Below, piece after piece: positions 1 through 40,036 of a stretch of DNA of 40,036 nt. The notes under the pieces are model-generated. The model was given only the letters and a program-made list of their open reading frames with translations. It did no database searches and was not told where the DNA came from. A program made the translations under genes and the position numbers. How positions within the stretch are numbered: position 1 is the first letter of the stretch; every line of letters starts with the position of its first letter. Source of the stretch: an uncultured Rhodospirillales bacterium (GTDB lineage Bacteria > Pseudomonadota > Alphaproteobacteria > RF32 > CAG-239); contig CACWLK010000015.1 in assembly GCA_902761715.1 (NCBI GenBank), positions 1 to 40,036 of the forward strand, written 5' to 3'.

Positions 1-1305
1 TCTAAACCATCAGTAAAAGTAGATATTGAAGTTGACAAGAATGCTCGGGAAACCAATTCTGGTTTGATAACTTTGACGGAGAATGTCAGCGGCGATTATG
101 ATGTTATCGTCAACTCGTTGAATCCCGATATTTATGATGGGGCATATACAGCGTTCTTGTATGCGCCTAATGATACGGACAGCAGTGATGAAAGTTTTGA
201 AGTATCACGTGTAATCGGTAGCCCATATATGTGGAAAGCTTTTTTGAACTATTTGGATGAAGAGGAAGGTTCTACTTGGTATTTGGCTTTGACCGATGAA
301 GAGAATCCTGATTTTCCGAAACCTGAACCGGAGCCGGAGCCTGAACCGCAACCCAAACCGAGCAAGATTTATGCTCCTGAAGTTGTTGCCGGTATTGGCT
401 TGCACGAGGCGGCTATTGAACAAACAAGAAGTGTTGTTCACAACGTAAAAGGTAAGGTTGCCGCCGGACGTGAGTTCTGCCCGAGATGTGGAATGTACGA
501 CTATGGTTGGGATAATAACCTGTTACGGAACATTTGGGTACTAGCTCAGGGCGAAAGTGCTAATATAGAAGAACCGGTTGATATGGATGCTAAAATTTGG
601 GGTATAGAAGCCGGATTTGATGTTCAAAATGACATTCATAATACTTTTGGGGTATTTGCCTCTTATCGTAACGGCGAATACGACCTATCTGGTAAAGGCA
701 AAAAATTCCGCTCGAATATCGGCTCTGAAATTAATATCGACAGCTATTTGGCCGGTTTATACTATCGCTACGACCGCTATCTGGTATGGGCATTTGCGAC
801 CATCTATGGCGGTATTCAACAAGCTGATGTCAAGACCGATGACGGTATAGCCAAATTTGATACCGACGGTATAGAGTTCGGTGCAAGTATTGAGGTCGGT
901 CGCACCATTCCGCTTGCCAGAGACTTAACCTTAGATCCGAGTGTCGGCTTGTACTATACTCAAGTTAACTTTGATGATACTGACGACAATGTTGGTAAAC
1001 ACTATGAGTGGGATGACATCAAACATTTGGAAGCTGAACTCGGAGCTAAACTTGAAAAGCAGTTTGATAATGCCAAAGTTTATGTCAAACCGAGTGTAAT
1101 CCGCACTTTGACTAAAGATGACAGTGTATTGATTACCGGATTAAACAAAGCTGACACCTATTCTGATCAAACCTTGGGACGTATCGAAGTTGGCGGGCGT
1201 TACGGCTTTACTGATGCTTTGTCAATTTATGCATGGGCTAACTACACCTTCGGCAGCTCTTATGATGCCATCGGTCTTGGTGCCGGATTGAACTACGCGT
1301 GGTAA
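1..1305 (+). CDS. Autotransporter C-terminal part with outer-membrane beta-barrel (5' partial)
   Basis: The reading frame is open to the first base of the window, so this is the C-terminal about 434 codons of a longer protein; the TTG at 64 is only an internal codon. After a passenger remnant there is a proline-rich linker of alternating Pro-Glu/Pro-Lys (about 305-362). The last about 270 residues alternate polar and aromatic positions in amphipathic strands and end in an aromatic residue (...LNYAW), as is typical of a type V secretion (autotransporter) barrel recognised by the BAM complex. The passenger would be exported through or displayed on the outer membrane. A CxxC pair (FCPRCG) just before the barrel is unusual for this family, in which cysteines are generally rare. 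The passenger function cannot be read because it lies outside the window. The barrel call is fairly sure. Confidence 0.8.
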   Translation, partial: SKPSVKVDIEVDKNARETNSGLITLTENVSGDYDVIVNSLNPDIYDGAYTAFLYAPNDTDSSDESFEVSRVIGSPYMWKAFLNYLDEEEGSTWYLALTDEENPDFPKPEPEPEPEPQPKPSKIYAPEVVAGIGLHEAAIEQTRSVVHNVKGKVAAGREFCPRCGMYDYGWDNNLLRNIWVLAQGESANIEEPVDMDAKIWGIEAGFDVQNDIHNTFGVFASYRNGEYDLSGKGKKFRSNIGSEINIDSYLAGLYYRYDRYLVWAFATIYGGIQQADVKTDDGIAKFDTDGIEFGASIEVGRTIPLARDLTLDPSVGLYYTQVNFDDTDDNVGKHYEWDDIKHLEAELGAKLEKQFDNAKVYVKPSVIRTLTKDDSVLITGLNKADTYSDQTLGRIEVGGRYGFTDALSIYAWANYTFGSSYDAIGLGAGLNYAW

Positions 1306-1320
1306 ACAAAAACGACTAAT

Positions 1321-1348
1321 AAAAATCCCCTCAATCGAGGGGATTTTT
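1321..1348. terminator. Bidirectional rho-independent terminator
   Basis: A perfect 12-bp stem (AAAAATCCCCTC / GAGGGGATTTTT) with an AATC loop has a T-run on both strands. It lies between the convergent autotransporter and TolC-like lipoprotein genes and can serve both. Confidence 0.9.
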
Positions 1349-1387
1349 GCGTTAACCTTTCAAACCTGAACGGCTGAGGTTTTAACA

Positions 1388-3298
1388 TCACCGCCCTGTA
1401 CTGGCCGAAATATAATTATCGTTGCAGTTGGATCCAACACAACGCTTGAGTACCATGGCGGAAGAATCTGAGTTTTGCCCCGTAACATTCATTGACGGAA
1501 CAAAAACATTAACTACTTTGATTTTGAATGATGTATAACCAATGTTATCACTTTCATCAATAAAATAGGTTTTTACTTCGTATATACCTTCTTGTCCGGG
1601 CATTGGCGTGCCTTCAAAGGTGCGAGTTTCTTCGTTATAACTCAACCATCTGGGCAGAGGATTGTCATCAATCAGGCCGGAACGGCTGATTACCTTACCC
1701 TTAAAATTCATACGGTCAACCATTTCTTGCGGAATGGTAACTTTGAAATGTTGACCGGTCTCAACTTTGATGTTTGGAAGTTTGTCGGAAGATGACAAAT
1801 TGACCGGAGGACGTTTGGCCGGAACTTGAAGTAAATACGGGCGGTTATCGGGCATAAAATCACCCTCACCCCATTTTTGCATACTGTTATGCAAATAAAC
1901 AGCTATGTTAGATGGTTTTTCATTGAGCATATAATAGGGTATTGCATCTAAGCCGATAGAAACATACAAGTTGCCTAAACTGTCTTGTAAATCAGCGTAA
2001 GCCTTAAAGGCTTTAACCTCATCCCCGATTGCGCGAGCTGCTTCAAGTTGAGCTTTTTCGTCTTTGGTGCCTTTAGCAATGGTGAAGTCCTCGGCAATGT
2101 TTTCCGATGTATTGGCAATTTCCATATTAATTTGGTAGTCCTCTACTGCGGACATATATTGTGCCCAAGCAACATAAACCTGACTCAAAATGAGCGAAGA
2201 CATGCGTTGACGACGGAGAGCAGCTAAATCCTTCAAATTAGGATTGTTGATATCCTCGTAGACACTGTACCCAATCTCTTTGGCTTGTTTTGACCACATA
2301 CGATTATAGCGGGCAGGATCACTCTTATATTCCGCCTCGGACGGTTGTTTAAACTCTTGAATAATTACTTTCAAATCTTTAGGGTTGTTACCTAAATCAT
2401 GTTCTCTGAGTTCGGGGCGGTTGTTGAGGGCAAGCCATTCCAAATCAGACAAACTTGTCTTGATTTTCGGAAGTTCAAAGTTGCCGTATTCAGAACCGAC
2501 AAGCTCGTATTCAGTCGATGGGTGCATACCCATCAAGCTGGAAAGACGGGTTTGAGCGGTTTCAAGATCACGCTTGAGAGAAGAAAGTTTTTTAATAGCC
2601 TCCATGTATTGTCTTTTTTTGACAAGCAAATCTACCGGTTGCTGCTCGTTTTTTTCAGCCAATTGCTTGGCGGTAGCATTCATATCATCAACTTCGAGCG
2701 TCATAAACTCGATCATATCATCGGTAACCGGCAAGAGCTTTTGTGCGGCAAGTGTACGCCAGTAAAGACTGCGGGTCTCTTGCAAAATGTTATGAATAAC
2801 TTTGCGGCTTTCCTCAAACGCTACGCTCGATTTGTAATCGGCATCACGGGTTTGGCAATAAACCATTGTCATATCAAGAACGTTCCAAGCTACTTTTAAG
2901 TCAGGGCTGATAGCAGATGAGTTGGTCTGGTTGATATAACCGGCATGGCTGACAATCTCTGGCAAGCGGTTAACCGGTGAAGTGCCGGCACGAATCAGGC
3001 TGTCTTCATAATTGACCAAACGGCGGGTATAGTTATATTTGAGCGCCAAAGCCATTGCCATGTACATATCAATTGGCTTTTCAATCTTGCGAGGTGTGCT
3101 GATAAACATATTTTGCATATCTGTGTCAATGCGAACAGCACGGTCCCACTCGTTGTAGGTGGCAGCCTCGGGATTATAGACGACACTTGCCCCTTTTGAA
3201 AGAGGAGGATTGTCAACAGCCGGAGCAACAGTCTTGTGGCGCCCGCAAGCCGTAAGCAAAAATGCAACCGAAAGTATGGATATCAATAGCTTTTTCAT
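1388..3298 (-). CDS. TolC-like outer-membrane efflux lipoprotein with C-terminal Ig/cadherin-like domain
   Basis: 636 residues. The N-terminus is a lipoprotein signal (MKKLLISILSVAFLLTAC), with the lipidated Cys at residue 18. Residues about 60-460 are long helical stretches with the outer-membrane-factor pattern: A-x-A-x-x-x-NY-x-x-R near residue 85, then a 'LKVAWNVLDM' strand, then an E-rich helix pair ending in YWRTLAAQ. This suggests a TolC/OprM-type channel subunit for efflux or type I secretion. Residues about 530-605 (from KGKVISRSGL through LPRWLSYNEETRTFEGTP to IKVV) match the dystroglycan-type cadherin / putative-Ig fold, an unusual addition to a TolC protein. No membrane fusion protein or pump lies beside it. 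The start is supported by an AAGGGT sequence upstream. The OMF call is moderately sure and the tail domain is a motif-level call. Confidence 0.7.
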   Translation of the reverse strand: MKKLLISILSVAFLLTACGRHKTVAPAVDNPPLSKGASVVYNPEAATYNEWDRAVRIDTDMQNMFISTPRKIEKPIDMYMAMALALKYNYTRRLVNYEDSLIRAGTSPVNRLPEIVSHAGYINQTNSSAISPDLKVAWNVLDMTMVYCQTRDADYKSSVAFEESRKVIHNILQETRSLYWRTLAAQKLLPVTDDMIEFMTLEVDDMNATAKQLAEKNEQQPVDLLVKKRQYMEAIKKLSSLKRDLETAQTRLSSLMGMHPSTEYELVGSEYGNFELPKIKTSLSDLEWLALNNRPELREHDLGNNPKDLKVIIQEFKQPSEAEYKSDPARYNRMWSKQAKEIGYSVYEDINNPNLKDLAALRRQRMSSLILSQVYVAWAQYMSAVEDYQINMEIANTSENIAEDFTIAKGTKDEKAQLEAARAIGDEVKAFKAYADLQDSLGNLYVSIGLDAIPYYMLNEKPSNIAVYLHNSMQKWGEGDFMPDNRPYLLQVPAKRPPVNLSSSDKLPNIKVETGQHFKVTIPQEMVDRMNFKGKVISRSGLIDDNPLPRWLSYNEETRTFEGTPMPGQEGIYEVKTYFIDESDNIGYTSFKIKVVNVFVPSMNVTGQNSDSSAMVLKRCVGSNCNDNYISASTGR

Positions 3299-3431
3299 TA
3301 TATGTAAACCCTTTTGGAACGATAATCTATCTCAATCTTTACACCACTTTTTTCAAAAAAAATAGTATTTAGTTGCTTTTATCTACTTTTATTTATAAGA
3401 TAAAAGAAATTGGTAACAGCAGTAGAAAACA

Positions 3432-4211
3432 ATGTTTGATATTTTTAAAACTATTTTCAAATATAAAGAAAAGGAAAGCCCTGATAAACTCGGCCTTTAT
3501 CCCGAAAGAGTGCATGTGGATGCAATGCCGGAGCGACGCTATTTGTGGACATCAAGAGTTTTGGTAATTATAGCATGCTTTTCCATCTGTTTTAACATGA
3601 TGCTGGCATCGACACTTTATGTTATTATTCCACAGCGGGGAAGTTATCCGAAACTGTTTTATATTGATCGATATTTTAATCAGGTTGAAAGATTACAGCC
3701 GGCAGAAGTTTTTTATCCGACGGCAAATCTGATTACGGAAGAGCATATTTCAAACTATATTATGCTACGTTACATAATTACAAATGATTATGACGAACTG
3801 GCCAAAAGATGGGGAGAGGGACAATATATATATTGGATGTCATCAACCACTGTATTTAAAGACTTTCAAGACTATGATGTGAGATATAATCTAGAACAAT
3901 TCAAAAGCAAAAACATGATGCGTGACGTGGAAATTGACTGGATACGTCCGATGTCGCGCGGATTATGGCAAGCCCAGATTAGGACACTAGACTACCTGCC
4001 TAAAGCTCAAGAACCGATTGTCAGCGTATGGCGACTTACCATGCGTATTCAATATTTTAACTTCAACAACGTTACATATGAAGATTCTCTCAAGAATCCG
4101 TTCGGATTTTTAATCAGAACATTTTCACAATCGTATTTGGGTAATGATGTTGCTGCAGACGATTATCTGTCAGAATCAAAACGAATTACCAAAGAGCTGT
4201 TCTTCAGATAA
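3432..4211 (+). CDS. VirB8-like type IV secretion inner-membrane protein
   Basis: 259 residues with one membrane segment at about 43-67 after a short cytoplasmic tail, then a periplasmic domain. That domain has the VirB8 order of motifs: a helix ending in ISNYIMLRYIITNDYD (the family's Y-V-x-x-R-E-x-Y-D helix), a strand R-D-V-E-I-D-W-I-R-P, a W-Q-A-Q-I-R-T strand, and NPFGFLIRTFSQSYL, like the family's NPLGF-x-V motif near the end. VirB8 proteins are periplasmic scaffold parts of type IVA secretion systems. No other VirB gene is in the window, so this copy is either detached from its system or serves a reduced one. The ribosome binding site is weak. It faces away from the TolC-like lipoprotein (divergent, 133 bp apart), so a shared control region is possible. 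Confidence 0.7.
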   Translation: MFDIFKTIFKYKEKESPDKLGLYPERVHVDAMPERRYLWTSRVLVIIACFSICFNMMLASTLYVIIPQRGSYPKLFYIDRYFNQVERLQPAEVFYPTANLITEEHISNYIMLRYIITNDYDELAKRWGEGQYIYWMSSTTVFKDFQDYDVRYNLEQFKSKNMMRDVEIDWIRPMSRGLWQAQIRTLDYLPKAQEPIVSVWRLTMRIQYFNFNNVTYEDSLKNPFGFLIRTFSQSYLGNDVAADDYLSESKRITKELFFR

Positions 4212-4213
4212 AG

Positions 4214-4239
4214 AATACCGCCGTTCGGCGGTATTTTTT
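4214..4239. terminator. Bidirectional rho-independent terminator
   Basis: Stem ATACCGCC/GGCGGTAT with a GTTC loop, followed by TTTTT. It sits between the convergent virB8-like and pepF genes, 3 bp after the first stop codon. Confidence 0.9.
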
Positions 4240-4242
4240 ATC

Positions 4243-6027
4243 TTACAGTTTGAGTTTTTTATCAAGACGTTCAAGTTCATCAATATAACTACTGATAAGC
4301 TGTAGTCCTTTGTGCCAAAAGTCCGGTTTTTCCGGATTGAGGCCGAATGGTGAAAGCAAGGTTTTGTAATCGGTGATAGCCGTTTTGGATAACATTTCCA
4401 TATATTTATCGGGGAAATTTTTGACTTTACCCTCTTGGCTTACCTGATAAAGTGAGTTGACCAGGCAATCGGCAAACGAGTAGGCATATACGTAAAACGG
4501 CAAAAAGAAGAAATGTCCGACCTGCGACCAAATATAGGCGCTATCATCACTTACATCAACGTATTTGCCAAGACTTGCACGCATTTCCTCCTGCCAAATT
4601 TGGTTCAGGCGTTCGGTGCTGAGTTCGCCATTGCGGCGTTCGGCATGGGCGCGGGTTTCAAAAAAGTGGAAAGCAATCTGACGAATGGCGGTATTAATCA
4701 TATCGCTTACTTTAGAGGCAATCAGCGCCAGCTTTTGCTCGTTATCCGGAAGTTTTTTGACCATTGACTGGAAAGTAATCATTTCTCCGAAAACTGAGGC
4801 AACTTCTTCGGTTGTCATACGAGAATATTCGTTCAGTTCTCCGTTTTTGGTTCTGGTCTGATGGTGGCAACCATGACCAAGCTCGTGAGCCAAAGTCAAA
4901 ACATCATTTTGTTTGCCGGCAAAATTAAGCAAAAGATACGGGTGAGAATCGGCACACACCGGAGCACAAAAAGCACCGCTGCGTTTACCGTCACGAGGCG
5001 GAACATCAATCCAGTTATGGCTGAAAAAATCCTTGGCAATATTATACAATTTAGGAGAAAATTGGTTATATGCCTCAAGAACTAATTTTACCGTGTCGTC
5101 CCAACTATATTCAATATCCTTACTGAACGGCAATGGTGCATTGCGATCCCAATAGGAGATTTTTTTCATTTTCAGCCATTTGGCTTTAAGTTTATAAAAA
5201 CGGTGAGCAATTTCAGCATAGCTGTTGCGCACACTCTCTGCCAAAGCATCGACGGTCTTGTCGCTTACATTTTCAGACATATTGCGCGATGAAACCGGGG
5301 TTTTAAAACCACGTTTTTCGTCTTCAATAGCCTTATCTTTTATAATCATATTGTAAATAAACGTAAATAAATCGGCATTTTCTTTAGCAACACGGTTAAT
5401 TTCACGTCCGGCGGCATGACGGAGTTCTGCATCTTTATCAAGCAAGAGCTTTGAGATTTCCGCATCGTTGTAGTTTTTGCCGTTTACTGTATAAACAAGC
5501 TTTGATGATGTTTCTTCATAAAGTCTTACCCATGCGCTTGATGAGGTAATGGATTTTTCAAGCAATACTTCTTCTACCGGTTCGGATAACTCATATTTTT
5601 TAAAACGGCGCACTCTCTCCAACCATGGACGGTAGGTTGCCGCTTTTTTATCTTTAAGCCATTCGGATATTTTTTTATCAGGTAACGAGTTAATTTCCAA
5701 ACTCAAAAACACCAAAGGTTTGCCATAGTCGGTGAGTTTTTCACTAACGCTCTGATAAAATGCGACGGCTTTTTGATTTTTCATTTGAGTAACCATGTTC
5801 AAATATGCAAAACCACCGATTTTGCCGGCAGATGAAACAGCTTTTTCGTATTCATGGAGAATTTTGCCGATTTCAGCTCCGCTCATTTGTCCGAATTTTC
5901 CTTTATATTTACGGGCAAAATTTTTACAAAAACGTTCATATTTTTCTAAATCGGCATTGATTTTAGGATCATCAATGTCATGGTACAATTCAGATAAATC
6001 CCAAGCCGGTAATTTTTTATTGTTCAT
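4243..6027 (-). CDS. pepF: Oligoendopeptidase F, M3 family zinc peptidase
   Basis: 594 residues from the chosen start. It carries the thermolysin-type zinc motif HELGHGCHH and the downstream glutamate helix (EYSRMTTEEVASVFGEM) that completes the metal site in M3 peptidases. The C-terminal part has the family's IRQIAFHFFETRAH and 'WSQVGHFFFLPFYVYAYSFAD' stretches. It is a cytoplasmic enzyme that cuts short peptides of about 7-17 residues. An in-frame ATG lies 21 bp upstream (6048), but the ATG at 6027 has GGAGAA eight bases before it and only overlaps the upstream gene by 11 bp, so 6027 is preferred. It is probably translated with the two genes upstream. Confidence 0.92.
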   Translation of the reverse strand: MNNKKLPAWDLSELYHDIDDPKINADLEKYERFCKNFARKYKGKFGQMSGAEIGKILHEYEKAVSSAGKIGGFAYLNMVTQMKNQKAVAFYQSVSEKLTDYGKPLVFLSLEINSLPDKKISEWLKDKKAATYRPWLERVRRFKKYELSEPVEEVLLEKSITSSSAWVRLYEETSSKLVYTVNGKNYNDAEISKLLLDKDAELRHAAGREINRVAKENADLFTFIYNMIIKDKAIEDEKRGFKTPVSSRNMSENVSDKTVDALAESVRNSYAEIAHRFYKLKAKWLKMKKISYWDRNAPLPFSKDIEYSWDDTVKLVLEAYNQFSPKLYNIAKDFFSHNWIDVPPRDGKRSGAFCAPVCADSHPYLLLNFAGKQNDVLTLAHELGHGCHHQTRTKNGELNEYSRMTTEEVASVFGEMITFQSMVKKLPDNEQKLALIASKVSDMINTAIRQIAFHFFETRAHAERRNGELSTERLNQIWQEEMRASLGKYVDVSDDSAYIWSQVGHFFFLPFYVYAYSFADCLVNSLYQVSQEGKVKNFPDKYMEMLSKTAITDYKTLLSPFGLNPEKPDFWHKGLQLISSYIDELERLDKKLKL

Positions 6028-6445
6028 TTTTCTTATTCTCCAATTCATCGTGCTTTTGTTTGAGGTCAGTCATTTCTGAGGCTATATCAGGGTTGGACTG
6101 ATAATATTCATCAATCTCTTCATCATCCTCATATTGGGGTAAATCAGGGGTGAAGATATAATTGCTCCACGGGCGAGGTTGTTTTCCGCTCATCCAGTCT
6201 GAAAAGCCGGTAATGATAACTTGTCCGTCGCATACATAGTTTTGAGCTATTGCTTTAAGGATGCAAAATTTGCCATTGTTGCAACTTTCAATTTGCTCGG
6301 CCATCTCGTATGTGCATGGCACAAAGCCACGGTTTTGCGAATCTTGGTGAGGAGAAAATAAAACCAAAAAGAATTCGATAAAAAACAATCCCAAAAAGAT
6401 TGAAATTATCAATCCGAACCAATGATATTTAATAAAATTAAGCAA
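6017..6445 (-). CDS. Small membrane-anchored protein of unknown function
   Basis: 142 residues, not recognised. It begins with TTG, directly abutting the stop codon of the nucleotidyltransferase gene. AAGGA inside the end of that gene lies about 8 bases before the TTG, and no ATG occurs until after the membrane segment, so TTG is the best start. Residues 8-32 form one hydrophobic segment, followed by a region with three cysteines (PCTYEMAEQIESCNNGKFC) and a fourth near residue 70. The tail is acidic and ends in a Lys/Glu-rich helix. The orientation suggests a periplasmic domain, with disulfides possible. It is translationally coupled to the gene upstream and overlaps pepF by 11 bp. Confidence 0.6.
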   Translation of the reverse strand: MLNFIKYHWFGLIISIFLGLFFIEFFLVLFSPHQDSQNRGFVPCTYEMAEQIESCNNGKFCILKAIAQNYVCDGQVIITGFSDWMSGKQPRPWSNYIFTPDLPQYEDDEEIDEYYQSNPDIASEMTDLKQKHDELENKKNEQ

Positions 6446-7183
6446 TTATTTTTTTCCTTGTCTTTTTTGTAAAAAGCTCTCCAAAAGTGCAAGTTCTTCG
6501 CGGGTGTTGGCACCGGCTACTTCTTCGGCGGAGCATTCTACAACAGCGCATTTCATACCTTTGGAACGAGCTATAGCTATTGCATCAGTAAGATAATACT
6601 CTTTTGCTGCGTTGTCATTACCGATTTCGGATAAAATATCCAGCATAACTTTTCCGTCAAAGCACATAATGCCCGAATTACAAAGTTTGATAGCTTTTTC
6701 TTCATCGGTAGCATCTTTAAACTCAACAATTTTGACCAGTTCGCCGTTTTCAATCTTAAGGCGCCCGTAACGAGCGGCATCGGCGGGAGTAAAACCTAAA
6801 ACAACGATTGCGTATCCCTCGTCACGTTTGGCTATCATTTTGCGATAGGTGCCAACGGTAGTAATCGGGTTGTCGCCGAAAATTACCAAAACATCGCCAT
6901 CAAAGCCTTTGAGCTCATCTTTGGCAGACAATACGGCATTACCGGTACCGAGTTGTTGTGCCTGAACGCAGGTCGGATGCGGTGCGACTTCTTTTCTGAC
7001 CAAATCTCCATCCGGAGCAGTTACGGTTATAATTTTATCGACTTTCATTTCTTCCATGGCGTCAACAATATGACGAATCATAGGTTTGCCGCACAGTGGC
7101 ATCATAACCTTGGGAAGGTCTGATTTCATGCGGGTGCCCTTACCGGCACCTAAAATAACAGCTGCGACTTTAGAATTTTGCAT
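6446..7183 (-). CDS. Stand-alone GlmU-type sugar nucleotidyltransferase domain
   Basis: 245 residues. It has the pyrophosphorylase signature LGAGKGTRMKSDLPKVMMPL at residue 11, the Q-L-G-T-G-N/H-A motif, a metal-binding FGDNP and the E-F-K-D-A-T-x-E-E-x-A-I segment that in GlmU contacts UDP-GlcNAc. This corresponds to the N-terminal half of GlmU, which makes UDP-GlcNAc from UTP and GlcNAc-1-phosphate. The left-handed beta-helix acetyltransferase half (about 200 residues) is absent, and the next open frame is unrelated, so this is not a simple frameshift. It could be a dedicated UDP-sugar pyrophosphorylase, or the cell may carry full GlmU elsewhere. First gene of the minus-strand run ending with pepF. 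Confidence 0.8.
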   Translation of the reverse strand: MQNSKVAAVILGAGKGTRMKSDLPKVMMPLCGKPMIRHIVDAMEEMKVDKIITVTAPDGDLVRKEVAPHPTCVQAQQLGTGNAVLSAKDELKGFDGDVLVIFGDNPITTVGTYRKMIAKRDEGYAIVVLGFTPADAARYGRLKIENGELVKIVEFKDATDEEKAIKLCNSGIMCFDGKVMLDILSEIGNDNAAKEYYLTDAIAIARSKGMKCAVVECSAEEVAGANTREELALLESFLQKRQGKK

Positions 7184-7266
7184 AATGTTGTCCTTTCTAA
7201 CATTTTTTTAATAACTAGATTGTATATTAGCAAATATATCTGATTAGTTAACAGTGGGAGCTTTTT

Positions 7267-9384
7267 ATGAGAAAACTTTTTTTTGCAATATATTTCATTA
7301 CCGGAATAATGTTGATTGCCACAGCATGGGCCGGTACCAGAGAGCTGATTGACCCTGTTGAAATAAATAAGGTTAAAAACAATCAGGATATTTCATCGCC
7401 TCAAAAAGTCGAAAAAACGAATCAGGATATTCCAGCAACGAAAGAAGAATTTATAGAATATATTCGTGAAAGGGCAAAAAAAGCAACCAAATCAAAACGA
7501 TCTGAAATTGATGGAGAATCGGGACTGAGTGTTATTCATAGCGAGGAATATATTGCTCAGCAGGCACAAAGCAATAAATCAACTTTTCAGAAGATGTACG
7601 AGGAAGCATTAAGCAAAGTTACACTAGATGAATATACACACCCGATTGAAGATTTACGTCCGACAGCTCCCTCTGACGGAAAATTGAACTCACAAATGGC
7701 ATTGGAAAATATTCAACAACAATCCCAAAAACTGGGATTTGAAGTAATAAACATTGATTTACCAAATGGTCAAAGAGTTACAGCTCCGGCTAAGGAACAT
7801 ATTCCGTATATGTCGAGCAAAATTGATATTATGCCGGACGGAATGATCAGAATTAAGGATACGGTTACGGTTATTGCCAACGGGCAAAAGTTAAAATATG
7901 GATTGGTAAAGGCTTTGCCCAAGTATTCGGTTTCAAGAAACGGGGTTAAAAACAGCACAATTCCGTATTTGAACAGCGTAAAAATTAATAACACGGATAT
8001 TCAATATACAATTAAAGATGCCTTTGACAGATTTTTGATTGTGCCCAAGAAGCAACTTCCACTGCAACCTGGAATTTATACATACGAATTTGATTATATA
8101 CTGGATCGTAAACTTTGGTATTATAAAGATTTTAATGAGTTTTATTGGGATGTGACCGGAAGTTATTGGAATTTGGCAATATCTACGGCAATTGCGGCGG
8201 TCAGACTGCCGATAAACGTAAAACCAATCGGACAAAATCTGATGGTGGGATTTTTGCCTAATGAGATTACTGAGCAAGGCACCGTGATTTCAATGAACAC
8301 AAGAACAAACAGTTTGGGCTTTGCATCCGAAATGCCGTTACTTGCCGGTGAAGGAATGTTCGTGTTGGTTCGTATTCCGAAGAGCGGTTTTATCGAACCT
8401 GATTTTAACAAAAAATTTAAGTGGTTTGTTGAAGATTATGGAGAAATGCTCTTTGCCTTGCTGGGGTTGATAATGATATTGGGGGCGTATTGGATTTCGT
8501 GGAAAAACATTGATCGTTCGGCAAAAGATAGTGCCAAGATTAAGTTTAAGCGTACACCGGCATTGTACAGAATGTTGGCAAAAGGCATATATGATAAAGT
8601 ATCATTCGGAGCTTTTTTGATTGAGATTTTCCAAAAAGGAGCAATTAATATCGTAAATGAAAACGGCAAAATCTCGCTGGTTAAACGCACTGATAACCTA
8701 AGTAAGTTTGATTATTATTACAAAAAAGCAATCAAGCAAATATTCGGTTCAAAAAAGACAACATTTGCTGTAGAAAACAGTTCGGCAATTACTTTGAACA
8801 AGGCCTCAAAGTTAATTGAAAAAGACACTCATAAACGGCTTAAATGGCTGCTGCTAAAACTTAATGCCGGCTACGTAATATTCAGCTGTATAATGTTGTT
8901 GGCGGCAGAGTTGGCAATTGCAATGTTAAAAGTTGATACATGGCAAATTTTCGGAGTATTGGTTGCCTCGACAATTACAATTGCTTTTTATTGGTGGATT
9001 TTGTTTGCCAAAATTAACAACAAAGTACTGAGTATTGTTGCTAAATCTTTTGCTGCGGTTTTGATTATAATCAGTGCATTGGTTATGACTGCCTATATCC
9101 ATGTTGTTCCGGTACTGTTAATTGTGGCAATGATTTTTGTTATCTTTAAATACAGCCGCCTGTTTGCAAAACGTGACGGATTAATCAGGCACAACGTGGT
9201 TGATGCCAAAAATATGGCAGAGCACTTGAAAAATGATGCCGAACAAATTGTTCTAGGGCAACAATTTGCCATCAATCAGCCTAATATTTTTGCTCTGGGA
9301 GCCCAAAGTGCTTATACCAAGAATAAAAATATTGGTGATGTCTATAAGATGGATATCGTGGAAGATATATTGAAGCTTATGTAA
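7267..9384 (+). CDS. DUF2207-type predicted membrane protein
   Basis: 705 residues. A cleavable signal peptide (about residues 1-22, ending ATAWA) is followed by a charged, coil-like region to about 170. An extracytoplasmic beta domain (about 185-385) has the DUF2207 hallmarks 'ALPKYSVSRNG' and 'TYEFDYILDRKLWYYKDFNEFYWDVTGSYW'. Then come a membrane segment near 393-412, a cytoplasmic winged-helix-like part (PALYRMLAKGIYDKVSFGAFLIEIFQKGAI) and further membrane segments at about 545-640. The family is widespread in bacteria, with no firm function known to me. GGGAG precedes the ATG by 6-7 bases. It is divergent from the nucleotidyltransferase gene (83 bp between starts). Confidence 0.75.
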   Translation: MRKLFFAIYFITGIMLIATAWAGTRELIDPVEINKVKNNQDISSPQKVEKTNQDIPATKEEFIEYIRERAKKATKSKRSEIDGESGLSVIHSEEYIAQQAQSNKSTFQKMYEEALSKVTLDEYTHPIEDLRPTAPSDGKLNSQMALENIQQQSQKLGFEVINIDLPNGQRVTAPAKEHIPYMSSKIDIMPDGMIRIKDTVTVIANGQKLKYGLVKALPKYSVSRNGVKNSTIPYLNSVKINNTDIQYTIKDAFDRFLIVPKKQLPLQPGIYTYEFDYILDRKLWYYKDFNEFYWDVTGSYWNLAISTAIAAVRLPINVKPIGQNLMVGFLPNEITEQGTVISMNTRTNSLGFASEMPLLAGEGMFVLVRIPKSGFIEPDFNKKFKWFVEDYGEMLFALLGLIMILGAYWISWKNIDRSAKDSAKIKFKRTPALYRMLAKGIYDKVSFGAFLIEIFQKGAINIVNENGKISLVKRTDNLSKFDYYYKKAIKQIFGSKKTTFAVENSSAITLNKASKLIEKDTHKRLKWLLLKLNAGYVIFSCIMLLAAELAIAMLKVDTWQIFGVLVASTITIAFYWWILFAKINNKVLSIVAKSFAAVLIIISALVMTAYIHVVPVLLIVAMIFVIFKYSRLFAKRDGLIRHNVVDAKNMAEHLKNDAEQIVLGQQFAINQPNIFALGAQSAYTKNKNIGDVYKMDIVEDILKLM

Positions 9385-9412
9385 AAAAAAGCGGATTAAT
9401 TCCGCTTTTTTT
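9385..9412. terminator. Bidirectional rho-independent terminator
   Basis: A GCGGA/TCCGC stem with a TTAAT loop is flanked by A-runs and T-runs. It sits between the convergent DUF2207 gene and the minus-strand membrane protein gene, whose stop codon overlaps its end. Confidence 0.8.
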
Positions 9413-10187
9413 ATCTGTTCCTCAAAAAGTTATAAACTCGGCTCAGGTAAGAACCCTGCCAGCTTACGTCAAGAAAGAAAATGCAAATACCGGGTATGAT
9501 GGCAATGACGTGATATATAAAGCCTGATGGTATGACAACGATGAGAATTGCGGCAAGCAATGCCACCAAAAGTAACAATGATACACTGCCCGAAAAAACA
9601 GGACATCTTATTCCACGACTCAGACGCCAGATACTGATTAGCGACATATTGTCACCGACAGCGATTGATGGCAAAACCGGTAACAGATTGATAAGCATTA
9701 CCATTGCCGTTACAGCAACTATAAACCCAAAGAACAGAATAAACGCCGTAGTTTCAAGACTGAAATCAGCATTTTCGGTCAAATATAGCAGCCCCAGAAA
9801 ACAAAAAACAATCGTGCCGAAACCTATCCAAAAGTTGAGCAATGTACGCATATAGCGAAACTCGGTCTTGCCTAAACGCAGGTGCAACCCACGGCGATCG
9901 GAAAGAGCATTGCTGCGGCACACAAAAACCGCTGCCGTTGCATATGCCCAAGACAAAAATACTAAATAAAAAAACAAGAGCGCAAAGCGGGGCCAAAAGG
10001 TCATTTGCTCGGCAAAATAAAGGGTAACTGCGCTGCAGGCAAACATCAAAAAAGCCAACCACCATACACGGGTAATGAAAAAAACAAAATTACCGGGGAT
10101 AAAACGTAAAGCGTGAATACAAAAGCTCACTATGTTTACGTCGGTTTTTATTTTTTCCGGAGTGCGGATTTTAACGTTCTTCTTCAT
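9411..10187 (-). CDS. Multi-pass membrane protein of unknown function (paralogue of upstream gene)
   Basis: 258 residues from the chosen ATG at 10187 (MKKNVKIRTPEK), which has GAGG nine bases upstream. The longer frame starting at 10244 would lie mostly inside the preceding gene and is less likely. About six hydrophobic segments are visible, arranged as two pairs and then a long stretch near the C-terminus. The layout (N-terminal polar tail, two helices, an R-rich loop with a W/Y-x-R-x-L stretch, then paired helices) resembles the gene directly upstream, suggesting a tandem duplication. No catalytic motif is seen. It overlaps the upstream gene by 17 bp, so it is co-translated. Function not recognised. 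Confidence 0.65.
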   Translation of the reverse strand: MKKNVKIRTPEKIKTDVNIVSFCIHALRFIPGNFVFFITRVWWLAFLMFACSAVTLYFAEQMTFWPRFALLFFYLVFLSWAYATAAVFVCRSNALSDRRGLHLRLGKTEFRYMRTLLNFWIGFGTIVFCFLGLLYLTENADFSLETTAFILFFGFIVAVTAMVMLINLLPVLPSIAVGDNMSLISIWRLSRGIRCPVFSGSVSLLLLVALLAAILIVVIPSGFIYHVIAIIPGICIFFLDVSWQGSYLSRVYNFLRNR

Positions 10188-11052
10188 GAGCAAAAACCTC
10201 TTGTTGCATACAAATAATGTAGCATGATAACAATGCGGCAACAATCAAAATCATTATATTATAAAGGTAATCGCAGACTATACCCATCAGCAAATAGTTG
10301 TAAGGCAAAATTTCTTTTAGTCCGCCGGTGCATAATAAGGTTATGACCGAGAAACATAAAATAATGAAGAACAGCGAAACCAAAATTTTGAGCGTATTAC
10401 CACGAGTGCGTTCAAAAAATGTGAGAAAAGACGGAACTTTTTGCCCCATTATAATAAAGGCCGGAAGGCTGTACCAACGAATGGCTAAAATCGGGAGCCA
10501 AAATCCGCATGAGACCACCGCAAAATAAAGGCTTTCAATTCTCCAGTCGGGATTAGGAACACGTTGTATTAAAATCATCAAAGATATAACCGGAAGTGAG
10601 TTTATTAATAAAAATAAAATCAGGGTTATATAAAGTTTCCAATCACGGGTGGAAATTACAAAATCTTCGCCTCTAATCTTTTTGTCTTCTGTAAAGGCGA
10701 TACGGCACCATGATTTGATAAAAACGACAATGACAAGAAGTCTTAAAAGCAGAAACACTATGTGTTCGGCCGCTTCAGAGATAACACATCTGTACGGATA
10801 AACTCCATCAGGAAGCTTGAAGTCGCAACCTGCACTATTGCCGGTTGAAAACGATAGGACTGACATAATTAGAGCAAACAATGCGCCTAAGGTTAGAAAT
10901 TGTTTCAAGTGTTTGGCAAAAACATCAATAGGAGTTATGGTTATTTGAGAAATTCGCAAAGACGGATTTTTCGGTGCGGTTGACGGAGCCGGTTCTTTGT
11001 TCATGAAGCGGTCAAATTTTTCAAATGCGTTCAAAAACTTTTCAATACTCAT
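10171..11052 (-). CDS. Multi-pass membrane protein of unknown function
   Basis: 293 residues. A polar N-terminus (about 45 residues with 'EKFDRFMNKEPAPSTAPKNPSLRIS') is followed by about six hydrophobic segments. The ATG immediately abuts the dnaE stop codon, with a strong AAAGGAGATATAA leader inside the end of dnaE, so it is translationally coupled to the replicative polymerase gene. This coupling is conspicuous but does not imply a replication role. Two cysteines lie in the first periplasmic loop (GCDFKLPDGVYPYRC). Function not recognised; probably a paralogue of the next gene. Confidence 0.7.
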   Translation of the reverse strand: MSIEKFLNAFEKFDRFMNKEPAPSTAPKNPSLRISQITITPIDVFAKHLKQFLTLGALFALIMSVLSFSTGNSAGCDFKLPDGVYPYRCVISEAAEHIVFLLLRLLVIVVFIKSWCRIAFTEDKKIRGEDFVISTRDWKLYITLILFLLINSLPVISLMILIQRVPNPDWRIESLYFAVVSCGFWLPILAIRWYSLPAFIIMGQKVPSFLTFFERTRGNTLKILVSLFFIILCFSVITLLCTGGLKEILPYNYLLMGIVCDYLYNIMILIVAALLSCYIICMQQEVFAHEEER

Positions 11053-14000
11053 TTATATCTCCTTTACTGAAGCAACCCCGGGGACTGCTTTTATTCTGCT
11101 GATTATGGTATCATCAGCAAAAGCATATCCACCGGATAATTCTATACGAATATCCCAATTATTATTCTCAGGTTTTATATAAACTTTATTAGGTCCGTTT
11201 TGATCGTGGCGTAAAATTTCGTGTACGGGTTTAACGGCAGCAAGATTATTAATGTTGATGATTATGCCGCTTGAAATGTCAGCAATTGCCTTATCCAAAG
11301 TTTCAACGCTATTAATCATAACGCGCGGTGAGGCTTCCTCGCTCTCTTTTTCAATAGTAACACTGGCCAGCAGAGGAAGACCGGAGTTTATTATATCTTC
11401 GCTACGAGAAAGGGTTTCTGAAAATAGAAGTCCCTCGAAACTTCCTGAACTGTCTGACAAACCTAAAAATGCAAATTGATTACCTTTTTGTGAAATACGT
11501 TTTTTAAAAGAACTTACGCAACCGGCAAGTTTGGTGCGAATTTTATCCCCGACCTGTACTCCGCGAAATGCGGTGCTGCAACTTTGTACACCGAGTTTTT
11601 CCATGCCTTCACGGTAACTGTCTAACGGATGAGCTGACAGATAAAAGCCGATTGCCTCGGACTCAAGTTTTAATTTTTCAAGTTCCGGCCAATCAGGAGC
11701 ATCTTTAAGTTTTACCTGTGAGCTGATTTCTTCCATTCCGAATAATGAAGCCTGACTGCTGGTTTTGAGTTCACAACTCGAATTAATGTGTTGAATAATG
11801 TTGTCAATGTTGGCAAACAGACGACCACGATTTTTATCAAGACTGTCAAAGGCTCCGGCTTTAATAAGCTGTTCAAGCTGTTTGCGGTTAATTTGCTTGA
11901 TATCCATGCGATGAATAAAGTCTGAAATATCCTTAAATTTACCATGGGCTTCACGCTCGGCAACAAGCGCTTTCATATTGGCCTCGCCTACCCCTTTAAC
12001 CGCAGCGAGTGCATAGAGAATTTGATTGTCTTTTACGCTGAACTCGTAGCTTGAGGAATTGATGTCAGGTTGCACAACCTTGATGCCCATTTTGCCGCAT
12101 TCTTCTTTGAAAAACTGCAATTTGTCGGTGTTTATCATATCCATGGTCATGGTAGCACTCATAAACTCTACGGGATAATGGGTTTTGAGGTATGCGGTTT
12201 GATATGAAATAAGAGAATATGCGGCAGCGTGTGACTTGTTGAAACCATAAGATGCAAACTTTTCCATCTGGTCAAAAATAGCAGTCGCAGTATCTTTTTC
12301 TATACCATTTTTGACAGCTCCTTCCGTAAAAATTACACGGTGTTTGACCATTTCCTCTTTGATTTTTTTACCCATGGCTTTACGGAGTTTATCAGCACCG
12401 CCTAATGTATAACCGGCAAGCTCTTGAGCAATCTTCATAACCTGCTCTTGATAAATCATAATACCGTAGGTGTTCTTCAAAATCGGTTCTAGTTTGGGGT
12501 GAAGATAGGTAATTTCTTCCTCCCCGTGTTTGCGGCGAATATAACTAGGAATATTGTCCATAGGTCCAGGACGATAAAGCGACACAATAGCGATGAGGTC
12601 TTCAAAGCGGTCGGGTTTTATTTGCTTATGAACATCTTTCATACCGGCAGATTCAAACTGGAAAACACCAGCGGTATCGCCTCGTTGCAAAAGTTCATAT
12701 GTGGCTTTGTCATCAAGAGGTATGCGGTCCAAATCCAGTTCGATGCTGTGATTGAGTTTGATGAGGTCAACTGCTTTTTTTATGGTGGTAAGCGTTTTTA
12801 AGCCCAAAAAGTCAAATTTGATTAAGCCTGTTTCTTCAATATATTTCATGTCATATTGAGTAACCGGCATATCGGCACGCGGATCTTTGTATAAAGGTAC
12901 CAGTAAATCAAGCGGACGATCACCGATAACTACGCCGGCGGCATGCATACCGGTGTTGCGATACAAGCCCTCAAGTTTCATGGCTATTTCAAACAATTTA
13001 TTAATTTGAGGGTCGCTTTTGCGCATTTCTTCAAGTTCAGGAACCTGATCAAGGGCTTCTTGCAAGCTCGGCTGTTTGCCTTGTACCGGAGGAGGAATCA
13101 TTTTACTGATACGGTCGGCTTGTGAGTACGGCATTTGTAAAACACGGGCAACATCACGGATTACGGCTTTGGACTGGAGTTTGCCATAGGTAATAATTTG
13201 CGCCACATGATCAATACCGTATTTGTTCTGCACGTATTCAATAGTTTTATAGCGGTTTTCCTGACAGAAGTCGACGTCAAAGTCCGGCATGTTAATACGT
13301 TCAGGGTTAAGGAAACGTTCAAACAGCAAATCAAGTTTGAGCGGATCAAGTTCGGTAATATATAAAGACCACGCAACAATTGAACCCGCACCGGATCCAC
13401 GGCCGGGACCAACGGGAACGCCATGCCCTTTTGACCAGCGAATAAAGTCCGACACGATTAGGAAGTAGCCGGCAAATCCCATTTTTTCAATAACGCTAAG
13501 CTCATACTCAAGTCGTGCGTAGTAGCGCTCATCAATTTCTTTTTTTTGCTCCTCGGTCATGCCCTCAAAATAGACTTTGGCTTCCATGCGCTGTTTTAAT
13601 CCAAGATAAGCTTGCTCACGAATATATTCGTTCTGGGTTTTACCTTCCGGACACTCAAAAATCGGCAATAACGGGGCTACAAACTCAAGCAGAAAATTGC
13701 AACGCTTGGCAATTTGTACAGTATTGGCAATTGCTTCCGGCAAGTCAGCAAAAAGTTTAACCATTTCATCAGCGGTCTTTAAGCGTTGTTCCGGCGAATA
13801 GTGAAAGCGGTTCTCGTTTGAGACATATTCACCGGCGGCAATGCAAACCAGTGCATCGTGGGCCTCATACATATCGGCATCAAAAAAGAGAGCTTCGTTA
13901 GTGGCCACCAAAGGAACATTGTGCTTATATGCAAGCTCCAAAAACTTGGGCTCGGTCTTGGCTTCTTTTTCAAGTCCTAAGCGGGAAATTTCCATATAAA

Positions 14001-14529
14001 GGCGATTGCCGAATGTTTTTTGCAACTCAAGAAGGAGGGCCTCGGCCTCAGGCAGGCGGTTTTCAAGAATAAGGCGACCGATTTGACCATCAGCACCTGC
14101 GGTTAAGACTATCAAACCATCATTGTATGTTTTGAGGTCTTCGAGTGTAATCTGCGGTTTTTCGGCAGTTCCAGTCAAACCGCCCAAATAAGATTTGTTC
14201 ATCAATTTAATGATGTTCATGTAGCCAGTTTTGTTTTGAATAAGCAGAACAATCTTGTCCGGCTCAATAATGCGACCTTTGGATTTTAGAACATCGTCGG
14301 CATCTGGGTTGCGGAGGTACATTTGCGTACCGAGAATCGGCTTAACCCCGTTTTGAGGAGCCATTTTGGAAAAAGCTTTGGCTCCGAACATAGTGGCTGT
14401 GTCCGTAACCGCTACCGCAGGAAAGCCCATATCTGCAATCTTTTTGGTTAAAGCCGGCATTTTCATTGCCCCTTCAAGCAATGAATAAGCAGAATGCACA
14501 CGGAGATGGATAAACTGCGGTTCGATCAT
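11053..14529 (-). CDS. dnaE: DNA polymerase III subunit alpha
   Basis: 1158 residues, full family length. It starts with the PHP domain (FIHLRVHSAYSLLEGAMK, residues 6-23). The catalytic acidic pair is in NMPDFDVDFCQENR (about 405-418), and the palm and fingers regions carry GRGSGAGSIVAWSLYITELDPL and KFDFLGLKTLTTI. The canonical 'GMHAAGVVIGD' and 'YRPGPMDNIPSYIRRKHG' segments follow. QASLFGMEE at about residue 920 matches the QxxLF sliding-clamp binding motif. A C-terminal OB fold comes after it. It is the main replicative DNA polymerase. The ATG lies 15 bp after the stop of a small lipoprotein gene. Confidence 0.98.
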   Translation of the reverse strand: MIEPQFIHLRVHSAYSLLEGAMKMPALTKKIADMGFPAVAVTDTATMFGAKAFSKMAPQNGVKPILGTQMYLRNPDADDVLKSKGRIIEPDKIVLLIQNKTGYMNIIKLMNKSYLGGLTGTAEKPQITLEDLKTYNDGLIVLTAGADGQIGRLILENRLPEAEALLLELQKTFGNRLYMEISRLGLEKEAKTEPKFLELAYKHNVPLVATNEALFFDADMYEAHDALVCIAAGEYVSNENRFHYSPEQRLKTADEMVKLFADLPEAIANTVQIAKRCNFLLEFVAPLLPIFECPEGKTQNEYIREQAYLGLKQRMEAKVYFEGMTEEQKKEIDERYYARLEYELSVIEKMGFAGYFLIVSDFIRWSKGHGVPVGPGRGSGAGSIVAWSLYITELDPLKLDLLFERFLNPERINMPDFDVDFCQENRYKTIEYVQNKYGIDHVAQIITYGKLQSKAVIRDVARVLQMPYSQADRISKMIPPPVQGKQPSLQEALDQVPELEEMRKSDPQINKLFEIAMKLEGLYRNTGMHAAGVVIGDRPLDLLVPLYKDPRADMPVTQYDMKYIEETGLIKFDFLGLKTLTTIKKAVDLIKLNHSIELDLDRIPLDDKATYELLQRGDTAGVFQFESAGMKDVHKQIKPDRFEDLIAIVSLYRPGPMDNIPSYIRRKHGEEEITYLHPKLEPILKNTYGIMIYQEQVMKIAQELAGYTLGGADKLRKAMGKKIKEEMVKHRVIFTEGAVKNGIEKDTATAIFDQMEKFASYGFNKSHAAAYSLISYQTAYLKTHYPVEFMSATMTMDMINTDKLQFFKEECGKMGIKVVQPDINSSSYEFSVKDNQILYALAAVKGVGEANMKALVAEREAHGKFKDISDFIHRMDIKQINRKQLEQLIKAGAFDSLDKNRGRLFANIDNIIQHINSSCELKTSSQASLFGMEEISSQVKLKDAPDWPELEKLKLESEAIGFYLSAHPLDSYREGMEKLGVQSCSTAFRGVQVGDKIRTKLAGCVSSFKKRISQKGNQFAFLGLSDSSGSFEGLLFSETLSRSEDIINSGLPLLASVTIEKESEEASPRVMINSVETLDKAIADISSGIIININNLAAVKPVHEILRHDQNGPNKVYIKPENNNWDIRIELSGGYAFADDTIISRIKAVPGVASVKEI

Positions 14530-14544
14530 CAGATTACACCTAAA

Positions 14545-14700
14545 CTACCACGAAACTCCGCTAATGCAGCGTTCAGGATATTTTTCACAAATCTCTTTAT
14601 CAGAGTTCATATCGTAAAGGCGTTCGCGTTTTTCACCAAAATCACCGGCAACACATCCGGCAACGAGCAATATTGAAGCAAAAATTATAAGTTTTTTCAT
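14545..14700 (-). CDS. Small lipoprotein, 51 residues
   Basis: A short frame reads MKKLIIFASILLVAGC, then about 35 polar residues with two further cysteines (EICEKYPERC), ending in GVSW. Residues 1-16 form a textbook lipoprotein signal with lipobox VAGC (Cys16). An AGGA sequence about 8 bases upstream supports the ATG at 14700. It sits 9 bp after the small membrane protein gene and 15 bp before dnaE, filling what would otherwise be an intergenic gap. The two later cysteines, spaced C-x(6)-C, could form a disulfide in the periplasm. Function unknown. Confidence 0.75.
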   Translation of the reverse strand: MKKLIIFASILLVAGCVAGDFGEKRERLYDMNSDKEICEKYPERCISGVSW

Positions 14701-14709
14701 AAACAGATC

Positions 14710-15078
14710 CTAAAGGTTGAAAACACATTTAACAGCTAAAAAAAGCATAAGCACCATAAAAATTCTTGATAAGTGTCTAAACCATAGGCTATGATTGTAT
14801 TCTGCCGAGCTACGCCATGTTCCCAAGATAAGCGCTATTACATAGAACACAAAAAATCCCAATGCTGACAAATAAAGGACAACTAAAATTGAGGTCGAAA
14901 ATTCATGATCAATCTTCAAAGATAGCAAATAAGCCAAAATAGATTGACTATTCAATCTACGAACAAGCATTTTGCCCAATATCCTGACAACAAGAGTAAT
15001 GGTCGGAAGTCCGAGAAAACCGAACATCCAAAATGTATCACGCAGACTTAACTCGCCATTAATAAGCTTTTTCAACAT
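14710..15078 (-). CDS. Small membrane protein of unknown function
   Basis: 122 residues from ATG 15078 (MLKKLINGELSLRDTFWMFG), with GTGGGG nine bases upstream. A GTG at 15093 would add five residues but lacks a ribosome binding site. Three hydrophobic segments are visible, at about residues 18-35, 60-82 and 100-118. The N-terminal 'NGELSLRDTFWMFG' pattern (short amphipathic stretch with a W before the first helix) is common in small inner-membrane proteins of proteobacteria. It is followed by the 51-residue lipoprotein gene with a 9-bp gap, so the two are probably expressed together. Confidence 0.65.
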   Translation of the reverse strand: MLKKLINGELSLRDTFWMFGFLGLPTITLVVRILGKMLVRRLNSQSILAYLLSLKIDHEFSTSILVVLYLSALGFFVFYVIALILGTWRSSAEYNHSLWFRHLSRIFMVLMLFLAVKCVFNL

Positions 15079-15162
15079 AGCGCAAAACCCCACTTATCCA
15101 TGAGGAATATAATGCTTTAAATATGCCTGTCATGCAAGTAATTTTTGCCAGTTTTACCTATG

Positions 15163-16878
15163 TTAAAAGTGGCGAATGATTCGTTTGTAGGGCTTTATCC
15201 CAAGTTCACGATGCACGGAAGCAATGCGTTCGGAGATATCGGTCCAAACTGTGTATTTTTCAACAAATTCTTCAGCGGTTTGCGGAGATTTTGAAAGCTG
15301 TACGCGAATCGTCTCGTCCAGCAGGTTATGTAAAACCGGATCCAATTGTGCAAAATCTATGTGCAAAAGACCTTTATCATCAAAATTGATGGCGCCATGT
15401 TGCAAGAGATAATTAAACTGAATAAGCTCCCCCATGCGATGTGGCAACATTTGATGGGGGCGAGCACTCAAAAACATACGTCCGACTATATAGCTGACAT
15501 AAACCTTCTTAAGGGTTTCAGCATCAATTACGCCGTTTTTGACGTATTGAGGCATAAATGTCAATGAAATGGTGTCAGCCTTGTGTTCTTCAATAATATG
15601 CTTATAGCTACCGAGTGCATTTTGGTACTCGCTGTTAGGACCTAAGGAATGCCCGTTCTCGTGGCCTATTACAAAAATGTGGTCAGCCTCTTTGCTGTAA
15701 TATTTATGAAGTTCAGGGGTGACAAGACGTTGTAATATTTTTTGTTGTTTTTCTTTGTCGCCGCTCATACGAACCTGACGGTGGTATACATTGCGACGTC
15801 CGCCACCGGTTTTTACCGACAATTTGTCATTGTTGGGCAAGTTTTGGGCTGTAGTAATACCACCGCGGCACTGAGCATAATCGCCTTCCAAATCTATAAT
15901 ATCGGCGTCAATCATAGTTTGTTTGAGTTTTTCGCCGTCCAAAATAGATTGATGATATTGCTCATGGTACGGCATCATTTTGGCAAGGGTGGGGATATAT
16001 TGCTTAAACTTTAAGATGAGCTCTGTACCCTCAAAATTGTTGAGCCCTACTCTGACACCGAGCATATCTTTTGAAACGGCTTCAATATTGTGTTGTTCGA
16101 GCAAAGCCGTAAGTTCTTTGTTGTTATAAACTGACGGTGTAATTTCATCATCGTAATTCTCACGACTGATAGTAAACTCAATCGGACAATCTTGCAGAAC
16201 TGCCCAATGCTTATCGGCAAGGCTGTCCATTTCAGGATTGTTTTGCAAAAGGGCTTGAGCCTGCCAACCCAAATAGTCCTCAAGAGCATCGTCGTCGGTA
16301 TAATGGGCGGCGACTTCAAGTTCATTAGCGATAGCAGAAAAATCTTTAGCAAAATATTCGGTATAATCTATAGCCTTGAGTTCTTTACCATCACGACGAA
16401 CGATAGTGCGTGCGCTTAAAATATTCTTAACCTCATCGATTTTTCCGGCGGTCAGCATTGCAATCAAAATATCATGAAACTCTGGTTCGGAAAGATCTGA
16501 TGGGTAAAAATTATGCCCTTTTAACAATGGCAGGCCTTCAAAAACTTCTATTGGTTGCTTGTCAACACCATTAAAACCGGCAACACCGTTAAGAGAATTG
16601 AATAATTCCAGAGCACGAGCAGCATGAGTACTGTTGATGGCGGCTTCTTCCAAGGCTTTTTTCATGGAAAGATTATGCGGATTGTCTTGTTCTAAGGCGA
16701 CATTATTCATCATTTTGGCTGCAGTAACCAAATGTTCAAGGGCTTTACGATTGCCGGCAGAAAGTTGTTTATATGCCTCAAGTTCCGGACCTGCAAGTTC
16801 GATATTGATGGTCTTGTGATCCATCATTTCGGCAAGTTCTTGTTCGCTGTATTTTATTTTGTAGCCGTTAATTTGCAT
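15163..16878 (-). CDS. M49-like zinc metallopeptidase (dipeptidyl peptidase III / Nudix-hydrolase-3 C-terminal type)
   Basis: 571 residues without a signal peptide, so cytoplasmic. The zinc site is HENGHSLGPN followed about 20 residues later by IIEEHKADTISL. This is the HExxH ... EExxAD order found in the DPP III-like domain that in plants is fused to Nudix hydrolase 3, rather than the HExxxH of classical DPP III. The central beta region (VGLNNFEGTELILKFKQYIP, GGGRRNVYHRQVR) also fits that group. It presumably cleaves short peptides from the N-terminus, but substrate and activity cannot be read. The ATG has GGAG upstream. The start overlaps the end of the MEMO/AMMECR1 gene by 11 bp, so they are co-translated. 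The family assignment rests on the metal motif. Confidence 0.65.
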   Translation of the reverse strand: MQINGYKIKYSEQELAEMMDHKTINIELAGPELEAYKQLSAGNRKALEHLVTAAKMMNNVALEQDNPHNLSMKKALEEAAINSTHAARALELFNSLNGVAGFNGVDKQPIEVFEGLPLLKGHNFYPSDLSEPEFHDILIAMLTAGKIDEVKNILSARTIVRRDGKELKAIDYTEYFAKDFSAIANELEVAAHYTDDDALEDYLGWQAQALLQNNPEMDSLADKHWAVLQDCPIEFTISRENYDDEITPSVYNNKELTALLEQHNIEAVSKDMLGVRVGLNNFEGTELILKFKQYIPTLAKMMPYHEQYHQSILDGEKLKQTMIDADIIDLEGDYAQCRGGITTAQNLPNNDKLSVKTGGGRRNVYHRQVRMSGDKEKQQKILQRLVTPELHKYYSKEADHIFVIGHENGHSLGPNSEYQNALGSYKHIIEEHKADTISLTFMPQYVKNGVIDAETLKKVYVSYIVGRMFLSARPHQMLPHRMGELIQFNYLLQHGAINFDDKGLLHIDFAQLDPVLHNLLDETIRVQLSKSPQTAEEFVEKYTVWTDISERIASVHRELGIKPYKRIIRHF

Positions 16879-18427
16879 TTTCTTTTATCTCCACGGTTCT
16901 AAAACGGTAAACTTTAATGTCATTTGACCAAAAGCTCGGGCTCATACCGGCTTTGAGCTTAAGATTGTTCAAAAAGTTTTTGCTGTCGGGTATTTGTTCC
17001 CAAACGGATGGTAAAAACAAACCTTGTCTGTTTCCGTCACGAATAACCAAACCATCAACACCGGGACGGAGTTGTGATAATAAGTCAGCCTCATCTTTAT
17101 AATTTATTCTTTCATAACCGGTCAGCATTGATACAGAGATTTTTATATCATTAAGCTCGTCTTCGGTTATAGCGGAAAAACGACCATCATTGAGTGCGGC
17201 ATTGTATGCGTTGCCGGTAACATCGGCGACCAGCGCCTGATGAGGATAGAGTGAGCCAATACAACCGCGGAGTTCTCCGTTTTTGGTAAGAGTTACAAAT
17301 ACGGCACCGCGGTCAAAAAGGTGGTCATCATATTCACGACGTGAGGGGCGGTATTTTTTGTTTTGGACAGCAAACTCCAATGATTTGCGGGCAGCACTCA
17401 AAACTTGTTCTCCGTAAGCGGCGGCAAACCCCTGAAGTCCACTGTATTCTTTCTCTATATGGCTGACTTCAGCGCCTTCATTACTGAATGACCATGCACC
17501 ATAACCGACAACACGGTTTTGATCTCCACCGGTGTCACCGGAGTTGATAAGAGCCAAAACTTCAGGTTTTAAATTAAGTTTAGATGCGAGCAATAATGCC
17601 GTGTTGATACCGCCAGCTCCGCATGAGTGGTGGTAATCAACATCAGCTTTGCCCTCTGATATCTTCTCAGCCGTAGCTGTATCCATAATTACGGCATCGG
17701 TATATTTGTGATAATGCGACAGATCAGCCGAAACAACCAGCAAGACATCGGGGCGCTTGACATACGGCAAAAGTGTCTGTGCAAGCTCGTCCGGAGAAAT
17801 GTTGCCGTACACAATCGGAACAATTTTAAAATCGGGCAAAAGTTTTTGCAAAAATGGTAACTGAACTTCAATTGAATGCTCTTTTTCATGAGCTTTGGAA
17901 TTTAGAGAAAAAATCTTGTGCTGTCTGAGTTCGTGCAAAATTTCATTATCAACCGAGATTTGTCCAAGAGGGGTTTTGAAATAGTCTGCGTTAGGTAATG
18001 CCGCACCGGTCAGCTCAACATAGTGAGACGGTCCCAACAGAATTACCGTTTTAATTTTATCGGCATAGTCCTTAAGCGGCATATATGCCTGAGCTGCCGC
18101 CGGAGCCGAATATTGATACCCGGCGTGAGGGACAATTATGATTTTGGGCTGAGAAAGGTGTTTTTGATAGTCCGAATTTAATTGCGAATCGATGATATGA
18201 CTCAAATTTTCGGCATCTGAAGGGTAAAAAAGTCCGGCAACGGCCGGATTACGATATTGTGCCATGGGATCTCCTTCTTCGGTATAGTGGGAAGCGAGGG
18301 TGTGATTTGACGAAACCTTATAGATAAAATATAAACAATTGACTATACCAAGCGTTATAACAACCAATGCGGTCCATATAATACGCCGCCAGCGTTGCTG
18401 TTTTTCAGTTTCGGGGTTTTGTTTCAT
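16868..18427 (-). CDS. MEMO-AMMECR1 fusion (AmmeMemoRadiSam proteins B and A), membrane-anchored
   Basis: 519 residues. One hydrophobic segment (about 13-38) anchors the protein. Residues about 57-325 are a MEMO domain (NPAVAGLFYPSD, IIVPHAGYQYS, LGPSHYVELTG, EHSIEVQLPFLQ, SADLSHY) that keeps the conserved His residues of the dioxygenase-like metal pocket. Residues about 340-510 are an AMMECR1 domain (GAVFVTLTKNGELRGCIGSL, containing the family's LRGCIG signature). In many genomes these two travel with a radical SAM protein as the 'AmmeMemoRadiSam' set. Here no such partner is adjacent; the radical SAM genes about 12 kb away look like peptide-modifying enzymes. Biochemical function in bacteria is unsettled. 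Confidence 0.88.
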   Translation of the reverse strand: MKQNPETEKQQRWRRIIWTALVVITLGIVNCLYFIYKVSSNHTLASHYTEEGDPMAQYRNPAVAGLFYPSDAENLSHIIDSQLNSDYQKHLSQPKIIIVPHAGYQYSAPAAAQAYMPLKDYADKIKTVILLGPSHYVELTGAALPNADYFKTPLGQISVDNEILHELRQHKIFSLNSKAHEKEHSIEVQLPFLQKLLPDFKIVPIVYGNISPDELAQTLLPYVKRPDVLLVVSADLSHYHKYTDAVIMDTATAEKISEGKADVDYHHSCGAGGINTALLLASKLNLKPEVLALINSGDTGGDQNRVVGYGAWSFSNEGAEVSHIEKEYSGLQGFAAAYGEQVLSAARKSLEFAVQNKKYRPSRREYDDHLFDRGAVFVTLTKNGELRGCIGSLYPHQALVADVTGNAYNAALNDGRFSAITEDELNDIKISVSMLTGYERINYKDEADLLSQLRPGVDGLVIRDGNRQGLFLPSVWEQIPDSKNFLNNLKLKAGMSPSFWSNDIKVYRFRTVEIKENAN

Positions 18428-18438
18428 AGTCAGATCCT

Positions 18439-19098
18439 CTAGTCAATAGCTTTATATAAATTTTCAAAATCTTCAAAACATACCATATGTCGGCAAGAGT
18501 TTTGTTCTTCTCGGTTGGCAACTGCGTTAATACGAATCGGAAGTGCGTTTATGGCTTCAGCACAGAGATTGTCCAACTTACTGTCACCTATAATCCATAC
18601 AGTATCAGGGGATATTGAGTCAACATCTATCAGTCCGCTAAGTGTGTATAACGCATGTTCGGCGCAAGGTTTATCACGAGGAGCCTCATGTCCGCATACA
18701 ATACGGTCAAAATATGCAACAGGAAAAAGATGTGGGAGTTCTGCCTCGAGCAAATGGCGGTCTTTATTGGTCATAATGGCAATTTTTACATTGCGGCAAC
18801 GCAACAGTTTGATTACTTCTTTTGCCATCGGATAGCCGAGAATACCGTTTTTTACGGTTTGAAGGTATAGCTGACAAAATTCACTGTAAGCTTCGTCCGA
18901 ATCTGTGCCGAAGATGTTAGGAAAATTATCCATGAATGAAATGTTTTCATCACGAAGTTGTTTAACATTTTCCCAATCGGGAAGATGATGTTTGCGTAAA
19001 ACATGGTTGATTGCTTGTACACGCGGTTGATCGCTTTGGGCAAGTGTTCCGTCCCAATCAAAAATCACAACCTGCAGTTTATCTGTGCGCAATTTCAT
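18439..19098 (-). CDS. HAD-superfamily phosphatase, phosphoglycolate-phosphatase-like
   Basis: 219 residues with all HAD motifs: motif I DWDGTL (nucleophile Asp14, acid Asp16), motif II IMTNKD, motif III Lys in PRDKPCAEH, and motif IV IGDSKLDNLCAE. The cap between motifs I and II is a helical C1-type cap, as in phosphoglycolate phosphatase and related small-metabolite phosphatases. The substrate cannot be told. AAGGAG lies seven bases before the ATG. It is 11 bp upstream of the MEMO/AMMECR1 gene, in the same run of genes, and is separated from serS by a terminator. Confidence 0.85.
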   Translation of the reverse strand: MKLRTDKLQVVIFDWDGTLAQSDQPRVQAINHVLRKHHLPDWENVKQLRDENISFMDNFPNIFGTDSDEAYSEFCQLYLQTVKNGILGYPMAKEVIKLLRCRNVKIAIMTNKDRHLLEAELPHLFPVAYFDRIVCGHEAPRDKPCAEHALYTLSGLIDVDSISPDTVWIIGDSKLDNLCAEAINALPIRINAVANREEQNSCRHMVCFEDFENLYKAID

Positions 19099-19157
19099 AC
19101 AAAGTGCTCCTTATGTATAAAATAAACCAATCAGTTAAAAATACAAGGCAACATTAT

Positions 19158-19185
19158 AAAAAAAGGCTCTCTGAACGAGAGCCTT
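19158..19185 (-). terminator. Rho-independent terminator of serS
   Basis: On the minus strand a 9-bp stem (AAGGCTCTC / GAGAGCCTT, 5-base loop) followed by a T-run begins a few bases after the serS stop codon. Confidence 0.85.
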
Positions 19186-19191
19186 AAGTTG

Positions 19192-20469
19192 TTATTTTTT
19201 GCCACCGATAAACTTTTTGCCCATCATGTAAGGTTGAAGTTTTGCCGGTATGCGAATCGAGCCGTCGGCTTGCTGATGATTTTCCAAAAACGGAACCAGA
19301 GCACGTGGGGTTGCAATACCGGTATTGTTAAGAGTGTGAACAAATTTGACTTTGCCATCGGCATTATCACGATAGCGCAAATTGGTACGACGAGCCTGCC
19401 AATCGGTAATATTGGAGCAACTGTGAGTTTCACGATAGCAATTTTGAGTCGGAACCCAAGCTTCCAAATCATATTGGCGATATTTCGGAGCCCCCATATC
19501 GCCGGTGCATACTTCCAATACCTGATAAGGCAATTCCAAGTCCTGCAATACTTCTTCAGAAATCTGCAGCAGTTTTTGGTGCCATTTCTCACTTTCGGCA
19601 ATATCGTTTTTACAAATAACAAATTGCTCGGTTTTCAAAAACTGGTGAACGCGGGTAAGACCGCGTGTGTCTTTACCGGCAGCTCCTGCCTCACGACGGA
19701 AACACGGAGAAAAACCGGCGTAGAGAATCGGTAATTCATTCTCAGATAAAATTTCATCGGCACGGAGAGAGTTAAGAATGAGCTCGGCGGTACCTGACAA
19801 ATAAACATCATCTTCCGGCATATAATAGATTTCGTCTTTGGCAAAAGGCAGATAGCCCTGTGCGTAAAGCGGCTTTTCCTTAGAAATTGAAGGCACATTG
19901 ATAACTCTAAAACCATTGTCGGCAAGTTTATCCATAACCATAAGATGAATGGCTAACTCAAGACGTGCCAACTCGTTAGTAATTGCATATGTGCGTGAAC
20001 CACAAACCTTGGTGATACGATCAAGCTCGCTCCAACCGTTTATTTCCATCAATTCGACATGGTCACGAGGCGTAAAGTCAAAGTGCGGAATTTCTCCGAC
20101 TTTGCGGCGCACAACGTTTTCTGTATCATCAACGCCGACAGGACTTTCGTCACTCGGAAGGTTGGGGACCCGCCACATAATTTCATCAAGGCGGGCCTGA
20201 GCGGCGGTAAGTTTTTCCTGCTCGAGTTTAAACTCTTCACCGATGGCTTTACTTTTGGCAATAATTGCCGGACGTTCTTCGGCAGAAGCGGATTTTATGG
20301 AGTTGCTCAGGCGGTTTTTCTCTTCAGCTAAGGACTGTGATGAGGTTTTTAGTTTATTGACATCAAAATACAAACTTATCAGTTCGTCAACATTGATTGT
20401 ACAGCCTTTTTTGGCAAAACCTTCTTTGACCTTTTCGGGGTTTTCAACAATAAACTTAATATCCAACAT
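19192..20469 (-). CDS. serS: Seryl-tRNA synthetase
   Basis: 425 residues, normal length. The N-terminal long coiled-coil arm (about 30-105, KTSSQSLAEEKNRLSNSIK...) binds the long variable arm of tRNA-Ser. Class II motif 2 is SPCFRREAGAAGKDTRGLTRVHQF and motif 3 is LNNTGIATPRALVPFLENHQ. It charges tRNA-Ser in the cytoplasm. AAGGA nine bases before the ATG supports the start. It is divergent from trpS. Confidence 0.98.
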   Translation of the reverse strand: MLDIKFIVENPEKVKEGFAKKGCTINVDELISLYFDVNKLKTSSQSLAEEKNRLSNSIKSASAEERPAIIAKSKAIGEEFKLEQEKLTAAQARLDEIMWRVPNLPSDESPVGVDDTENVVRRKVGEIPHFDFTPRDHVELMEINGWSELDRITKVCGSRTYAITNELARLELAIHLMVMDKLADNGFRVINVPSISKEKPLYAQGYLPFAKDEIYYMPEDDVYLSGTAELILNSLRADEILSENELPILYAGFSPCFRREAGAAGKDTRGLTRVHQFLKTEQFVICKNDIAESEKWHQKLLQISEEVLQDLELPYQVLEVCTGDMGAPKYRQYDLEAWVPTQNCYRETHSCSNITDWQARRTNLRYRDNADGKVKFVHTLNNTGIATPRALVPFLENHQQADGSIRIPAKLQPYMMGKKFIGGKK

Positions 20470-20563
20470 TTTATTCGTCCTTAGTTTTTTATTGATTTAT
20501 AAACGCAGATAGAGTATCAATTTTATAAATAATTACAATCAAAAAATGATAAAAGGTATTAAA

Positions 20564-21568
20564 ATGTTTGAAGATAAAATCGTTTTAACCGGTGTAAAGC
20601 CGACAGGGCATCCGCATTTGGCTAATTATTTGGGAGCCATTAAACCGGCTATTGCCATGGGTAAACAGGCAAAACAGCATAATATGTTTATTGCCGATTA
20701 TCATGCAATTAATGCCGTTAAGGATCCGGCCGTGTTGCAACAGGGAATTAAAGAAATCGCCTGCATTTATTTGGCCTGCGGTCTTGATACGGATAAGTCG
20801 ATTTTTTATCGTCAATCAGACATTCCGGAAATTCCGGAGATTACGACAATTTTATATGCTTATACCCCCAAGGGGCTGATGAATAAATCACATGCGTACA
20901 AGGCCAGCGTTGACAAGAACCGTGAAGCCGGCAAACCCGATGATGACGGGATAAATATGGGGCTTTATACCTACCCGACTTTGATGGCTGCCGATATATT
21001 GGCCTTTGATACCGATGTGGTGCCGGTGGGCAAAGATCAGGTGCAACACGTTGAAATAGCTCGTGATATTGCCGGTGCAATCAATGCGCATTATAACAAG
21101 CCGTTATTGAAACAGCCAGAATTTTCGGTTGAAGAAAATATCGCGCTGATTCCGGGACTGGACGGGCGCAAAATGAGTAAAAGCTATGGCAACGTTATCC
21201 CCTTGTTTGCAGAACCCAAAGAACTGAAAAAATTGGTATTTGCTATACAGACTGACTCTCGCCCGATGGAAGAACCCAAAGATCCAGAGGGAATTTTGGT
21301 TTATCAGATTTATAAAGCCGTAGCTTCGGTCGCTAAACAGCAAGAAATGGCTGAAGGGCTGAAACAGGGCAAACTCGGTTACGGACATATTAAAAATATG
21401 TTGCTTGATGCCATTTTGGAAGAAACTAAAGAATCGCGCGAAAAGTACGAATATTATATGTCGCACTTTAGTGAGGTTGAAGGTTTGTTGGAAAACGGGG
21501 CGGCAAAGGCAAGACCTTTGGCAAGACGTACGCTTGAACGCCTGAAAGACGCCGTATTCGGAAGATGA
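20564..21568 (+). CDS. trpS: Tryptophanyl-tRNA synthetase
   Basis: 334 residues. The class I signature appears as GVKPTGHPHLANYLGA (HIGH-like TGHPHLANY) and GRKMSKSYGN (KMSKS). The tryptophan-site region reads 'TYPTLMAADILAFDTDVVPVGKDQVQHVE', typical of TrpRS. An ATG 18 bp upstream (20546) is in frame, but AAAAGG lies seven bases before the ATG at 20564, so the shorter form is chosen. It is divergent from serS across about 95 bp. Confidence 0.97.
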   Translation: MFEDKIVLTGVKPTGHPHLANYLGAIKPAIAMGKQAKQHNMFIADYHAINAVKDPAVLQQGIKEIACIYLACGLDTDKSIFYRQSDIPEIPEITTILYAYTPKGLMNKSHAYKASVDKNREAGKPDDDGINMGLYTYPTLMAADILAFDTDVVPVGKDQVQHVEIARDIAGAINAHYNKPLLKQPEFSVEENIALIPGLDGRKMSKSYGNVIPLFAEPKELKKLVFAIQTDSRPMEEPKDPEGILVYQIYKAVASVAKQQEMAEGLKQGKLGYGHIKNMLLDAILEETKESREKYEYYMSHFSEVEGLLENGAAKARPLARRTLERLKDAVFGR

Positions 21569-21574
21569 AATAAC

Positions 21575-21599
21575 AAAGCCCCGAAAATCGGGGCTTTTT
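21575..21599. terminator. Bidirectional rho-independent terminator
   Basis: 10-bp stem AAAGCCCCGA/TCGGGGCTTT with an AAA loop and T-runs on both strands, between convergent trpS and glycyl-tRNA synthetase genes. Confidence 0.92.
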
Positions 21600-21601
21600 G
21601 T

Positions 21602-22960
21602 TTATAAGAAATATTCTCTCAAATAGTTGGGCAAGTCAGCAACATTGACACGATGCTGTTCCATAGTATCACGGTCGCGGATGGTAACAGATTCCGGCTG
21701 CTGCTCGATGGTTTCAAAATCAACCGTAATGCAAAGCGGGGTACCGATTTCGTCATGGCGGCGATAAGCCTTGCCGATGTTTCCGGTGTTTTCCAAAGCA
21801 ACACGACCGATACCGAGTTTGAGCAAGTTTTGTTTGATCTCGTGGCATTTATTCATAATCTGCTCGTTGTTCTTTTTGAGCGGAATGACTGCAACCTTTA
21901 TCGGAGCGAGATGTTTTTTGAGTTTTAGGACAATACGGCTGTTGCCCTCGCCTAAGTCTTCTTCGGTATAGGCCTCGGTCATAACCGCCAGCACGCCACG
22001 ATCGATACCCATAGACGGCTCAATAACAAAAGGAACAACCCATTTGTTGTTGTCATCCATTATGCAAAGTTTTTGAGTAGAATCGGGGTTGGCGTGGCAA
22101 TGTGAGGTCAAATTCATCTCTTCTTGAGCTTTGGTGTGGTTGCCGAGGTCGTAATCGGTACGGTTGGCTATGCCTTCGAGCTCTTCCATGCCGTGCGGGA
22201 ACTGGTATTCGATATCATAGCAGGCTTTGGCGTAGTGAGCCAAATCTTCTTTCGGGGTGGTGTAGATGTTCATATGCTCTTTTTTCAAACCTTGATCGAG
22301 CCACCACTGAATGCGGGTTTCTTTCCAAATTTCGTGCCATTTTTCGTCCTCACCTGGTTCAATGAAAAACTCTAATTCGGCCTGTTCGAACTCACGCACA
22401 CGGAAGATAAAATTACGAGGAGTAATTTCGTTGCGGAAAGATTTACCGATTTGGGCAATACCGAACGGCAGTTTGCGAGAGGTAGAATCAACAACGTTTT
22501 TGAACTGGGTAAAAATGGCCTGAGCGGTCTCGGGGCGGAGATAACCGAAAGAAGAACCGTCATCAACCGGACCGATTGCGGTTTTGAACATGAGGTTGAA
22601 CGGACGTGGTTCTGTCAGCTCGGTAGAGCCGCAATTGGGGCATTTGCCGTTAATGTGGTCAGCACGAAAACGTCCTTTGCACTTTTTGCAGTCAACCATC
22701 GGGTCAGAAAAAGTGTCTTCGTGTCCGGAATAGTGCAATACCTTTTGGTTGGTCAGGATTGCGGCGTCCAAACCTTCAACATCATCACGTTCATAGACCA
22801 TAGCACGCCACCAAGCGGCTTTGAGGTTATTTTTGAGTTCCACGCCGAGCGGACCATAGTCATACACGCCTTGTAAACCGCCGTAAATATCGGCATTTTG
22901 ATAAATAAAACCGCGGCGTTTGCATAAAGATACAAGTTGGTCCATTGTTGTTGCAGGCAT
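21602..22960 (-). CDS. glyQS: Glycyl-tRNA synthetase, single-chain (dimeric) type
   Basis: 452 residues. Motif 1 region [20 protein letters not shown] is followed by a zinc-ribbon insertion CKKCKGRF...GKCPNCG. Motif 2 is [27 protein letters not shown] and motif 3 is [16 protein letters not shown]-terminal anticodon-binding domain begins at [10 protein letters not shown]. This is the homodimeric form found in many Gram-positives, Bacteroidetes, archaea and eukaryotes, not the glyQ/glyS heterotetramer common in proteobacteria. AAAGGA precedes the ATG. Divergent from the HAD hydrolase gene. Confidence 0.97.
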
Positions 22961-23045
22961 TGTTTTCGTCCTTTGTTGTTAATTTGTTAACTTCTTTGTC
23001 TTATAAGGTATTTATAATAAAATAGCAAGTGGAGATAAAGAAAAG

Positions 23046-23909
23046 ATGGTAAAAAAAGTAAAAGTTGCGCTCGTTTATGACTTTGACGGCACTTTGAGCA
23101 CAACGGACATGCAGAATTTTGGTCTGATACAGTTGTTTAAGATGCGCCCGAAGACTTTTTGGAAACAGGCAAACCAATGGTGGCATGATAACGATGCTGA
23201 CCAAATTACAAGCTCTATGTACTATTTTGTAAAAATGTCAAAGCAGAAGAAAATTCCTTTGAGCAAACAGATTTTTGCTGATTGCGGCAAAAACATAAAA
23301 TATTATGACGGCGTGGAAGACTGGTTTGAGCGGATTAACCGTTTTGGCAAAAGGCTTGAGCTTGATATCGAGCACTACATAATTTCGTCAGGATATGAGG
23401 AAGTTATTGAGGGAACGTCAATTCGTAAATATTTTAAGGAAGTTTTCGGCTGCGCTTACGCTTATGATAAAAAGGGGCACCCGATTTGGCCGGCAAGAGT
23501 GGTTAACTATTCGGCCAAAACCCAATATCTGTCAAAGATTAATAAAGGATTGGGCAAGCTGGAAGACCGTGCCGTAAACGAGTTTATGCCTGATGAAGAC
23601 AGGCCGGTACCGTTCAGCCGCATGATTTATTTGGGCGACGGAGATACTGATATTCCGTCAATGCGGTTAGTGAAAAAGAACGGCGGAAACTCGATTGCGG
23701 TGTATCGTCCAAAAAGCCACCACAAACGCAAGGCTATTAAGCTGTTGACCGACGGACGAGTTGACTTTGCGTTGCCGGCAGATTATTCAGAAGACGGACA
23801 GATTGATACCGTGGTTAAAACTATTTTGGTAAAACTGGCTACCGAGCGAGATTTGCAGGTTTTGCAGGAAAAAGAAGACAAGAAAAAGCTGACAGGAAAA
23901 AATAAATAA
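23046..23909 (+). CDS. HAD-family hydrolase, phosphoserine-phosphatase-like
   Basis: 287 residues. Motif I is YDFDGTLST (nucleophile Asp12), motif II is IISSGYEEVIEG, and motif IV is YLGDGDTDIPSMRLVKKNGG; a Lys/Arg-rich stretch before motif IV can supply motif III. The helical cap is long (about residues 25-105). The arrangement resembles the phosphoserine phosphatase branch, but the cap sequence does not let me name the substrate. The C-terminus is a Lys-rich helix. The start follows GGAGATAAAGAAAAG. It stands alone between the glycyl-tRNA synthetase gene and tRNA-Gln. Confidence 0.78.
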   Translation: MVKKVKVALVYDFDGTLSTTDMQNFGLIQLFKMRPKTFWKQANQWWHDNDADQITSSMYYFVKMSKQKKIPLSKQIFADCGKNIKYYDGVEDWFERINRFGKRLELDIEHYIISSGYEEVIEGTSIRKYFKEVFGCAYAYDKKGHPIWPARVVNYSAKTQYLSKINKGLGKLEDRAVNEFMPDEDRPVPFSRMIYLGDGDTDIPSMRLVKKNGGNSIAVYRPKSHHKRKAIKLLTDGRVDFALPADYSEDGQIDTVVKTILVKLATERDLQVLQEKEDKKKLTGKNK

Positions 23910-23917
23910 AAAAATGC

Positions 23918-23946
23918 TTGCAAAAAAGATTTTTTTAGCATAGATA
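23918..23946 (+). promoter_or_regulatory. Sigma-70-type promoter of tRNA-Gln
   Basis: TTGCAA (23918-23923) and TAGATA (23941-23946) are separated by 17 bases, and the tRNA begins 17 bases after the -10 box. Confidence 0.65.
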
Positions 23947-23963
23947 TATCTGTGCATCAAGAT

Positions 23964-24038
23964 TGGAGTGTCGCCAAGTGGTAAGGCATCGGCTTTTGGT
24001 GCCGACATTCGTAGGTTCGAATCCTGCCACTCCAGCCA
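23964..24038 (+). tRNA. tRNA-Gln (anticodon TTG)
   Basis: The sequence folds as a cloverleaf. Acceptor arms TGGAGTG and CACTCCA pair fully. The D arm contains AAGTGGTAAGGC. The anticodon stem TCGGC/GCCGA holds loop TTTTGGT, giving anticodon TTG. The T arm GTAGG-TTCGAAT-CCTGC follows. Discriminator G and an encoded CCA end the gene. Its 3' end marks the left edge of the accessory segment that follows. Confidence 0.95.
24028..24038 (+). repeat. Left copy of 11-bp tRNA-end direct repeat (attachment-site-like)
   Basis: CACTCCAGCCA at the 3' end of tRNA-Gln is identical to 28253-28263. Short identities of 11 bp can arise by chance, but the position at a tRNA terminus and the accessory gene content between the copies support an attachment site. 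Confidence 0.5.
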
Positions 24039-24040
24039 AT

Positions 24041-24070
24041 AAAAAATCCTCCTTTATGGGGGATTTTTTT
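24041..24070 (+). terminator. Rho-independent terminator after tRNA-Gln
   Basis: A stem (ATCCTCC/GGGGGAT with one G-T pair) flanked by A- and T-runs starts 3 bases after the tRNA CCA. It lies inside the left edge of the inserted segment, so it may have arrived with it. Confidence 0.8.
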
Positions 24071-24095
24071 ATTGGATTAGATGGCGGATTTGAAG

Positions 24096-25949
24096 CTACG
24101 AGAAAGTAGGTTCGACTACAAGCAAACTATTTTTCCATATGTTTATTTGATTCTCTATATAGGAGTGCCATAAGGAAGAATCATCTATTTCTGTTATATT
24201 AATACATTTATCATATAAATCTTTCATTTGCATATGTGAAACATTAATTCCTGATTGCTTTTTAATCTTTATGATATTTAGAATTTCAGCCAATTGTTTG
24301 ATTGTCATCGGAATAATCTTTTGAAGGGCTCCTTTATAACCGTGTTTAACAGATATCCAATATGTTTCTAATGTGTCTTCATGCAAACTAGGTGCTATAA
24401 AAAGACAATAGCATGAATGTGTTGTATTTCTATTTTCAAATTCTCTTAAATGCCGCATAACAGGCTGACCCTCACTATACCACTGATTTCTCCCCTTAAG
24501 AGTTGTTACTTCACAAATCATACCAAAATTTTCATAATTACATTCAATATCAGGAACTCCTGCCGGAGCTGTAAAAGTCGGCTCATTATCATCTCCAACA
24601 GGAGAGTTCGGCTTTATGCTTATGGCATCATTTATTATATTCAGTGCAATATTTGCCCATTTTTCTAATTCTACAGAGGGTTTATTAATTAATTTATCCG
24701 TTTTATTTGATGCTATATCTGACAGTATTTCTATAGCTGTATCTATTTTTGATATATCTTGGTTATAATCAAATTTTAATTCTTTGTTTTGTAATAATGT
24801 GCGGTATTCTCTAGCTTTGCTGATAGCTTCTTTTAATGTATTTTTTTGCTCTGAAGCCACAAATTCCTTGTGTTGTAACGAAAGTTTATCCTCTAATCTG
24901 TGATTTTCAGAGTTAATTTTATTCAAAATTTCTATTAATTTACTAATCGTCTCAAACGGAAGTTCGTATGCTCCTTGAGTTCCGATATAATTTAACCATT
25001 CTTGTTTGGTAAAATTTCTACTTGCCCCCGTATCATTCTCTAATATGGAATTAATTTCTAACATACGCCTAGGCTCTAAATCTATATACTGATTACCATA
25101 TGCCCCTAAAAATCTTATATATTTTGTTTGTCTCAAGTATCTTTTCATACTATCGCCATATTCTTTTGCATTTTTCACTGGGTTATTAAAGTCAGCAAGA
25201 TAGGTTTGAATATAATTATTTTTATACATATCTCTTGCTGCTTTATACTCTCTGTAATTTGCAAAATTTTGTTGTTTTATGCTTTCGTAATCTGCACGAA
25301 ACTCTAAAATTCTTTCTGCAGTTTCATCAATTTGGTCATAATCCGTCATAGATAGAACAAAAATACCAAATTCATCAGAAGACACTCCTTTAGCCTTTAA
25401 TTCTCTCTCATCACATAATTCATTCACTTTTTTTATCAGTTTTAATGTTGATATAAAAGGTTTAGAATTCCAATCTTTACAACCTTCTGTGATTTCATTA
25501 GGTAGTTGATATTTTAACAAACTTTCTAATAGAGCCTCATCAAATTGAATTTCGCCATCCAACAATTTTCTTCCTATATCCGTTACTCGTATTGCTTCAT
25601 TTTTCTCTGCAACTATATACCCTAGTTTTTTAAGCGGATTCATTGATTGTCTTCCTCGCATAGCTCCGCCACCAACATATTGTTTAGCCTCGTATATGCT
25701 TTGTGCTTCTTCAAACGTCATTTCGTGCATTTTGTCAGTCAACCAAGATTTTTGCTCTTCAGATAGCTTATTGAGAGACTGTGTATTATCAGAATCTAAA
25801 TACAAACGATTTTGGATTAACAATATTTGAAACTTTTCCTGTGATTCATCATTCCAAATTTCTCCTTCTAACCTAGCTGCAACTTTAAGAAAATCTGGCA
25901 ATCTTTCTGGATTACGAACAGATGTTGAAAAATTCCAAAAATCAAACAT
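24096..25949 (-). CDS. Type IIS restriction endonuclease, AlwI/BstNBI-like
   Basis: 617 residues. The start MFDFWNFSTSVRNPERLPDF matches the characteristic opening of AlwI-family type IIS enzymes (W-N-F-S-T-x-x-R-N-P-E-R). The N-terminal half would be the DNA recognition part with winged-helix-like segments. The C-terminal half holds a PD-(D/E)xK-type site: GVPDIECNYENFGMICEVTTLKG (about residues 483-505), where the usual lysine is replaced by Thr (E-V-T), as in the BstNBI nicking family. Relatives recognise asymmetric 5-bp sites such as GGATC or GAGTC and cut a few bases away, and some are strand-specific nickases. The actual site here is unknown. AGGAGT precedes the ATG. It lies 10 bp after its methyltransferase gene, so the two form one operon. 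Confidence 0.82.
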   Translation of the reverse strand: MFDFWNFSTSVRNPERLPDFLKVAARLEGEIWNDESQEKFQILLIQNRLYLDSDNTQSLNKLSEEQKSWLTDKMHEMTFEEAQSIYEAKQYVGGGAMRGRQSMNPLKKLGYIVAEKNEAIRVTDIGRKLLDGEIQFDEALLESLLKYQLPNEITEGCKDWNSKPFISTLKLIKKVNELCDERELKAKGVSSDEFGIFVLSMTDYDQIDETAERILEFRADYESIKQQNFANYREYKAARDMYKNNYIQTYLADFNNPVKNAKEYGDSMKRYLRQTKYIRFLGAYGNQYIDLEPRRMLEINSILENDTGASRNFTKQEWLNYIGTQGAYELPFETISKLIEILNKINSENHRLEDKLSLQHKEFVASEQKNTLKEAISKAREYRTLLQNKELKFDYNQDISKIDTAIEILSDIASNKTDKLINKPSVELEKWANIALNIINDAISIKPNSPVGDDNEPTFTAPAGVPDIECNYENFGMICEVTTLKGRNQWYSEGQPVMRHLREFENRNTTHSCYCLFIAPSLHEDTLETYWISVKHGYKGALQKIIPMTIKQLAEILNIIKIKKQSGINVSHMQMKDLYDKCINITEIDDSSLWHSYIENQINIWKNSLLVVEPTFS

Positions 25950-25959
25950 TTTCTTACTC

Positions 25960-27972
25960 CTAGTAATTTACGATTAGAACTTCTTGTGGTTTGCTCTTTT
26001 TATCTTTGGTCTGATAGTTAGAATTTCCATAAGAATAGTCTAGGTTTATTACCTTATAATTGTTTTCTTTTATCCACGTTTGTAACAATTTGTTTTCTTT
26101 TCCTTTACTATATAGAACATTAGAGAGTGCGAATTTGATACCTTTTGCATCAAGATTACTTAAATATTTTAATAAATCTTTCTCATCCTGTTCTGTCCAT
26201 CCATTCTTTTCATTATATGTTGCACATGTGATAAGATATGGTGGGTCAACATACACAAAGGTATCCTTGTTAATATTTTCCAAAGGATAGTCCCTAAAAT
26301 CATAGTTTGATAGCATGATTTTCTCTGATTTAATTCTATCAAGGAATAGTGAAAGTTTCATCTTCATTTTAGAATTAAAGTCTCTTTTTCCAACGGGCAA
26401 GTTAAATTTTCCCTGATTATTAAATCGCAACTGATTGTTGAAAGAATATATAATAAGTACATACAATAGGAGATAGTATTCGTCATCCTTTATCTTTTTG
26501 GAATTAAAATATTCTCTTAATTTTGTATAGCCAACTTTATTATATTCTTGTAATCCCGTGTCACTTTGGCATGAATAATAATCATATCCATACTTGCTAC
26601 TTTCGGATAAAGAGAACTTTGTAATAATATCTTGTATTGAATCTAAAATTTCTTTTTTATCCTTCTTTTTAAACAGGCTATATATACCATAAAGGCTCTG
26701 ATTATTATCATTTAGCGTTATTTTATTAGCAGAAATATTGATACCAACATTTCCTCCTCCTGCAAACAAATCCAAAAAATTATGTATCCCTTGAGGAAAT
26801 TCTGGCAAAATTTGTTTTAATAATTTGAATTTACCACCAAGATAATTCATTGGCGACTGAATCAACAATTGTTTCTCTTCTTTTTTACATTTACACAAAA
26901 ACAATCTTTCTTCGTTGTCTTGAATATTAGATTTTCCTGTTGTAAAAGACTTATACTTCTTTGAAAAGACCTTAACTTCTCCTTTTTCTTGCAATATTTC
27001 CATTATATCCACATCTGATATTTTCGCATTGGAACGGTTATTTCCCTTTGTTTCCATATTGTTATATGAAAGTAGAATATATTTCGCTTTTATATCCTTT
27101 ATCAGGCTTCTGAATGCTTGCGTTGCCTTGGTTGTGCAATAATCGCTTTTTAGATTATCTCTGTTCATTTTTTTTGCCACACCAGAAACTGCAGGTTTTT
27201 TCCAAGAAGCTACATTTTCTAATAAATGATAGGCATCACAGTACTGGCGTGAATTGTATGGAGGGTCAATATAGACTAAATCTGCTTCAATATTTTTGAC
27301 TAATTCATTTGCGTTCTCATTGTATATTTGATTATTTTTTAATCCAGAATCGGGAATAGGAAGTAACAATTCAAGCTTTTTGCTTAAATCACCATTTCTT
27401 CTGTATGCGTCATAATGTCCACATGTATTAGCAATTTTATCCATAGAATACAGTAGTGATGTGATTAATATAGCTCTTTCTCTTTCATTTATATTATGAG
27501 AATTAAATTGTTTTTCTATATCTTCTCTTATGAATCCAATTTTTCTACAATTTGTTTTGCTAAAAAAAGTATCTGCGAAATTATCGCTCATGTAATTATC
27601 TTTTGATACTGATATACTATTATAGTATTGGATTAAATCCTTTATTTTAAGCAATGAATACTTTTGTTTACCAAACCACGCTAAATGACATATATAGTTA
27701 CTATACAAGATATCGTTTGTTATTAATATTTTATCTTCAAAAGCGGAAGCTACTGCACCAGTACCTGCAAATATATCTGCAACTACTTCAACATCCGAAC
27801 ATTCTTTATCTACAACATTTCGTATAAAATCTAGCAATTTATACTTGTTTCCTAAATATCTTTTATTGTTAATTTTACATGTTTTTAATTTATTACTTGT
27901 TGGAAACTGTATAATATCACATTTATTGTTATGTTGAGATGTATTCTCTTTAATTTGCAGAGCTAACTCCAT
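25960..27972 (-). CDS. Two-domain adenine-specific DNA methyltransferase (D12 class fusion)
   Basis: 670 residues from ATG 27972 (MELALQIKENT), which has AAGGGG nine bases upstream; a TTG 24 bp further up is less likely. Domain 1 (about 25-360) has motif I VVADIFAGTGAVASAF and motif IV VYIDPPYNSRQY. Domain 2 (about 375-670) starts PMNYLGGKFKLLKQIL, with motif I FLDLFAGGGNVGIN and motif IV VYVDPPYLITCATY. Both are Dam/D12-like N6-adenine methyltransferases. Such fusions (M.FokI is the known example) methylate the two strands of an asymmetric site, which fits the type IIS partner downstream. The protein would protect the host from the endonuclease. The order, methyltransferase first, favours safe establishment. 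Confidence 0.88.
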   Translation of the reverse strand: MELALQIKENTSQHNNKCDIIQFPTSNKLKTCKINNKRYLGNKYKLLDFIRNVVDKECSDVEVVADIFAGTGAVASAFEDKILITNDILYSNYICHLAWFGKQKYSLLKIKDLIQYYNSISVSKDNYMSDNFADTFFSKTNCRKIGFIREDIEKQFNSHNINERERAILITSLLYSMDKIANTCGHYDAYRRNGDLSKKLELLLPIPDSGLKNNQIYNENANELVKNIEADLVYIDPPYNSRQYCDAYHLLENVASWKKPAVSGVAKKMNRDNLKSDYCTTKATQAFRSLIKDIKAKYILLSYNNMETKGNNRSNAKISDVDIMEILQEKGEVKVFSKKYKSFTTGKSNIQDNEERLFLCKCKKEEKQLLIQSPMNYLGGKFKLLKQILPEFPQGIHNFLDLFAGGGNVGINISANKITLNDNNQSLYGIYSLFKKKDKKEILDSIQDIITKFSLSESSKYGYDYYSCQSDTGLQEYNKVGYTKLREYFNSKKIKDDEYYLLLYVLIIYSFNNQLRFNNQGKFNLPVGKRDFNSKMKMKLSLFLDRIKSEKIMLSNYDFRDYPLENINKDTFVYVDPPYLITCATYNEKNGWTEQDEKDLLKYLSNLDAKGIKFALSNVLYSKGKENKLLQTWIKENNYKVINLDYSYGNSNYQTKDKKSKPQEVLIVNY

Positions 27973-28040
27973 AAACCATATCCCCTTTGCATGCAACTTA
28001 TTTTTTATCTAACATATTGAAAAACAGTAAAATTTATTTT

Positions 28041-28099
28041 ATTATATTCAAATGGATGCAAAAAGCATCCTGTTTGATAAGTTTTTGCACAAAAAACTT
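28041..28099 (-). promoter_or_regulatory. Putative promoter with two hairpins upstream of the methyltransferase gene
   Basis: Reading the minus strand, a TATAAT box (28041-28046) sits about 70 bases before the methyltransferase ATG, without a clear -35 box. Immediately upstream are two hairpins: GGATGC-AAAAA-GCATCC (28054-28070) and AAGTTTTT-GCAC-AAAAAACTT (about 28079-28099). They would overlap the -35 region and could be binding sites or regulatory structures. The remaining sequence of the gene-free stretch 27973-28510 holds the tRNA-end repeat, a terminator, an inverted repeat and the epimerase promoter described separately; I see no gene in it. Confidence 0.35.
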
Positions 28100-28230
28100 A
28101 AATTTTTGCTAACACTCTTAATTTTAGGGTTTTTACCTCTAATTCAATTAACCTTAAATTTTTTAAAGTGCTTTATTGCAGAATTCATCGCCTCCGCCTC
28201 TTAACACCCATAAGTTAAAAAATCCAATAT

Positions 28231-28255
28231 TTCATCTCGAAAACTGCAAGCTCAC
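28231..28255 (+). repeat. Degenerate 25-bp repeat, left copy
   Basis: This stretch (centred on ATCTCGAAA..TGCAAG) matches 29481-29505 at 20 of 25 positions. Each copy is followed within about 50 bases by a hairpin terminator. The pair brackets the epimerase gene and its promoter. Confidence 0.4.
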
Positions 28256-28263
28256 TCCAGCCA
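28253..28263 (+). repeat. Right copy of 11-bp tRNA-end direct repeat (attachment-site-like)
   Basis: CACTCCAGCCA again, followed at once by a hairpin terminator, just as the tRNA-Gln copy is. The upstream bases (CTGCAAGCT) keep only slight resemblance to the tRNA T arm, so only the last 11 bases are duplicated. Confidence 0.5.
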
Positions 28264-28271
28264 CAGATTAC

Positions 28272-28296
28272 AAAGGACGAGAAATCGTCCTTTTTT
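28272..28296 (+). terminator. Rho-independent terminator
   Basis: 9-bp stem AAAGGACGA/TCGTCCTTT with a GAAA tetraloop and a T-run. On this strand it follows the duplicated tRNA-end sequence and no gene, so it may be the original terminator of tRNA-Gln, displaced 4.2 kb by the insertion. Confidence 0.8.
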
Positions 28297-28320
28297 CTTT
28301 TGTTTCCAAGGCTTTCGGCG

Positions 28321-28371
28321 AGTTCGAAGATTAGCCACCAAATATGCCCTACCCTAGACAATCTTCGAACT
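28321..28371. repeat. Perfect 12-bp inverted repeat with 27-bp spacer
   Basis: AGTTCGAAGATT (28321-28332) and AATCTTCGAACT (28360-28371) are exact reverse complements. No T-run follows, so it is not a standard terminator. It lies about 65 bp upstream of the epimerase promoter and could be a regulator site, a recombination site or a structured RNA element. Confidence 0.6.
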
Positions 28372-28434
28372 AATTTTATCAAGAATCTAACACAATCAAA
28401 AGTTAAGCGGTTTTACATAAACAAGAATCATATA

Positions 28435-28463
28435 TTGACATATATTTTTGTATCAAATAAAAT
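28435..28463 (+). promoter_or_regulatory. Strong sigma-70-type promoter of the epimerase gene
   Basis: TTGACA (28435-28440), a 17-base spacer and TAAAAT (28458-28463). The expected transcript start near 28470 excludes the upstream in-frame ATG at 28448 and supports translation from 28511. Confidence 0.8.
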
Positions 28464-28510
28464 TTGTTCGCTCTATGCATGAGGCTAATTTTCTATCAAT
28501 AAAGGGAAAT

Positions 28511-29467
28511 ATGTCAGAAACATCAACTATTCTAATCACGGGTGGGGCCGGATTTATTGGCTCATCTTTGGCTGATAAATTGTTAACTCTAGATTATCGG
28601 GTTATTGCACTTGATAATTTTAATAATTATTACAATCCGGCAATAAAACACAAAAACGTAGAACAAGCTTTACAAAACAAAAATTACAAGCTTTATGAGG
28701 GTGATATTGAAAACATTGATGATTTGGAGGAAGTGTTTTCAAAAAATAAAATAAATGCAATTATTCACTTGGCTGCACGTGCCGGGGTTCGCCCTTCCAT
28801 AGAAGCCCCGTTAGCCTATGCGATGACAAATATCATCGGAACAATAAATGTTTTGGAAATGATGAAAAAATATGGCATTAAGCGGATGAGTATGGCATCA
28901 TCTTCATCTGTTTACGGAAATTGCAAAGCAAATAAATTTTCAGAAAATTTAAATATTCGGGAACCGATTTCTCCGTACGCTGCTACAAAATCTGCAGATG
29001 AACAAATTTGTTATACTTATCATCATTTGTATGATTTAGATATTTATATGTTAAGGTTTTTCACCGTTTACGGCCCAAGACAACGTCCGGATTTGGCCAT
29101 TAATAAATTCACAAATCTGATAATGTCGGATAAACCGATAGATATGTATGGTGACGGATCCTCAATGCGTGATTATACCTATATTGATGATATTGTGACG
29201 GGAATTATTGCTTCTTTAAATTATCATCAAACGGGATATGAAATTTTTAATCTAGGCGGCGGAAGTCCTGTTACATTAAAAGAAATGATCTCTACTATTG
29301 AAGAAGTTTTAGGAAAAAAAGCTAAAATCAATCAGCTGCCTATGCAACCTGGAGATGTCGATAAAACAGTTTCGGACATATCTAAAGCACAAAGTCTATT
29401 AGGATACCATCCGAACACTTCTTTTAAGGACGGTATTCGTAAATTTATTGCGTGGAAAAACAAATAA
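28511..29467 (+). CDS. NAD-dependent sugar-nucleotide epimerase, UDP-glucuronate 4-epimerase-like
   Basis: 318 residues. It is an extended short-chain dehydrogenase/reductase fold: GGAGFIG dinucleotide loop at residues 11-17, then LDNFNNYYNPAIKHKNVEQ, a pattern typical of UDP-glucuronate/UDP-N-acetylglucosamine 4-epimerases (DN-x-N-x-YY-x-P-x-x-K). HLAARAGVRPSIE follows, then the catalytic ASSSSVYG and PYAATK (Tyr-x-x-x-Lys), and the sugar-binding FFTVYGPRQRPD. It probably makes UDP-galacturonate or a related sugar for surface polysaccharide. AAAGGGA five bases before the ATG and the promoter at 28435 decide the start. It stands alone, with its own promoter and terminator, beside the restriction-modification island. 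Confidence 0.85.
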   Translation: MSETSTILITGGAGFIGSSLADKLLTLDYRVIALDNFNNYYNPAIKHKNVEQALQNKNYKLYEGDIENIDDLEEVFSKNKINAIIHLAARAGVRPSIEAPLAYAMTNIIGTINVLEMMKKYGIKRMSMASSSSVYGNCKANKFSENLNIREPISPYAATKSADEQICYTYHHLYDLDIYMLRFFTVYGPRQRPDLAINKFTNLIMSDKPIDMYGDGSSMRDYTYIDDIVTGIIASLNYHQTGYEIFNLGGGSPVTLKEMISTIEEVLGKKAKINQLPMQPGDVDKTVSDISKAQSLLGYHPNTSFKDGIRKFIAWKNK

Positions 29468-29480
29468 TCTGGGATTATCT

Positions 29481-29505
29481 TTAATCTCGAAACGTGCAAG
29501 TTCAA
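29481..29505 (+). repeat. Degenerate 25-bp repeat, right copy
   Basis: Right partner of 28231-28255, starting 13 bases after the epimerase stop codon. Shared core ATCTCGAAA and TGCAAG. Confidence 0.4.
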
Positions 29506-29538
29506 TCTGACCGATAAAAAACACCTTTTGAGATAGGG

Positions 29539-29563
29539 GGGGCAATCACTTGCCCCGGTTTTT
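29539..29563 (+). terminator. Rho-independent terminator after the epimerase gene
   Basis: 7-bp stem GGGGCAA/TTGCCCC with a TCAC loop, then GGTTTTT. Confidence 0.75.
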
Positions 29564-29651
29564 GAAGATTTTGCTGTTTTTTACTTTTTGTTATCGATTA
29601 TCGTTTATTATGTATGATAGTGAAAACAGTATCAGTGTGGGAGACTATGAT

Positions 29652-29960
29652 ATGAGCAAAGAACTCCGTTTGAAAATCAGAGATCTTAAAAATAAAATAA
29701 CCGGCAAAGATAAGGTTATTGAAGAATATAACAAGGCAACTATGGAAATTGCAACTCTTTCAGACAAAGAAAAAGACCCTGAGGTTAAAAAGCAATTGCG
29801 CGACCTGTACCAGCAGGTTACTGACGAAAAATGGGAAAAAACTGGGAAAAGTTCAATGACTGTTTCGGACTATAACCCCTATAAGGGCAGCAAGAAAAAA
29901 ACACGCCAAAAAATTGAAATGGCTAAAGTAGGGCTGAAGAAAATTAAAGGCGGAAGATAA
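29652..29960 (+). CDS. Small charged helical protein of unknown function
   Basis: 102 residues from the ATG at 29652 (MSKELRLKIRDLKNKI), which has GGGAGA eight bases upstream; earlier in-frame TTG and ATG codons begin in or just after the preceding terminator and lack such a site. Residues 1-60 are Lys/Glu-rich and look like a coiled coil; the tail (YNPYKGSKKKTRQKIEMAKVGLKKIKGGR) is strongly basic and could bind nucleic acid or membrane. No signal peptide. Not recognised. The gene for the cysteine-rich secreted protein follows after 26 bp, so they may share a transcript. Confidence 0.6.
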   Translation: MSKELRLKIRDLKNKITGKDKVIEEYNKATMEIATLSDKEKDPEVKKQLRDLYQQVTDEKWEKTGKSSMTVSDYNPYKGSKKKTRQKIEMAKVGLKKIKGGR

Positions 29961-29986
29961 TTTTATTGCAACATTCGGGGTGGAAG

Positions 29987-30490
29987 ATGAAAAACAGATT
30001 ATGGATATATGTCGCAGCATTTTGTGCAAGTATTTTATCCGCAAATGAGGTTGCGGCATGTATAGGTTCAAACTGCAAACCCTGCCCCACCGGTTATGAT
30101 ATAGTGCAAAAATGTTGTAAAAAAACCGATGCCGAAGATTGTATTTTTCAAGATAATGAAATTGAGGCCTGCGGCGTGGGGCAATGGAGCGAGTATCCTA
30201 ACTCTTTGAATTTTAGAACCAAAGAATGTTGTAAGGATGAAACCGAGAATTTTTGCCGTTTTATTCATTATGAAGAATATTGCGGAAGAGGTGAATTCAA
30301 GGATTTTCCGTATTCTCCAATAAAAATGTGCTGCAAAGATACTGAAGGAAGAGATTGCGTTATTATAAGAGCCAAAAGAAAATGCGGAGAATACCAGCTG
30401 AAAGAATACTCTGTTCGCAAGCCCGATTGCTGCCATTCGTTTTTGCAAAAGTGTACAGGCAAAGTAAATGACTGCCCGAAGTGCCTGTAA
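29987..30490 (+). CDS. Secreted cysteine-rich repeat protein
   Basis: 167 residues from ATG 29987, preceded by GGGGTGGA. A signal peptide covers about 1-24. The end ANEVAAC could be an ordinary cleavage site or a lipobox (VAAC). The mature part has about 20 cysteines in some 143 residues, arranged in about four modules with the pattern C-x(n)-CC-x(5-7)-C, for example ACGVGQWSEYP...ECCKDETENFC and YCGRGEFKDFP...MCCKDTEGRDC. Such modules suggest a disulfide-knotted or metal-binding periplasmic/outer-surface protein. I do not recognise a family. It sits 138 bp upstream of the radical SAM operon, which has a separate putative promoter, so a functional link is only suggested by position. Confidence 0.7.
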   Translation: MKNRLWIYVAAFCASILSANEVAACIGSNCKPCPTGYDIVQKCCKKTDAEDCIFQDNEIEACGVGQWSEYPNSLNFRTKECCKDETENFCRFIHYEEYCGRGEFKDFPYSPIKMCCKDTEGRDCVIIRAKRKCGEYQLKEYSVRKPDCCHSFLQKCTGKVNDCPKCL

Positions 30491-30578
30491 AAAGCTCATA
30501 TTTTCACGAATCGACTAAAAAGCATAGACGAATCGTAAAATTAACTATTTTTTAACTTTTTCATTGATTCTAAAATCT

Positions 30579-30587
30579 TGTTATGAT
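30579..30587 (+). promoter_or_regulatory. Putative extended -10 promoter of the radical SAM operon
   Basis: TGTTATGAT is an extended -10 element (TGn-TATGAT) about 42 bases before the first operon ATG; the -35 region (TTTCAT, 17 bases upstream) is weak. The surrounding 30491-30628 is very AT-rich. Confidence 0.4.
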
Positions 30588-30628
30588 ATAAAAACACATC
30601 CTCTGGTTTTACTTCAAGGATTGTGTAA

Positions 30629-31759
30629 ATGAAAAATTTTAGCAATCACAAGGTATTATCCCAAATATTAACAAACCGAAATATGGAGGGTCCTAATTTC
30701 GGCAGAGGAACAACCGCCTTTGAGCATGACATTGAAAAAATATGGTTAACCGTTAACCGTACATGTAATTTCAGATGCCCGTATTGTTATGCCGAAACCA
30801 CCGATTATAAAAATGAAATGCCCTTAAATATGGCAAAGAAGCTCATTTCTTTTGCTAAAGATATGGGGGCGAAAAGTGTTATTTTAATCGGCGGAGAACC
30901 TCTTTTATATTCTAAACTGGAAGAAACCGTTTCTTATATTGTCAACAACGGAATGAAGGTTGTGGTTGTTACAAACGGTACAGAAATCAGAAAAAAACGA
31001 ATTCAAGATTTAATTGATGATAATAAAATAAATTCCATCGGCTTTTCTTTGAAAGGATGGGATGCTCAGTCGTATCTGGAACAGACAAAAGTAAACTCTT
31101 TTCCGCAGGTTACGGAAGCAATTTCTGTTTTTGCAAAATCTGCTGTCGGAGGAAGCTATTCTTTTGTGATAACAAAACAAACACACGATAAATTACGACA
31201 AGTAGCAGAACTAATCAAACACGATACAAAAAGAAAATTAAAACTAATTTTTTGCAACCCCATTGTTTGGAAAAACGGGATAATCGACGGCAAAGAGATG
31301 TTGCCTGTTGCCGAGTTGGTCGAAAGCGTGATTAAGCAATATGAAGATATAAACAAAATTTTGCAAGGACGTTTGGTATTGCAGCAGTCTTTGCCATCAT
31401 GCGTATGGCCGGCAGATTTTATAGAACATTTAAGAGCATTAAAGCAAATTCAATTTGGATGTAATGTTTGCTCACAAAAAGGTTTAGCCTTTGGAATACA
31501 AGGCGAAGTATTATTATGTAATGCTATAGCAGATTTTCCAATCGCTTATTTTGGAAAAGATTTCACTGATCGACAATCGTTTGTTGCATTTGTTAATGGT
31601 GAAGACAAGAAAGAACTGTTCCACAAGTTTTTCAAATATCCATTTAGACAATGCGGAGATTGCTCAAAAAACGAAGCTTGCCTGGGAGGCTGCCCTCTTA
31701 AGTGGCTGTTTTATTCGGCAAAAGATTGCCGTGATTTGATGCGGACCAAATACGAGTAG
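30629..31759 (+). CDS. Radical SAM/SPASM peptide-modifying enzyme 1
   Basis: 376 residues. The radical SAM cluster motif CNFRCPYC (Cys46, Cys50, Cys53) follows a WLTVNRT strand, and the SAM-contacting GGEPL is at 88-92. The C-terminal third contains a SPASM-like auxiliary-cluster domain: FGCNVCSQKGLAFGIQGEVLLCN, then QCGDCSKNEACLGGCPLKW with Cys342, 345, 351, 355 and a later Cys367. SPASM enzymes typically install thioether, C-C or other crosslinks in ribosomal peptides. No N-terminal PqqD-like recognition domain is seen. AAGGA eight bases before the ATG. The peptide gene begins 24 bp after the stop. First gene of the proposed RiPP operon. Confidence 0.88.
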   Translation: MKNFSNHKVLSQILTNRNMEGPNFGRGTTAFEHDIEKIWLTVNRTCNFRCPYCYAETTDYKNEMPLNMAKKLISFAKDMGAKSVILIGGEPLLYSKLEETVSYIVNNGMKVVVVTNGTEIRKKRIQDLIDDNKINSIGFSLKGWDAQSYLEQTKVNSFPQVTEAISVFAKSAVGGSYSFVITKQTHDKLRQVAELIKHDTKRKLKLIFCNPIVWKNGIIDGKEMLPVAELVESVIKQYEDINKILQGRLVLQQSLPSCVWPADFIEHLRALKQIQFGCNVCSQKGLAFGIQGEVLLCNAIADFPIAYFGKDFTDRQSFVAFVNGEDKKELFHKFFKYPFRQCGDCSKNEACLGGCPLKWLFYSAKDCRDLMRTKYE

Positions 31760-31767
31760 GCAAAATG

Positions 31768-31779
31768 AAAGGAGGTGAT
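31768..31779 (+). promoter_or_regulatory. Near-consensus ribosome binding site of the precursor peptide
   Basis: AAAGGAGGTGAT is an extended match to the anti-Shine-Dalgarno sequence, with AGGAGG eight bases before the ATG at 31784. It is stronger than those of the flanking enzyme genes, as expected for a peptide made in excess over its modifying enzymes. Confidence 0.85.
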
Positions 31780-31783
31780 AGGC

Positions 31784-31843
31784 ATGGAAGAAATGATTTT
31801 GGAAGAAGAAACAACAAGTTGCATGGAATGCTGGTGCGATTAA
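31784..31843 (+). CDS. Candidate RiPP precursor peptide, 19 residues
   Basis: The frame reads MEEMILEEETTSCMECWCD and stops with TAA. A near-consensus Shine-Dalgarno sequence lies eight bases upstream. The first about 11 residues are acidic (five Glu) and could be a leader; the last about 8 hold three cysteines and a tryptophan (SCMECWCD), a dense set of residues that radical SAM maturases commonly modify. It lies between two radical SAM/SPASM genes in the same direction. I infer a precursor of a ribosomally made, post-translationally modified peptide, possibly a crosslinked, metal-binding or cofactor-like product. It does not match a precursor family I can name. An alternative GTG at 31775 would add three residues. 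The coding call rests on the ribosome binding site and context, not on homology. Confidence 0.75.
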   Translation: MEEMILEEETTSCMECWCD

Positions 31844-31939
31844 CCGTAATCGAACAAAAAGTAAAAAAAATAAAATTTTATATTTTTTAGAGTACCTACT
31901 CGTATTTGGATAAAAAAGTCTTTTGGGGAGTTTGTTATT

Positions 31940-32965
31940 GTGAGTGAACAAGTTGATGTGATAAAAAAACCTTTTTATGTGCAATGGCATATTACAAGCC
32001 GTTGCAATTTGCATTGTGAGCATTGTTATCAGCGCAATACCAGTCTGATTTCGGAACTGGACGAAGCAAATTTGCAAAAAATCGCCGACAAACTGGATGA
32101 CATGGCCGCTGCAAACAATTTGAAACTGGCGGTGTCTATTACAGGCGGAGAGCCTTTTTTTAGAAAAGATGTTATTTTTAAGTTGTTGTCTTATTTGCAA
32201 AACAAAGAACATATAGATGCACTGCAAATTTTATCCAACGGGCTTTTGTTGGGTAAAGAAGAAGTAGCAACATTGAAAAAAATAAAAAAACTGAAAGGTC
32301 TGCAAGTATCTTTGGAATCACCTGACAAAGCAATTCATGATCAGATCAGGGGAAAAGGAAATTTTGAAAAGGTAGTTGAAAAAATAGCATTTTTGAAAGA
32401 ACACGGCATAAAAATTTCAGTGATGATGACTATCAGCAAGTTAAATTATAAGCAGATAGCTGAAATGAACGAGCTGTTGAAAAAATTAAAAGTAGATATT
32501 TTTGGTGTTGATCGTTTTATCCCCGAGACCAAAAGTGACTTTGATAAATCTGCCCTGCGCCCTGAAGAGATTAAAGAGGCTTTTCAAACATTGCATGATT
32601 TGTCGCAGACACAACAATCGCCACGAATATCGCTCAATAGACCATTGTATTGTCTGACCGGAGAAAAAGGAACTTGCGGTGCACGTTGTTCGGCTGCGAC
32701 ATCATCGTTTGCAATTTTGCCTGACGGCAGAATGTTGCCTTGCAGAAGATTGCCTATTCCTATAGGCAATGTTTTGAAAGATGATATTGTAAAAATCTGG
32801 AACACAAGTCCTGTTTTGACTGCATTACGCGATGTAAGCAAACTCACCGGCAAATGCCAAAATTGTGAATATGTAAAGCAATGTAAAGGATGCAGAGCTT
32901 CAGCATACGCTGTCTATGGTGATTTTATGAAAGAAGATCCTTTCTGCTGGAAAGAAAACAAATAG
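31940..32965 (+). CDS. Radical SAM/SPASM peptide-modifying enzyme 2
   Basis: 341 residues, starting with GTG (GGGGAG nine bases upstream). The motif CNLHCEHC (Cys22, Cys26, Cys29) follows WHITSR, and ITGGEPFF supplies the SAM-binding GGEP. A full SPASM-type domain fills about residues 230-336: CLTGEKGTCGARC, SFAILPDGRMLPCRRLPIPIGNV, then GKCQNCEYVKQCKGCRASAYAVYGDFMKEDPFCW. The domain layout resembles the PqqE/AnSME/mycofactocin-type maturases. It differs substantially from enzyme 1, so the two likely perform different chemistry on the small peptide encoded 96 bp upstream. The methyltransferase gene follows after 17 bp. Confidence 0.92.
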   Translation: MSEQVDVIKKPFYVQWHITSRCNLHCEHCYQRNTSLISELDEANLQKIADKLDDMAAANNLKLAVSITGGEPFFRKDVIFKLLSYLQNKEHIDALQILSNGLLLGKEEVATLKKIKKLKGLQVSLESPDKAIHDQIRGKGNFEKVVEKIAFLKEHGIKISVMMTISKLNYKQIAEMNELLKKLKVDIFGVDRFIPETKSDFDKSALRPEEIKEAFQTLHDLSQTQQSPRISLNRPLYCLTGEKGTCGARCSAATSSFAILPDGRMLPCRRLPIPIGNVLKDDIVKIWNTSPVLTALRDVSKLTGKCQNCEYVKQCKGCRASAYAVYGDFMKEDPFCWKENK

Positions 32966-32982
32966 CAAAGGAACCGAATCGG

Positions 32983-33759
32983 ATGAAAGCTTTATCAGCA
33001 GATATTTTTTATGATACGTCATACAAAAACAAAACCGACCGTACATTCTACAGCAAATGTATGCAGAGATACCCACATGACGACGTTTTGGAGATTGGCT
33101 CAGGAACAGGAAGAATTTTGTTTGATATAGCTAAGGCAGGCATAAAAATTGACGGTATTGAGCCTAATTATTCAAGGTTTTGCATTGCCAAAGAAAAACT
33201 CGAAAAGAGCCCGGATAATATAAAAAACAATGTTGGTTTATATAATTGTGATTTGGAGCATTTTGAGGCGTTGCACAAATATTCGATGATTATTATGCCG
33301 TTTAGAGTATTGCAAGAGTTTGCCTCAGCAGAAGAACAAGAACAAGCACTAAAAAAACTAAAAACCTTTTTAAAACCGGGCGGACTGCTGATATTTGATG
33401 TAATTAATCCGAATGTTAAAATGCTTTCATTAAAGCCATCTGCTCACAAGATAATGAAAACAAAGCAATACCAAAAAGGCGGAAGAACTTTTGTTAAAGA
33501 AAGCGTGCTTAAAAAAATAGATGTTAAAAATCAAATAATGAGTTGCGAGCAAGTTTATTATTTTACAGAAGGTGCCAGCACAAAAAAATTGTTTAAATAC
33601 AAATATAAAAGTCGATATTTATTTTATGCCGAGTTAGTAAATTTGGTGCGTTTTTTGAACTATCAGATTGTGAATGTGTTTGGTAGTTTTACGTTCAAAG
33701 AATTTGATAAACTCAGTAAACCTAAAAACATTATTATGGTGCTTAAAAATAAGGAGTAG
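32983..33759 (+). CDS. Class I SAM-dependent methyltransferase
   Basis: 258 residues. Motif I is DDVLEIGSGTGRILFDIAKAG, followed by IDGIEPN as the acidic end of strand 2, then CDLEHFEAL and the FLKPGGLLIFDVINPN strand typical of small-molecule or peptide methyltransferases. It does not show DNA- or RNA-methylase motifs. Within the operon its likely role is to methylate the peptide or an intermediate, but the target atom cannot be read. AAAGGA lies ten bases before the ATG. The next gene begins 4 bp after its stop, so they are transcribed and probably translated together. Confidence 0.85.
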   Translation: MKALSADIFYDTSYKNKTDRTFYSKCMQRYPHDDVLEIGSGTGRILFDIAKAGIKIDGIEPNYSRFCIAKEKLEKSPDNIKNNVGLYNCDLEHFEALHKYSMIIMPFRVLQEFASAEEQEQALKKLKTFLKPGGLLIFDVINPNVKMLSLKPSAHKIMKTKQYQKGGRTFVKESVLKKIDVKNQIMSCEQVYYFTEGASTKKLFKYKYKSRYLFYAELVNLVRFLNYQIVNVFGSFTFKEFDKLSKPKNIIMVLKNKE

Positions 33760-33763
33760 TAGC

Positions 33764-34537
33764 ATGGCCTATGCAATAACACAAAATAAATTTGCACCAA
33801 AATGTGCTGAATATAAAAATACCAATACTGAAAACTCACATTCGATTGCTTTTGACAAATGTAATTTTAGGTGTGCATTTTGCGGACTGACCAGAAAACG
33901 GCGTACAAATTTGAAAAATTATTCGGCAGAGGAATTTGAAGAAAAAGTAAAACAACTGATAAAACAAGGACGCAGCTTTAAATTTACCGGCGGAGAACCG
34001 ACATTAAACCCAGATTTGGCGAGAGATTTGAAGATAGCAAAAAAATATGGCGGAAAAATATATTTGGATACAAATGCCTCCAACCCTGAAAAAATAAAGG
34101 CATTGGCAAACGATGGTTTGATTGATGTTATCGGAATTTCGCTGAAGGGGCTGTCTGCCGATGAGGCGGTCAAAACAGCCGGAATTGCAAACAAAAAACT
34201 CTGCTGGGACAATGTTTTTGAAACAATCGATTTTTTAGCTGAACAGCCAAATATTCGCACAATTATAACATATGTTTTGACCAAACCGGAAGAAACAGAG
34301 CAAACGTTGGAGAAATTTGCCGAATTGCTTAAGCCATATCCGCATGTGTATATAAAAATAAATAACCTTTTTCCGAATGACGTGGCAAGTGAAAACGGTT
34401 TGTCCCCTTTGAAAGAAGATTGTTATTTTGCGGAGCTGAAAAAGTTTGTTTCAAGACATGCGGAATACAGAGGGAGAATAATTTTGATTCCGTCAATGGA
34501 TGCCATGACGAATTATTCAGCAATAGAGTTCTATTAA
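33764..34537 (+). CDS. Radical SAM enzyme 3, minimal type without SPASM domain
   Basis: 257 residues from the ATG at 33764, which has AAGGAG seven bases upstream; a longer frame from 33674 would lie inside the methyltransferase gene. The motif CNFRCAFC (Cys33, Cys37, Cys40) is followed by FKFTGGEPTL. There is no cysteine-rich C-terminal domain, so only one iron-sulfur cluster is expected. Size and layout resemble activating-enzyme-like or MoaA-like radical SAM proteins. In this operon it may carry out a third modification, or act on an enzyme or cofactor. Last gene of the proposed RiPP operon; the STAS gene follows after 110 bp. Confidence 0.88.
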   Translation: MAYAITQNKFAPKCAEYKNTNTENSHSIAFDKCNFRCAFCGLTRKRRTNLKNYSAEEFEEKVKQLIKQGRSFKFTGGEPTLNPDLARDLKIAKKYGGKIYLDTNASNPEKIKALANDGLIDVIGISLKGLSADEAVKTAGIANKKLCWDNVFETIDFLAEQPNIRTIITYVLTKPEETEQTLEKFAELLKPYPHVYIKINNLFPNDVASENGLSPLKEDCYFAELKKFVSRHAEYRGRIILIPSMDAMTNYSAIEFY

Positions 34538-34647
34538 AGAATATTTTTTGAGTAATTTAAAAAATTATCAAGATTTTAACGATTGTATTTTATTATCAGG
34601 ATGAATAATGATTTTGCCTGAATTACAAAAAAGCAGAGGAACAAACT

Positions 34648-34965
34648 ATGGCAGAGATGAATAAGCAATTGCGAATCGAACAAAAACGTGAAGGCGACAA
34701 GTTGTCTTGCAAATTGACAGGTTGGATGGACCCTAACACTTCTCCAGATTTGCTCAACAAAATAGATTTGAGTGGCATTAAGTCGTTAGTGCTGGATATG
34801 GGAGGAGTAGAATATGTATTTTCGGCAGGTTTACGATCAATCTTGATGTTGCAAAAATTACTCGAGTTTCAGGGCGGAAGCATTAAGTTAATTAATTTAT
34901 CAGATGATGTTCGCAGTATTTTTGAATGCACAGGATTGGATAGTCTCTTAGAGCCTAAAGCATGA
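34648..34965 (+). CDS. STAS-domain anti-sigma-factor-antagonist-like protein
   Basis: 105 residues, a single STAS domain: KLSCKLTGWMDPNTSPDLLNKI, then LDMGGVEYVFSAGLRSILMLQKLLEFQGG and IKLINLSDDVRSIFECTGLDSLL. The serine in FSAGL corresponds to the residue phosphorylated in SpoIIAA/RsbV proteins, and the otherwise usual D-S-S-G-L is F-S-A-G-L here. It would switch between phosphorylated and free forms and titrate a kinase/anti-sigma partner. AGAGGAAC lies before the ATG. Its stop overlaps the start of the downstream sensor gene (ATGA), a classic coupled pair. Confidence 0.85.
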   Translation: MAEMNKQLRIEQKREGDKLSCKLTGWMDPNTSPDLLNKIDLSGIKSLVLDMGGVEYVFSAGLRSILMLQKLLEFQGGSIKLINLSDDVRSIFECTGLDSLLEPKA

Positions 34966-37313
34966 AAAATTTTGTAAAATCGTGGTTTGGCAAACATTCT
35001 ATAAAATTCAAGTTGAACTTGAGCATTTTAACTTGCGTTTTCTTGTGTTTTTTGGGACTGATGATTATTATTTCAAAAAAATCAGAACCGATTATAAAAG
35101 AACAAATAGATGAAATAGCTCAAAAGTCGGTTGAAATGTATGCCGCAGATTTTGCACATTTGATTACTGATGCCGAGCAAATTATTATAAACACTAAAAA
35201 CGCCTTATCCCAGATATCTAAAGATGACACCAAAACTTTAAATGTAGTTTTGAGTTCGGCAATAAAAACAGTTTATCACTCAGAATTGAGCTTTAGCGGA
35301 GGTTGGGTTTATATTTTCCCGCCGGAGAATGTGTCGCAAGGCAAGCTATATTCAGTAATAGATAATGATGATGGTTTGATCAGTTTCAAGACCGAAAAAA
35401 TTGAAAATTTTTATCACCATTTTCCATGGTTTAAGACTGTTCCTAGAGAAGAAAAAATTTTTTGGTCAGAGCCTTATCGTGATATAGAAACCGGAGAAGT
35501 CGTAGTAACTTGTTTGATGCCATTTAAGTTTTGGGGGCAAAAAGAGTTGAACGGTTTGGTAGCTTTGACGATAGATTTGTCAGAAATGCACCGTAACAGT
35601 TTGAAAGGCTCATCGTTCTACCGCAGCGGAAAGTTGCTTTTGTTGTCAAAGACAGGATTGTATGTAAATCACCCTAACCCCAACGTGGCCTTACGATTAA
35701 CCATTTTCCAGTTATCTCGGATGATGAAACTGCCGCAGTTGGGACTGGTAGGCAAGCATTTGGTAGCAGGAAAATCGGGACAAGCGGAAATTCCATATTC
35801 GTCAGTAGTTGACGGTCCGGCAATTTTCTTTTATGCGCCGATAAAAAACATCGGATGGGGTTTTTGTTTGGTATATGCAAAAGACGAACTCTTAAAACCG
35901 ATCAGACAGTTTAAGTGGATTGTTGGTTTGTCACTTTTGATGTTTGTTGCCTTGATGTTAGTGATAACCGAAAGAATAGGTCACCACTCAGTGGGACAGT
36001 TGATTACGTTGTGTGATGTGGCAGAAAAATATGGTAAAGGCGATTTTTCTGAAAACTTTGATGAAATGCCGACATCATCAGAGATCAACAGATTGGCAAC
36101 CGCAATTGCTGATATGAAATCAGATATTTTGGAGTATGTTAACAAAGAAAAAGAAGGAGCCGCAGAACGACAAAAGAATGAGAGTGAGCTCGAAATTGCC
36201 CGACACATTCAAAAGTCAGCATTGTCAACAAAATATCCGAAAAGCGATGCCTTTGAGATAGCCACAACGATGGTACCGGCCAGACTGGTTGCAGGTGATT
36301 TTTATGACTTTTTCTTTATTGATGACAACAAATTTGCAATTGTGATTGCCGATGTGTCAGGCAAAGGTATTCCGGCATCGTTGTATATGATGAAAGCGAT
36401 AACGTTAATCAAAAATATAAGCCGAAGCAAGATGGGGTTGGACTTTGTGTTTGAGCAAGTAAACCAACAACTGTACGAGGGCAATGATACATGTATGTTT
36501 GTTACGGCTTTTATGGCAGTGGTTGATCTGCTGACCGGCAAAGCAAAATATGTTAATGCCGGACATTTGCCGCCACTGATAAGTAACGAAAATAAAAAGA
36601 AGTTTATAAATGTAAAAACAAATGTGGCATTGGGTGTTTATGAAAACGCAACTTTTGCTGAAGAAGAAATTGATCTTGATCCGGGAGCACATTTGTTGCT
36701 ATACACCGACGGCGTAACAGAGGCCGAAAACAAAGCCAACAAACGCTATGGCAATGAAAGGTTGTTAAAGATATTCAGCAAGGCAAATTCTACACCGGCA
36801 AACAACCTCGATTTGGTTATGAAAGATGTTAAGCGGTTTATAAAAGGCAATCCGCGATCAGACGATATTGCTATGTTGGATTTTGTTTTCCACGGGTATG
36901 AACCGGGAACAATCACCATGCCGGCAAAGTTGGAAAAAGTGCAAGAATTTTTGATGTATTTGCGCGACGATATGATTGAGCACGGGTTGTCTAAAAAAGC
37001 AGTGTTTAATATGGTGATGAGTGCGGAAGAGATATTTGCAAACATTGCACGCTATGCATATGAAAGCAAAGACAATGCCATGGTGACAATAAAAACTCGC
37101 CAAGATGATGAAATGTATTATGTAAAGTTTATTGACCAAGGCAGAAAATATAACCCGCTGAAAAACGAGATGCCGGATTTGACCGTGGACATTAAACAGC
37201 GAAAAATCGGGGGACTGGGAGTGTTGTTGGTGAAAAAGCTGACTGACAGCACAAGCTATAAATGGCAAAACAAACAAAACATCCTCGAGCTCGGCGTGAA
37301 GATGAAGAAGTAA
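34962..37313 (+). CDS. Membrane sensor with PP2C/SpoIIE phosphatase and RsbW-like kinase domains
   Basis: 783 residues. First membrane segment about 17-40, then a large periplasmic Cache-type sensor domain to about 318, with the strand-rich pattern GGWVYIFPPEN...PWFKTVPREEKIFWSEPYRD seen in double-Cache domains. The second membrane segment is about 320-338 and a HAMP linker follows. A SpoIIE phosphatase (about 410-640) keeps the metal acids in GDFYD, ADVSGKG, YTDGVTEAE and SDDIAM. A C-terminal HATPase (about 645-783) has the N box MSAEEIFANIARYAYES, G1 FIDQG and G2 GGLGVLLVKK. It therefore holds both the phosphatase and the kinase for the STAS protein in one chain, controlled by a periplasmic signal. 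Such partner-switching modules regulate sigma factors or enzymes. Confidence 0.88.
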   Translation: MKNFVKSWFGKHSIKFKLNLSILTCVFLCFLGLMIIISKKSEPIIKEQIDEIAQKSVEMYAADFAHLITDAEQIIINTKNALSQISKDDTKTLNVVLSSAIKTVYHSELSFSGGWVYIFPPENVSQGKLYSVIDNDDGLISFKTEKIENFYHHFPWFKTVPREEKIFWSEPYRDIETGEVVVTCLMPFKFWGQKELNGLVALTIDLSEMHRNSLKGSSFYRSGKLLLLSKTGLYVNHPNPNVALRLTIFQLSRMMKLPQLGLVGKHLVAGKSGQAEIPYSSVVDGPAIFFYAPIKNIGWGFCLVYAKDELLKPIRQFKWIVGLSLLMFVALMLVITERIGHHSVGQLITLCDVAEKYGKGDFSENFDEMPTSSEINRLATAIADMKSDILEYVNKEKEGAAERQKNESELEIARHIQKSALSTKYPKSDAFEIATTMVPARLVAGDFYDFFFIDDNKFAIVIADVSGKGIPASLYMMKAITLIKNISRSKMGLDFVFEQVNQQLYEGNDTCMFVTAFMAVVDLLTGKAKYVNAGHLPPLISNENKKKFINVKTNVALGVYENATFAEEEIDLDPGAHLLLYTDGVTEAENKANKRYGNERLLKIFSKANSTPANNLDLVMKDVKRFIKGNPRSDDIAMLDFVFHGYEPGTITMPAKLEKVQEFLMYLRDDMIEHGLSKKAVFNMVMSAEEIFANIARYAYESKDNAMVTIKTRQDDEMYYVKFIDQGRKYNPLKNEMPDLTVDIKQRKIGGLGVLLVKKLTDSTSYKWQNKQNILELGVKMKK

Positions 37314-37373
37314 GAAACTGCTGAAGAAATGCAAAAAAAACGAGGAACGGCGAAAGGAATGGGGATTATACCA

Positions 37374-37712
37374 TTAATCGCAAATTTTAGCTGCAATATT
37401 GAGTTGCAACTTATCTACTACAATACTAATGCAATTAGGGTAAAAGATAAATTTATAAAATTCACAATCCTTAAATCTCATAACAGCTTTTTGCAATAAA
37501 CTATAGTCGCTGATAGCATATTTTTCTTTCAAATTATGTTGTTTCCCGGTTACATTCATTATTTTAACAGGAAGTTCAATATCTCTATAAACTAATAAAA
37601 CACTATCATCATATATTTCAATATAAAGAACAGATTTACGCCCTCGCTGTAAATTTTTCTTTATATGTAACATCTGTTTTCGAATATCATCTCCGCAAAT
37701 ATCTAACTCCAT
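37374..37712 (-). CDS. Hypothetical protein, 112 residues
   Basis: A small soluble protein (MELDICGDDIRKQMLHIKK...) with alternating hydrophobic and charged segments, no signal peptide and no motif I recognise. GGGAG lies about eight bases before the ATG. It is convergent with the sensor gene and 34 bp downstream of the DNA methyltransferase-like gene on the same strand, so it might belong with that system. AT content is high, as in the neighbouring restriction genes. Low information: could be an accessory gene of the restriction system or unrelated. Confidence 0.55.
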   Translation of the reverse strand: MELDICGDDIRKQMLHIKKNLQRGRKSVLYIEIYDDSVLLVYRDIELPVKIMNVTGKQHNLKEKYAISDYSLLQKAVMRFKDCEFYKFIFYPNCISIVVDKLQLNIAAKICD

Positions 37713-37746
37713 TATGCATCTCCCAGATATCAGTTATAAATTACAA

Positions 37747-40036
37747 TTATACTATTTTTTTATTCTTATTTTTTGATTTTATTAAAGGAACAGTACATTG
37801 TTCATAAAGGTTAAATAGAAATTCCATGCGTTCAGCATCGGAAGCAAAAGATTTTTTTCCGTAGCAAGCATCAACGGCTTTATCTAATTCATTATGTGCT
37901 TTGGTTAAATCTGCCGGCATGGTTTCCGGGTTATACAGAATAGCAAGCGAACAATCCGGATATTTAGCACGCACATCAAGCACCTTTTGCGCTAACTCTT
38001 TAACCTTATCTTTTTGTTTTTCAGTTGGGTTTAGCGGCCAAGGGAAGTTGTTGTAAACAATCTTATTTGAATATCTGTAACGACTTTCCAATCGTCCACA
38101 AACATATTTCATCCAAGTCATATGCATAATTGAGGTCAATACCCCAAACTCGTAAAGGGTTGCATGAGGTATTATAGAACAACTGTTTGTTGGAATATAA
38201 TCGTTACTCAAGAAACCTAAGGGAATATATTTTCTGCGCTCTGATGAAGTTAACGGAATTAATAAATAATTTTCACCAATATCTTTAATTTCAGCAAATA
38301 AGGAAGGCATGTTTGCTAATTTGCGTGTAGCCTCCTTTTTACTATTTAATCGAAAATCTTTAACTTTTTGAATTTGCTTTTTTAGATATAAACTTTTTCC
38401 TATTTCGTTTGGATTAGCATCTTTTAACCATAGGCACCAGCGTATTTTGTTGTTGATATATTCCTCCGCACCTATCAGATATTTAATATAAGATTTTAAG
38501 TTCGGTTCTTGTGCAAGCAATGAATTCAGTTGTTCTAATGTTTCGATTATCAAATTTCCTCCCTCAACAGGCTTTCCACCTGAAATCATCGGCATTACAT
38601 TACAAATTGGATTTGTGATGGATAGCATACAAATATCTTTTGCATCGACAAGGTATGGGTTTATATTTTTTACTAAAATTTCATGAGCATCACCCTTGAT
38701 ATTATGATAATCAAAAATGCGTTTTTTATCCGTATCAAAGCAAGCAAATCCGATAATAACACAATGAACATGAGCTTTTCCACTGGCTTCACTATCCCAA
38801 ACAAATGTGCGGTGGGCAAAATGGATTTTTATGTCAAGTTTAAATAACTCAGACCATAATATACCTACTTGTTCGCCTTGTGTAATTGAATTTGTTGAAA
38901 CAAAGGCTACCTTTATATTGCTGTTTTGTATATATTCTGCTGCTTTCATATACCAAGCAGTCACATAATCTAACAAACCTGCCCCTGTAATATTATGAAA
39001 CACAGATAGAACTTCTTGACTTTGCTCCTCTGTTTGTAGTTGCTTTCCAAAGAAAGGCGGATTACCTAAAATATAAGAAAGCTCTTCTGGTTTGACCACA
39101 TCCTTCCAATCGGTTGTCAGTGCATTACCGCAGAGAATATGGGCTGTTTTCTTTAACGGAATACGGGCAAAATACTGTCCAAAAGCCTTTGAAACTTCAA
39201 TATTCATCTGGTGGTCGCAAATCCACATGGCAACCTCGGCAATTTTCGCTGGGAATTCTTCAATTTCAATACCGTAAAAATTATCGACATCAATCATAGA
39301 CATAATGGAAGAATCCAACTCTAGATTTTGTTCTTTTTTGACATAGAGTTCTTTTAGTACTTCTAATTCCAATTGTCTGAGTTCGCGATATGAAATCACC
39401 AAAAAGTTTCCACAGCCACAGGCAGGGTCCAAAAATTTCAATCCGGCCAGCTTCTTTTGAAATTCTTTCAATCTTGCATTTTTAGAATTTGACTTATCCT
39501 TCTTTAATTTTTCAAATTCAGCTTTCAAGTCATCCAAAAATAATGGAGAAATGGTCTTCATAATATTTTTTTCGGTGGTATAATGCTCACCGAGTGTCCG
39601 CCGTTTTTCTTTATCGGCAACGCATTGAAACAGTGATCCGAAGATTGCCGGTGAAACACCATTCCATGTGTAATAACAACAATCTAATAAAGCCTTTCGC
39701 ATTTTGCTGTCAAATGAAGGAATCCGAACGGTTCTGTCAAATAATGATCCATTAATATACGGAAATTGTGCTAAATCCTCATCTAGATTTTTTTGCCGTT
39801 TTTCTATTGGCGTATTTAAGACATCAAACAACTGAGAAACCCACATGCCTGTATCAGAGCCATCTTCTTTTGTCCGTTCTTCAATCAGTTGCTTAAAGAT
39901 ATCACGTTCAAAAATACCGGTATCATCAGCAAACATGCAAAACAAAAGGCGAACTAAAAATAGTTCCAAATCGTGTTGAGTATAGCCACTTTCTTTTAAG
40001 GCATCATAAAGCTTACCCATTAGTTCAGATGCTTCA
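37747..40036 (-). CDS. MmeI-like type IIL/IIG DNA methyltransferase-endonuclease, N-terminus outside window
   Basis: The frame stays open to the last base (…EASEL before MGKLYDAL), so the N-terminal part lies beyond the window and the ATG at 40020 is internal. Visible in order: a helical connector with QHDLELFLVRLLFCMFADDTGIF, characteristic of the MmeI group; the methyltransferase domain with motif I LKFLDPACGCGNFLVISYREL, the acidic GIEIEEFPAKIAEVAMW and catalytic NPPF (ILGNPPFFGKQ), an N6-adenine type; then a target-recognition region (about 505-650 of the visible chain) and a C-terminal helical part. Full MmeI-type enzymes also carry an N-terminal PD-(D/E)xK nuclease domain, which cannot be checked here. 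It could be a self-contained restriction-modification enzyme. Confidence 0.85.
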   Translation of the reverse strand, partial: EASELMGKLYDALKESGYTQHDLELFLVRLLFCMFADDTGIFERDIFKQLIEERTKEDGSDTGMWVSQLFDVLNTPIEKRQKNLDEDLAQFPYINGSLFDRTVRIPSFDSKMRKALLDCCYYTWNGVSPAIFGSLFQCVADKEKRRTLGEHYTTEKNIMKTISPLFLDDLKAEFEKLKKDKSNSKNARLKEFQKKLAGLKFLDPACGCGNFLVISYRELRQLELEVLKELYVKKEQNLELDSSIMSMIDVDNFYGIEIEEFPAKIAEVAMWICDHQMNIEVSKAFGQYFARIPLKKTAHILCGNALTTDWKDVVKPEELSYILGNPPFFGKQLQTEEQSQEVLSVFHNITGAGLLDYVTAWYMKAAEYIQNSNIKVAFVSTNSITQGEQVGILWSELFKLDIKIHFAHRTFVWDSEASGKAHVHCVIIGFACFDTDKKRIFDYHNIKGDAHEILVKNINPYLVDAKDICMLSITNPICNVMPMISGGKPVEGGNLIIETLEQLNSLLAQEPNLKSYIKYLIGAEEYINNKIRWCLWLKDANPNEIGKSLYLKKQIQKVKDFRLNSKKEATRKLANMPSLFAEIKDIGENYLLIPLTSSERRKYIPLGFLSNDYIPTNSCSIIPHATLYEFGVLTSIMHMTWMKYVCGRLESRYRYSNKIVYNNFPWPLNPTEKQKDKVKELAQKVLDVRAKYPDCSLAILYNPETMPADLTKAHNELDKAVDACYGKKSFASDAERMEFLFNLYEQCTVPLIKSKNKNKKIV

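What the first reader, a model, noticed from the sequence alone, without database searches (positions are those of the whole stretch)
30629..34537. Compact operon with three radical SAM enzymes, a methyltransferase and a 19-residue Cys/Trp peptide: candidate new RiPP pathway
Seen: five same-strand genes with gaps of 4-96 bp encode two radical SAM/SPASM enzymes, a class I methyltransferase, a minimal radical SAM enzyme and a tiny peptide MEEMILEEETTSCMECWCD with an extended Shine-Dalgarno. Known: SPASM enzymes typically modify ribosomal peptides (PQQ, mycofactocin, sactipeptides, ranthipeptides). Inferred: the peptide is matured by up to four enzymes to a small crosslinked or metal-binding product or cofactor. 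No protease or transporter gene is in the operon, suggesting the product may be retained in the cell or use shared export, more cofactor-like than antibiotic-like.
Basis: partly seen in the sequence, partly recalled or inferred. Interest (0 to 1): 0.93.

Follow-up and report, generated by a model that had tools for sequence, protein, structure and literature searches.

The report
Peptide-modifying operon with enzyme-borne leader
A compact bacterial gene cluster encodes three radical SAM enzymes, a methyltransferase and a 19-residue Cys/Trp peptide that these enzymes likely modify; the recognition tag (leader) that related peptides carry is missing from this peptide and possibly sits on one of the enzymes instead, which would be a natural version of a trick known from engineered enzymes.

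Summary
In detail: five same-strand genes (gaps 24, 96, 17, 4 nt) encode rSAM/SPASM enzyme A, a 19-aa peptide with a perfect AAGGAGGTGAT ribosome site, rSAM/SPASM enzyme B, a methyltransferase and a small rSAM enzyme D. The RiPP reading is supported: 23 of 52 loci of A homologues (Patescibacteria, Bacillota, Nanobdellota and others) have a Cys-rich small ORF directly downstream, against 2 of 294 control ORFs, both of them B-type rSAM genes with their own Cys-rich peptide. Judged by equal contig length, A, B and D stay together elsewhere (67-75% identity), and A with B once more (41/51%). That leader-on-enzyme reading rests on moderate statistics, driven mainly by two relatives, and is untested. 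The chemistry is inferred. No Pfam or NCBIfam model seen names A's family. A perfect 15-bp inverted repeat flanks the peptide gene; attenuation is possible. Verdict: real, new variant of a known kind.

The parts
30629..31759 (+). Gene A: radical SAM/SPASM-type peptide maturase, 376 aa, with an N-terminal extension of about 30 aa
30629..30718 (+). N-terminal extension of A (about residues 1-30), shared with P0002-P0006; proposed enzyme-borne leader
   Evidence: Alignment; in 49 of 52 measurable relative loci a start codon lies within 19 residues of the WLTVNR-like motif, exceptions L029 (35), L084 (20) and the truncated L045; clade 98/95; helix 4-15 in the model
30662..30694 (+). Leader-like stretch of the extension (residues 12-22, QILTNRNMEGP)
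   Evidence: Aligned family window ranks first of 833 windows of the A, B and D alignments for resemblance to 38 leaders; family column-permutation p 0.017, window lineage alone p 0.34
31746..31760 (+). Left arm of perfect 15-bp inverted repeat, covers the stop codon of A
   Evidence: expected 0.02 matches
31769..31779 (+). Perfect extended Shine-Dalgarno AAGGAGGTGAT of the peptide gene
31784..31843 (+). 19-aa peptide MEEMILEEETTSCMECWCD, proposed leaderless precursor with core CMECWCD
   Evidence: position and ribosome site as in relatives' precursors; for the leader motif 246 of 251 control N-termini score at least as high, i.e. no leader of that type
31862..31889 (+). AT-rich palindrome between peptide and B
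31895..31909 (+). Right arm of the 15-bp inverted repeat
   Evidence: nothing comparable around 39 relatives' precursors
31940..32965 (+). Gene B: radical SAM/SPASM enzyme of the wider TIGR04053/ACGX-like group, 341 aa
   Evidence: homologues beside Cys-containing or ACGX peptides
32983..33759 (+). Gene C: class I SAM methyltransferase, 258 aa
   Evidence: weak resemblance to CpaM and daptide MTase models, far below cut-off
33764..34537 (+). Gene D: small radical SAM enzyme without auxiliary-cluster cysteines, 257 aa
   Evidence: homologues of A, B and D listed with the same 17,694-nt contig

Best explanation
The five genes form a compact same-strand cluster for a likely RiPP pathway in which the 19-residue peptide is the predicted substrate of rSAM/SPASM enzyme A, which likely crosslinks its CMECWC cysteines, and would then be further modified by B, the methyltransferase C and the small rSAM enzyme D. 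Shown: the genes, their order, the perfect ribosome site, the recurrent Cys-rich small ORF next to homologues of A and of B. Inferred: that homologues listed with equal contig lengths share a contig; that A acts on this peptide; that the bond is a thioether (from the resemblance of A and B to CteB, SkfB and SuiB); what B, C and D add. Inferred with less confidence (about 0.35): relatives' precursors carry an N-terminal leader; here the leader has been lost from the peptide and is retained as the N-terminal extension of A, so that A is permanently switched on for a leaderless core and no leader peptidase is needed.
For: Precursor ORF at the same place: 23 of 52 A loci versus 2 of 294 control ORFs (mechanical ORFs of 150 aa or more), both controls being B-type rSAM genes with their own Cys-rich peptide; looser two-strand count 38 of 54 versus 37 of 197 control placements. 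Four convergent precursors not used for training (L006, L012, L014, L050, related to each other) carry the learned leader motif above all 251 controls; a fifth untrained one, L011, is matched by 18 of 251. B homologues lie beside a Cys-containing small ORF in 8 of 11 loci by eye, one of them a curated ACGX target peptide. Equal contig lengths: A 67%, B 75%, D 75% at 17,694 nt; A 41%, B 51% at 15,748 nt. In 152 genomes of the bacterial family, A-like genes occur in 3, B-like in 2 and D in 1, G000 included, at the thresholds used. Leader capture: one clade, 98/95; P0005 and P0006 extensions matched by 1 and 2 of 251 control N-termini for the leader motif and by 0 of 239 B/D-family N-termini; leaders score above controls for the extension's own profile, 0 of 300 column-permuted profiles as good; the extension's aligned window ranks first of 833 without preset register.
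Against: The peptide itself has no known homologue (DNA of the nearest relatives could not be read) and is half the length of the shortest relative precursor picked. The window's own extension does not reach significance alone: 60 of 251 controls as good, with its best segment in another register; P0002 78, P0003 222, P0004 27 of 251; window lineage p 0.34, all without P0005/P0006 p 0.28. The rank-1 margin is small (0.94 versus 0.85 for a window of D). L029 has an enzyme with an unavoidable stretch of 35 residues before the motif together with an ordinary leader-bearing precursor, and that stretch does not look like a leader (120-166 of 251), so an extension need not be a leader. The precursor before A in L038, a P0010-like locus, does not carry the motif (96 of 251). 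Lack of a leader peptidase is not specific: many Bacillota loci with ordinary precursors lack the HExxH gene too. No C or D match above 50 bits appears in the other loci held; D was not found in 48 A-bearing genomes, a search without a positive control. Three Cys and one Trp codon inside an inverted repeat could be regulatory.
Confidence: 0.72

Rival explanations
1. The peptide is a complete short precursor with its own minimal leader (MEEMILEEETTS) or needs none, and the N-terminal extension of A is an unrelated helix (dimerisation or docking).
For: rSAM RiPP precursors of about 20 residues exist (recalled: PqqA); several rSAM maturases work without a leader according to the review PMC8326336 (passages read); the window's extension is not significant by itself; L029 shows a non-leader-like extension in the family.
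Against: The acidic dozen residues do not match the motif of the relatives' leaders (246 of 251 controls as good); the extension clade's best register agrees with the leader motif in every subset tested.
Confidence: 0.38
2. The short ORF is a regulatory upstream ORF: ribosome stalling at its Cys and Trp codons controls the 15-bp stem and expression of B, C and D according to amino acid supply.
For: Perfect 15-bp inverted repeat encloses the ORF, no other full copy of an arm listed in the genome; three Cys and one Trp codon near the end; no comparable repeat around 39 other precursors.
Against: Position, ribosome site and Cys spacing are those of precursors of the same enzyme family; the terminator scan lists none between peptide and B; the fold of the region is only modestly better than shuffles (z -1.78, 10 of 200 as good).
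Confidence: 0.12
3. A acts on a protein or another peptide elsewhere, and the 19-aa ORF is chance.
For: rSAM/SPASM enzymes also mature sulfatases and cofactors; A's nearest folds include anSME and MoaA.
Against: Only small ORF in the window with such a ribosome site; relatives' precursor association; CMECWC composition.
Confidence: 0.06

Closest known systems
SCIFF/CteB and SkfB thioether (ranthi-/sactipeptide) maturases
   Different: No room for an N-terminal RRE in A (rSAM core begins near residue 36); A is far below the cut-off of each of the 25 NCBIfam models shown; precursor lacks a family-type leader.
ACGX system (TIGR04340 maturase / TIGR04341 target peptide)
   Same: B belongs to the same wider group (176 bits) and three B homologues (L151, L152, L155) lie beside ACGX-like peptides, the one of L152 passing TIGR04341.
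   Different: B scores well below the model's cut-off of 400 bits; the window peptide has no ACG repeat.
Engineered leader-enzyme fusions (LctCE, HalCE2)
   Same: Leader attached to the maturase lets it act on a leaderless core (PMC5141572 and PMC13003496, passages read).
   Different: Those are engineered lanthipeptide synthetases; here it would be natural and in a radical SAM enzyme, and is not tested.
Biarylitides and leaderless lasso precursors
   Same: Very short or leaderless RiPP precursors in nature (PMC13417212 abstract; PMC13003496 passage).
   Different: P450 or lasso enzymes; no leader carried by the enzyme is mentioned in what I saw.

Membership tests
Radical SAM superfamily (A, B, D) | CX3CX2C motif and radical SAM domain | tested here: met
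SPASM-domain peptide maturases (A, B) | C-terminal auxiliary cluster cysteines (GX4C, CX2CX5CX2-3C; pattern recalled) | tested here: met
   Pfam SPASM hits B; A fails the Pfam model but has the pattern, conserved
SPASM-domain peptide maturases (A, B) | Adjacent small precursor gene in the family | tested here: met
Leader-dependent RiPP with RRE | RRE domain or PqqD-like partner in the cluster | tested here: inconclusive
   No such Pfam match in A, B, C, D; divergent RREs can be missed and none was sought by structure
A's own family of precursors | N-terminal leader of about 30 residues with the family motif | tested here: not met
   19 residues, open frame 24 at most, no leader motif
Sactipeptide/ranthipeptide | Thioether crosslinks in the product | not testable with these tools
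   needs mass spectrometry
ACGX system TIGR04340 (B) | Score above curated cut-off 400 | tested here: not met
   176.3 bits
PqqE / mycofactocin maturase | Score above curated cut-off (381 / 265) | tested here: not met
   A 51.7 / 46.7, B 97 / 92.8 bits
Prokaryotic viperin (PADLOC pVip) | Score above the NCBIfam viperin cut-off of 180 | tested here: not met
   A 64.7, B 74.1, D 59.5 bits; PADLOC pVip matches read as generic rSAM matches
Natural leader-maturase fusion | Extension homologous to family leaders | tested here: inconclusive
Natural leader-maturase fusion | Extension needed for, and sufficient to allow, modification of a leaderless core | not testable with these tools
   needs biochemistry

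The most novel reading that the evidence does not exclude
A natural leader-to-enzyme transfer: in this clade of a still unnamed radical SAM maturase family the leader has moved from the precursor to the N-terminus of the enzyme, leaving a leaderless 19-residue core that is matured by three radical SAM enzymes and a methyltransferase without any leader-cleaving protease, so that the mature product is released directly as a short crosslinked Cys/Trp peptide.
Probability: 0.35. Interest if true: 0.88.

Novelty: new variant of a known kind. Interest (0 to 1): 0.72.

Why it matters
If right, evolution has made the leader-enzyme fusion that chemists built to free RiPP maturases from their leaders, which would give ready-made enzymes for crosslinking short synthetic peptides. 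Independently of that, A belongs to an rSAM/SPASM family, unnamed in the libraries searched, with Cys-rich precursors across Patescibacteria, Saccharibacteria, Nanobdellota and Bacillota, often with an HExxH partner that matches no Pfam family above cut-off.

Tried and rejected
Viperin-type antiviral enzymes: PADLOC matches for A, B, D are far under the NCBIfam viperin cut-off. Carriage of A: 119 plasmid records match, the 20 listed at 22-24% identity, and 6 weak phage records. The scan of genome contigs with A alone found nothing; the second, with alignment A1, kept the best 80 of 151 loci, of which I used those with A scoring 95 bits or more, plus L003 and L084: 54 in all. Viral scans gave one full-length A relative (L084), none for B and 13 weak ones for D that I did not pursue. 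D could not be placed in a context: none in 151 other family genomes or in 48 A-bearing genomes (the tool warns that an empty answer without a positive control shows nothing). The inverted repeat is not a family feature: of 39 other precursors only L030 has an 8-base repeat at p 0.05. HExxH protein: no Pfam family above cut-off for the 8 scanned; a confident model (pLDDT 95) but only weak Foldseek matches to zinc metallopeptidases, E 0.2 or worse. One search's loose criterion has a high background (37 of 197), so I lean. Rows dropped: one search left out L028, L038, L045, L047, L048, L049 (split, truncated or partial); one search used 52 of 54 loci (L048 and L049 end at A); could not measure L030 and L035. 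The 39 leaders were picked by eye, not blind; the 21 HExxH ORFs were picked. Literature: ten searches of the open-access library; in the titles and abstract starts listed and the passages read I saw no natural leader-maturase fusion and no paper on this family. Most listed papers were not opened and subscription papers are not held, so this is not proof of absence.
Full report
Observation. A and B are radical SAM enzymes with SPASM-type cysteines, C is a class I methyltransferase, D a small radical SAM enzyme. The peptide MEEMILEEETTSCMECWCD has an uninterrupted AAGGAGGTGAT ribosome site; no other small ORF in the 40-kb window, on either strand, has a match of nine or more bases. Its frame is open for at most 24 residues, so a long leader cannot be hidden upstream.

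Family of A. A finds 39 proteins in the large protein collection. Their alignment (A1, 21 rows) gives 80 loci in public genomes (the best of 151), of which about 50 are near full-length relatives at roughly 23-38% identity, in Patescibacteria, Saccharibacteria, Nanobdellota, Bacillota, Spirochaetota and Verrucomicrobiota. No NCBIfam model seen claims A: its best is MoaA at 84.5 bits against a cut-off of 325 (25 of 77 shown). The same holds for P0004, P0005, P0009 and P0017.

Precursors. Twenty-three of 52 usable A loci have a small ORF starting between -25 and +150 nt of the stop of A with at least three Cys in its last 30 residues and an SD match of six or more; the same test succeeds for 2 of 294 other mechanical ORFs of 150 aa or more in these loci, and those two are longer B-type rSAM genes (435 and 438 aa) followed by CDCYDCDYNCEECDSK-like peptides. 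Others lie upstream (for example L009, L026, L042, L046, L055) or face A from downstream (L006, L012, L014, L050). A looser two-strand count gives 38 of 54 against a background of 37 of 197. Cores mix CxC and CxxC (CKNCICKCQNCKCGHC, CDCTYCPC, CNACSACDCAC), as does CMECWCD in the window.

Family of B. B finds 467 proteins at E 1e-20 or better, 120 listed, and scores 176 bits with the ACGX maturase model, below its cut-off. Among 11 distinct B loci, one in the window's own bacterial family (L150) and ten in 9 of 48 A-bearing genomes, eight lie beside a small ORF with three or more Cys by eye (L150-L153, L155, L158, L159, L161; L159 is the B locus of L012 already met). The peptide of L152 passes the curated ACGX target model (60 bits, cut-off 28). 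So the window peptide sits between two enzymes whose relatives often pair with Cys-containing peptides.

Linkage. P0002 (A 67%), P0041 (B 75%) and P0161 (D 75%) are all listed with a 17,694-nt contig; P0004 (A 41%) and P0045 (B 51%) with a 15,748-nt contig. That equal length means the same contig is an inference. For P0003 (99,696 nt), P0005 and P0006 no such partner is listed. In the window's bacterial family A-like genes occur in 3 of 152 genomes, B-like in 2 and D in 1, always counting G000 itself. GC falls from 39-43% to 29-37% at 24 kb and stays low to the window end, and restriction-modification genes stand on both sides of the cluster: I read this as an acquired island.

Where is the leader? 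Ordinary precursors here have about 30 residues before the first core Cys. A Gibbs search in 39 of them gave an 11-residue motif, roughly [FL][LI]xx[LFH][KRN]x[TS]GI; four related leaders not used for training score above all 251 control N-termini, a fifth (L011) is matched by 18. The window peptide has nothing like it. A of the window and P0002-P0006 begin 34-38 residues before the WLTVNR-like motif. In 49 of 52 measurable relative loci a start codon lies within 19 residues of that motif (which start is used is not shown); the exceptions are L029 (35 residues, unavoidable), L084 (20) and L045 (truncated). P0010 is listed with a long N-terminus too, which I take for a miscalled start (its motif score is matched by 87 of 251). 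A tree made without the extensions groups the six at 98/95.

Tests of the extension. It aligns as QILTNRNMEGP / NIIKKRNVSNI / NLLGKRNLSDI. For the leader motif P0005 and P0006 are matched by 1 and 2 of 251 controls, P0004 by 27, the window by 60 (in another register), P0002 by 78, P0003 by 222; against 239 N-termini of the B and D families the numbers are 0, 0, 17, 25, 33 and 221. As a family in one register the column-permutation p is 0.017; P0004-P0006 alone 0.033; without P0005/P0006 0.28; window lineage alone 0.34, though the same register is chosen in every subset. In reverse, the profile of the extension scores 38 leaders above 251 controls (3.48 versus 0.93; 0 of 300 permuted profiles as good), with the register taken from the first test. 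With no preset register the extension holds ranks 1, 2, 4 and 5 of 833 windows in the A, B and D alignments, the next rival close behind (0.94 versus 0.85). These tests overlap and are not independent. L029 shows that an extension can exist beside an ordinary precursor and not look like a leader. I read the whole as moderate support.

L010, grouped near the clade at 94/93, has a 36-residue ORF (2181-2291, MTQRTKKLLNLIKNTIDTDK...) with no Cys directly before A, and a 25-residue, one-Cys peptide with a perfect ribosome site further up (2016-2093); for the motif they are matched by 20 and 18 of 251 controls. It might be a leader and a core on separate ORFs, but the 25-mer may belong to the rSAM gene before it. 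The precursor before A in L038 does not carry the motif (96 of 251).

Protease. At least 20 of 54 A loci have an HExxH protein of 113-244 aa, mostly just after the precursor. Eight scanned match no Pfam family above cut-off. A confident model (pLDDT 95) resembles zinc metallopeptidases only weakly (E 0.2, among them the lanthipeptide peptidase EryP). It could be the leader peptidase, or a hydroxylase of the kind reported for other HEXXH proteins in RiPP clusters (PMC12636437, passages read). The window cluster lacks it, as do many Bacillota loci with ordinary precursors, so the lack is suggestive only.

Inverted repeat. CCAAATACGAGTAGG at 31746-31760 (including the stop of A) and its perfect complement at 31895-31909 enclose the peptide gene; 0.02 such matches are expected, no other full copy of an arm is listed in the genome, and none of 39 other precursors has a comparable repeat. 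The region folds modestly better than shuffles (z -1.78). A stem around the precursor might adjust its level relative to B-D, or be an attenuator, which is the reason for the regulatory rival.

Verdict. The cluster is very probably a RiPP pathway and the peptide its substrate. A natural enzyme-borne leader is the boldest reading left open, at about 0.35. Bench tests are stated under next steps.

Noticed in passing
window 24000-40036: GC drops from 39-43% to 29-37%; type II restriction-modification genes (24096-27996) and a type IIG-like gene (37747-40020, which lacks the first 165 positions of the profile at the window's edge) flank the cluster: a likely genomic island.
   Followed up: partly
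window 29966-30490: Cys-rich protein of 174 aa with repeated CC pairs and a signal-like N-terminus, upstream of A on the same strand; no Pfam or NCBIfam match at E 1e-3.
   Followed up: no
window 34648-37313: STAS-domain protein and SpoIIE-type phosphatase with Cache and histidine-kinase-like ATPase domains directly downstream of the cluster.
   Followed up: no
window 31746-31909: Perfect 15-bp inverted repeat enclosing the peptide gene, not seen around 39 relatives' precursors.
   Followed up: partly
P0022: 236-aa protein that joins an N-terminal part of A to the rest of D at the shared GGEP stretch: recombination between the two rSAM genes or an assembly chimera.
   Followed up: partly
L010:2016-2291: Short ORFs before A that might be a one-Cys core and a leader on separate ORFs.
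   Followed up: partly
L012:9074-10544, L013:4458-5897, L161:1477-2957: Longer B-type rSAM proteins (435-438 aa, the length of relatives that carry a PqqD domain) followed by Cys-rich peptides; L012 and L013 hold an A-type and a B-type cassette side by side.
   Followed up: partly
L005, L008, L012, L013, L016, L019 and others: HExxH protein family recurrent beside A-type precursors, no Pfam family above cut-off.
   Followed up: partly
L034:7266-7544, L031:8305-8580: Extremely Cys-Asp-rich ORFs with (DC)n-like repeats near A homologues in Bacillota.
   Followed up: no
L029: A homologue with an unavoidable N-terminal stretch of 35 residues that is not leader-like, beside an ordinary precursor.
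   Followed up: partly
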